Shown here: positions 1 to 42,146 of the stretch, one piece after another
Layout of the letters: each line of letters starts with the position of its first letter
How positions within the stretch are numbered: position 1 is the first letter of the stretch
Assembly: GCA_016178625.1 (NCBI GenBank)
Contig: JACOSX010000040.1
Coordinates: 1 to 42,146, forward strand
Source of the DNA: Ignavibacteria bacterium
GTDB taxonomy: Bacteria > Bacteroidota > Ignavibacteria > UBA10030 > SZUA-254
Length of the DNA stretch: 42,146 bases
Direction: 5' to 3'
The notes under the pieces: model-generated
The model's input: the letters and a program-made list of their open reading frames with translations, nothing else
The model's database searches: none
What the model was told of the DNA's origin: nothing
Position numbers and translations under genes: made by a program

Positions 1-27
1 GTATTATTTGATTATAACTCAGATCGT

Positions 28-406
28 TTACCAACCGGTGGATGCGATGGTTGTCTTACCAACCGAGTCCACCGTACAGGTTGCTGACCAAGAACCATCA
101 ACGGATGAGGTACCCTTCAAGACGCACGTTGTAGCTGACGTTGATGTCAACGTGTATGTGCCGTTGTCATCTGATGCCATCTTCGATGGAATCGTATAAC
201 CGGAGTATGAGTTGCTACCACCACCCATTGTGGTGGGACGAATCCGATACTGATAAGCATTTGCGCCAAGATTCACAAGGCTCGACGTGACACCGTCTTT
301 GTTAGCCTGCGTGCTATGGGCGCCAAACTGTGAAATACCAACTGCGATGGCGATACCGACAATCGATAACGCCGAGGATGATGAGTAAAAGCTGCTGTTG
401 ACCCAT
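28..406 (-). pseudogene. pilin-like small secreted/membrane protein, frameshifted near its N-terminus
   Basis: The intact product would be about 125 residues: a hydrophobic N-terminal helix followed by a polar, Gly/Ser/Thr-rich domain. From ATG at 406 the frame reads MGQQQLLLIILGVI and then breaks. The frame that continues to the stop at 28 resumes with IVGIAIAVGISQFGA. Removing one base (the plus-strand C at 364) joins both halves into a continuous hydrophobic helix. A good ribosome site (GGGAGAA) precedes this ATG. The unbroken downstream frame can only start at a TTG at 420, which gives a polar Ser-rich N-terminus (QWVNSSFYSSSSALS) that would spoil the helix. The pattern of a very short leader, a long hydrophobic helix and a small C-terminal domain resembles type IV pilin-like proteins, and I recall similar proteins in Ignavibacteria-type genomes, but the family name is uncertain. 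The break could be a real mutation, programmed frameshifting or a sequencing error. Confidence 0.6.
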
Positions 407-483
407 TGCATTTCTCCCAAAAGTTAATTGGTTATAAGTGTGTTAAGAATTCGAAGTCTTTTCATTTGCCACCTGATATAAAG

Positions 484-498
484 GCAAGGCATGTGCCA
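484..498 (-). promoter_or_regulatory. sigma-54 (RpoN)-type -24/-12 promoter upstream of the pilin-like gene
   Basis: On the minus strand the sequence is TGGCAC, five bases, then TTGC. This matches the core -24/-12 consensus, with the invariant GG and GC correctly spaced. Transcription would start near 472, about 65 bases upstream of the ATG at 406. Pilin genes in several bacteria are RpoN-dependent, which fits the pilin-like product. No upstream activator site was identified. Confidence 0.5.
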
Positions 499-956
499 GA
501 AAAGGAAAATCTCACCCACGATGTATTTTGTACAAAATGAGGTTTCTTTCCAGCATTTCGCAGCCAGTTTTTTTAAGCATCTTCCCGAGAAGGAAATCTC
601 TACCTCCCAATCAGTAATATATTCCTCTCTGGTCACTTACTGTTTATGCTACTAAATGATGTTGCGCAAACATCGTGCTGTTGCAGTATCTTCGGCACCG
701 ATTGGACTCAACCCCCACCCCACCCCCCCTCGACTCGTCGAGGGGAGGGCAAGGGGGGAGGATGAGTTCAGTAAGACGATGCCGTTACCGGCAATAGTGG
801 TCGTTCCTGCGTAACGTCAGTTACTAAATGGAATGTTGGAAAACTGAATCAAAAGGCGAGGCAGGCATCCTCCCCGTCGATACCTTCGGACCTTCAGAAA
901 ATATCTAACCCACCAACAAAAAGCTTTCCCAACACCCTGCTATATGGACTGGGGCC
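499..956. other. intergenic region with no convincing gene
   Basis: No credible coding sequence was found. The only open frame of note (424-636, minus) has a Cys/Trp-rich composition and no recognisable family, and it overlaps the sigma-54-like promoter. The stretch holds the C/G-rich hairpin described separately at 712-758 and ends at the terminator of the downstream gene. Confidence 0.5.
712..758. repeat. C/G-rich imperfect inverted repeat with G-quadruplex potential
   Basis: The core is a perfect 9-bp inverted repeat, CCCCTCGAC at 726-734 and GTCGAGGGG at 737-745. The arms extend imperfectly outward through C-runs (712-729) and G-runs (742-758). On the minus strand 712-729 reads G7-T-G4-T-G5, which can supply four G-tracts with one-base loops. 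No T-tract follows on either strand, so it is not a typical terminator. It resembles dispersed palindromic elements of intergenic DNA, but no second copy was noticed in this window. Confidence 0.5.
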
Positions 957-991
957 AAAAATAACGAGGGCGACACATTCGGTCGCCCTCG
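957..991 (-). terminator. rho-independent terminator of the T9SS cargo gene
   Basis: A perfect 10-bp stem (CGAGGGCGAC at 965-974, GTCGCCCTCG at 982-991) with a 7-base loop is followed on the minus strand by TTATTTTT. It lies 45 bases beyond the stop codon at 1036. Confidence 0.85.
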
Positions 992-1035
992 ACATATTCA
1001 GATCAACAATCCTTGATCCGTTCGCTTGTAACTCC

Positions 1036-3006
1036 CTATTTCATCATGATCATCTTCCGAACTTGAGAGTAAGAAGATGAATAACCATCAGTTGGAGTCG
1101 CAAGGAATTTGACAAAGTAGATTCCGCTCCCGACCAGCCTGCCATTACCGTCACGTCCATTCCACCGAACGGTATATGTTCCCGGTTCGACAGTGTTGTT
1201 CACAAGAACCGCAACTTCTTGTCCGATCAGGTTATAGATCTTCATACTCACCAGGCTCACCTTAGCAACATCGTAACGGACCTGTGTGCTGGGGTTGAAT
1301 GGGTTTGGATAGTTCTGATCGAGTCGGAACTGGCGGGGCACAGCCTGTCCATTCTCACCAACCGAGAGGGGCGTTTCAGGCGTAATAATAATCGAAGAAT
1401 TATTCACTTCGTAATTATTGTTCTGATCGACCGTATACGTCGGCGGGCTGGATGAGCCATACCCTTCTTTATCGACAACGATGTTATAGGTTCCGGCGGG
1501 TAAATTCTCGATAGAGTAGGAACCATCACTTTCGCTCACATCATAGCCGACAACTTGATTAGTTGTATTAGAAATTGCATAAACCGTCACACCCTCTGCC
1601 GGTGAAACTTGAGCAAGATTACCAGGATTATGAGATATCTCCCCTGCGATGCGCGCAAAACCACCATGAGGAGCCGGGACAACACAGATATTAATCCCAC
1701 TTACATCTCCAGTGACCTGGATACTATCGGCATTATGCCAATTCGCGACACCACAACCCGCGGCACTATACCATGCAGGGGCATAAGCTTCTACTGGGAT
1801 TGCCTTCACATAGAAAGTCCCATTTGTGAGATGATAGAACGTATAGTTCCCGACTGAGTCGGTCATTCTGAAACGCACGGGCAGACGACCTAAAATCGTT
1901 CTGCGCAGCAGAATAACATGCGACGGAATGCCTGTACCGTTAGAATCGGTGACTGCACCGGAGAGTGTATTCACTGCAAGAGGATTAGGTACAAGGCTGA
2001 AATTGATACCTGAAGTATCGCGCGTCAGGAACAGCCGATCCGCTTCCAACGGTGTATGCTTATTATCATAGAACTTTGGAACGAATCCAGGCTTGAACGC
2101 AAGGGCAATATATCTTAAGCCAGCAACAACATGCGCGCTGTAATTGCCCGATGAATCTGTTCTGCCGATCCATACGACACCGTGTAGCCGACCAATCTCG
2201 GGAAGATCGATTCGCTCAAACGGAAATCCACCGAACAATCCGGTCAAAATTTCTATCTCTCGCAGCCATCGATGCGGTCTTAAGAAAAGAACGAATGCAT
2301 TTGATAACGGCTGGCCATTGAGACTGTCTGTCACTGTACCGGTAACCGTTATCGGCACAAGCGGTGGCAACGGCTGCAAACCAAAATTCGCCGTCACGAC
2401 AGTATCTTGATGTAACGCAATGACTGTAGCACTATCGACACGGTGGACATTATCAAACCACTCTGGGAAATAGCCGTACTTCTCGGCTCTCACCAAATAG
2501 TCTCCGCTGTCAAGTGCAGCCCAATAGACGCCACCTGTATCAGTATGCGTTGCCTGGCTCCAGAGTCCCCCCTGGGAGAAAACTCTCACAACCGCCTCAC
2601 GGAGCGGCAAACCCGTACTGTCGTCGGTTACCTTGCCGGTGATGACCTTTCGGCCCTCATGCGGATTTTGATCGAGTGTAAATGTCGCTGTGTCACTCGG
2701 AGAACTTTCTCCACTCAAATTAAAAGCGGTCACGAAGTATGCATAGGAATGACCCGGATAGACATACCAATCGAGAAACTCCCTATGACGCGTGTCGGCA
2801 ATGCGACGGAATGGAGAATCATCAACGGCCTTATAAATGAAATACCCGTTTGCATCACTAGTACTGTCCCAATGGAGAGCAACTCCACCGAACAACCCGG
2901 GAAATGCTGTTAAGTTGGTTGGTGCAGGCGGGGTCTGTGATGAGACAAGTGTCGTGCATACCACGATAAGAACAAACACGAAGAAAGCTTGTAACTTAAG
3001 GTTCAT
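1036..3006 (-). CDS. secreted protein with FnIII and carboxypeptidase-regulatory-like domains and a T9SS sorting domain
   Basis: This 656-residue protein is predicted to be exported by Sec and carried across the outer membrane by the type IX system. It has a signal peptide (residues 1-23, hydrophobic FFVFVLIVVCTTLV, then SSQ), a fibronectin III domain (about 27-112), four carboxypeptidase-regulatory/SpaA-like beta domains (about 118-205, 215-345, 350-450, 455-545) with repeated 'G.VTDS..G.P' starts and 'G.Y....L..G.Y.V....GY' ends, and a C-terminal sorting domain (about 565-656) with NYPNPFNPSTQVRYDV, 'IYNLIGQEVAVL' and 'GSGIYFVKFLA'. No catalytic motif was seen, so a binding, adhesive or structural surface role is likely. 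The start has AAGGAG just upstream. The gene is flanked by its own terminator and a 169-base upstream gap, so it is probably transcribed separately from the glycan operon. Confidence 0.9.
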   Translation of the reverse strand: MNLKLQAFFVFVLIVVCTTLVSSQTPPAPTNLTAFPGLFGGVALHWDSTSDANGYFIYKAVDDSPFRRIADTRHREFLDWYVYPGHSYAYFVTAFNLSGESSPSDTATFTLDQNPHEGRKVITGKVTDDSTGLPLREAVVRVFSQGGLWSQATHTDTGGVYWAALDSGDYLVRAEKYGYFPEWFDNVHRVDSATVIALHQDTVVTANFGLQPLPPLVPITVTGTVTDSLNGQPLSNAFVLFLRPHRWLREIEILTGLFGGFPFERIDLPEIGRLHGVVWIGRTDSSGNYSAHVVAGLRYIALAFKPGFVPKFYDNKHTPLEADRLFLTRDTSGINFSLVPNPLAVNTLSGAVTDSNGTGIPSHVILLRRTILGRLPVRFRMTDSVGNYTFYHLTNGTFYVKAIPVEAYAPAWYSAAGCGVANWHNADSIQVTGDVSGINICVVPAPHGGFARIAGEISHNPGNLAQVSPAEGVTVYAISNTTNQVVGYDVSESDGSYSIENLPAGTYNIVVDKEGYGSSSPPTYTVDQNNNYEVNNSSIIITPETPLSVGENGQAVPRQFRLDQNYPNPFNPSTQVRYDVAKVSLVSMKIYNLIGQEVAVLVNNTVEPGTYTVRWNGRDGNGRLVGSGIYFVKFLATPTDGYSSSYSQVRKMIMMK

Positions 3007-3175
3007 ATGGCTCCTTGATGATGTGAACGATATTTAGTGCCTGATTTACTTACTTTCTTTATAAAAAATCGCAACTAAAGTTGAAAAAAAAAATGTCAAT
3101 GTCAAGTGATGTACCAAATAAATCACATTACGTTTGAAACAATTTACAGAGGAAGGTTTAAAATCTCCGAAAAAC
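3007..3175 (-). promoter_or_regulatory. AT-rich upstream region of the T9SS cargo gene, probable promoter
   Basis: On the minus strand there are two overlapping TTGACA hexamers (3100-3105 and 3094-3099), followed by a T-tract of ten bases and an AT-rich stretch that includes TATAAA (3058-3063). Spacing to a clear -10 is not ideal, so the exact promoter is unassigned. A small dyad CAACT-AA-AGTTG lies at 3072-3083. No strong terminator for the upstream queC was found. Confidence 0.3.
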
Positions 3176-3862
3176 CTATGAATATGAAGGTTTTATAGAA
3201 TAGGGGATAGGATCCTCCACGCCGGCAATTTGGAAACCCCGGAGTCGAAGAGCGCAGCTGTCGCACACTCCGCAGGCAATATCTTCACGCGCGTAGCACG
3301 ACCATGTGAGATGCAACGGCGCATGCAGTTCCACGCCAAGGCGCACAATCTCCGACTTCTTTAGATTGATGATAGGCGTGTCGATAACAAGATGAGTTTC
3401 CGGCTTGGTTCCGAGAGCAATCACGTTGTTGAATGCTTCATAATATTCGCGTCGACAGTCAGGGTAACCAGATGAATCTTCTTCCACGGCTCCAATGAAT
3501 ATTTTTCGCGCGCGAATCACTTCACCCCAACTGACCGCCACCGAGAGAATGTGGGCGTTTCGAAAAGGCACGTATGAAGTCGGAATCTCTCTCCGATGAA
3601 TATCAGCCTTTTGAATCTCAACAGTTTCGTCAGTTAGACTTGAACCTCCTATCTGTTTCAGATGTTCGATGCTGACGACAAGTCTATCATGGACATGATA
3701 ATGATCAGCAATATCATGGAACGCCTGGAGCTCTCTACGCTCAGTGCGTTGCCCGTAGTTGAGATGGAGAAATGCCAGTTCGAACTGTTGGTGCGCAACA
3801 GCGGCTGTGACGCAACTATCCATCCCACCGCTCACAAGGACGATGGTAAGATCAGATTTCAT
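3176..3862 (-). CDS. queC: 7-cyano-7-deazaguanine synthase QueC
   Basis: QueC converts 7-carboxy-7-deazaguanine to preQ0 using ATP and ammonia, in the cytoplasm, on the route to queuosine and other 7-deazapurines. The 228-residue length is normal. The PP-loop SGGMDS is at residues 11-16. The zinc site is formed by Cys189 and the CGVCDSC cluster (Cys197, 200, 203). The central 'YVPFRNAHILSVAVSWGE' segment is typical of the family. It lies 102 bases after queE in the same direction at the downstream end of the polysaccharide array. QueD, QueF and Tgt are not in this window. No good Shine-Dalgarno sequence precedes the ATG. Confidence 0.95.
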   Translation of the reverse strand: MKSDLTIVLVSGGMDSCVTAAVAHQQFELAFLHLNYGQRTERRELQAFHDIADHYHVHDRLVVSIEHLKQIGGSSLTDETVEIQKADIHRREIPTSYVPFRNAHILSVAVSWGEVIRARKIFIGAVEEDSSGYPDCRREYYEAFNNVIALGTKPETHLVIDTPIINLKKSEIVRLGVELHAPLHLTWSCYAREDIACGVCDSCALRLRGFQIAGVEDPIPYSIKPSYS

Positions 3863-3964
3863 GTTGGTGCGTTAGGATTGGTCATACGCATGATTGAAGA
3901 TCTCTGTCGCGGGCAAGACTCATGAAAAATCGAACATCACTCCCTTGGGTTCGACAATGACCTT

Positions 3965-4636
3965 TTACACTCCACGTGTCTCCGGACTCCAGATGTACTT
4001 ATGCATTTGCAGCTGAAAACGAACATCGAGTTTATCCTGAAGGATCCATTCTGCAAGCACTACTGGATCGAGCGCACCGAACACGACAGACATCAGAATC
4101 GGGCAACGGTTACGAAGCTCATACTGGTGGATCATCTCTTTAGCCCATTCGTAATCTTCCCGATCGCCGATCACGAATTTCACCTCGTCACCCTCCTTCA
4201 AGCGTGTGGCGTTCTCCCATAAATTTTTCTTCATCATGTTGCTTGAAGGGCACTTGAAATCAATGATGCGCTTAACACGAGTATCGACCCCACTGATATC
4301 CAGACTTCCTCCCGTTTCGAGCAATACCTCAAACTTGTCGTCGCAAAGGCGGGTCATTAATTCGTGGACGTTCGCCTGGAAGAGCGGCTCTCCTCCTGTC
4401 ACCTCGACAAGCTTGCAGTTATGGGCACGCACGATATCAATAATGGAATCAATGGACATCTCCTTGCCTTCATAGAAGGCATAAGCAGAATCGCAGTAAG
4501 AGCACCGAATGTTGCAGTAGGTAAGGCGGATGAATACGCATGGTCGTCCCGCATGGCTCGATTCGCCCTGGATGCTGTGGAAGATCTCATTGATGATAAG
4601 GGCATGCGGGGATGAATGAACGAGTGGTTCTGCCAT
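3965..4636 (-). CDS. queE: 7-carboxy-7-deazaguanine synthase QueE (radical SAM)
   Basis: QueE is a radical-SAM enzyme that contracts 6-carboxytetrahydropterin to 7-carboxy-7-deazaguanine, the step before QueC. The iron-sulfur motif is Cys41-x3-Cys45-x2-Cys48 (CNIRCSYC). It is preceded by 'NEIFHSIQGES' and 'GRPCVFIRLTYC', and 'EVTGGEPLFQ' follows, all typical of the family. I chose the ATG at 4636 (223 residues) because AAGGA precedes it at suitable spacing and family proteins start shortly before the NEIF motif. An in-frame upstream start at 4696 would add 20 residues without homology. It sits 87 bases after a glycosyltransferase gene and just before queC. Confidence 0.93.
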   Translation of the reverse strand: MAEPLVHSSPHALIINEIFHSIQGESSHAGRPCVFIRLTYCNIRCSYCDSAYAFYEGKEMSIDSIIDIVRAHNCKLVEVTGGEPLFQANVHELMTRLCDDKFEVLLETGGSLDISGVDTRVKRIIDFKCPSSNMMKKNLWENATRLKEGDEVKFVIGDREDYEWAKEMIHQYELRNRCPILMSVVFGALDPVVLAEWILQDKLDVRFQLQMHKYIWSPETRGV

Positions 4637-4723
4637 AAAATGTTCCTTGGTAAATATAGGAAATCCGTCCATGAAACCCAAAACCATTCTCCCCATCTGC
4701 GATAACGAATGTTATGATATACG

Positions 4724-5785
4724 CTATCCGTTGTTCGCATTTTTCTTTCTCCCACCCAATCCTTTCAAAAGACCCACCGCGCTTCCAACGAAACATACAA
4801 GATGATCAAGGAATAGAAACGGGATCATCACGATCATTGCAAACAGCCCACGCACTTGTTCGAGGTAATTCAAGAAGCGTATATTGAGAAGTAAGTAACA
4901 CCCCACCATACTGGCAGCATGCCACCGTGGGATCCATCCGACAGCGCTTGCACAGAGAACAGCCAACACAATCACTGAAAACAAGACCGACAGAATAAAC
5001 CCAGGGTATACATTCACAAAACCCTGCGTCATTGATTGAGTTGCCTCCCCAAACCGTACGGCAAGCTCTGCGAACCCAGCACTGCGGTGAAATTCATTTT
5101 TGATGAAGGATGTCATGGTGTATTGTTTCAGATGCTCAACTTCGATATCCATATTCAAGACGATATTTAAGTTGGCGCGGGCAAACCGCTTCCCGAGCTC
5201 GATGTCGTCGTGACCATGACGAGCAAGAAGCTTCACATTGAACCCCCCTAACCGTTCAAACGCTTGCCGCTTGATTCCTGAGATCGCCCCGAAGAGCCAG
5301 TCGATCGCCGGCGGGCTCTTGATATATGAATATCGAATCCAAAGATTCTTATACTGGCTGACAAAGGATTCATGACGATGCTTTGCAGTGTAAATCCCAA
5401 CCACAGCATCGATGGATTCTTCATCGAGAGTTTCGATAATGCCGAGTACTGTCTCACGTGAAACGACGATGTCGGAATCAATGAACACGAAGATATCTCC
5501 TTTTGCTTGGCGCGCCCCGAAGTTGCGCGCATGATTCGCTCCATGACCATCCGCAACCTCCAACACCGTGCAATCGTGGCGGCGTGCCACCTCGACTGTC
5601 TCGTCAGTCGAATGGTCGTCGACCACAACCACTTCTATGTTCTTGTAGTACGATCGCCTGATAGATCGGAGACAGGCATCAAGTGTTGCTCCCCCGTTCT
5701 TCACGGGAATAATGACTGAAACCAGCGGCGTGTTGTCTGATCTCAACTTCATACGTCCGGCGGAAACGATTTCTTGAACGTTCAT
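4724..5785 (-). CDS. family 2 glycosyltransferase with C-terminal membrane segments
   Basis: This is an inverting GT-A enzyme that probably adds a sugar to the lipid-linked glycan at the inner membrane. The GT2 fold begins with LVSVIIPVKNGG near residue 21, followed by VVVVDDHSTDET (nucleotide site) and FIDSDIV (the DxD metal site). HDDIELGKRF is the acidic catalytic region. Hydrophobic segments near residues 235-345 indicate membrane attachment. The ATG at 5785 overlaps the rfbC stop (ATGA), suggesting translational coupling. A longer reading of the frame would run inside rfbC and has no homology. Donor and acceptor are unknown. Confidence 0.85.
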   Translation of the reverse strand: MNVQEIVSAGRMKLRSDNTPLVSVIIPVKNGGATLDACLRSIRRSYYKNIEVVVVDDHSTDETVEVARRHDCTVLEVADGHGANHARNFGARQAKGDIFVFIDSDIVVSRETVLGIIETLDEESIDAVVGIYTAKHRHESFVSQYKNLWIRYSYIKSPPAIDWLFGAISGIKRQAFERLGGFNVKLLARHGHDDIELGKRFARANLNIVLNMDIEVEHLKQYTMTSFIKNEFHRSAGFAELAVRFGEATQSMTQGFVNVYPGFILSVLFSVIVLAVLCASAVGWIPRWHAASMVGCYLLLNIRFLNYLEQVRGLFAMIVMIPFLFLDHLVCFVGSAVGLLKGLGGRKKNANNG

Positions 5786-6333
5786 GAAAAATTCAAGTCG
5801 GCGTCTTTGAGGACCGGATGGCTTCGATCCTTGTCCGAGACAATCGGATTGGCAATCACCCATGAAATATTGATTGTGGGATCGTTCCAGATGATCCCGC
5901 GATCCAATCCTTTTGCATATTCCTTTGTGCACTTGTACGAAACATCAGCTTCATCGCTCAGGACCACAAAGCCATGCGCAAACGATGGCGGAACATACAG
6001 CATCTTATTGTTCTCTTCCGACAGCTCTATGCCTATCCACTTGCCGAAGAATTTTGATGACTTGCGTAAGTCCACACATACGTCGAAAATGTTTCCTTTC
6101 ATGCACCGAACCAGTTTACCTTGAGATTGTGGATCTTTCTGGTAATGGAGTCCACGCAAGACATTTCGTGTTGAACGAGATTGATTATCTTGAACAAAGT
6201 GTTCGCGAATTCCGGCCTTAACGAATTCCGAGCGTTTATACGTTTCAATGAATGAACCCCGACTATCCGCGAAGAGAACGGCAGTGATGAGAATAACATT
6301 TGGAATTTCAAGCTCTTTAAATGTGAAGGGCAT
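5782..6333 (-). CDS. rfbC: dTDP-4-dehydrorhamnose 3,5-epimerase
   Basis: RfbC/RmlC epimerises C3 and C5 of dTDP-4-keto-6-deoxyglucose, the third step to dTDP-L-rhamnose. The 183-residue cupin protein has the family landmarks: FADSRGSFIETYKRSEF, NQSRSTRNVLRGLHYQ (with the catalytic His), the KLVRCMKGNIFDVCVDLR strand, and VPPSFAHGFVVLSDEADVSY. It lies 23 bases after the oxidoreductase gene and overlaps the next glycosyltransferase gene by four bases. RfbA, RfbB and RfbD are not in the window, so they would have to be encoded elsewhere. A related dTDP-sugar epimerase activity cannot be excluded from sequence alone. Confidence 0.92.
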   Translation of the reverse strand: MPFTFKELEIPNVILITAVLFADSRGSFIETYKRSEFVKAGIREHFVQDNQSRSTRNVLRGLHYQKDPQSQGKLVRCMKGNIFDVCVDLRKSSKFFGKWIGIELSEENNKMLYVPPSFAHGFVVLSDEADVSYKCTKEYAKGLDRGIIWNDPTINISWVIANPIVSDKDRSHPVLKDADLNFS

Positions 6334-6356
6334 TCCGTTTTAGCTCCCTGATTGTA

Positions 6357-7496
6357 TTATTTGTAGATCTCGAGTTTGTGGAACACTTCTCGTGCGATTT
6401 CAGCAGAACAGGTCAACCCTGGAGATTCAATTCCGATGAGATTCACAAGCCCCGGTAAACCCTTGTCACTTTCTTCATTGATAATAAAATCCCGGACATT
6501 TTCATTCGACCCCTTAAGCTTCGCTCGTACGCCAACGAGGCCAGGAGATAGATCCTCCCGTTCAAGTGTGGGGAAGTATTGCACAACTGCCGAATAAAAC
6601 TGTTCACGTCGGGTGTCGTCAAACATATACCAGTTTGCTTCAGGTGTTGTGGCGTCGATGTATTCAGCATCCGGACCGAGACGGCATTGACCAGCTCGAT
6701 CGAGGGTGATGTGAATGCCTGCTCCCACCAGATGCCGGTGGGGCAACGGATAGACCAACCTCGAAACCAACCGGCTCTTTGATGGAGAGATCGCGTAGTA
6801 GTGACCACGATTCGGGTGCAACCTGTACCCTGCCGCATCGATGTCGATGCCGAACGAAGCCGCAACGCGGTCGGAGAATAATCCAGCCGCGTTGATGACA
6901 AATCGCGTTGTGAATTTCGCCGTCTCACCTCTAACTTCTTTCAAACAAACAACATAACGATCGGCTTTCGGCTCGACGCCGAGGTATTCGACTTGAAATG
7001 CGATATCTACTCCGTGTGCTTTCGCTTTGTGGACGTACGCCTTCATCAGTTCGTGCGAGTCAATGATTCCCGTGCTCGGAAGAAAAATTGCAGCGCGACA
7101 AGAGATATGCGGCTCAATCTTTTTCACTTTTCCCTGATCGATCAACTCTATCTCCTCAACGCCATTTGTCCGTCCTCTTCGATACAAGTTCTCCAACTCT
7201 GTTACTTCATTCTCCGTCACGGCAACAATTAATTTACCGCAGCGTTTATACCACACATCCATCTTCTTACATTCTTTATACAGATGGTTGTTAGCAGCCA
7301 CGCACAATTTCGCCTTCAGTGAGCCATACGGATAATAGACACCCGAATGAATCACCTCGCTATTCCGGCTGCTTGCTTCCTGGCCGAACGATTCATGCCG
7401 TTCGACAAGCAATGTCGCATACCCTCGCTGAGCACTTTCTGCCGCGCAGGCAAGACCGATAACACCTCCGCCGATAATGAGCGCATCGATATTCAT
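6357..7496 (-). CDS. lhgO: FAD-dependent oxidoreductase, L-2-hydroxyglutarate oxidase (LhgO)-like
   Basis: This 379-residue flavoprotein of the DAO/GlpO fold has a dinucleotide-binding GGGVIGLACA near residues 9-18, followed by an acidic-arginine strand (VERHESFGQEASSRNSEVIHSG). This segment and 'LKAKLCV.G/AANNHLY' are characteristic of LhgO/YgaF-type enzymes. The 'FVINAAGLFSDRVA' and 'PGLTCSAEIAREV' segments complete the FAD site. LhgO oxidises L-2-hydroxyglutarate and passes electrons to the membrane. Its place between a GT2 gene and rfbC (TAA immediately followed by ATG at 7496) is unusual for a housekeeping enzyme and may mean a different hydroxy-acid or sugar-derived substrate. The symbol reflects family resemblance only. 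Confidence 0.8.
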   Translation of the reverse strand: MNIDALIIGGGVIGLACAAESAQRGYATLLVERHESFGQEASSRNSEVIHSGVYYPYGSLKAKLCVAANNHLYKECKKMDVWYKRCGKLIVAVTENEVTELENLYRRGRTNGVEEIELIDQGKVKKIEPHISCRAAIFLPSTGIIDSHELMKAYVHKAKAHGVDIAFQVEYLGVEPKADRYVVCLKEVRGETAKFTTRFVINAAGLFSDRVAASFGIDIDAAGYRLHPNRGHYYAISPSKSRLVSRLVYPLPHRHLVGAGIHITLDRAGQCRLGPDAEYIDATTPEANWYMFDDTRREQFYSAVVQYFPTLEREDLSPGLVGVRAKLKGSNENVRDFIINEESDKGLPGLVNLIGIESPGLTCSAEIAREVFHKLEIYK

Positions 7497-8405
7497 TTAC
7501 GATTCCATCCGGAGTAACTTCGGCAGCACAAAGGTATGATATTTTGATAAGCGAAGCAATTCTTTGTTCAATGTCAACACACCAAACAACGCATAGATTG
7601 GGATTCGTAAAAGAACGCCACAAACGATGAACCAACGAACAATCCGCGCGATGGTTCGAGAGGAATGTTTCCGGAAAAAGATGATTTTACTCGTGTACAC
7701 GTACAGGAAAAACTTCCTCAGATCCCCATTGTAGCTTTGGTGTACCCGATGAATGACGGTCGCTGCGGGAAAGAAGTAAATATGATATCCAAGCAGCCGC
7801 GCGCGCAAACAGAAATCAGCGTCTTCGTAATACAGGAAAAACCGCTCATCAAATCCTTTCAGTCGCTCAAACACCTCGCGGCGAACTGCCAAGCAAGCTC
7901 CCGAGACCATAGGAACTTCTTCAGTCTGGGACGGGCAGGTGGTAGTAAGAGCGAGTGAGAGACGGTATGGCAGAAAGGATTCACACGCGACGGTCATCAG
8001 CGACGGCGTCTTCCAACAAGAAGGGTGATGTAGACCGAGTTGGTCAACTACCTTGGGACCGACGATGGCAGCAACAGGGTGGGTTTCAAAAAAGCTCACC
8101 AGATCATTCAGCAAATTATTCTGGAGAACTGTATCCGGGTTCAGGAATAATACAATCTTTCCCCGAGAGCGCGCGAAGCCCTGATTAACAGCAGCACCAA
8201 ATCCTACGTTCACCTTATTCTCAAGCAGAACCACATTGGGAAAAGCCGCACGAATCCTCACAACTGTTTCGTCCCTTGAGGCATTGTCAATTGCGATGAC
8301 CTCAAAAGGTACGTGGGTTTGTTCCGGCGTGAAGATCGAGCGTAGACACTCGACAATCACTTCGGCGGAATTATGGGTAACGATGATGATCGATAGGAAA
8401 TGCAA
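7497..8405 (-). CDS. family 2 glycosyltransferase, rhamnosyltransferase (WbbL)-like
   Basis: A GT-A fold enzyme of about 302 residues. It has FLSIIIVTHNSAEVI at the start, FEVIAIDNASRDET, the NVGFGAAVNQGF motif, LFLNPDTVL (the DxD equivalent), 'MVSGACLAVRREVFERLKGFDERFFLYYEDADFCLRA' divided over residues 170-210, and VIHRVHQS. This order is typical of WbbL/RfbF-type rhamnosyl- and related transferases, which agrees with rfbC nearby. The start is probably TTG at 8405, just after the upstream GT4 stop. No ATG is available close to the conserved N-terminus, and the longer open frame runs inside the upstream gene. A hydrophobic C-terminal segment (WFIVCGVLLRIPIYALFGVL) may bind the membrane. Confidence 0.85.
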   Translation of the reverse strand: MHFLSIIIVTHNSAEVIVECLRSIFTPEQTHVPFEVIAIDNASRDETVVRIRAAFPNVVLLENKVNVGFGAAVNQGFARSRGKIVLFLNPDTVLQNNLLNDLVSFFETHPVAAIVGPKVVDQLGLHHPSCWKTPSLMTVACESFLPYRLSLALTTTCPSQTEEVPMVSGACLAVRREVFERLKGFDERFFLYYEDADFCLRARLLGYHIYFFPAATVIHRVHQSYNGDLRKFFLYVYTSKIIFFRKHSSRTIARIVRWFIVCGVLLRIPIYALFGVLTLNKELLRLSKYHTFVLPKLLRMES

Positions 8406-8412
8406 TCCGGTT

Positions 8413-9531
8413 CTAAGAAATAGTCGAATCAATGAGTTGCTGAATCGACGCAATGTTCCGGGAGAGATCAAACAACTCCTCGGCCCGTGCACGCGCGGCT
8501 GTGCCCAACATCTCACGTTTGTTGGGGTCATGGATCAAACTGAGAATGGCGTCCCTCATTGCAGTGATATCGAGTGGGTCAATCAGGACGCCGCATTCCG
8601 ACGTTACTGCTTCGGGGATCCCTCCAACAGCAAACGTCACAACAGCTTTGCGCGATGCCATGGCTTCGAGAATCACGAGAGGAAAAGGATCTTCCCGGGC
8701 TGTCGATACGTAGATATCCATGATCGAGTAGTACTCAGCGACATTCTTTATGTTCTCGAGGAACATGATATCATTTCGTATCTGATCCTCATCGAGCATA
8801 CGATTGTATATGCGATTGAATTCGCGGTCTTCAGTTGTCCCGACGACAAGAAATTTGATCTTGACTTCCGTCCCTACGGCGTGCTTGAGAAGAGATGCAA
8901 GTTTTATGAAAAGATCACTGCCCTTCACCGCAGCGATCCGACCGACCGTTCCGATCACGAATTCATTCTCAAGACCAAGTGCACATTTGATTTCTCGAGT
9001 CGAATTGCCCCGACCAAATTGCTGCATGTTAATGCCTGCATGGACAACATGAATGCGTTCGCGTTGAATCTTCTGGACATCTGCAAGGTAGTTTTCCACT
9101 GCCTCAGAGACAGCGATGAATTGTTGTGAGAAACGCTTCACGATCCAATGTTCGAAGACACTCAACTCTGCAAATCCCATCGAAAGCTCGTGCACATGAG
9201 TGAGTGTGGGGATGCCGAGAAGCCTTGCATACACCAGCCACTTAGCGGGATGGATCGTATTGCAATAAACAAGATCGGGTTTGATCTCCCTGAGCAGCCG
9301 AACTCTGGAACCAATCCGCCGCACCTCACGCCAGTACTTCAACTCATCGGGATAGATAGGATCGAGAATTGTGGGACCGAGTGTCTTGAAACGCTCGATG
9401 AGCGGACCCTCCTCATTCATAATGAACGATAGCCGATATTTCGATCGGTCCAGCCACGCAGCGATATCGTGCAGCAAAAGGGGCGCGCCGGTGAGCGATG
9501 AGCTATGTGAGATGAAGAGGATGCGCTTCAT
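8413..9531 (-). CDS. family 4 (GT-B) glycosyltransferase
   Basis: A retaining GT-B enzyme of 372 residues. The N-terminal acceptor domain starts with ILFISHSSSLTGAPLLLHDIA. The C-terminal donor domain shows IGTVGRIAAVKGSDLFI and the EDPFPLVILEAMASRKAV motif, where the two glutamates of the E-x7-E site contact the nucleotide-sugar. It probably extends the glycan in the cytoplasm. It begins at an ATG without an evident Shine-Dalgarno sequence, 123 bases after the methyltransferase-flippase gene. Sugar specificity cannot be read. Confidence 0.88.
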   Translation of the reverse strand: MKRILFISHSSSLTGAPLLLHDIAAWLDRSKYRLSFIMNEEGPLIERFKTLGPTILDPIYPDELKYWREVRRIGSRVRLLREIKPDLVYCNTIHPAKWLVYARLLGIPTLTHVHELSMGFAELSVFEHWIVKRFSQQFIAVSEAVENYLADVQKIQRERIHVVHAGINMQQFGRGNSTREIKCALGLENEFVIGTVGRIAAVKGSDLFIKLASLLKHAVGTEVKIKFLVVGTTEDREFNRIYNRMLDEDQIRNDIMFLENIKNVAEYYSIMDIYVSTAREDPFPLVILEAMASRKAVVTFAVGGIPEAVTSECGVLIDPLDITAMRDAILSLIHDPNKREMLGTAARARAEELFDLSRNIASIQQLIDSTIS

Positions 9532-9654
9532 AATCGGGCGCTTGAAGATAGGGAAATTTCCGGTGATGGCAAAATAGAGACGATGCTGGTTCGCAGAGAT
9601 CGCTTCGAGTTTTACACAGGCCGGCAGTGAGGGAATGGCGAACGTAGTGGAAAT

Positions 9655-11073
9655 CTATGAGACGGGATACTTGCGGGAAAGCCAGGAAGCGAGAAGAAAT
9701 GTGGCAACATCTGCGATGCTGGTAATAATGCGAAGCAGGATTGCGCCACCGACAGCCAAACCCTGACCGATCTGCCCGCCGAAGAGGGCGACGAACACGG
9801 CTTCACGGATCCCAATCCCGCCAGAAGCCCCCGGGACAACGAAGCCCAGCACCCATGCGAAGGAGAACCCTGATGCGAACTCAATCCATGATGGGAGTGT
9901 GTTGAGAGGCCAAAGGGATTGCAGAATAAAATGAATGACGAAACCCACTGGCGCAAAATAGATGAGATACAGAAACAACGCGCAGATGATGCCCTTGGTC
10001 TGCAGGTACGAACGGCGAGCAACGAACCACGAGCGAAGAGATTTGGAAAGCATGACGCTTACCGCAAGTAGAACGAGAAGAACTGCAATGGCGCCGTACA
10101 TGATGCCCGACAGATTGCTCATCGGGAGAAACGGACGAACAAGGGATATGTTTCCCACCGAAAGGCCCACAAGGATGATCAACGCGGCGGCAATAAGGAT
10201 GAGACCGGCTTCGAGACCCGTCGTCAGCGTGGTAGCTTCAGTTGACACACTATACTTTGAAGCAAGAGCGATCCGGCCTGCGTAATGAAAAACATTTCCA
10301 GGGAGATACTTGGCGATCTGAGACCGACCCATGATCGCGTAGCCTTGTGAAAAGGGCATATACACGCCGATGTTTTCCAACAAACAAAACCACGCCTTTA
10401 TGATAAACAAGAATGCGAGATGAAAATAGGCAACGCCACACATAATTGAACAGAGAGCCATCGACCACGGCAGCGGGCTTCTGATAGAGATGACCTCGAG
10501 TGAGGGAAAACCAGAAAGAAACTCGGTAAAAGCAGGCTTCGACCAGTGGTTCAGGTGCCCCGGTGTGTTTCCCAGATCGCCCAGATATTTTCCTCGCGCA
10601 ACATTCAAAACACGCCATAACGGCTCACGAGGCACAGAGATCAGGAAGTGCTTGAACGGAAGCTTGAGCAGCGAGGTCATCCCACGGTGAGGATCGTCCA
10701 GATGTTCGAACACTTCGAGTGCAACAATGAGGTCGGCATCGCTAAACTGTTCATCGATATCATAGATTGAAAATATTTCGAAGCGAAGATCGGGATAGCG
10801 TGTTTTTGCTTCTTCGATGACATCGGGAGCAACGTCAATACCGCGATACGGTATACGTGGGTACAAACGACGCAAACGATCACCCACATCCCCTTCCCCA
10901 CAACCTACTTCAAGAATATTCCGCGCGGGGACATTCCGAAGCAGATCCTGAAGGCTCCCAAAAAAGCCCGACATTATCCATCGGACAATGGGATTCTTGG
11001 ATGCATACTTGTCATATAAATTGCCAGAGACAAAGTTGTCAGAGAGTTGTGTTTTTGTAGATAGAGGCGTCAT
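9655..11073 (-). CDS. fusion of a class I SAM methyltransferase with a UPF0104/LPG-synthase-type flippase-like membrane domain
   Basis: Residues 1-205 form a SAM methyltransferase: ILEVGCGEGDVGDRL at 53-67, an acidic ribose-binding GIDVAP, LIVALEVFEHLDDP, and a C-terminal HWSKPAFTEFLSGF segment. Residues 211-472 are hydrophobic and resemble UPF0104/AglD-type membrane proteins, including SQIAKYLPGNVFHYAGRIAL near 251-270 and GFVVPGASGGIGIREAVFVALFGG near the end. The usual first two membrane helices of that family appear shortened or absent. The ATG at 11073 overlaps the preceding stop (ATGA) and has AGGGAG upstream. A substrate-modifying and lipid-translocating protein is possible, but a deletion-born fusion of two genes is also possible. 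Confidence 0.75.
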   Translation of the reverse strand: MTPLSTKTQLSDNFVSGNLYDKYASKNPIVRWIMSGFFGSLQDLLRNVPARNILEVGCGEGDVGDRLRRLYPRIPYRGIDVAPDVIEEAKTRYPDLRFEIFSIYDIDEQFSDADLIVALEVFEHLDDPHRGMTSLLKLPFKHFLISVPREPLWRVLNVARGKYLGDLGNTPGHLNHWSKPAFTEFLSGFPSLEVISIRSPLPWSMALCSIMCGVAYFHLAFLFIIKAWFCLLENIGVYMPFSQGYAIMGRSQIAKYLPGNVFHYAGRIALASKYSVSTEATTLTTGLEAGLILIAAALIILVGLSVGNISLVRPFLPMSNLSGIMYGAIAVLLVLLAVSVMLSKSLRSWFVARRSYLQTKGIICALFLYLIYFAPVGFVIHFILQSLWPLNTLPSWIEFASGFSFAWVLGFVVPGASGGIGIREAVFVALFGGQIGQGLAVGGAILLRIITSIADVATFLLASWLSRKYPVS

Positions 11074-11663
11074 GAACTCGCTCCCTGCCTCATGAAAACG
11101 GCGACCTGGTTAAGACCAAATTGGAAACGGTGATATGTTAGAAGGCGAGCACCACACTGGTTCGCAAGCTGCCGGAGCGACCTCCCATCAAAGAACATCG
11201 TATGTTCTTCCGCAGCGTCACGGCTGAAAATTCCGAGACGGGCACCGAGCCGATGAATACCCTCAGCATACGGATGCGGTGTAGTCAGGACAAGTCTCCC
11301 GTTCGGACGAAGATAGGGCAGGATTGTTGCGATTGTCTTTGCCGGATGAGAGAGATGCTCCAGAATGGCGAGCATGAGAATGACGTCAAATTTTCCATCG
11401 ACCGGGATTCGCTCATTCTCAATATTCACGTGGTAAAAGTAATATTGCTGATAGCGGAGGCGGTTGACCGTCAGAACATTATCCAGCAGATCGACGCCTA
11501 CATACGATTTAACTGTAGGGGCATACTCGAGAATCTTTGCACGTCCACAGCCGATGTCAAGGATAGTTGCATCGGGCGGGATGAATTTTGTCGCTTGCTG
11601 AATTCGCTGCCGCTCGAGAAACGGCGAGAGTTTTCCTCCGACCTGCCCCTTGTCATGTCCCAT
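11070..11663 (-). CDS. class I SAM-dependent methyltransferase
   Basis: About 197 residues. Motif I is ILDIGCGRAKILEYA, followed by YVGVDLLDNV (acidic residue for the SAM ribose), DVILMLAILEHLSHPAKTI and LRPNGRLVLTTPHPYAEGIH, the Methyltransf_11 pattern. The tail HTMFFDGRSLRQLANQCGARLLTYHRFQFGLNQ is typical of enzymes in surface-glycan clusters. I chose the ATG at 11663 because AGAGGA lies seven bases upstream; it overlaps the end of the preceding GT2 by 11 bases. The substrate is unknown and may be the sugar handled by the adjacent GT2/flippase module. Confidence 0.82.
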   Translation of the reverse strand: MGHDKGQVGGKLSPFLERQRIQQATKFIPPDATILDIGCGRAKILEYAPTVKSYVGVDLLDNVLTVNRLRYQQYYFYHVNIENERIPVDGKFDVILMLAILEHLSHPAKTIATILPYLRPNGRLVLTTPHPYAEGIHRLGARLGIFSRDAAEEHTMFFDGRSLRQLANQCGARLLTYHRFQFGLNQVAVFMRQGASS

Positions 11664-12645
11664 GCCGTTGTCCTCTGGCATCGAGATCTTGCTTCTTGAT
11701 GCGAATGAGAACATCCTCCATCAGCTTGCGATTCTTTGCCGTGATATCGGAGAGAAGACCAAACAACAATATTTGGAATCCGATGACAAGCAAGACGGCA
11801 GCGATGATGAGTGATTGGATATGACCGGTCTGGACATGTGGCAGACTGATATAGAAATAGAAGAAACGAAGTACCAGTACAACACCGGGAACCGAGAAGA
11901 TGAGCGCCAGCATCGTGAAGACGCGGAGAGGATTGTACATCGTGTAGATGAGGATAACCGTCAGTAGGGACCGACTGACATACTCACTCATCGACGAAAA
12001 AAGGCGCGACTCGCGGAGCTTCTCATTCGTTTGGACTTGCACATGTGCGATAGAAAGGCCGCCGATGCCCGCCTGGATGAGCGTTTCGAGTGTGTACGTA
12101 AAGTCGGAGAATACATTGAGGCGCATCGCCGCGTCGCGATCGTACGCACGAAAGCCGCTCGTGACGTCGGGGATCTTCGTGTTGGAGATCGTCCGCACGA
12201 AAGAACTGCCAACGCGCTGAAGCAGTTTCTTGAGTGGCGAGAAGTGTCCAATGTTCATAATATCCCGTGAGCCGATGACGATGTCCGCCTTCTTCTCAAG
12301 AATAGGCTGGACAAGTTTCCTGATATCCTCTCCCCGGTATTGGTTATCCGCGTCGGTGTTGACGATGATGTCGGCACCCAGCTCGAGACACTTTTCCAAA
12401 CCGGCGGCGAAGGCAGTTGCAAGTCCCTGATTGAACGTGAGACGGACAATGTGGTGGACGCCGCAGCTCTGCGCAACTTCAGCAGTGCGATCGGTGCTGC
12501 CGTCATCGATAACGAGAACTTCAATTGCATCGACGCCAGGAATTTGCTTCGGGAGATCGCGCAGCGTTGTCGGCAGCGTGGCTTCCTCGTTGTAGCACGG
12601 TATCTGGATGATCAGTTTCATGGTCTGCTCGTCCTTGTTTTTCAT
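11653..12645 (-). CDS. dolichol/undecaprenyl-phosphate sugar transferase-like GT2 (DPMS/GtrB-like)
   Basis: A 330-residue GT2 of the polyprenyl-phosphate mannose/glucose synthase type. It has LIIQIPCYNEEATLPTTL, VEVLVIDDGSTDRTAE-like sequence, NQGLATAFAAGLE, the metal site NTDADNQYRGEDI, and 'VIGSRDIM....SGFRAYDRDAA'. Two C-terminal membrane helices (about 235-265 and 275-305) are GtrB/YfdH-like. Such enzymes make lipid-phosphate sugars for use outside the membrane by GT-C transferases, and two GT-C-like genes lie directly upstream. The stop of the upstream gene overlaps the ATG (TAATG). A second in-frame ATG at 12621 has AAGGA upstream and may be the real start. Confidence 0.85.
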   Translation of the reverse strand: MKNKDEQTMKLIIQIPCYNEEATLPTTLRDLPKQIPGVDAIEVLVIDDGSTDRTAEVAQSCGVHHIVRLTFNQGLATAFAAGLEKCLELGADIIVNTDADNQYRGEDIRKLVQPILEKKADIVIGSRDIMNIGHFSPLKKLLQRVGSSFVRTISNTKIPDVTSGFRAYDRDAAMRLNVFSDFTYTLETLIQAGIGGLSIAHVQVQTNEKLRESRLFSSMSEYVSRSLLTVILIYTMYNPLRVFTMLALIFSVPGVVLVLRFFYFYISLPHVQTGHIQSLIIAAVLLVIGFQILLFGLLSDITAKNRKLMEDVLIRIKKQDLDARGQRHGT

Positions 12646-14507
12646 TACAATTTGGTTCTCGATGGTCGCTCAAACGAATATGGGTTGACAATATCGGGCT
12701 TGAGCCAGCCACGAACTGGTTGGAACATATCTACGGCAATGTAGGGTGCGAGCACCTTTTCAATATTCACGACAGTTACCAGCGCGAGAGACGCCCCTCC
12801 TGGGGGAATGATAGGCAACGACTCCGATTGCCTGTTTTCAAATCTCACGAGCTGAGCATCCTTATCATATAAATGGTAGCTCAGTGCGGATCCAATGCCA
12901 CCCACCTCTCCAGTGGTTTTATTACAGATGACAACAGGGATCTGAAAACTTTGAATGGCAGCGCGAGCACTTATTGGTACTCCGGGATCGAGAAGAAGAA
13001 CAACAGACACTTTCCCGCTATCCGATCGCCCAAGGCAGAATTTCTCTAGCGCGGGAAGATCGAGGATGAAATTCAGATAGAATGTCACATTGCTGGCATC
13101 TATGAACGTCCCCCAGCCCGAAGTGTCGACGGGTGAAGAAGAAAAGTACTGCAGGTGATCGAACGAGGCTGAACTTGGCGACGTCAACATTTTAACAGAT
13201 GCTCCCGAAATGAAATATCGTGGATAATAAATGGGTGATCGGGCATCCACTTCTGCGTGAAGCGCACGCTCTGAGAAAATTTCTCGTTCAGGATTATAGG
13301 CACCGGGGAATTTTGCCATAACTAATTTCGCAATTGGACTGAACTCGGTATATGCATACCTATGGGTCGAGGAATAGACAAACGAGGCGTTGTTCAACAT
13401 GAAGAAGCCACAGATGAGCGCGAGGCGGCGAAGATCCAGCAAAGATCGAGATACTACCCCACGGTAGATGAAAAAAAGGACAATCGGCACAATCATAAGC
13501 GAATAACGATTAATCATATTCATCCCGGAGTTCCAGTTCACTTGCGAAGTGGAAACCGTCAGATAGAAAATAGTGAATAGAAAGCCAAGCATTGCTATTG
13601 ATGTAACCCTTCGTGCAATAAGGACAACCCCAACAATCAATCCTGGATAGAAAACCAGCACTCCTGAGTTGAAATCGAAGAGAAGGCTCAAAATCTTACT
13701 AGATGTAATGTACTCTTTCTGAGCAGCCCCCGCAGAAACCAGGAGACTGAATGACTGGAACTTCCAAAAGTACCATAACGGTGAGGAAAAAGCAAGCAGT
13801 GTCACGGCCAGTATGAGAAGGTAGCGCTTGGCAGATGCCCTCTCGATCCGAAGCAAATGAATATTCCGCCACAACAAGATCAACACCCAGGGAATAAATA
13901 GAATAAACTGTGATGCCGCGATGGCCGCACAGAAAAATGAAGCCACGTGCCGACCTTGTTGAGATAGAAGCAACGAAAGCAGGAAGAGACAATATAACAT
14001 CACCTCGGGACCCGGCCACTTGAGATACCAAAGTATCGGCCCAACTATGAACGTTAGAAGAAACAAGATCCGGTGGCGCTCAGTATTTAGACCAACAACC
14101 ATAAGCAACAGGATAAATAATACATTCGTAACCTCAAGCGCCCGCATCTCATCAGATCCGATTGCGTGCAGGAGTGTCTTGACCGGGAGTGCTGCCAGCG
14201 GATATGTGAAAAAATGAAAAGAGTAATAGTTACTATCAGGCGTCTGACGGTAATTATAGTGCATGTTGGCGACCTTGAGCGGACCGAAACTGGATTTCGC
14301 TCTCACTGTTTCGAAATCTGTTACGTCTTTCTCCCTGAGATCGAGAGAGAAGTGATTAAATAGAGACTGAAGTTGATGAAAATAATCGAGACCATCTCCG
14401 GTCATCGAGGGCGGGCTGGACCCAAGGTACCAAAGCCCTGCGATCAAGACAAGCAGCAGTGCAACAATCTGTAATGTGTTATATGGTAGGCCCTTTGGCA
14501 ACCGCAT
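12645..14507 (-). CDS. large polytopic membrane protein, putative GT-C-fold glycosyltransferase
   Basis: A 620-residue protein with about 10-11 predicted membrane helices in residues 10-400, then a soluble domain of roughly 200 residues, probably periplasmic. The first loop after helix 1 has SMTGDGLDYFHQ, an acidic pattern at the position where GT-C enzymes keep catalytic Asp/Glu. 'MNMINRYSLMIVPIVLFF' is typical of late helices in GT39/GT87-like proteins. No close named family was recognised. Twelve bases separate it from the next large membrane protein gene, and its stop overlaps the polyprenyl-phosphate sugar synthase-like gene, so a lipid-phosphate-sugar-dependent transferase is a reasonable inference. 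Confidence 0.7.
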   Translation of the reverse strand: MRLPKGLPYNTLQIVALLLVLIAGLWYLGSSPPSMTGDGLDYFHQLQSLFNHFSLDLREKDVTDFETVRAKSSFGPLKVANMHYNYRQTPDSNYYSFHFFTYPLAALPVKTLLHAIGSDEMRALEVTNVLFILLLMVVGLNTERHRILFLLTFIVGPILWYLKWPGPEVMLYCLFLLSLLLSQQGRHVASFFCAAIAASQFILFIPWVLILLWRNIHLLRIERASAKRYLLILAVTLLAFSSPLWYFWKFQSFSLLVSAGAAQKEYITSSKILSLLFDFNSGVLVFYPGLIVGVVLIARRVTSIAMLGFLFTIFYLTVSTSQVNWNSGMNMINRYSLMIVPIVLFFIYRGVVSRSLLDLRRLALICGFFMLNNASFVYSSTHRYAYTEFSPIAKLVMAKFPGAYNPEREIFSERALHAEVDARSPIYYPRYFISGASVKMLTSPSSASFDHLQYFSSSPVDTSGWGTFIDASNVTFYLNFILDLPALEKFCLGRSDSGKVSVVLLLDPGVPISARAAIQSFQIPVVICNKTTGEVGGIGSALSYHLYDKDAQLVRFENRQSESLPIIPPGGASLALVTVVNIEKVLAPYIAVDMFQPVRGWLKPDIVNPYSFERPSRTKL

Positions 14508-14519
14508 TTCGTCTGGATC

Positions 14520-17441
14520 TTATGACGGACGAATACGAACCGGAATTTTCAATGACCCGCCGCCTTTTTGGTAAAACCAGACAACCCCCTCCTGGAGAAG
14601 GCTGATCATCACCACATACTCGTCAGGTGGCAACTGCCTGCCCTCAAACTTAGGGATCGTGATCGGGATGCTAACCTGAACCTCATCCGAAGGAAAGAGA
14701 CTGCAAGGCAGTTCTGCACGGCTTTCCGCGAGAGGTCGCACTGAATCCCCCTTTGTGAACCAGAGGATCCCGATTCGAACACTCCCCTCATAACCAGCGA
14801 CATCTGCCGGTGCGGGCCAGATTGCTTGACTTGTATTCATCACAAAAATCGCGAGTTGCGATGCTTTTGTTGGGGAGACAGTGACGCCAGCGGAGAAATC
14901 GATTGGCAAAATGACTGAGCGATACTCCGACAGGCGGTTTCTTGAATAGCTCGAGTCAGACTCTCGAAGACGAACTGACCTCACTGACACACCGAGCGTT
15001 CGATCATCGTTTGATCCCTTGTAGATGGTACTGGGAACAAATGTATCGCAGATAAGATCGAGAGTCAATGTGTCGCGCAACGGAACGTCGGCAAGAGAAT
15101 ACATTGCCTTCAATCCGCTCTGGGGAAGCCCTTGGTTGGTCAGGACGACGGAGTCTGCGAAGAGCGTGAATTTGCGACCGGGAGGCCCTATGCCGTCCAG
15201 TTCAAGCTGAAGCCATTTCGGTTTGTGAAGCGGAGCTATCGGTATCGAAAGCTTGGCTGAACCACTGGTCCATCGAGTCGCTATCCCACCCTGATGCTCA
15301 GTGCCCTCGAAGCCACTCTCTTGAACACCGAAGACGAGCTCGGAGCCCATCGTGACATTATTGTAGCTGTCAAACAGCGAGTCGATCTGATAGATCCAAA
15401 CGATTTTATCTTCGGCAACGACTTTCCGTGGGAGGGGCTGCAGCGTTGATTCATAATATGAACGGTGAAGGACGAGATTGTTGACGCCTGAGACGGCAAG
15501 ACCTCTCGGCAATGTGCTTTCGTGAAGCAAGCGTAATGGCTTGTACGATTCGTTTGCCTTTCGAACCAGTGAATGGACAGCAGCAATTTCTGTCGGGGAG
15601 TTGAGATCGAGTGGGACAATCTTTCGGTCAAAGACAGCAAAGAGCGGCGTCTCCCACGTGGCGAATGACGTTCCGTTATGGGATAAAACAATCTCATTAG
15701 GTGGCAGTAAGTTCGCCAGTGTCGCCAGGTCGTAATAATCCCCTTTCGATGCGCCCACGAAGAACAGCGGGGTGTCTGCAAGAACGGTGAACACAAGGAG
15801 GTATGCCGCGACTGCAGTGGGAATGAATGCTGCAACTTTCTGCCTGAATTGGATGTGCAAGAAATGCACGGCAAGCGCCGCGATGAGAATAAAGCCGGGA
15901 ATAATTACGGGCATGAACCTCCTGATCGCCCAAAAATGATCCGGTGCGATCGACGGATTCCACAAATAAGCCAGCGAAGAACCTGTCAGTAGCACAAATG
16001 CCGTCGCGAGTTTAGTATGTTCAACCGACTGGATGATTTTCCAGAATAGGAAACACCATCCGGCGACGGCAAGCCAAATGACGACAGGTGACACATACGG
16101 AGCAAGATTGACCAGCGAGTTCTCACGGTAATCGCGTGTTCCATCCAGTGGATGACCCGGCCAACTGATGACCGAGAACGGCTCTCCATGTGGCCGGATC
16201 CAATATGCATACACAGCGAGAGTAACCATGGTAACGCATCCAAGAACAATAATTGCTGTTGAGAACTTTCGAACTCGAAATCGATCCAGACGCGCCCAAG
16301 TAACTATGAGAAGCACCAGTACCCCGGCAAGTGACATGATACCGATTAAACGAACCTGCTTAGCGAGGGCGCTAAAGTATGGATTACTAAACAAAACAAA
16401 ATAGACGAGCGCCAAGAAGGCGACCGGTATCAATGATGAGTAAAGAGCTAACCATATCTTCGATGTTCGAGGATCATTCTCTCCCGCCGTGAAACGGAAG
16501 AGGACGTTGGCTGCGAACAGAAGAGGCACGACGAGGAATCCATCCACGCGCACGATTGCTGACACGCCAAGAATGAACCCAGCGACGCGTGCCAGCACAA
16601 CATCCTTCTCGTTCAGTGCAAGCAACCACACACTTAGTCCTGACCAGACAACGAGCTGCGCCATGATTTCGGTGAGTGTCACGCGCGCAAGCCACATCTG
16701 GCCGGGATTGAACGCGAACAGAAGTGCAGCGGTCAGAGCGAACGATCGGGGCATAACCCTCGCGCAGAAACCGTAGAAGACACAGACAGCAAGAACCGCA
16801 AGCACCCCATTGAGCCGGATCAAACCCTCAAGACCGAACGATCCGTATGCCTCCGCAAGCCAGACTGGAAAGAGATGTGCGAACTGCATAGTCATGGTAG
16901 GCTGGGTCTTATAGAAGCCCGGAAATCCTTCGAACACAGGATTGAGTAGAGCGCTGTCCGCTGGGGAATACGGATACGGTACATCCATCGTACCATGGTT
17001 GGCAATGAATATTCCTTCAGAGGCGTACACCCCGGTATCTCTTTCGCCATTGATACTTCCCTGTGGAAAAGCAAGATATGATATCGCCGCAAGAATTATT
17101 CCTCCAGTACAAATCCAGTCTATGATGGGGATAGGTGTATGAGCAGCGCGAGCCTGCATGGTAGGTCTTCGCCGATACCGCCATAGAGAATACAAGACAA
17201 GGAACCAACCCACAACACCGACGGGAACGCTGGTGAAGATACCTGCCATGGCCATCGCCAGGATGGGTAACGACCACACAACAATACCGATCGTCGACAA
17301 AAGGGCAACAAAGGTGATCCTAGGGTACTCTTCGAGTCGAGCAAGTGATGGCATACGAACGTATATAAGGTAACCGGTCAACGGCAATGCCGGCCAGATT
17401 CCAGCAGAGAGTAGCATAGCAAAGAAATTCATCTTCGTCAT
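14520..17441 (-). CDS. very large polytopic membrane protein, putative GT-C-fold glycosyltransferase with C-terminal beta-rich domain
   Basis: About 973 residues: some 14 membrane helices within residues 1-560, then about 410 residues of soluble, beta-rich sequence (from GASKGDYYDL onward) with no membrane segments. The first large loop carries NGERDTGVYASEGIFIANHG, comparable to the acidic loop of GT39/PMT-type enzymes, and 'LFAFNPGQMWLARVTLTEIMAQ' is similar to PMT_2 proteins. The start is set at the ATG at 17441 behind an AGGG; a TTG one codon earlier is possible. It is three to seven bases downstream of a GT4 gene. Function as a periplasmic glycan-modifying transferase is inferred. Confidence 0.72.
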   Translation of the reverse strand: MTKMNFFAMLLSAGIWPALPLTGYLIYVRMPSLARLEEYPRITFVALLSTIGIVVWSLPILAMAMAGIFTSVPVGVVGWFLVLYSLWRYRRRPTMQARAAHTPIPIIDWICTGGIILAAISYLAFPQGSINGERDTGVYASEGIFIANHGTMDVPYPYSPADSALLNPVFEGFPGFYKTQPTMTMQFAHLFPVWLAEAYGSFGLEGLIRLNGVLAVLAVCVFYGFCARVMPRSFALTAALLFAFNPGQMWLARVTLTEIMAQLVVWSGLSVWLLALNEKDVVLARVAGFILGVSAIVRVDGFLVVPLLFAANVLFRFTAGENDPRTSKIWLALYSSLIPVAFLALVYFVLFSNPYFSALAKQVRLIGIMSLAGVLVLLIVTWARLDRFRVRKFSTAIIVLGCVTMVTLAVYAYWIRPHGEPFSVISWPGHPLDGTRDYRENSLVNLAPYVSPVVIWLAVAGWCFLFWKIIQSVEHTKLATAFVLLTGSSLAYLWNPSIAPDHFWAIRRFMPVIIPGFILIAALAVHFLHIQFRQKVAAFIPTAVAAYLLVFTVLADTPLFFVGASKGDYYDLATLANLLPPNEIVLSHNGTSFATWETPLFAVFDRKIVPLDLNSPTEIAAVHSLVRKANESYKPLRLLHESTLPRGLAVSGVNNLVLHRSYYESTLQPLPRKVVAEDKIVWIYQIDSLFDSYNNVTMGSELVFGVQESGFEGTEHQGGIATRWTSGSAKLSIPIAPLHKPKWLQLELDGIGPPGRKFTLFADSVVLTNQGLPQSGLKAMYSLADVPLRDTLTLDLICDTFVPSTIYKGSNDDRTLGVSVRSVRLRESDSSYSRNRLSEYRSVILPIDFSAGVTVSPTKASQLAIFVMNTSQAIWPAPADVAGYEGSVRIGILWFTKGDSVRPLAESRAELPCSLFPSDEVQVSIPITIPKFEGRQLPPDEYVVMISLLQEGVVWFYQKGGGSLKIPVRIRPS

Positions 17442-17447
17442 CAATCC

Positions 17448-18761
17448 CTATCCTGCAAGTTCTTTGACTGCCGCTGCTATCCTGCGAATATCCTGATAGC
17501 CGAGCCGTGCATCGGTCCATTCGCTTAATTCCTTGCCGACCTTTTCTATCAATGGGGGTGCAATGGCAGCGGGATCTGTCTGGACCATCTGCGAGAATTC
17601 GAGCAGAGAATCGACGTACGTTTCCATGTTATGTTGTTCACGCAGGAGATCTCTTCCCCGCTCACCCATCGCCCGGAACGATGCAGGATTCTTGAGGAAG
17701 GCGGCGAGATGGTGCAGAACGTCTTCCACTTCGTGGTCGACCCGAACGAAACATGCGATCTCTTCCGGGATGTCGGCATACCATCCTATTGGAGTAACAA
17801 GCGAAGGGAGCGCGTATGACCAGATTTGAAGCTGACTGAGAGACGCCTCACCCATCGTTGGATAACGAAGGTTGAAGGCAATGTGTGCGTTTGACAAGAA
17901 GCGATTCAGTTCTGCTTCGGACACGTAGCCATGCAAACTGACGCAAGTGTTCAAGTCTAGCCGTTCAAGTTTATGGCGGATGGCTTTTTCATCATGCAGT
18001 TCTCCCACGATATCAAGATGGAAGGATTCACGCTCGGGAAAACCGGCAAGCGCGTCCAGAACGGCATCCAGCCGACGGTTGTAGCCGATGAAGCCGAAAA
18101 GGATCAGATTAAATCTCTGCGGAGAGGAGACTCTCCATTTTTGATCTTCGGTTGCAACACGAGAAGGCATCATCGGATATGGAAGTGGCGCGTAGATGCA
18201 GGGAATCTTGCCCGTTTTGTTCAGAGCATCGAACGCCGTCCTAGTGTGGACGACGGTACCAAGCGACCGACCAATGACAAACTCCGTGAGCGGATACTGA
18301 TACGACATGTATTCAAAATCCACTCCATGTGGAACCGTTGTGAAGGTGGCAGCATCGCGCAGTCCCTTTTCTCCATAATAGTAGTACATTTGTCGATAGT
18401 ACTCGTCGAGGTCATTCCACTGGAGGCGAAACATGTGCTCGACAAAGATGTGAAGACTTACATCGTGAAGCACCATTGTTGCAGGAACTTGGCGACTCAC
18501 TTCAAATATCGCACCATGGTATGGTTGGTTATTGCCGATATGGAGAATGGTCACGTCAGCGCGGTTCACTTCTCGCCAATCGATGCGTTCGGGTTTGAAA
18601 GACTTTACCTCCGCGTACTTCTCGATTTCAATATTCCAGGATTCCTGGTTCGTCCAAAGAACAACGTGACATTGCTTGGCGAGCACAGGCAAAACCAGGG
18701 CAGTGTAATCGGCGATTCCCGTCCGGGCGGGTGGCAACGGTGAGAACCAGTTCACTTTCAT
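17448..18761 (-). CDS. family 4 (GT-B) glycosyltransferase
   Basis: A 437-residue GT-B protein beginning KVNWFSPLPPARTGIADYTA, a motif shared by GT4 enzymes of O-antigen clusters. ILFGFIGYNRRLDAVLDAL opens the donor domain, and 'RYPTMGEASLSQLQIWSYALPSLVT' holds the E-x7-type donor site in a divergent form (GEASLSQLQIW). About 50 extra residues at the C-terminus are helical. The ATG overlaps the upstream GT4 stop by four bases. Together with the next two genes upstream it forms a run of three GT4 enzymes. Sugar specificity is unknown. Confidence 0.85.
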   Translation of the reverse strand: MKVNWFSPLPPARTGIADYTALVLPVLAKQCHVVLWTNQESWNIEIEKYAEVKSFKPERIDWREVNRADVTILHIGNNQPYHGAIFEVSRQVPATMVLHDVSLHIFVEHMFRLQWNDLDEYYRQMYYYYGEKGLRDAATFTTVPHGVDFEYMSYQYPLTEFVIGRSLGTVVHTRTAFDALNKTGKIPCIYAPLPYPMMPSRVATEDQKWRVSSPQRFNLILFGFIGYNRRLDAVLDALAGFPERESFHLDIVGELHDEKAIRHKLERLDLNTCVSLHGYVSEAELNRFLSNAHIAFNLRYPTMGEASLSQLQIWSYALPSLVTPIGWYADIPEEIACFVRVDHEVEDVLHHLAAFLKNPASFRAMGERGRDLLREQHNMETYVDSLLEFSQMVQTDPAAIAPPLIEKVGKELSEWTDARLGYQDIRRIAAAVKELAG

Positions 18762-19804
18762 GCGAGCAGCCTATCAACGACATTGGCCCAACGAATGTTC
18801 ATACTTTCATAGCGCTCCTTCCCGTTCTCTCCCATTCTTTTTGCGAGAGAGCGATCTTTCCATAAGCGATCGAAAGCCTCGGCGATCCCCTCAGGAGTAG
18901 GTTCTGTCACGAATCCGGTTTGCCCATCGACGACAAACTCCAGCGGTCCTCCTGAATCGCGGCAGGTAACGACCGCGCGCGATGCGAGCATCGCTTCGAG
19001 CGTAACGTACCCGTAGTCTTCGTCGGTGGGGGGATAGACTACCGCAAGCGCGTTTGCATATGTTCTCACTTTCTCATCCTCACTGACTCTCCCCTGCCAT
19101 TCGACTCGGTCGCCAAGGTTGAGGGTCTTGAGTGTCTCTTGCAGAAAAGAGACATATGCCTGATGATCTGCTATTCCGGCAAACTTCACGCGCACAGGCT
19201 GCTTCGTTTTCGCGAGAGCCTGCAAGACAAGGTCTTGCCTTTTGATCGTTGTGAGCCGGCTGGGGAAATAGAAATAGTCACCGTAATCCGCGGCGTAGAA
19301 TTTTTCCGCGGAACCGGGAGGGCTATAGAGAGGGGATGAATCAATGCCGCAGAACAACTTCAGACGATTGCTGACGTTTTGCGCGATTGTGTAAATCGCC
19401 TTGCACTCCGGAATATGCTTCTGGTCCGCGAGATGGATTGCATCGCGAACAACTTTGCCGTTAGGAAAATGTATCATGTCACCAAACTTATGGTCCCACA
19501 GTTCATATGCCGTGCGATGCTGATGCACCAGCCACAACACTTTGTTTGGATGCGGAATAAGGTATGAGGGAAACTTCAACCCGATCAACCGGTCGATGGG
19601 CGTACCGTTGCTCTCGGTTAAGTCCATCAGCCTGCAGGCGAGCATATATTCGATGATGCGCCCCGGCGGGTACCACTTAAAGGGAATAGCAACAATCTCC
19701 GCGTCGTGCCCTTCTGCACGTATTGCATGACATAAGCCTTCCGCAAGAATCTCAGCTCCGCCACGAATGAATGGGACCTGTGCGGTCGCAATAACAACTC
19801 TCAT
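18758..19804 (-). CDS. family 4 (GT-B) glycosyltransferase
   Basis: About 348 residues starting MRVVIATAQVPFIRGGAEIL, with the Gly-Gly-Ala-Glu loop typical of GT4 acceptor domains. The donor side has YFYFPSRLTTIKRQDLVLQAL and YPPTDEDYGYVTLEAMLASRAVV, with Glu residues at the nucleotide-sugar site. The start at 19804 overlaps the upstream stop (ATGA) and follows GGAGG at about ten bases. A longer frame would add 17 residues inside the upstream gene. It probably acts in sequence with its GT4 neighbours. Confidence 0.87.
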   Translation of the reverse strand: MRVVIATAQVPFIRGGAEILAEGLCHAIRAEGHDAEIVAIPFKWYPPGRIIEYMLACRLMDLTESNGTPIDRLIGLKFPSYLIPHPNKVLWLVHQHRTAYELWDHKFGDMIHFPNGKVVRDAIHLADQKHIPECKAIYTIAQNVSNRLKLFCGIDSSPLYSPPGSAEKFYAADYGDYFYFPSRLTTIKRQDLVLQALAKTKQPVRVKFAGIADHQAYVSFLQETLKTLNLGDRVEWQGRVSEDEKVRTYANALAVVYPPTDEDYGYVTLEAMLASRAVVTCRDSGGPLEFVVDGQTGFVTEPTPEGIAEAFDRLWKDRSLAKRMGENGKERYESMNIRWANVVDRLLA

Positions 19805-21021
19805 GCTATGACCCCCTCCAATACTTTCTCTACTCTTGCTCCAATCATCTGCCACGAATGATATTCGTGAATTTTCCGTCGCCCCTGCTCAGCCATCCGC
19901 CGGAGCTTCGAGGGATCGGCAAGAGCATGACGTATGCACGACGATAGCGCGGCGACATCGCCATAGGGAACTGTAAGTCCCGCATCGCCGATGACTTCCG
20001 GTGCGGCTCCCTCGGTCGTCCCGATGACCGGGACACCACACGCCCATGCTTCGAGAAATACGATACCAAAGGACTCGAATTTCGAAGGCAGAACAAGGAT
20101 GTCGGTTGCATGGAGAAGGTCGACTTTCTCCTCGTGTGTAAGAACACCTGCATCGATGACAAATGATTTCACCTCCGAAGCGAGGCTCATGTAGAGGACG
20201 CTAAACCACTCGAACCCTGGACCTGCAAGGATGAGCTTCACCGGAATATGCTCGTGCAACACTTTGATCGCATCGATGAGAACGCTGACACCTTTCTTCT
20301 CCATTTTTCTGCCCAGGAATGTAATCACTTTGTCGCCAACCCGAACGCCCCATATCTGTTCCATCGTAGCTCTCAACTTCTGAATGTCGCCGGGCCGATA
20401 ATCATCGGGATTGACGCCGACACCAACGACGGCAATCTTCTCCTGCCCTACCCCGCGCGTTGCGAGATGATTCCGCTCAAACGCGGTATCGGCAAGAACG
20501 GCGTCACACTTGTTCATCAGCCAGTAATTGCTTCGGCGCTCGTAGTCGGGATGCCCCGGATGAAAGTGCGGGATGATGACAACCGGCTTACGGAGAACTC
20601 TGCCTGCCCAGAATCCGATGTAATTATGTGGGAACGGAAGCGTATGAAGCATAATCACGTCCGCGGCGATCAACTCATTCCACATCTTCAGATACATTTC
20701 CACAGAGTGGGGACCGTAGAACAGTACCCCGAACTTCCAATCAAGAATTCTCTTGAACAGCAAATGATGCAGAACAAAGACCGGAAGGGTACGCTTATAC
20801 CGACGAACGTATACTCCTTCGTCAACATCAACACTTGCGAAGGGTGGCTTGTCATCATGAGTTGAACGCTTCTTCCAGAATTCTTCTTCGTGATCGACAT
20901 TCATGGTAAGGACACGAACTTCGTGACCCTGCTGCACAAGGGCGCGGGACACCTCCCGGCACCATGTTTCAGATCCGCCGACTGCAGGTGGATAACGCTG
21001 GATAAATTGGACAATTTTCAC
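19801..21021 (-). CDS. family 4 (GT-B) glycosyltransferase
   Basis: A 406-residue enzyme. The N-terminus KIVQFIQRYPPAVGGSETWC has the Gly-Gly-Ser-Glu substrate loop; IIPHFHPGHPDYE is near the middle; the donor domain has ITFLGRKMEKKGVSVLIDAI, and SKFESFGIVFLEAWACGVPVIGT carries the E-x7-E motif. It lies 19 bases after the coiled-coil methyltransferase gene and overlaps the next GT4 by four bases. It is likely a chain-building transferase of the exported glycan; donor unknown. Confidence 0.9.
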   Translation of the reverse strand: MKIVQFIQRYPPAVGGSETWCREVSRALVQQGHEVRVLTMNVDHEEEFWKKRSTHDDKPPFASVDVDEGVYVRRYKRTLPVFVLHHLLFKRILDWKFGVLFYGPHSVEMYLKMWNELIAADVIMLHTLPFPHNYIGFWAGRVLRKPVVIIPHFHPGHPDYERRSNYWLMNKCDAVLADTAFERNHLATRGVGQEKIAVVGVGVNPDDYRPGDIQKLRATMEQIWGVRVGDKVITFLGRKMEKKGVSVLIDAIKVLHEHIPVKLILAGPGFEWFSVLYMSLASEVKSFVIDAGVLTHEEKVDLLHATDILVLPSKFESFGIVFLEAWACGVPVIGTTEGAAPEVIGDAGLTVPYGDVAALSSCIRHALADPSKLRRMAEQGRRKIHEYHSWQMIGARVEKVLEGVIA

Positions 21022-21040
21022 CCCGAATACCCCAAGTCAC

Positions 21041-23056
21041 CTACGTCTTCCACGCGATGATTGCGTAATCCTGGGGCCCGTAGAAAAACGCATTGAACCG
21101 CGTAGACGTCTCCGTTTGTTCATGGATCATCGCGGCATCTTCAAAAGGGTGCAGGCTGCGAACTTCGACATCACCAAAACCGCGAGCTCCTGCAATGAAT
21201 TTAACCAGGTGGCTGGGCAATGGATTATGGTGCGTTGGATCCAAGTAAAATCGATTACTTCCCACCTGCACATTTTCCGGATTTGGGGTCTCGAAGATGA
21301 CAACGCCTCCAGGTTTCAACACGCGCAACACTTCATCGAATAAGCGAACCCACACAGTGAACGGGAGATGCTCGATGACGTGAAAGCCGGTCACTGCAGC
21401 AAGACTCTTATCCTTCATCTTGTCCAGGTACTCGAGAGCATCGTCGTGAAATACCTTGAGGCCCAGAGCCTGACATTGTGCGACCATAGTCGCATTGGTG
21501 TCAACTCCATACGAGACGTAGCTCGATTCACGAAGTAATTCCAGCCATTCCCCCCGACCGCAACCGATGTCAACAATGGGGGCACCCGCGGTTGCCTCGG
21601 ATGCTTTTTGGATGACGGGGAGATAGATGCGGGAACGATTCTTAATATCGGCACGCGTCCCGCGGAATTGATCTTCAAAGGCAACATACAGATCATCAAG
21701 CATACCCTCAAGCTCTTTTGAAATCTTCTGCAGTTGGTCTTTGTCGAATTTTTTGGGCAATCTCTTGTGCGTCTCTTCCAACAACCGGAAGAGTCGGCGC
21801 TCTTGAGATTGCAGATTCACACTCAATTTCAAAACCATATCCTCGACCTGGCTGATGTGGGGATCAAGCCTGGCTAGAGAGGCTGTCCGCGTATTCAGTT
21901 CGCGTACGCTTTCACTCAAGTCTCGGATATCATGCTCATGGTGTGGAAGGACGTTGATCTGGGTTGTAACATCATCTACTCGCGCACTCAGTCGTGAGAG
22001 AGACCCGACCTGAGCCTGAAGTTGGGTGACGTCGGCCGTGAGCGGAAGCAATTGTTCAACGACGATCCGGATATCTTCAACACGGGCGGGGAGACTTGGA
22101 AGAGGCTGCAGTAACAGTTCCGTTTGTTTCAATCTTTCCTCCACGCTTGTCGAGATTTTCTGGAGAGCATCGATCTCATGAACCCGGGATGCGAGAGTTT
22201 CCAACTGTCCGATCCGTAGATGGATCTCCTTCACCTGGTCCTGCAACGCTGAGAGTGATTCAATTCGGGTAGCCGCGTCAGCAATCCGCACTTCGAGTTT
22301 CTCCAATTCACCGATACGCGCCTGGGTTTCCTTCAAACCGGCTTCAGCGTCTGTTACGGCAGCGCGAGTCTTTGTTAGAACAGCTTTGGTTTCCATCACC
22401 GCGGAGATAGTCTCCTTCATATCCCCGATGAGCCTCGGCATTTCCTTCGTCCGACTGTCGAGAGTTTCTAGTGCCATCTGCAGGGTAGCGACTGCTCCAA
22501 GACGTTTTTGTATGTCCGTGATTTCGCCCTTGATGTCTTTTTTTACTTCTGCCAAGTTCCGCATTTGGAGATACAATTCTGAAATATCGCTCTCATTCTT
22601 AGCGATTGATTGTGTGCGGGTATCCAATCCTGAAACACGCTGCTCGATGTCGGCAATCCGAATTTCAATCTGACCAACTTTGTCAAGTCGGCGCGAGAGG
22701 AGTAAGGCATTTTGATTAATGATCTCCAATCCCTCGCGCAAGGCATGCATGGAGCGGACGGATGCGACATTGAACCTTTCCTGTGGCTTGGTAACAACCT
22801 GGCTAAAATAGAGTACTACCTTCCCGACGACCTTTGCGATCCCCCTGATGAAGAGCGGATAGTGATCCATGTTTGGCTTCGTAGTCCAAACATTGCTGGA
22901 TCTCTCTGATTGGCCCAGAGAACCATCGATCCGGTTCCAATCGAGATCTTTCATTCGTACCTCGGGATCAACTGCAGAATCATCATGATGTTTCGACAAC
23001 TTCGCTCGAATACGATTCATAATATCATCGACGGTGACCTTTGGCAGTTCTTTCAT
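21041..23056 (-). CDS. long coiled-coil protein with C-terminal SAM methyltransferase, putative glycan chain terminator/ruler
   Basis: Of 671 residues, 1-45 are a charged segment (KVTVDDIMNRIRAKLSK), about 70-95 an amphipathic or membrane-proximal helix (FIRGIAKVVGKVVLYFSQVV), about 100-450 a long heptad-rich coiled coil, and about 495-650 a methyltransferase. Motif I is VDIGCGRGEWLELL at 495-508, GFHVIEHLP is motif post-II, and FETPNPENVQVG followed by FYLDPTHHNPLP strongly resembles WbdD-type O-antigen chain-terminating methyltransferases. WbdD caps the non-reducing end, and its coiled coil sets chain length; no WbdD-like kinase was seen here. Eleven bases separate it from wzt. GAGG precedes the ATG. 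The terminator/ruler role is inferred from domains and context. Confidence 0.8.
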   Translation of the reverse strand: MKELPKVTVDDIMNRIRAKLSKHHDDSAVDPEVRMKDLDWNRIDGSLGQSERSSNVWTTKPNMDHYPLFIRGIAKVVGKVVLYFSQVVTKPQERFNVASVRSMHALREGLEIINQNALLLSRRLDKVGQIEIRIADIEQRVSGLDTRTQSIAKNESDISELYLQMRNLAEVKKDIKGEITDIQKRLGAVATLQMALETLDSRTKEMPRLIGDMKETISAVMETKAVLTKTRAAVTDAEAGLKETQARIGELEKLEVRIADAATRIESLSALQDQVKEIHLRIGQLETLASRVHEIDALQKISTSVEERLKQTELLLQPLPSLPARVEDIRIVVEQLLPLTADVTQLQAQVGSLSRLSARVDDVTTQINVLPHHEHDIRDLSESVRELNTRTASLARLDPHISQVEDMVLKLSVNLQSQERRLFRLLEETHKRLPKKFDKDQLQKISKELEGMLDDLYVAFEDQFRGTRADIKNRSRIYLPVIQKASEATAGAPIVDIGCGRGEWLELLRESSYVSYGVDTNATMVAQCQALGLKVFHDDALEYLDKMKDKSLAAVTGFHVIEHLPFTVWVRLFDEVLRVLKPGGVVIFETPNPENVQVGSNRFYLDPTHHNPLPSHLVKFIAGARGFGDVEVRSLHPFEDAAMIHEQTETSTRFNAFFYGPQDYAIIAWKT

Positions 23057-23067
23057 CTGGCCACGCC

Positions 23068-23799
23068 TCAGTGAACGGAAACTAATTGAGTATACTCGCC
23101 AATCATGACATCGGTTCCTCCGTGTCCAACTAATCGCCCATTGTCAATAACGATCACACTATCGCAATACTCTCGGACTGCCTCCAGATCATGACTGACA
23201 AACAGGATAGTAATTCCATTTCTCTTTAAATTCCAAAATACGCTTCGGCACTTATCCCCGAACGCCTTATCTCCCACCGCTAATACTTCATCAACAAGCA
23301 TGATCGGCGCGACGGACTGGATGGCGATCGCAAAGCCCAATCGCATTTGCATCCCTGTGGAGAGCTTCTCAAGTCTTGCATCGACGAACCGTTCGAGTTC
23401 CGAGAAGGCAAGGATTTCGTCGATCTTCTTGTTCATCTCCCTTCGCGTGAAACCGAGAAGAGCGCCATAAAGAACAATATTATCGCGGACGGAGAAGTCG
23501 CGCTGGAATCCTACACCCAGCTCGAGCAGTGGGAAAATTTCATCTTTGATGATCACCTCGCCCGATGTGGGCTGGTAGATGCGCGACAACATCTTCAGCA
23601 GCGTCGATTTCCCGGAGCCGTTCCGTCCGATGATGCCGACAAATTCACCGGGCTCGATCTTGAAGGTGACATCCTTGAGTGCGAAGAATTCCTCGTAGTC
23701 GTACGTCCGCGTAATGACGGAGAGGAGATTGTGATACAGCGTCTTCTTCTTCGCATGGGGAATGCGGAATACTTTTGAGAGATGACGAACTTCAATCAT
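23068..23799 (-). CDS. wzt: ABC transporter ATPase for polysaccharide export (Wzt-like), without carbohydrate-binding domain
   Basis: This 243-residue protein powers export of lipid-linked glycan through Wzm. Walker A is GRNGSGKS at residues 58-65, the signature LSTGMQMRLGFAIA is near 146, Walker B is IMLVDEVLAVGD near 167, and the switch His is in FVSHD near 204. The N-terminal FRIPHAKKKTLYHNLLS segment is typical of Wzt/TagH/KpsT-type ATPases. It ends right after the ATPase core, so it lacks the 150-200-residue C-terminal domain that reads chain ends in E. coli O8/O9a Wzt. Its ATG overlaps the Wzm stop by one base (TGATG). Confidence 0.93.
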   Translation of the reverse strand: MIEVRHLSKVFRIPHAKKKTLYHNLLSVITRTYDYEEFFALKDVTFKIEPGEFVGIIGRNGSGKSTLLKMLSRIYQPTSGEVIIKDEIFPLLELGVGFQRDFSVRDNIVLYGALLGFTRREMNKKIDEILAFSELERFVDARLEKLSTGMQMRLGFAIAIQSVAPIMLVDEVLAVGDKAFGDKCRSVFWNLKRNGITILFVSHDLEAVREYCDSVIVIDNGRLVGHGGTDVMIGEYTQLVSVH

Positions 23800-24626
23800 C
23801 AGAATAACTCCGAGAGTCTGTCTTGAAATCGCCGGAAGATGAAATACCCGGCGCCAAAGGAAAACGATGAATACAGAACCGTCATCACTAAGAACCGTAG
23901 ATCGAAGTAATTGTACAGGAGGTAGTGACGAATGAGCACAAAAATGCGCGTCAGCGGATTGAAATAGACCAGTGTCGAGATCGGCTCGGGAAGCGTCTCA
24001 ACGTTAAACACAATCGGGCTCAGCCAGAAGATCACCAGGACCATCACACCCCAGATCTGACCCATGTCGCGGAAGTATGCATACAGTGTTGCGAGCAAGA
24101 ATGAAATGCCTGTCGAGAAAAGTATGAGGCACAAGACCGGAACCGGTGTGAGCAGCACCAGCGGCGTGAATCCTTTCACAACGAAGACAAGCATGAACAG
24201 GACGAGAAGATTAATGAGATACGAAAGGACACACGTGCTCGACGAGGCAAAGATGATAAGCGTCCGGGGAAAATAAATCTTCTTCATGATGCCGGACTTC
24301 GCGGCAAGCGAATTCATCGCACTGAATGTGCAATCCTGGAAAAAGGCGTAACTGATGATGCCGGCAAGAAGGAACAGAGGATACTCGGGGATGTCGCTTT
24401 TAAAAATATGAGTGAAGACGAAGTAATAGACAGCAAACATCAACATCGGATTAAGCATTGACCAGATGTAGCCGAGAGCGGAGTCGTGGTACTTCAATCG
24501 GAAATCGGCAATCGCTAATTCCCGAATGATGTTCATGTGCTTGGCAAACTCCCTCGGCTTCGGGGGAGCTGTCATGTGCAGAACCCCCGCCGGTCTCACC
24601 GCTGATTCAACTTCCGCTGTCTTCAT
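23799..24626 (-). CDS. wzm: ABC-2 type polysaccharide export permease (Wzm-like)
   Basis: A 275-residue inner-membrane permease with six predicted helices. The N-terminal amphipathic segment (HMNIIRELAIADFRLKYHDSALGYIWSMLNPMLMFAVYYFVF) with its 'YHDSALGYIWSMLNP' is a hallmark of the Wzm/TagG/KpsM family. LLAGIISYAFFQDC and 'VFWLSPIVFNVETLP' follow, and 'IFRRFQDRLSELF' at the end is the usual cytoplasmic tail. It forms the channel with the Wzt dimer. It starts three bases after the upstream methyltransferase/coiled-coil gene and overlaps wzt by one base. Confidence 0.94.
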   Translation of the reverse strand: MKTAEVESAVRPAGVLHMTAPPKPREFAKHMNIIRELAIADFRLKYHDSALGYIWSMLNPMLMFAVYYFVFTHIFKSDIPEYPLFLLAGIISYAFFQDCTFSAMNSLAAKSGIMKKIYFPRTLIIFASSSTCVLSYLINLLVLFMLVFVVKGFTPLVLLTPVPVLCLILFSTGISFLLATLYAYFRDMGQIWGVMVLVIFWLSPIVFNVETLPEPISTLVYFNPLTRIFVLIRHYLLYNYFDLRFLVMTVLYSSFSFGAGYFIFRRFQDRLSELF

Positions 24627-24629
24627 ATC

Positions 24630-26816
24630 TCAGATTTTTTCTTTCGGCACCAACCCTAACGACGTAAGTGTTCGGTACATTGGCGAGGAGAGGATGCGGC
24701 TGAGTTTCTGCTCGACCATCGTCCCCCATGCTTGAAGTTCCTGTACTTTGATCTGGCTTTTGCTGTACCGCAATTGGAGATCGGACTGAGACTTCTGATA
24801 CGTATCAAATGCAATCACTTGTTTCTCCAATTCTGCTTTTGCCTGACGCGCTGCGAGTGCCTGCTCTTCATAGTTGCGCTGGAGGTTACCGAGGAATGCC
24901 GTTTGTTCGTTCACACGAGTTTCGAGCCGTATGATTTTCTCTGCGCGGTCCACCGATTCACCCTGAACCACTTCGAGGCGGGCACATTGTGCTTCGAGAT
25001 CTTTCGTCAATGTCGATACAAGATCCGTTTTCTCCAAGGCCGTTTTCCGGAATTCTCCGACTGTTACTTGTAACTTCTCAAATTCCTGATGAACTCTCGC
25101 CAACTCAGTTGAACGCTCACTCATCAGGTGCTGGAGATGTGTTATCTGCTCACTCAATCTGGATCGTTCTTCCTGCGTTCTGCTCAGCTCCTCTGCATGG
25201 GTATTGTAAAAGCGCTGCAATTCCTGGTTTTTGTTACGAAGCTCCGCGATCTCGCCCCCCGCGGAAGAAGCAAGACGTTTTTCTTCCTCAATCGTTTCCT
25301 CCAAGTGCCGTATCATCGCCGCGCGATTGGTGAGCTCTTCATCCACCGTCGACACAGCGCAGGATTTTTCATCGATAATATTCCGGAGGCTTTCTACCTG
25401 CGCAGTGAGAGCAGCAATTTCTCCTTCGCGTACCTTGAGAAGGTGATCGTCATCTACAACTTGTTTCCTCACTTCTTCAAGACGCTGTCGTAGTTCACCT
25501 TTCTCTTCATCGCCTTGTGTGATGAGCGCCGACCGTTCTGCAAGCTGGTCCTCCAACTTTTGTATGGTAACTCTCAGACGCTCGTACTCTGCGGCTGCTT
25601 CATTCAGATGAATTTCGCGTTCCTCAATCTTTGCCTTGAGTTCCGACACTTTCTCCGCAAGAGCATTTTGTTCTTCTTTGAGTCCGTTTGCCCGTGCGGT
25701 TCGTAGATCGTACGCCTGTTGCAGTGTCTCAATCGATGCATGGGCATTGGCAAGGTCGTTCTCGAGCACTGCCACGAGTGAGTTGCGCTGCTCAACCGTT
25801 GCCTCTGTCTCCTCAAGTCTCTGCCGATATGTTGCAATCTCTCCCCGGAGCTGATGGACAAGACCTAAACGCTCTATATTGTCCGCGCGGAGCGATGCGA
25901 GATCAGTATGGGTATCGCGAAGCTGACTCTCAAGTTGTTGCTTGTTAGACAACATTTCGCGCGTTTTCGAAATCTGACGAGTATCATAATAGCAGGAATT
26001 GCTGCCATCGGCGATCTCTCGCGAGAGGAGGTTATCTGAACAGATAGCGATAAGGCATGAAGGCTCAGTAAATTGTTCATCCTCCGGCGTTAGAGTAAAA
26101 AGATCATCGCGGGTGTAGAACCGAAAATAATCATCCTTCCATTGATACAACGACCAGATTGTCGATGTCGTAAGGAGTTTTTGACCAATAAAGATTGAAC
26201 TTTGGAAATACTTCTTGAGGAATTCCGCAAACTCGACGGCGGTCATTTCTTGTCGTCGAGAAGGACCATGTGCAACTTCGGCTTCGACGGGCGGGTGTTC
26301 AAGCGTGAATGAAATGACGGCAATCCCCTCCGGGGTAAGTGTGTGTTTCAGATTCTTAAGAAGCCCATGCCGCTGTTCTGTGTTGAGATGATTGAATAGC
26401 CCATCCACGATAATGGCGTCCATGTTCTGTTCCCCGAATCCAGAATCCATCACGGGGCGTGCTTCATAACGCGCTCGTGGAAAGCTTGCGTACTTTTCCC
26501 TCGCCTCGCTGATTAATGTTTCGTCTGGATCGATCCCTATGGCTTCAGCCGCATTCAGCGAAAGAAAGGCAGTTCCATACCCTTCTCCACATGCTATATC
26601 CAACACTCGTTTGTTTTTTACAAACCTCGACGCATAAAGGTATCGATGGTAGTGTTCCAGTGATAGCAAAGGATCAGAATTCTGAGGATGGAATCGCGGG
26701 ACAATGGCGAGATCAAGATCATCTGTAACGATTGCTTCCCCTTCAGTTGTGGTTTTGATATTTGTTGATAAGGATCCCTCATCCGTGGTCAGAATGGTAG
26801 CGTGATTTGACATCAT
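24630..26816 (-). CDS. N-terminal SAM methyltransferase with very long C-terminal coiled coil, putative chain terminator/ruler
   Basis: Of 728 residues, about 50-240 are a methyltransferase: VLDIACGEGYGTAFL at 71-85, acidic AIGIDPDE, and a degenerate motif II region (DAIIVDGLFNHLN). Residues about 285-690 are an almost unbroken coiled coil rich in Glu, Gln, Leu and Arg. The C-terminus is SRILSSPMYRTLTSLGLVPK, possibly a docking tail. The order, methyltransferase first and coiled coil second, is that of E. coli WbdD without a recognisable kinase. AAGGAG precedes the paired ATG codons. It directly precedes wzm, and the opposite-order protein directly follows wzt. Ruler function is inference; a scaffold role is the alternative. 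Confidence 0.78.
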   Translation of the reverse strand: MMSNHATILTTDEGSLSTNIKTTTEGEAIVTDDLDLAIVPRFHPQNSDPLLSLEHYHRYLYASRFVKNKRVLDIACGEGYGTAFLSLNAAEAIGIDPDETLISEAREKYASFPRARYEARPVMDSGFGEQNMDAIIVDGLFNHLNTEQRHGLLKNLKHTLTPEGIAVISFTLEHPPVEAEVAHGPSRRQEMTAVEFAEFLKKYFQSSIFIGQKLLTTSTIWSLYQWKDDYFRFYTRDDLFTLTPEDEQFTEPSCLIAICSDNLLSREIADGSNSCYYDTRQISKTREMLSNKQQLESQLRDTHTDLASLRADNIERLGLVHQLRGEIATYRQRLEETEATVEQRNSLVAVLENDLANAHASIETLQQAYDLRTARANGLKEEQNALAEKVSELKAKIEEREIHLNEAAAEYERLRVTIQKLEDQLAERSALITQGDEEKGELRQRLEEVRKQVVDDDHLLKVREGEIAALTAQVESLRNIIDEKSCAVSTVDEELTNRAAMIRHLEETIEEEKRLASSAGGEIAELRNKNQELQRFYNTHAEELSRTQEERSRLSEQITHLQHLMSERSTELARVHQEFEKLQVTVGEFRKTALEKTDLVSTLTKDLEAQCARLEVVQGESVDRAEKIIRLETRVNEQTAFLGNLQRNYEEQALAARQAKAELEKQVIAFDTYQKSQSDLQLRYSKSQIKVQELQAWGTMVEQKLSRILSSPMYRTLTSLGLVPKEKI

Positions 26817-26819
26817 CCA

Positions 26820-28022
26820 TTACTCCTTCATTAGTGTAGTATACAAGTTTTCCACCTTCCGTGCATGGCAACGCCAGCTCAACTCATCGAATGAGCCCTC
26901 CTCACGAATCCATGCACGCGTACCTGAAAATTCCTTAGGATTACGATCTTTTTCTTCGAGAGATTTTAACACACATTCTCCTAACGACGAAGCATTATTG
27001 GGCTTCGCAACAGTGACCCCGGGGAAGTGACGCACCACCTCGAGCGCGCTTACAGTTTCGGTAAGGACAACAGGCACACCGCTTGCAAGTGCTTCAAGTA
27101 CAATGAGACCAAATCCTTCTGAGAGAGATTGACACACCACGAGATCCAGGCCCCTCATCACCGCAGGGAGATCATCACGTTGAGGGATGAAAAGAACACC
27201 GTCGCCCAACTTCATCTCTTGTTGGAGTTTCAAGATTTCATCGTAGTATTTCCTGAACGATGGCGCAGTGTCGGCATTGAGAACACTACCGATGATAACG
27301 AATTTCACATCATTCCTTTCTTTCAGTACGAACGAAGCCGCTTGCAAAAAAAGGTGATGCCCTTTCGTCGGCTCGTAGCGTGCAATCATGCCGATGAGCT
27401 TGATGTTTTCTCCAATGCCCAATTCCCTGCGCAATACACTCGTTGCGCTCTCTTGTTGAGGATAATACACGGAGGTGTCTACCCCTGGATGGATCACCTC
27501 AATCCTGCGTTTCAACCAGAGTGTTCGATTGATCAGATCTTTCTTCACAGCAAGAGAGTGTGCGACGATCATTCGTACTGTGAACAACGCAAGAATGTTG
27601 AACGCAATGATACGTGTCCACTCGTAGAAAAAGACCACATTGTAGACCAACGGTATTCTGAAGCGCAACACCGGAACCGCGACGAAGGCAAGCGATAGCA
27701 CATCGCTGCAATGGATGATGTCGATCGGATTCTGCTTTAAGAATCTTTGAATCTCCTGTGAAGCTTTCACGGCGTTAAAGAACATCGCGGGTCGAACTAA
27801 TTCTTTCAACATCATTCGTTGGTATGGCACAATTACGGTCCTGACGCCCAACGCCTCAACTTTTTCTACAAATGCACCACGCTGGTTAAACATCATCACC
27901 GGTTCATATCTTGACCGATTGAGTTCCTTTAAGAGATAATATATCACATATTCACCGCCACCCATCTCTGTATACAGGTTTATGAAGAGGATGGTGATTT
28001 TCTTATCGGGACGTGAGGTCAT
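26820..28022 (-). CDS. family 4 (GT-B) glycosyltransferase
   Basis: A 400-residue GT-B enzyme. TILFINLYTEMGGGEYVIYYLL provides the glycine-rich acceptor loop (split around residues 9-30), DIIHCSDVLSLAF is the Rossmann core, and KLIGMIARYEPTKGHHLFLQA opens the donor domain. The E-x7-E motif is SEGFGLIVLEALASGVPVVL. The ATG overlaps the stop of the preceding GT2 by four bases, and three bases separate its stop from the next gene. It probably builds the exported glycan. Donor sugar unknown. Confidence 0.9.
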   Translation of the reverse strand: MTSRPDKKITILFINLYTEMGGGEYVIYYLLKELNRSRYEPVMMFNQRGAFVEKVEALGVRTVIVPYQRMMLKELVRPAMFFNAVKASQEIQRFLKQNPIDIIHCSDVLSLAFVAVPVLRFRIPLVYNVVFFYEWTRIIAFNILALFTVRMIVAHSLAVKKDLINRTLWLKRRIEVIHPGVDTSVYYPQQESATSVLRRELGIGENIKLIGMIARYEPTKGHHLFLQAASFVLKERNDVKFVIIGSVLNADTAPSFRKYYDEILKLQQEMKLGDGVLFIPQRDDLPAVMRGLDLVVCQSLSEGFGLIVLEALASGVPVVLTETVSALEVVRHFPGVTVAKPNNASSLGECVLKSLEEKDRNPKEFSGTRAWIREEGSFDELSWRCHARKVENLYTTLMKE

Positions 28023-28918
28023 TCTTTTTTCTCGTCGACGTTACCAGTGGAATCATCACGATTATGTGAGATCATCGCCGTCAAGAATCCCGCAACCACC
28101 GCGATCTGCGCGAGCACGATCAGAAAGAAAAGAAGTGCAGCTTTTCCTAACCGTTGGACGGTGAACGGATGGACCAGCAAACCAAGGTAAACCGCCATAG
28201 GAATAGATGAAGGTCTCCCAAAGGAATTACGGTTCAGTCGATAGAACAAGTAAGATCCCTTTCCCTGGTCGTATTGGTGTCGAACAAAACCGATCAAGTC
28301 AGCATCATTGTAATGATCGACAACGATAGAAGGATCGAAGAGAACTACTCCACCAGCGCGTACAATTCGATACGTCAGGTCTCGGTCCTCCGCACCCATG
28401 CGGAACCGATTGTCGGGCCCGCCGACCTTCTCCAGGATCGCCCGTGTGTATGCAACATTATTGCCGGTCAGGAACGGAGCTTCAACGCGATCGCTATTGA
28501 GGGCGGTCTTGAGATAATTGTTGATAAGATCATTTGCTTCTGCGTAAGGGTTGGTGGGATTCCCTGTTCGGGAAGCCCCTCCGATTCCAACCGCCGGAGA
28601 CTGCCGGAACCGCCCGTGATATTTCGAAAGCCAATCCTTAGGCAGCACGCAATCATCATCAGTAAATGCGATGTACTCACCGTGGGCATAGCGCAACCCG
28701 GCGTTACGGGTCGCGGCGAGACCTTGATTCTCCTGACAGTGATAAATGATTCTACTTTCTGCTGAGAGTGTCTTCAAATATGCATCAGTCCCATCGCAGC
28801 TTCCATCATTCACGACAATGATTTCATAGTCTCGGAAGTCTTGTCTAAAGAGACTTTCGAGTGTCTGACGGAGTAATGGCAATCGATTATATGTTGGAAC
28901 AATCACGGAAAAGGTCAT
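28019..28918 (-). CDS. family 2 glycosyltransferase, first gene of the large minus-strand array
   Basis: A 299-residue GT-A enzyme: FSVIVPTYNRLPLLRQTL, EIIVVNDGSCDGTD, GLAATRNAGLRYAHG, AFTDDDCVLPKDWL (DxD metal site) and MGAEDRDLTYRIVRAGG (catalytic acidic residue). A C-terminal hydrophobic segment (AALLFFLIVLAQIAVVAGFL) anchors it to the membrane. It faces the divergent promoter region, so it is the probable first cistron of the glycan operon. No strong Shine-Dalgarno sequence is seen before the ATG. Confidence 0.9.
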   Translation of the reverse strand: MTFSVIVPTYNRLPLLRQTLESLFRQDFRDYEIIVVNDGSCDGTDAYLKTLSAESRIIYHCQENQGLAATRNAGLRYAHGEYIAFTDDDCVLPKDWLSKYHGRFRQSPAVGIGGASRTGNPTNPYAEANDLINNYLKTALNSDRVEAPFLTGNNVAYTRAILEKVGGPDNRFRMGAEDRDLTYRIVRAGGVVLFDPSIVVDHYNDADLIGFVRHQYDQGKGSYLFYRLNRNSFGRPSSIPMAVYLGLLVHPFTVQRLGKAALLFFLIVLAQIAVVAGFLTAMISHNRDDSTGNVDEKKE

Positions 28919-29304
28919 TACAACGTGGGATTCGAAGACTCTTTAAGAACTTGCCAATGGCATTTACCGATTCAGCATGTCGATTCAGAAGAGAACGACG
29001 AGGAAAGCAAGGGTTTCTCGGAAAAGAGTGGAACGATACTTTGACCGGATCAACTGACAAATTGGATAATCCACCTTAAAATTTTTTCAGAAGGTACACA
29101 ATATTGAGTTGAGAATCAAGAATTTTTACCACGCGGGTATCTTTTTTCTGACGTTTATCATCATGAAAAACTAAACCGTCGCACGGGGCATGCATTATAT
29201 CGAGAATAAGATTGTTCCATGATGATCAATCAGTATGAATACGTTCGCGAAGATTCGTGATAATTGCATTCCATCCGTTGATTATCGTATATTTAGGCAC
29301 GTGT
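28919..29304. promoter_or_regulatory. divergent intergenic promoter region between the glycan operon and the TPR membrane protein
   Basis: No gene is seen in these 386 bases. A plus-strand sigma-70-like promoter fits TTGACC (29041-29046) and GATAAT (29065-29070) with an 18-base spacer, giving a leader of about 230 bases. A weaker minus-strand candidate for the large operon is TTGTCA (29055-29060) and TATCGT (29033-29038) with a 16-base spacer. The two overlap, which would allow mutual interference. No riboswitch or attenuator structure was recognised. Confidence 0.45.
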
Positions 29305-31269
29305 ATGACCCTCTTGACGAAAATTATCCTTGTCTGCTGCTTGTGCATAGTTATCCTCCACGTCTGGGGGGCACTTCAACCTTCTCATGCCAACTGGGGG
29401 GTTCACTACTTTGCGTTCGTAAACTCAACTGTTGCCGGTCTGTGTGTCGGCATCTTCCTGCTTCTGATCAGTCCACGAATCCAGAACACGTTGCTTGGCC
29501 GTTTTGAACGGCTCCTCCATTTGCTTTCCCGCTACCCAATCAGTGTGAGTTTCCTGATCGTCTTTGGAGTGTTGTGTGGCTTGATCTACCTGTTTCCGGT
29601 ACGCGGACACCTCCTCGGCGATAGTGCAATTCTCTTGAGGTCCGTGCCGCGTGGAGTTTCTGGCTCAGACATTCCACCCAACTTCCGAAATCAACCGCTT
29701 GTCTTCTGGATCTATCGTTGGGTAATGGAACTGTATCCAATCGGTTCTTCACCCGATCCTGCCAGTGTGTACTACGCCATCGATATTCTCGGTGCGTTCG
29801 TGTATCTCTGGCTAATCTTTTGGACAATGCGTAGGATCGAACGACCGCTTGTTGAGAAAGTGTTGCTTGGACTATTTCTGTTCTTTGGAGGTGGGAGTAT
29901 TTTCTTTTTCGGATACGTTGAGAACTATGTATTCCAATATGTGATGATGACCGCGTACCTCATCACCGGCTGGTTTGCCTTGGAGAGACGGGTGAGCATC
30001 TGGGTCCCACTAGTACTTTTTGTTGTTTTAGTCTTGCTTCACCTCGGTGATCTTGTTTTCCTTCCTAGTGCAGCGCTGTTGGTCTTGTTTCGATGGGGGA
30101 AAAATAAGCTTCACACCGCTTTACTCCTTGCAGCAATCGCGGTTTTCGGTCTCATTGCGTCTTCAATTATCGGATTCCGGATCACTGATCTCACCCGCCA
30201 CCTCGGATCAGGAAGCGTTGATTTCTTGCAGCCTTTTACTGCCATAGGTGGAAACTTTCCCTATCCGATGTTTTCGTTGGTTCATTTGGTCGATGTGATG
30301 AATTCACAACTCACGATTGTGCCGTGTGGGTTGTTTCTTACAATAATCCTTTTCATGGCACTTCCAAGCGAACATCGATGTAATAATCCGACTATGGTAT
30401 TCCTCCTCGCAGCGGCGGCCTGCGGACTCCTGTTTACATGGTTAGTCAACAGCGGTTTAGGTCTCGCGCGAGATTGGGACCTGTTCTCCAGCTTTTTCTT
30501 ACCACTCATGGTTCTCCCTGTTTACTTTCTCACTCAGCAGAGCACAATCAGCCATCGCCGGTACGTGATCGTAGTTGTTGTTCTGATAAGTTTCCTTCAT
30601 TGGGTACCACGAATTGCGATCAACGCTGATCCGGAATTACATCTGGCTCGGGTGAAGGTTCTGAATGACCCAAGATTTCTCTCACGATCGACACAGCTCT
30701 CGTACGATGAAGCCCTTGCCAATTATTTTTTTGATAACGGGCAATACCGAGATGCGCGTGTCTATTATGAACATTTCTTGACTATCGATTCGACCAATCC
30801 TCGGATCATCGGTAATATTGCTGATGTGTATAGGAAACTTGGAGATCGTGATAAGTATTTCCGGATGCTTAAGCGTGCCGTTGCAATTAACAGTCCTGAT
30901 CCAGGTGTTTACTCAAATCTGGGCGTCGAATATGCGAACCGCGGCGACACGACAGCCGCCATCGCGTTAAATGAAAAAGCGGTTGAACTCAATCCGACGA
31001 TGCAGAAGGCAATTGCCAACCTCGGAATTCTCTATACTAGTAGGAAAAACTACCCGTTAGCCGATAAGTACTTTACTACGGCGATCGATCTCGGGATGAG
31101 AGATCCCCTCCTCTTCCGGTATGCAGGTGATGTGTGTGTGTTTCTGAGTGACTATGAGCGTGCAGTCGGGCACTACGATCAGTATCTTTCACTCGTTCCG
31201 TTGGACAGCAGAGTGCGGCACGTCCGCGACCAAATTTACCAATCGCTCGCCACATCGAGAAAGCAGTAA
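29305..31269 (+). CDS. polytopic membrane protein with C-terminal TPR repeats, putative GT-C-type glycosyltransferase
   Basis: About 654 residues. Residues 1-450 hold roughly ten membrane helices, and about 455-650 hold at least four TPR units (for example NPRIIGNIADVYRKLGD, PGVYSNLGVEYANRGD, QKAIANLGILYTSRKN). The first loop after the early helices has VRGHLLGDSAILLRSV, an acidic site in the position used by GT-C enzymes. Membrane helices plus TPRs recall TMTC-type protein O-mannosyltransferases, but this is an architectural comparison only. I chose the ATG at 29305 because AGG lies seven bases upstream; a GTG at 29257 would add 16 residues. It is the only glycan-locus gene on the plus strand. 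Confidence 0.75.
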   Translation: MTLLTKIILVCCLCIVILHVWGALQPSHANWGVHYFAFVNSTVAGLCVGIFLLLISPRIQNTLLGRFERLLHLLSRYPISVSFLIVFGVLCGLIYLFPVRGHLLGDSAILLRSVPRGVSGSDIPPNFRNQPLVFWIYRWVMELYPIGSSPDPASVYYAIDILGAFVYLWLIFWTMRRIERPLVEKVLLGLFLFFGGGSIFFFGYVENYVFQYVMMTAYLITGWFALERRVSIWVPLVLFVVLVLLHLGDLVFLPSAALLVLFRWGKNKLHTALLLAAIAVFGLIASSIIGFRITDLTRHLGSGSVDFLQPFTAIGGNFPYPMFSLVHLVDVMNSQLTIVPCGLFLTIILFMALPSEHRCNNPTMVFLLAAAACGLLFTWLVNSGLGLARDWDLFSSFFLPLMVLPVYFLTQQSTISHRRYVIVVVVLISFLHWVPRIAINADPELHLARVKVLNDPRFLSRSTQLSYDEALANYFFDNGQYRDARVYYEHFLTIDSTNPRIIGNIADVYRKLGDRDKYFRMLKRAVAINSPDPGVYSNLGVEYANRGDTTAAIALNEKAVELNPTMQKAIANLGILYTSRKNYPLADKYFTTAIDLGMRDPLLFRYAGDVCVFLSDYERAVGHYDQYLSLVPLDSRVRHVRDQIYQSLATSRKQ

Positions 31270-31304
31270 CAAGTTCTGTGATAATAAAACAGAGGAAATT
31301 TTTG

Positions 31305-31378
31305 TGGGCCCTGCAGGACTTGAACCTGCGACCCGCTGATTATGAGTCAGCTGCTCTAACCAACTGAGCTAAGGGCCC
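31305..31378 (-). tRNA. tRNA with CAU anticodon (probably tRNA-Ile2, otherwise elongator tRNA-Met)
   Basis: A complete cloverleaf of 74 bases: acceptor stem GGGCCCT/AGGGCCC, D-arm with AGTTGGTTA, anticodon stem GCTGA/TCAGC around the loop CTCATAA, variable GGGTC, and T-arm GCAGG-TTCAAGT-CCTGC. The 3' CCA is not encoded. C4-G69 and C5-G68 pairs and the overall similarity to tRNA-Ile(CAU) favour the isoleucine form, whose anticodon C is modified by TilS, but Met cannot be excluded. It is convergent with the preceding membrane protein gene. Confidence 0.92.
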
Positions 31379-31402
31379 CTGCTTCTAAAGAAAAGTAGCT
31401 AA

Positions 31403-31431
31403 AATATACCCTTTTTTGATCGGATATTCAA
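31403..31431 (-). promoter_or_regulatory. sigma-70-type promoter of the tRNA gene
   Basis: On the minus strand TTGAAT (31426-31431) and TATATT (31403-31408) are separated by 17 bases. Transcription would start about 20 bases upstream of the mature tRNA 5' end. Confidence 0.55.
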
Positions 31432-31457
31432 ATAGTTTTGAGGAAAATAAATCATTA

Positions 31458-31486
31458 TTGACTCAGAATGCAGAAATTGCTATATT
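31458..31486 (+). promoter_or_regulatory. sigma-70-type promoter for the zinc-ribbon gene and rpsU
   Basis: TTGACT (31458-31463) and TATATT (31481-31486), each five of six to consensus, are separated by exactly 17 bases. The start would be near 31493, leaving a leader of about 147 bases before the ATG at 31640. No clear leader structure was found. Confidence 0.6.
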
Positions 31487-31639
31487 AGTAAGTGATGAGA
31501 TGCTTCTCGGTATATATCCTTTTGTCTGCCTGAATGGAGCACACCCCGGACAAATTTTCCAACCGTGAACGCTGCAATCATTTTCTCACACATCGCATCA
31601 AACAATCAACCTTCCACATCATTAGGAGCAGGTACACGC

Positions 31640-32035
31640 ATGGCGCGAACGAAATATTCTGAGCAATTTTGCGGCTACTGCAATAAGCCAACGAGGATGG
31701 AGTTCGTGGGGGAAATGGATGGAGTGCCAGGAAAAGTGTGGTTTCGGTGTACGCGGTGTCACCACAACAGCTTAATCGCACTGATAGCCCAATCGGCGAA
31801 TCAAGCAAACATTAAACTCGATGCATCAAGCGCAACACCGTACAATCCGTTGCAAACGTTTAAGATTGGAGAATCAATTTTTCATTCAGAGTGGAATGAC
31901 GTTGGGAAGGTCATCAGTAAAATGAAGACCTCCGATGGCAGTCAATCGATTCTCGTGTCATTTGAAAAACAGGGACAGCGTCGGCTTATCGAAAACCTAA
32001 AACCAGAGCCAGCAGACCTTGCACATACTGAATAG
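31640..32035 (+). CDS. small zinc-ribbon protein with C-terminal CarD/SH3-like domain, function unknown
   Basis: About 131 residues. Two CxxC knuckles (Cys11/14 and Cys37/40; CGYC and CTRC) form a probable zinc ribbon. The C-terminal part (TFKIGESIFHSEWNDVGKVI, then ILVSFEKQGQRRLIENL) looks like a small beta-barrel related to the CarD/DUF3553 pattern of 'G..V.H..fG.G.V', which is sometimes found in RNA-polymerase- or nucleic-acid-binding proteins. I chose the ATG at 31640 because AGGAG and CAGG lie upstream; longer frames add 25 residues without pattern. It lies 35 bases upstream of rpsU and shares its promoter, which suggests a link to translation or transcription. No name is assigned. Confidence 0.75.
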   Translation: MARTKYSEQFCGYCNKPTRMEFVGEMDGVPGKVWFRCTRCHHNSLIALIAQSANQANIKLDASSATPYNPLQTFKIGESIFHSEWNDVGKVISKMKTSDGSQSILVSFEKQGQRRLIENLKPEPADLAHTE

Positions 32036-32056
32036 TGTGTTAATATTCATTTTGGA

Positions 32057-32067
32057 AGGAGGTGATT
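32057..32067 (+). promoter_or_regulatory. extended Shine-Dalgarno sequence of rpsU
   Basis: AAGGAGGTGAT is an 11-base perfect complement to the canonical 3' end of 16S rRNA and ends three bases before the ATG at 32071. It decides this start over an upstream in-frame GTG at 32062 that lies inside the site itself. Confidence 0.85.
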
Positions 32068-32070
32068 TGG

Positions 32071-32265
32071 ATGGTCGGTATCGTGATCCAAGAGAATGAA
32101 AACATCGACCGCGCGATACGCCGCTTTAAGAAGAAGTACGAGCGTTCTGGAATCTTGAAAGAGGTAAAGAAGCGCGCGTATTTCACCAAACCTTCTGTGA
32201 AAAAACGGATGAAGAAAATAAAGGCAATTCGTCGATCGCAGCGCACATTGCTGGAAGAGATGTAA
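32071..32265 (+). CDS. rpsU: 30S ribosomal protein S21
   Basis: A 64-residue basic protein with the S21 pattern: VGIVIQENENIDRAIRRFKK, YERSGILKEVKKRAYFTKPS, then KKRMKKIKAIRRSQR. S21 binds the 30S platform next to the 16S anti-Shine-Dalgarno region and helps initiation. The start at 32071 follows an unusually strong Shine-Dalgarno sequence. It is second in a two-gene unit with the zinc-ribbon protein and is followed by a terminator. Confidence 0.95.
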   Translation: MVGIVIQENENIDRAIRRFKKKYERSGILKEVKKRAYFTKPSVKKRMKKIKAIRRSQRTLLEEM

Positions 32266-32290
32266 ATCGAAGATTTCTCTTTCCCTCGTG

Positions 32291-32326
32291 AAAAAGGAAG
32301 GGTCGGTATTCACCGACCCTTTGTCA
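32291..32326. terminator. bidirectional rho-independent terminator between rpsU and the YfhO-like gene
   Basis: A perfect 10-bp stem (AAGGGTCGGT at 32298-32307, ACCGACCCTT at 32312-32321) with loop ATTC. On the minus strand CCTTTTT follows; on the plus strand a weaker T-containing tail (TTTGTCATTGT) follows. The flanking genes converge, so it can serve both. Confidence 0.8.
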
Positions 32327-32353
32327 TTGTAGAATCCTCTCTCCCCCATGCTC

Positions 32354-34906
32354 TTAAGAATTGTCTTTCCCCGTGACGACCTCACCCGATCGCATTCGAA
32401 GTCGGTTACGGACCGAAGGGACCTGGATGATGCCAACAATCATTAGCAAGACGGTAACCACCCACGCCCCTTGCGTCAACGTATATCCAAGGTAATAAGT
32501 TGGCGTGGGACCAAACCGAAATTCCACCGAATGTTTTCCCCCTGGAACAATAATGGAACGTAGGACATAATTCGTTTTATAAATCTCCGTTTCGGTATCG
32601 TCGACGTACGCTTTCCACCCGGCTGGATAGTATGCCTCACTCAGGATGAGAAGTGACGCTTGGGTTGAATACGTTTCCATGGTGATTACGTGTGCAGTGT
32701 GTTTCAAGTTTCGGATTGCGGTGGAGTCGGATTTCGTTGGCTTGACTGATGGTTCTTTCTCAAGAACCGCTGTCTTCGCCGGATTCCACACGGGTGAATT
32801 CAACTGAGCGAACACTTCACTCTTCGATCGTGCGATTACTGTCCCCTCCACAAAAAAAGCCCGTGGAAGCACCGCAGGATTCTGATAGGTTACGAGTTGT
32901 TTCTCTTGATCAACATTGACAATCCGAAGGGTGCTGTCTCCAGGCAACCGACCGGGCACGATAATGTATTTCGCATTGAGCATGCTCAACACGTTCATGT
33001 TTAGCGGAAGCTTTGGAGGGTTGAGACCAACTGAATCGATCATCTCCTGATAGATTTTCAGCTTTGCTGGACTGTATCCGCCGACGGAAGAAATCAAATG
33101 ATACATCCACGTGTTGTCCTGAAATGTCCCACCGATCGGGTAGATGCGATAAAGGCTGGTATCGCGCAAGAGAAATTGAGTAGTGGCATCCGGCTGGAAG
33201 TGTTCAACAATTGATGCCTTTGGTTTAGGCTCGATAAACTTCGTGTCAAGAATAATCAGATCAATCAATAAGATTACTACCAATCCCACACCCAGAGTCT
33301 GAGTTTTGATCTTTCGTTGGACGAATATGATAAGGAGACCGATGCTTGCGCCTCCTATAAACGCGAATTTAACATAGTCCTTCCACAAGAGATCGAAGCG
33401 CAATCGCTTCAATTGTCCAAGCACTTGCTGTGCTTGCGCACCGTACTGTTGGCGGAGCTGTTGGAGATCGTCGCTCTTTTGAAACATGAAGCTTGAGAGC
33501 GAGGAGTAAATAGTATCGTTTGCGATAAACCCCAAAACAAGGAGCGCACCGATGACAATCAGAGCAATCGTCAAACGTTTCTTCATCTTCACCAGATCGA
33601 AATCCTTGGCACGCTCGTTCATATCGGACAGAACCATAAAGCCCTGCGCCGCAAGTATACCAATAGTAATTGGCATCAGATGCAAAATCAACGCCGGCAC
33701 ACGGAACTTGTTGAAATACGGGAAATAGTAGAACATCAGATTATAGAGAATGCCGAAATGTTTGCCGAAAGAAATCAGCAACATGACGACGGAAAATCCT
33801 GCAAGGAACCACGTCAGCCTCGTCCGGCGGTAGATGAGCGCGATGATGGCAAGCAAGAGTGGCACGATCCCGACGTAGACTGTGCTCTCAGTAAACGGCA
33901 TCCATCCCCAATAAAAAGGAGTGGAGAACCCAAAGAAGGATGGAATGATATAGTTCATCATTTCAAACGGATGGAACGACCAATTCGTCGCATAGTCATA
34001 ATCGAGACCTCCCTGCATGCCAGCCACGCCTCCCCCTCGAATTGAATAACGCGCATATTCCTGTGCCGGCAGATAGGTGTATGCTGAAATCGCGAACCCG
34101 ATCATAATTGCAATAACGATCAGCACAACATTTCTCAGTACAACACCCGGTTCCTTCTTGATGTTCAAGATGCTTTCGTAGAGGAGATAACAGCCAATCA
34201 TCATAAAGGCATAAAACTCCATCTGCGGATGCAACGAAAGGAGTGATGTCCCCACGACTGCGCAAGTCATTCCAATCAAACCGAGAAGACCTATCTGCCC
34301 TAACTTCTTTTCATGAAGGAGTTGATACACCAAGAGGAAGAGTATCGGAATGAAACTGAGCACTACAATCTTTGAGCCTTGCCCTGCCTGGAGTGCCCCA
34401 ACGGCATAAGGATTCAGCATGAGGGTGATAGCCGCAAGAAACGATGCAAGAGGGGAAAACTTAAGATTCCGGGCAAGGGCGAACATACAGACGCCACAAA
34501 GAAAGAGATGAACGACATCCCTTACTTGCTCTGCGTTGGAAAAAAGAATTTCGATAGGCTTGAGGATAAGGTAATATTCGAAGTAGTTAACAATTTTCGG
34601 CAACAACAATGAGGCGTAGACCGGCATACCACTGAAGATATAAGGGATCCACAGCACCTCATCGGTATGCTCTGTTTCGTGGATATGTTGAGTGGCTTTA
34701 GCCCAACTCTGAAACGCGGCAGCATCGGCTGTATCGGAAAATATTTTCCCGTTGAATATAATGTCCCAGAAGAGGATAACGACGAGTAGGAAAAGGATTC
34801 CGATGGAGATCCAGTTCTTCCTTGCAATCGAAAGCGCGTCGAGTCCGGATGACCTCTTGGTCTCTGATTGCCGCTGTTGCGACGTCGACTTATGTTTTGA
34901 TGCCAT
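32354..34906 (-). CDS. YfhO-family polytopic membrane protein
   Basis: An 850-residue membrane protein with about 12-14 helices and a C-terminal soluble domain before a last helix (WVVTVLLMIVGIIQVPSV), the YfhO layout. Landmarks are 'GKIFSDTADAAAFQSWA' after helix 1, 'PYIFSGMPVYA', the long 'TLMLNPYAVGALQAGQGSKI' segment, 'FGFSTPFYWGWMPFTESTVYVG', 'FRVPALILHLMPITIGILAAQGF' (about 400-430), and 'YYPAGWKAYVDDTETEIYKTNYVLRSI' in the terminal domain. YfhO has been linked to glycosylation of lipoteichoic acid in Bacillus, and GT-C relatives use lipid-phosphate sugars. It has its own promoter and lies between the tRNA/rpsU unit and the gmd operon. Its substrate here is unknown. Confidence 0.82.
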   Translation of the reverse strand: MASKHKSTSQQRQSETKRSSGLDALSIARKNWISIGILFLLVVILFWDIIFNGKIFSDTADAAAFQSWAKATQHIHETEHTDEVLWIPYIFSGMPVYASLLLPKIVNYFEYYLILKPIEILFSNAEQVRDVVHLFLCGVCMFALARNLKFSPLASFLAAITLMLNPYAVGALQAGQGSKIVVLSFIPILFLLVYQLLHEKKLGQIGLLGLIGMTCAVVGTSLLSLHPQMEFYAFMMIGCYLLYESILNIKKEPGVVLRNVVLIVIAIMIGFAISAYTYLPAQEYARYSIRGGGVAGMQGGLDYDYATNWSFHPFEMMNYIIPSFFGFSTPFYWGWMPFTESTVYVGIVPLLLAIIALIYRRTRLTWFLAGFSVVMLLISFGKHFGILYNLMFYYFPYFNKFRVPALILHLMPITIGILAAQGFMVLSDMNERAKDFDLVKMKKRLTIALIVIGALLVLGFIANDTIYSSLSSFMFQKSDDLQQLRQQYGAQAQQVLGQLKRLRFDLLWKDYVKFAFIGGASIGLLIIFVQRKIKTQTLGVGLVVILLIDLIILDTKFIEPKPKASIVEHFQPDATTQFLLRDTSLYRIYPIGGTFQDNTWMYHLISSVGGYSPAKLKIYQEMIDSVGLNPPKLPLNMNVLSMLNAKYIIVPGRLPGDSTLRIVNVDQEKQLVTYQNPAVLPRAFFVEGTVIARSKSEVFAQLNSPVWNPAKTAVLEKEPSVKPTKSDSTAIRNLKHTAHVITMETYSTQASLLILSEAYYPAGWKAYVDDTETEIYKTNYVLRSIIVPGGKHSVEFRFGPTPTYYLGYTLTQGAWVVTVLLMIVGIIQVPSVRNRLRMRSGEVVTGKDNS

Positions 34907-34969
34907 AGTAAATCGATGAATGAAAAATGATGGACGTTTCTAAAGGAGAACCATAAAACAAACAGGGGC

Positions 34970-34998
34970 AGTATACGAAAAAGATCGGCGTTTCACAA
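34970..34998 (-). promoter_or_regulatory. sigma-70-type promoter of the YfhO-like gene
   Basis: On the minus strand TTGTGA (34993-34998) and TATACT (34970-34975, five of six to consensus) are 17 bases apart. Transcription would start near 34963, about 57 bases before the ATG at 34906. Confidence 0.55.
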
Positions 34999-35010
34999 AA
35001 GACAGGAAAG

Positions 35011-35062
35011 GAATAAAAGATTTGAGTGAATCCCCGCCATCAAAATGGGGTTTTTTCAAATC
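35011..35062 (-). terminator. possible rho-independent terminator of the gmd-containing operon
   Basis: Outer arms GATTTGA and TCAAATC (35056-35062 and 35019-35025) and an inner stem of C4/G4 plus CCAT/ATGG form a long, imperfect hairpin followed on the minus strand by TTTTATT. The hairpin begins inside the stop codon of the last gene. On the plus strand the inner stem alone is followed by TTTTTT, so it could also act in that direction. Confidence 0.45.
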
Positions 35063-36104
35063 AGCGTTTCAGCTTGCCTGACATCTCATCTCGAAGTGTC
35101 AGGACGTGGTAATTCACCATCATCTCGACCATCGCCGTAAAGGATGTTTTCGGCGTCCAGCCTAAGATGTCCTTCGCCTTTGACGCGTCAGCAATCATTG
35201 GACTCGCTTCAGCGGGACGCAGAAATCTCTGATCGACTCGAAGATGGTCTTTTGTAGTGAGACCAACGGACCCAAATGCAGTCGAACAGAACTCACGCAC
35301 AGTATGACTCTGACCTGTACCGATCACAAATTCATCCGGCTTGTCTTGTTGCAGCATCAACCACATAGCCTCAACGTAATCACCCGCGAAACCCCAATCT
35401 CTTCTTGCGTCTAAGTTTCCCAAAGAGATCTTACCATCAGCGACAATCGGTTCACCCTGTTCGTTGAGGGTAAGAGAATTCTTGATTCCCAAACTGATGC
35501 AGGCAGCTCCGTAGGCTACCTTCTGCGTGAGGAAATGGATTCCACGACGAGGGCTTTCGTGGTTAAACAAAATTCCTCGCGCAATAAACATATCAAGACT
35601 CTCTGCATACATTCTCGCAATACTATGTGCATAGAGTTTTGCCGCTCCGTACGGATTGACCGGTTTGTATTGCGTACGCTCATTTTGTGAACGTTCACCA
35701 GCAGCGCCAAAAATTTCAGAAGAGGACGCTTGAAACACCCTGCAATCGGGTTTTGTCTGACGTACTGCTTCGAACAAACGATGGGCACCTAACCCTGTAA
35801 TTTCACCCGTCTCGATTGCCTTGTGCCATGACTCTCCGGGGAATGATTGAGAAGCAAGATTGTAGATCTCGTCAGGTTGATAGCGTCGAATCAGGTCCAT
35901 CATCAAAGAACTGTTTGACAGATCACATTCAACTACCTCAACCTTATCTACGAGGTGATTCAGGTTTTTCACCTTCATTGCGGATCGGTGTCGGCACAAG
36001 CCAACGACACGATAACTCTTGCCAAGCAAGAACTCAGCAAGGTACGAACCATCTTGTCCGGTGATACCGGTGATAAGCGCCGTCTTATTTTTTGCCGAAT
36101 CCAT
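35061..36104 (-). CDS. GDP-mannose 4,6-dehydratase-like SDR enzyme (divergent Gmd paralogue)
   Basis: A 347-residue extended SDR protein. GITGQDG at 13-19 binds NAD(P). SSSEIFG replaces the usual TSE segment, YGAAKLYA gives the Tyr-x3-Lys pair, and [27 protein letters not shown] and GQSHTVREF are Gmd-like. It clearly belongs to the Gmd group but differs from the canonical copy at 37353 in the cofactor-phosphate region (GLCRHRSAMKV instead of [11 protein letters not shown]) and in the segment after 'IYNLAS'. It may be a second dehydratase for another NDP-hexose or have a changed activity such as reduction of the 4-keto product. It follows a GT4 gene by 32 bases at the operon end. Confidence 0.82.
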   Translation of the reverse strand: MDSAKNKTALITGITGQDGSYLAEFLLGKSYRVVGLCRHRSAMKVKNLNHLVDKVEVVECDLSNSSLMMDLIRRYQPDEIYNLASQSFPGESWHKAIETGEITGLGAHRLFEAVRQTKPDCRVFQASSSEIFGAAGERSQNERTQYKPVNPYGAAKLYAHSIARMYAESLDMFIARGILFNHESPRRGIHFLTQKVAYGAACISLGIKNSLTLNEQGEPIVADGKISLGNLDARRDWGFAGDYVEAMWLMLQQDKPDEFVIGTGQSHTVREFCSTAFGSVGLTTKDHLRVDQRFLRPAEASPMIADASKAKDILGWTPKTSFTAMVEMMVNYHVLTLRDEMSGKLKR

Positions 36105-36136
36105 CTGAAATGAATGAGAACAAAATAAATGTTTAC

Positions 36137-37276
36137 TTAGGAATCGAGATGAAGACCGGAAATTAACGAGCGAACTCGGCTTGAAAAATGTTCATGGTCG
36201 AAGTCTTTGAACCGGTCGCGGGCACGCTCTTTCATTTTAGATCTGATGGTTTGATCATTGATTACCTCAGTTGTGAATGTAACAAGCTCCTCCAGCGTGT
36301 TCCAGAGATATCCAGACTCACCATGACGAACGATCTCCTTCTGTCCGCCCTTGTTGATAACGATCGGAATTGCCTTCGCCGACATAGCTTCGACAGTCGA
36401 CATCCCGAAATGTTCCATCCTCTCAGGATATCGGGTTTCATCGACACCATAGCCTGTTCCATGCCAGAAGATGGTTGCGTCGTTGTAATGGCGACGCAAT
36501 TCATCATATGGTGCATTGACATGGAACGAGATGGGTAACCCTCTTGCAGCCTCTTTGAGTGTTGCCAGGTATTGCTGCGAGGCGGCATCAGGTGAGCAAC
36601 TCCCTACCAAACGATATTCCCATGACGAAGAATGCCCAAGCCGGTTGGTTAGCTGTTTGAAGGCTTCGATCAAGACGTCGAACCGCTTGTCATTATACAA
36701 TCCTCGGAAAAACCTCCCTACACTCAGGATAACATTTTTCTTCATGCCCTCAGAATAAAAGTCATCGATGGCGGGATAGAGAACCTCGCATTTCACATCG
36801 TGGTATCGAGCAAGGGTCTCTTTCGTGAACAAAGAATACACCAGGGCGATATCTGCATGTCGTACACTCCGTAAAAGAGAATAACGCAAAAAATCCTTCA
36901 ATCCCTCCTTCACGTTTTCCTTCACTATCCTGGTCGCAATTCTTCCCAGCGTGATTTTAGAATAGGGGATCTGCAGAACGTAAATATTTTTCTTTGCCCG
37001 CGTGCCAAAGGATCTGAAGTTCGAAGTAACGATACCGAGGTCAGCAGAACCCAGAGACGCTCGTACATCGTTTGGATGGATATTGCTCACGGCAACCTTC
37101 TTGAGTCTGATATTAAAATAACTACGGAGCTGATCATGTGCGATCGTTGGAGTATCGATGAGCAAAGTAACCTCACATCCTGCAATAGCAGAGATTGATT
37201 CCGCTAACGCGCAGATATACTTTTCACCACCACCGAACGTCCCCCAACTCGAATTATATATAACAACCTTGGTCAT
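36137..37276 (-). CDS. family 4 (GT-B) glycosyltransferase
   Basis: About 379 residues. It begins KVVIYNSSWGTFGGGEKYIC with the glycine-rich GGGE loop. The donor domain opens with KNVILSVGRFFRGLYNDKRF, a pattern with 'NDKRFDVLIEAF' also found in GT4 enzymes of capsule loci, and GYGVDETRYPERMEHFGMST holds the E-x-motif followed by VEAMSAKAIPIVI. The start at ATG 37276 matches the family N-terminus; a GTG eight codons earlier is possible, and neither has a strong ribosome site. It sits between the two gmd-type genes, so a GDP-sugar donor is a fair guess. Confidence 0.85.
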   Translation of the reverse strand: MTKVVIYNSSWGTFGGGEKYICALAESISAIAGCEVTLLIDTPTIAHDQLRSYFNIRLKKVAVSNIHPNDVRASLGSADLGIVTSNFRSFGTRAKKNIYVLQIPYSKITLGRIATRIVKENVKEGLKDFLRYSLLRSVRHADIALVYSLFTKETLARYHDVKCEVLYPAIDDFYSEGMKKNVILSVGRFFRGLYNDKRFDVLIEAFKQLTNRLGHSSSWEYRLVGSCSPDAASQQYLATLKEAARGLPISFHVNAPYDELRRHYNDATIFWHGTGYGVDETRYPERMEHFGMSTVEAMSAKAIPIVINKGGQKEIVRHGESGYLWNTLEELVTFTTEVINDQTIRSKMKERARDRFKDFDHEHFSSRVRSLISGLHLDS

Positions 37277-37352
37277 GATTGCAATGGAAGGTGGGGCCAC
37301 CGATAACCAGTAGCCGCATCGAGAGAAGCTATTTCTTCGTTGGTACGGATCA

Positions 37353-38396
37353 CTAAAATCCGCGTTTGGCGACCCTATCGTAGTCGGCTCGCACCATCAG
37401 TCGGACAAGATCTTCGAATTTCGTCTTTGGTACCCACCCCAGTTTCTCTTTCGCCTTGGTCGGATCCCCGATGAGCAGATCGACTTCTGTGGGACGATAA
37501 TAACTTGGATCAATCACGATCAGAGTCTTGCCAGTCTTCTTATCAACTCCCTTTTCTTCAGGTCCCTTTCCTTGCCATGTGAGCGCCATGCCAAGCTCAT
37601 TGAATGCAACCTCAGCAAACTCGCGCACGGTATGAGTCTCACCGGTGGCGAGCACAAAGTCTTCCGGATGATCGAGTTGAAGCATCTTCCACATCCCTTC
37701 ACAGTATTCAGGTGCAAATCCCCAATCACGTTTTGCATTTAAATTACCAAGCGCGAGGGTTGATTCCAATCCGTGCTTAATTCTAGAGGCCGAGAGAGTA
37801 ATTTTTCGCGTGACAAACGATTCCCCGCGGCGAGGTGACTCGTGGTTGAAGAGAATCCCGTTGCAGGCATAGAGATTATACGCTTCGCGGTAATTCACGA
37901 CGATCCAGTAACCATACAGCTTTGCGACGCCATACGGGCTGCGAGGATAGAATGGAGTCTTCTCGTTTTGCGGAACGGCTTGTGCATGTCCAAACAGTTC
38001 GCTCGTCGACGCCTGATAGAATTTTGTACGCACGCCAGTCTCGCGGATCGCATCGAGAAAGCGCAATGTCCCGATCGCGTCTACTTGCGCAGTGTACTCA
38101 GGAATGTCGAACGACACTTTCACGTGGCTCTGCGCTGCGAGATTGTAAATTTCGTTCGGCTCGATCTTCTCAAGCAGACGATTCAAATTGCTCGTATCAG
38201 TCACATCACCATAGTGGAGATAAAATTTTTTCTCCTCGGCATTCCGATCAGCGAGGTACAGATGATCAATCCTCCCCCGATTGAAAGAACTGCTACGGCG
38301 TATGATGCCATGGACTTCATATCCTTTTTCCAAAAGCATCTCAGCAAGATACGAACCGTCTTGACCCGTGATGCCTGTGATGAGTGCGCGTTTCAA
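37353..38396 (-). CDS. gmd: GDP-mannose 4,6-dehydratase
   Basis: Gmd dehydrates GDP-D-mannose to GDP-4-keto-6-deoxy-D-mannose, the branch point to GDP-fucose, GDP-rhamnose and GDP-perosamine. The 347-residue protein has GITGQDG at 8-14, [17 protein letters not shown] (NADP site), [22 protein letters not shown] (Tyr-x3-Lys), [19 protein letters not shown] and [19 protein letters not shown], all canonical. The start is TTG at 38396: AGGAG lies seven bases upstream and the product then begins [14 protein letters not shown] two codons earlier would be only one base from the same AGGAG. No GDP-fucose synthase, Rmd or perosamine synthase was recognised in the window. Confidence 0.95.
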
Positions 38397-38443
38397 TGGC
38401 AATCTCCTGAAGAGTAATGTTCAGTTAAGATACATGAGAAAGG

Positions 38444-39646
38444 TCAATCTTTCAAGAATTGTTGGTAGAGTTCACTGTACTGACGCGCCATATATTCAGA
38501 GTTATAGAACTGGCACACACGTTCTCGCCCTCGTTTGCCAAATTCGATTCGTAGTTGGTCATCTGACAGCAACTGAATAATTTTGTCAGCGAGCGCAGCA
38601 CTGTTTTTGGACGGCACAAGAAAACCTGTGATACCGTCCTCTACTGCTTCCGCAGTGCCGTCGACGTTTGTCGCAACAACAGCTTTCGATGCAGCCATCG
38701 CTTCGAGCACACTCAATGGCATTCCTTCAAACAGCGATGGGAGAACGAACAGATCAGATGCTGCCAGTATCTGAGGTACATCACTTCGATTGCCCGCAAA
38801 GATAATATGATCAGCAACACCAAGCTCACGTGCCAACGATTCAAGGGAGTATCGTAAATGACCATCTCCTACGAAGAGAAAGACAATGTTATTTTTCTCC
38901 TCGATCACGGATGGAATAGCACGAAGAAGATGCTCGTGGCCCTTCTGGTTATTCAACCCTGCAACAACCGTGATAATTTGGGTGTTTGAATCTTTGACGT
39001 CGATACTATCCGGTACAGGTTTCTGACCATCCATCGAGATGAATTTCTCAACATCAATACCATTAGCTATTGTTCTTGTCTTCTGTTCAAGTTGGTGACC
39101 GAAGAGAGAGAGGAAATAGTCATGATTCGATTCCGAGACGGTAACAATGGACGAAAGGAACTTTAGGGAAAGCCTTTTCAACAGCATCAAGCTCCGAATC
39201 TTCAGTTCACGAAGAAGCGAAAGCGGAAAAACAAGCTTTCGCCGTCTCAGAAATTGAACCTGCGTAATATAATGTTCCGTTGTGAGGAGAACATCCACCC
39301 CAACGACCTTTGCCAAGAACATTGCCGGAAGACAGGAGAACACTGTGTGAAGGTGGAAGTGAATGAGTTGTGCTCTACGAAAGGCCCTGGAAAGCCTCAA
39401 AAGATTCCCAACATCCAGCCAGCCGAGGACGTCACCATAATTCCGAACCGCAATGGGTTGTGGTTCAACATTCAAAGTCTCAAATTTGTTGGCCCACAAG
39501 TGAAGGCTTGGAGTATCTCTGTAGATAAGCGTGAATGAGAATTGATCTGACAACGAAGGGACATAACTCTCAATGACGCCTGTGACACCACCCGTGACTT
39601 CACCTTCGAAGTAAATGATGACGTTGGGTTTTCTATCAGCGACCAT
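38444..39646 (-). CDS. family 4 (GT-B) glycosyltransferase
   Basis: A 400-residue GT-B enzyme. NVIIYFEGEVTGGVTGVIES opens the acceptor domain with a Gly-rich loop, LIHFHLHTVFSCLPA is the core, IITVVAGLNNQKGHEHLLRA opens the donor domain, and the E-x7-E site is PSLFEGMPLSVLEAMAASKA. This is the EpsF/WcaL-like GT4 pattern. Six bases separate it from the upstream methyltransferase gene, and gmd follows after 47 bases. Confidence 0.9.
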   Translation of the reverse strand: MVADRKPNVIIYFEGEVTGGVTGVIESYVPSLSDQFSFTLIYRDTPSLHLWANKFETLNVEPQPIAVRNYGDVLGWLDVGNLLRLSRAFRRAQLIHFHLHTVFSCLPAMFLAKVVGVDVLLTTEHYITQVQFLRRRKLVFPLSLLRELKIRSLMLLKRLSLKFLSSIVTVSESNHDYFLSLFGHQLEQKTRTIANGIDVEKFISMDGQKPVPDSIDVKDSNTQIITVVAGLNNQKGHEHLLRAIPSVIEEKNNIVFLFVGDGHLRYSLESLARELGVADHIIFAGNRSDVPQILAASDLFVLPSLFEGMPLSVLEAMAASKAVVATNVDGTAEAVEDGITGFLVPSKNSAALADKIIQLLSDDQLRIEFGKRGRERVCQFYNSEYMARQYSELYQQFLKD

Positions 39647-39652
39647 CGAATT

Positions 39653-40309
39653 TTATTCCATCTTCCGGGCAACCATGACATAGCCCAACGTAAATTTCGG
39701 ATAGTACAACCGTTGATCCAAGAATTTACATAACGACAACATAGACGAGAACAATAGCTTTAATGGTAACCTTGTTAGCTTGTGTTTTCCAAATCGATCG
39801 TATAAGATAACGTCAGTGAGCTGCGCTAATGCAAGTAAGCCACCGCTCCGCTCACGAATGTAGATGGCATTGAGGTGATACCGGTTCGCAAGTAATTCTA
39901 GGCCGTATCGGGTGTACCGAAAATAATCGTGGGGTTCCTCGTGAAGTGGCCAGGCTTGAGGGGCGGTTAAAATCAGATACCCCCCTGGTTTGAGAACACG
40001 GCTTACCTCGCTCATCATCTGAAAGGGATTGACTACATGTTCAATTACTTGGGTTGAAAGAACGGTTTCAAACGACTCATCTCGGAATGGAAGAAGCAAA
40101 GAGTCGCCACAAACATTTGGTGCAGGCATATGATCCTTGGAGAGATCAATCCCCACATATTGATTTCCCTCTTGCCTTGCAAACTCGGCGTAAGGTTGAT
40201 TACCACAACCGAGGTCAAGCACTCGACCTTTAAGGAATCCTCGAGCTTCCGAGAGCCCCTTATAAATAGATTCTTGTTCGATTTTGGAAGGATCAAAAAA
40301 GGAAGACAT
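39653..40309 (-). CDS. class I SAM-dependent methyltransferase
   Basis: A 218-residue Methyltransf_11 protein: VLDLGCGNQPYAEFA (motif I), YVGIDLSKDHM, ETVLSTQVIEHVVNPFQM, LKPGGYLILTAPQAWPLHEE, then PHDYFRYTRYGLELLANRYH, a segment usual in methyltransferases of O-antigen clusters. It is cytoplasmic and may methylate a sugar or the growing glycan. It is 15 bases downstream of another methyltransferase gene; the two share a fold but not close sequence. Confidence 0.87.
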   Translation of the reverse strand: MSSFFDPSKIEQESIYKGLSEARGFLKGRVLDLGCGNQPYAEFARQEGNQYVGIDLSKDHMPAPNVCGDSLLLPFRDESFETVLSTQVIEHVVNPFQMMSEVSRVLKPGGYLILTAPQAWPLHEEPHDYFRYTRYGLELLANRYHLNAIYIRERSGGLLALAQLTDVILYDRFGKHKLTRLPLKLLFSSMLSLCKFLDQRLYYPKFTLGYVMVARKME

Positions 40310-40324
40310 GACTTTTTTAGTAAC

Positions 40325-41029
40325 CTATCCCTTCGTCGCTTTTACCAGAATCCCGCTTGCGAGGAATTCCTTCTCGAAGCCTCTGCCCAACAAAGCGACA
40401 GCGAGTCGGTACTTCCATGTACGACGGTCACCGCAGATGCCATTAAGTAATGTGACAGTAAAGGCATGTTGTTCTAATAGAACCTTCATATCTTTTGAGG
40501 TAAAATAGTGAAGATGACCACCATCGAATCCAATAGGATCATATGAAGTTCGCGGAAACCGGCCGCGAATGAGTTCAAGGATGCGCTGGATCTTCCTGAT
40601 GTTTGGTGTCGAGATGATCGTGTACCCATCTCGTCTCAAGACGCGGTGTATCTCTTTGAGAAATCGTATTGGATCGAAAACATGTTCTATGACATCCAGT
40701 GAGACTACTGTATCGAAGTAATTGTCGGGGTAGGGAATTGGCTCAATGTTAAGATTGACTCGCGTTGCCTTCACACCGTTCTGATTAGCAAGGCGAACAG
40801 CATCTTCCGAAATGTCAATACCATGGACTTCTTTAAAGCGGTTCTGAACCTGCATAGCGAGTGTGCCCTCGCCACAGCCAATATCGAGAAACCGGTCTCC
40901 GCCTTCAATCATCTTGAGCGCGGCTGATCCTCGCTGTTCCCCATCAGCAGCAAGGTTAGCAGCTTCTCGGATGATCTTTTGGTTCCAGATATCACGGTAG
41001 AGTTGTTCTTCTGCTGTGTTCATTTTCAC
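40325..41029 (-). CDS. class I SAM-dependent methyltransferase
   Basis: A 234-residue enzyme with FLDIGCGEGTLAMQVQ (motif I), EVHGIDISEDAVRLAN, FDTVVSLDVIEHVFDPIRFL, and LRRDGYTIISTPNIRKIQRI, followed by PIGFDGGHLHYFTSKDMKVLL, typical of glycan-locus methyltransferases of the Methyltransf_23/25 type. The ATG overlaps the stop of the upstream GT2 (ATGA), indicating coupling. Substrate unknown. Confidence 0.88.
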   Translation of the reverse strand: MKMNTAEEQLYRDIWNQKIIREAANLAADGEQRGSAALKMIEGGDRFLDIGCGEGTLAMQVQNRFKEVHGIDISEDAVRLANQNGVKATRVNLNIEPIPYPDNYFDTVVSLDVIEHVFDPIRFLKEIHRVLRRDGYTIISTPNIRKIQRILELIRGRFPRTSYDPIGFDGGHLHYFTSKDMKVLLEQHAFTVTLLNGICGDRRTWKYRLAVALLGRGFEKEFLASGILVKATKG

Positions 41030-41730
41030 TCCATGATGCTCAGATAAGCATTCTTGAGGTTGTTTGCAACGGCTATTGTGCTAAAACATTGACCTGCTCG
41101 TTCACGTGCTCGAAGACAGAGATCCACATCCTCCATATACGCAAAGAATCGTTCGTCAAGAACACCAACAGTCTTCAGGACACTTGCCCTAAAGAGAGCA
41201 TAACATCCTGAGATAAAATTAGGCTTCGGAACGTAGTCCGTCATCTCAGGATCATGTTGCCCGATTCCAAAGTGCTTCACTTGTGTTGTGAATCTGTTGT
41301 AAACTCCCCTGGCAAACCAAATGAGAGTTGGATTTGAATGAAAATATACCTTGCCGGCGGCGACTCCGATTGAATTATTCGTTTCCATAGCATCAAGCAA
41401 TGGCCAAAGAAAATTCTTGCTAACAATTGTATCATTGTTCAGCATCATAACATACTGAGACCCATGTTCTAATGCATAACGAATCCCGATATTGTTCCCG
41501 ATCGGTGTTCCAAGATTTTTATCATTGCGAAGAAATACAACATTAGGAAATTGATTCCTATAAATTTGCTCAGGATTTGGGTCTGTCCCATTGTCGACCA
41601 AAATGATATTGACGTTCAACTCACCTACCTGCTTAAGTGATTGAAGACAAGCGATCGTGTCATCATCCCGATTACAGTTCAAAAGCACTATACTAACAAG
41701 TGCTGACGTAGGTGAAACATGAACTGTCAT
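41026..41730 (-). CDS. family 2 glycosyltransferase, C-terminus apparently replaced by a GT4-like tail
   Basis: Residues 1-206 are a GT2 enzyme of the rhamnosyltransferase type: LVSIVLLNCNRDDDTIACLQSL, NIILVDNGTDPNPE, KNLGTPIGNNIGIRYAL, MMLNNDTIV (DxD equivalent), and FFAYMEDVDLCLRARER. Related enzymes continue for about 60-100 more residues with a VxHxxS-type segment. Here the protein ends after RARERAGQCF and a tail (STIAVANNLKNAYLSIME) that resembles the last helix of GT4 proteins. The likely cause is a deletion joining two neighbouring genes at a shared Arg-Ala-Arg-Glu-Arg sequence. Catalytic residues are present, but activity is doubtful. Both ends overlap neighbours by four bases. Confidence 0.8.
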   Translation of the reverse strand: MTVHVSPTSALVSIVLLNCNRDDDTIACLQSLKQVGELNVNIILVDNGTDPNPEQIYRNQFPNVVFLRNDKNLGTPIGNNIGIRYALEHGSQYVMMLNNDTIVSKNFLWPLLDAMETNNSIGVAAGKVYFHSNPTLIWFARGVYNRFTTQVKHFGIGQHDPEMTDYVPKPNFISGCYALFRASVLKTVGVLDERFFAYMEDVDLCLRARERAGQCFSTIAVANNLKNAYLSIME

Positions 41731-42146
41731 GCTTGTTTCACCGCGTATAATTCGAACGTGCCGCCTCTGCCAAGCGCAGCTTCAAGCCATGCAATCGGTT
41801 TTGAAAAGGGAGTAACAACCAGCTTCCGTACAGCTTTGTGAACAAACGATTCACCGTTTCCTCCTGTCCGCAAGAGACTTTCTGAAATCCCCGCCCAGTT
41901 GTGTTCTGGTGAGAAGAAGTTCACGTCCACAACTTTGAAGCCGGCCGCCGTCACCATCGTTCGAAGTACTGGCGGCGAATAATGATAGAGATGCCGCGGC
42001 ACATCGAGATGAAACCACTTGCAACGAAACACCCGTGCCTGAATACTTTGGAAGTTCGGTACCGCGATGGCCAGAAGGCCTCCTGGCTTGATCATTGCAG
42101 AAAATTTCTTCAAGGCTGCTTGGGGCTCGTGCAGGTGTTCAAAAAC
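41727..42146 (-). CDS. class I SAM-dependent methyltransferase, 5' part cut by the window edge
   Basis: The frame stays open to the window end, so the N-terminal part with motif I lies outside. The visible 139 residues start with VFEHLHEPQAALKKF (post-II motif) and continue IKPGGLLAIAVPNFQSIQAR, FRCKWFHLDVPRHLYHYSPP and VDVNFFSPEHNWAGISESLL. 'DVPRHLYHYSP' with a following 'GF' segment is typical of methyltransferases in polysaccharide loci. Its stop overlaps the start of the next GT2. Confidence 0.85.
   Translation of the reverse strand, partial: VFEHLHEPQAALKKFSAMIKPGGLLAIAVPNFQSIQARVFRCKWFHLDVPRHLYHYSPPVLRTMVTAAGFKVVDVNFFSPEHNWAGISESLLRTGGNGESFVHKAVRKLVVTPFSKPIAWLEAALGRGGTFELYAVKQA

Follow-up and report, generated by a model that had tools for sequence, protein, structure and literature searches.

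Two coiled-coil proteins of opposite domain order, termed A and B, flank an ABC exporter without a carbohydrate-binding module (CBM) in the window, i.e. the whole stretch of 42,146 nt that was analysed, a contig of an Ignavibacteria MAG. We propose, with a probability of about one half, that the Wzm/Wzt block is the module for export and end modification in a surface-glycan cluster, where B methylates the glycan and A serves as a coiled-coil scaffold on the CBM-less exporter. The gene order, the domain anatomy, the intact motifs of B, the decay of A, the absence of the CBM, and the co-occurrence of the two genes are established at the level of the sequence. The CBM-less exporter beside the coiled-coil methyltransferases is the unusual trait in comparison with known surface-glycan assembly.

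Gene order and distribution

The genes for A, Wzm, Wzt, and B are four intact consecutive ORFs on the minus strand (Table 1). The intergenic distances range from an overlap of 1 base to a gap of 11 bases, and therefore the four genes very likely form one transcription unit. The layout described by the sequence-only reading was confirmed on both sides of the transporter, i.e. A, upstream of wzm, has an N-terminal methyltransferase followed by a coil of ~430 residues, and B, downstream of wzt, has a coil of ~335 residues followed by a C-terminal methyltransferase. A T9SS-tailed protein is also encoded within the window.

Table 1. Positions of the analysed features in the window
Feature	Positions	Strand	Remarks
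A, 728 aa	24630..26816	-	class I methyltransferase (probably dead) at the N-terminus, then a heptad coiled coil and a conserved C-terminal segment
A, catalytic half, residues 138-190	26247..26405	-	family-invariant E142, P171, H187 and others lost
A, coiled coil, residues about 279-709	24690..25982	-	autocorrelation at 28, 56, 84, and 112 residues
A, C-terminal segment, residues 661-728	24633..24836	-	candidate membrane or partner docking site
Wzm, ABC-2 permease, 275 aa	23799..24626	-	PF01061, 1.6e-14
Wzt, ATPase without Wzt_C domain, 243 aa	23068..23799	-	PF00005, 4.5e-24
B, 671 aa	21041..23056	-	C-terminal methyltransferase preceded by a coiled coil; N-terminal motif conserved
B, N-terminal motif	22985..23056	-	VTVDDIMNRIRAKL; family consensus PEIDVDxLMxxIRxE
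B, coiled coil, residues about 110-445	21722..22729	-
B, methyltransferase domain, residues 447-671	21044..21718	-	Pfam, 3.9e-17
GT4 glycosyltransferase, 406 aa	19801..21021	-	follows B directly; homologues adjoin B in G010, L078, L099, L102
GT4 glycosyltransferase, 365 aa	18758..19855	-	member of the B-GT-GT cassette found across phyla
GT4 glycosyltransferase, 437 aa	17448..18761	-	third gene of the cassette
GT4 glycosyltransferase, 400 aa	26820..28022	-	upstream of A; same position in G010

Joint conservation of the pair in relatives had been set as a check, and it was found: the order A-Wzm-Wzt-B is conserved in G010, a relative of another genus of the same family. Among 100 relatives, the window genome (G000) and G010 have both A and B, and the others have neither gene. 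Likewise, of 391 class members only these two have the N-terminus of B. Because both genomes belong to one family, they count in effect as a single lineage, and the co-occurrence of A and B therefore represents a single event.

The family of B is found far more widely. Of 85 cases, 24 have the B-family gene immediately downstream of wzt, and 21 further ones have it at a distance of 250-4000 bases. The arrangement wzm-wzt-B occurs, for example, in Fischerella, Anabaenopsis, and Desulfofundulus. Within the Bacteroidota sample, B-type methyltransferases occur in six of 395 genomes besides the window, all of one genus and with shorter frames. A second methyltransferase adjoining B recurs in cyanobacteria and is fused to B in one case. 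The class of the L092 genome has strong B-family matches in seven of the 274 genomes sampled, with two matches in just two of these, and pairs of the L092 type look rare. B-GT-GT cassettes were also found without Wzm/Wzt, some of them adjoining genes for type I secretion and DUF4214 proteins; B therefore need not be an export-linked terminator. No description of the A/B pair or of the family of B was found in open-licence papers.

An intact methyltransferase and a decayed one

For B, the best solved relative in a PDB profile search was, by a wide margin, 3dli of Archaeoglobus fulgidus (chain numbering 253-473; E 8e-48). The two share the motifs GCGRGEW, FHxIEHL, FETPNPEN, and DPTHxxPLP as well as the N-terminal PEIDVDxLMxxIR. 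The predicted model of the methyltransferase domain has pLDDT values mostly above 90, and its superposition on 3dli yielded a Z score of 28.0 and an rmsd of 1.7 over 208 residues. In the window as well as in G010, B retains 66 of the 67 family-conserved columns, defined as columns conserved at ≥90% in 23 relatives. The methyltransferase motifs and fold, the N-terminal PEIDVDxLMxxIRxE motif, and the helical region are all present and mark B as an intact representative of the 3dli-type methyltransferases, a family that extends across phyla; B is apparently a working enzyme. The segment ‘ETPNPEN...DPTHHNPLP’, which had been taken as WbdD-like, turned out to be a signature of this family; WbdD is missing from the best 60 of 205 PDB matches of B, and a specific likeness of the B methyltransferase to WbdD is not supported. 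WbdD is also not among the best 60 PDB sequence matches of the A profile, nor among the structural neighbours listed for B, although such a list could miss it.

The methyltransferase domain of A (about residues 41-264) retains the SAM motif. Between the window and G010, the SAM-binding half of A is 66% identical and the catalytic half 20%, a ratio of 0.30. For comparison, 27 pairs of relatives with 50-85% identity in the SAM-binding half gave ratios of 0.78-1.35, and the lowest value across all 300 pairs of relatives was 0.51. E142 and H187 are invariant across 25 relatives and absent from both A proteins. Of E142, H143, P171, H187, and E190, which are conserved in active N-terminal methyltransferases of methyltransferase-coil-glycosyltransferase proteins, the window protein has lost E142, P171, and H187 and kept H143 and E190, while the G010 protein has lost E142, H143, H187, and E190. 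The catalytic half has thus decayed in both genomes and the SAM-binding half has been kept; A is therefore probably a pseudo-methyltransferase scaffold, in line with the earlier suggestion that one of the two enzymes might be degenerate. A changed specificity instead of a loss is possible, given the H143 and E190 retained in the window protein and the resemblance of its local sequence to 8gdu and 6mro. The active site was judged by sequence alone because AlphaFold, run with a two-row alignment, gave pLDDT values <50 for residues 1-279 and no usable methyltransferase domain.

The remainder of A is unevenly conserved, with 62% identity to the G010 homologue in the C-terminal segment and 26% in the coil. 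The nearest relatives of the A methyltransferase are the N-terminal domains of large methyltransferase-coil-glycosyltransferase proteins. Unlike these proteins, A carries neither a glycosyltransferase nor a kinase module, and it has lost the IEH and NxFHxxE motifs that they have kept. By architecture only, A also resembles ORF6 of Klebsiella O7.

The exporter and known capping systems

The carbohydrate-binding domain Wzt_C (PF14524) was found neither at the C-terminus of Wzt nor anywhere in the genome assembly. Wzt proteins encoded near relatives of B are nearly always 384-566 aa long, a length sufficient for a CBM, in contrast to 243 aa in the window and in G010. The best NCBIfam models for Wzm and Wzt are galactan exporters, with scores below the cut-offs.

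WbdD of E. coli O8/O9a and Klebsiella O5/O3 comprises a methyltransferase with or without a kinase, a coiled coil, and a C-terminal docking region. A long coil next to the catalytic domain, as in WbdD, is present in both A and B. The order of A, i.e. N-terminal methyltransferase, coil, and conserved C-terminus, and the position of its gene beside wzm-wzt match the kinase-less WbdD of O8; A differs in its lost catalytic motifs and in the absence of a kinase. The locus as a whole differs from the WbdD systems in that Wzt has no cap-reading CBM. Therefore, the WbdD scheme with its recognition of the cap by Wzt cannot apply unchanged, and a cap-and-read mechanism of the WbdD type is not supported. 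A short Wzt without C-terminal domain is shared with the O-antigen exporters of Klebsiella O2a/O1, for which, however, PMC11231755 and PMC10629545 describe no paired coiled-coil methyltransferase proteins.

Proposed mechanism and alternatives

In the mechanism that we favour, B would be an active SAM-dependent methyltransferase with its catalytic head at the end of a rod, which its N-terminal helix may anchor near the membrane. Its substrate would be the glycan during growth, with methylation most likely at the non-reducing end or close to it, and it would cooperate with the glycosyltransferases whose genes follow that of B. A would be a pseudo-methyltransferase that has kept the SAM fold and the conserved C-terminal segment without the catalytic residues, and its long coiled coil would organise a synthesis complex at Wzm/Wzt. 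Because Wzt has no CBM, export would rely on one of two routes, namely coupling to synthesis, as in systems of the Klebsiella O2a type, or gating in trans by A and B.

Alternatively, the two proteins could form a two-part ruler or terminator, as suggested earlier; methylation by B would then cap the chain, and both coils would jointly time the addition of the cap. The presence of two coiled-coil methyltransferase types at one transporter and the recurrence of a second methyltransferase beside B, once as a fusion, are compatible with this, and capped O-antigen systems generally have coiled-coil terminators (PMC11231755, PMC3482155). However, Wzt has no CBM here, and according to PMC11231755 every terminated O-polysaccharide example has one. 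In addition, the predicted coil lengths are unequal and do not co-vary (A, 64 nm in the window and 70 nm in G010; B, 50 and 36 nm, respectively). In the window, both coils show a hydrophobic periodicity, 3.50 for A (power 6.2) and 3.42 for B (power 5.8, each versus 1.6 for the 95th percentile of shuffles), and these values differ from each other. We regard a two-part ruler as rather unlikely. The same coil data make a single heteromeric A-B rod, as previously envisaged, unlikely.

B might also methylate a sugar as ordinary decoration without control of length or export, comparable to the terminal pyruvate of Klebsiella O1, with A as an active methyltransferase for a changed acceptor. The existence of B cassettes without Wzm/Wzt, the SAM motif of A, and H143 in the window protein would fit. 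However, in the catalytic half the two A proteins match neither the family nor each other, and simple decoration would not need long coils, so that we consider this explanation unlikely. It is quite improbable that A replaces the missing CBM of Wzt, i.e. that the dead protein binds the end methylated by B and passes the chain to Wzm/Wzt, the two forming a writer-reader pair that gates export in trans, although a binding domain is known to work when provided as a protein of its own (PMC6379404). A module for protein-linked glycans instead of a lipid-linked polymer is equally improbable, with the genes here belonging to an operon of Wzm/Wzt and numerous glycosyltransferases. It could be suggested by the B-GT365-GT437 cassettes of L068 and L070, which adjoin DUF4214 and type I secretion proteins, by a subtilase with DUF4214 in the neighbourhood in L132, and by the T9SS-tailed protein of the window.

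Should A be a dead methyltransferase that is retained as a scaffold, the structural role of coiled-coil terminators would be separated from the catalytic one. With its CBM-less Wzt, the locus could then show whether export and capping are obligatorily linked. The family of B is a common companion of wzm-wzt in many phyla and apparently uncharacterised. Because it is widespread, and because a second methyltransferase recurs and a pair of glycosyltransferases is conserved with it, results on B would be transferable to many glycan clusters.

The gene block and the A–B pair

The window covers coordinates 1–42146 of contig 25 in an assembly of 3.36 Mb. The genes on its minus strand follow in the order GT2, GT4, A, Wzm, Wzt, B, GT4, GT4, GT4, separated by a few bases or overlapping, so that the block from GT2 to the last GT4 very likely is one transcription unit. 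A, the ABC exporter genes wzm and wzt, and B lie at the positions and in the order claimed in the sequence-only reading. Each of the two flanking proteins has a single class I methyltransferase domain, N-terminal in A and C-terminal in B. Their coiled coils are real, with hydrophobic periodicity powers of 6.2 (A) and 5.8 (B) versus a 95th percentile of 1.6 for shuffled sequences. In A, the heptads are regularly arrayed and the pattern repeats every 28 residues; the B coil has a slightly shorter period and contains eight prolines. The coils of A and B measure 64 and 50 nm in the window; in G010, a relative of the same family and another genus, they measure 70 and 36 nm. These values do not suggest one matched heteromeric rod, the form raised as a possibility in the sequence-only reading, though A and B may still touch or act as a ruler.

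The suggested co-occurrence survey was run. Among 100 relatives, only G010 has both A and B, again arranged A, Wzm, Wzt, B within a matching gene neighbourhood, and among 391 genomes of the class the N-terminal region of B occurs only in G010 and the genome of the window. The pair thus stays together where it is present, yet this is a single rare lineage and not a repeated experiment.

Features in the window and at loci of B-family genes in other genomes
Feature	Location	Strand	Remarks
A, 728 aa	24630-26816	-	
Wzm	23799-24626	-	
Wzt	23068-23799	-	
B, 671 aa	21041-23056	-	
B-GT365-GT437 cassette	GTs 17448-21021, B 21041-23056	-	also L068, L070, L075, L093, L098, L115, L120, L122, L125, L132, L135
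974 aa membrane protein	14520-17444		~13 hydrophobic segments; weak match to LA_3751 putative glycosyltransferase family; no Pfam match above cut-off
620 aa membrane protein	12645-14507		~9 hydrophobic segments; no Pfam match above cut-off
656 aa protein	1036-3006		T9SS type A sorting domain; near contig end
Cyanobacterial methyltransferase protein, 612 aa, encoded between wzt and B	L072 7302-9140		fused form L146 8096-10684
Two tandem wzm-wzt pairs	L073 850-5153		one short Wzt, one long; upstream of one B

The methyltransferase domain of A

The A domain has its closest relatives among free-standing enzymes and among the N-terminal domains found in large methyltransferase-coil-glycosyltransferase proteins. 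Comparison with 25 relatives gave 30 aligned columns that were at least 80% conserved. In the SAM half (residues 55 to 109), both A proteins retain the conserved columns apart from one conservative change. In the catalytic half, neither retains N184 or the two residues that are invariant in the 25 relatives, E142 and H187; H143, P171, and E190 are each missing from one of them. The two A proteins are 66% identical over residues 51–115 and 20% over 116–192, a ratio of 0.30, compared with 0.78–1.35 for 27 pairs of relatives of similar divergence and 0.51 for the lowest of 300 pairs. Identity is 55% in the C-terminal part of the methyltransferase domain, 26% in the coil, and 62% in the last 68 residues. 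Such a pattern is typical of a protein retained for the rod and the two ends, not for catalysis.

H143 aligns with DAILH in phosphoethanolamine methyltransferase, an enzyme for which an H132A mutant is among the deposited structures. Alternatively, A may have an altered specificity rather than be dead: the window protein retains H143 and locally resembles 8gdu. That A is a pseudo-enzyme has, in our estimate, a probability of roughly two in three. The catalytic-half losses and the ratio of 0.30 bear out, as far as sequence comparison reaches, the suggestion that one of the two enzymes is degenerate.

B, its family, and its partners

The methyltransferase of B is intact, with 66 of 67 strongly conserved columns present. 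Its profile matched the PDB structure 3dli with 8e-48 and all other entries with 2e-8 or worse, and WbdD, the chain-capping protein of E. coli O8/O9a, was absent from the best 60 matches. The predicted B head superimposes on 3dli with Z 28.0 (1.7 Å over 208 residues; next match Z 20.9). Since residue numbers in the 3dli chain begin with 253, the crystallised part seems to be a C-terminal domain whose full-length protein is built like B.

A scan with one genome per species yielded at least 500 relatives of B. The best 80 loci, which were kept, stem from cyanobacteria, sulfate reducers, Proteobacteria, Nitrospirae, Acidobacteria, Omnitrophota, a spirochaete, and an archaeal MAG. Of 85 B-family proteins, 24 are encoded directly after wzt and 21 more within 4 kb of it. 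In the B homologues of L066, L067, and L092, the N-terminal region (residues ~55–150) looks DUF4214-like by eye; L066 and L067 also have annotated DUF4214 proteins of their own close to B.

The three-gene set of B, GT365, and GT437 (the latter two being GT4 glycosyltransferases) recurs in about 15 loci, in cyanobacteria, alphaproteobacteria, and an acidobacterium. These loci usually lack Wzm/Wzt within the stretch covered, so the chemistry of B is probably tied more to the product of GT365/GT437 than to the exporter. Some adjoin type I secretion and DUF4214 genes. L075 (Amazonocrinis) has Wzm, a short Wzt, B, GT365, and GT437, i.e. the order of the window minus A.

About a dozen cyanobacterial loci encode a methyltransferase-domain protein of ~612 aa between Wzt and B. 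In L146 (Phormidesmis), this protein is fused to a coil and a B head (identity 64% over 1–495 and 61% for the B head), and Pfam finds two methyltransferase domains in the corresponding part of the fusion. In L092 (Methylococcaceae), which has a long Wzt, B carries its methyltransferase at the C-terminus and is preceded by a 287 aa protein that has an N-terminal methyltransferase and ends in a short helix, again a pair of opposite domain order. From these cases, B recurrently works with a second methyltransferase, and the exact A–B form is the Ignavibacteria variant of this theme.

Export without a carbohydrate-binding domain

In WbdD systems, the coil separates the capping enzyme from the polymerase, and the carbohydrate-binding domain (CBM) of Wzt admits capped chains only (PMC3482155, PMC11231755, PMC10629545). 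This defining feature is absent from the Wzt of the window, which has 243 aa, as in G010; Wzt_C had zero matches in the assembly (97% complete). In other genomes, Wzt has 384–566 aa in 44 of the 45 cases with a B-family gene directly after it or within 4 kb, and Pfam confirmed Wzt_C in all four long proteins tested (L077, L097, L102, and L139). The single short Wzt, that of L075, is without Wzt_C. The likeness to WbdD is limited to the architecture.

The CBM-less exporters of Klebsiella O1/O2a function with synthesis coupled to export, in which case a terminal group may serve only as decoration (PMC11231755, PMC10629545). When provided in trans, a carbohydrate-binding domain is also functional (PMC6379404). 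In a deletion study of a wzm/wzt cluster in Synechocystis, the mutant lacking a methyltransferase resembled the transporter mutants (PMC3769361), which shows that methylation and export can be coupled, there with an enzyme that may belong to another family than B. Given the missing CBM and the precedents of Klebsiella O1/O2a and of the binding domain in trans, we favour a scheme in which B would write a methyl group and A would organise the complex, while export would either be coupled to synthesis or have A and B as its gate in trans.
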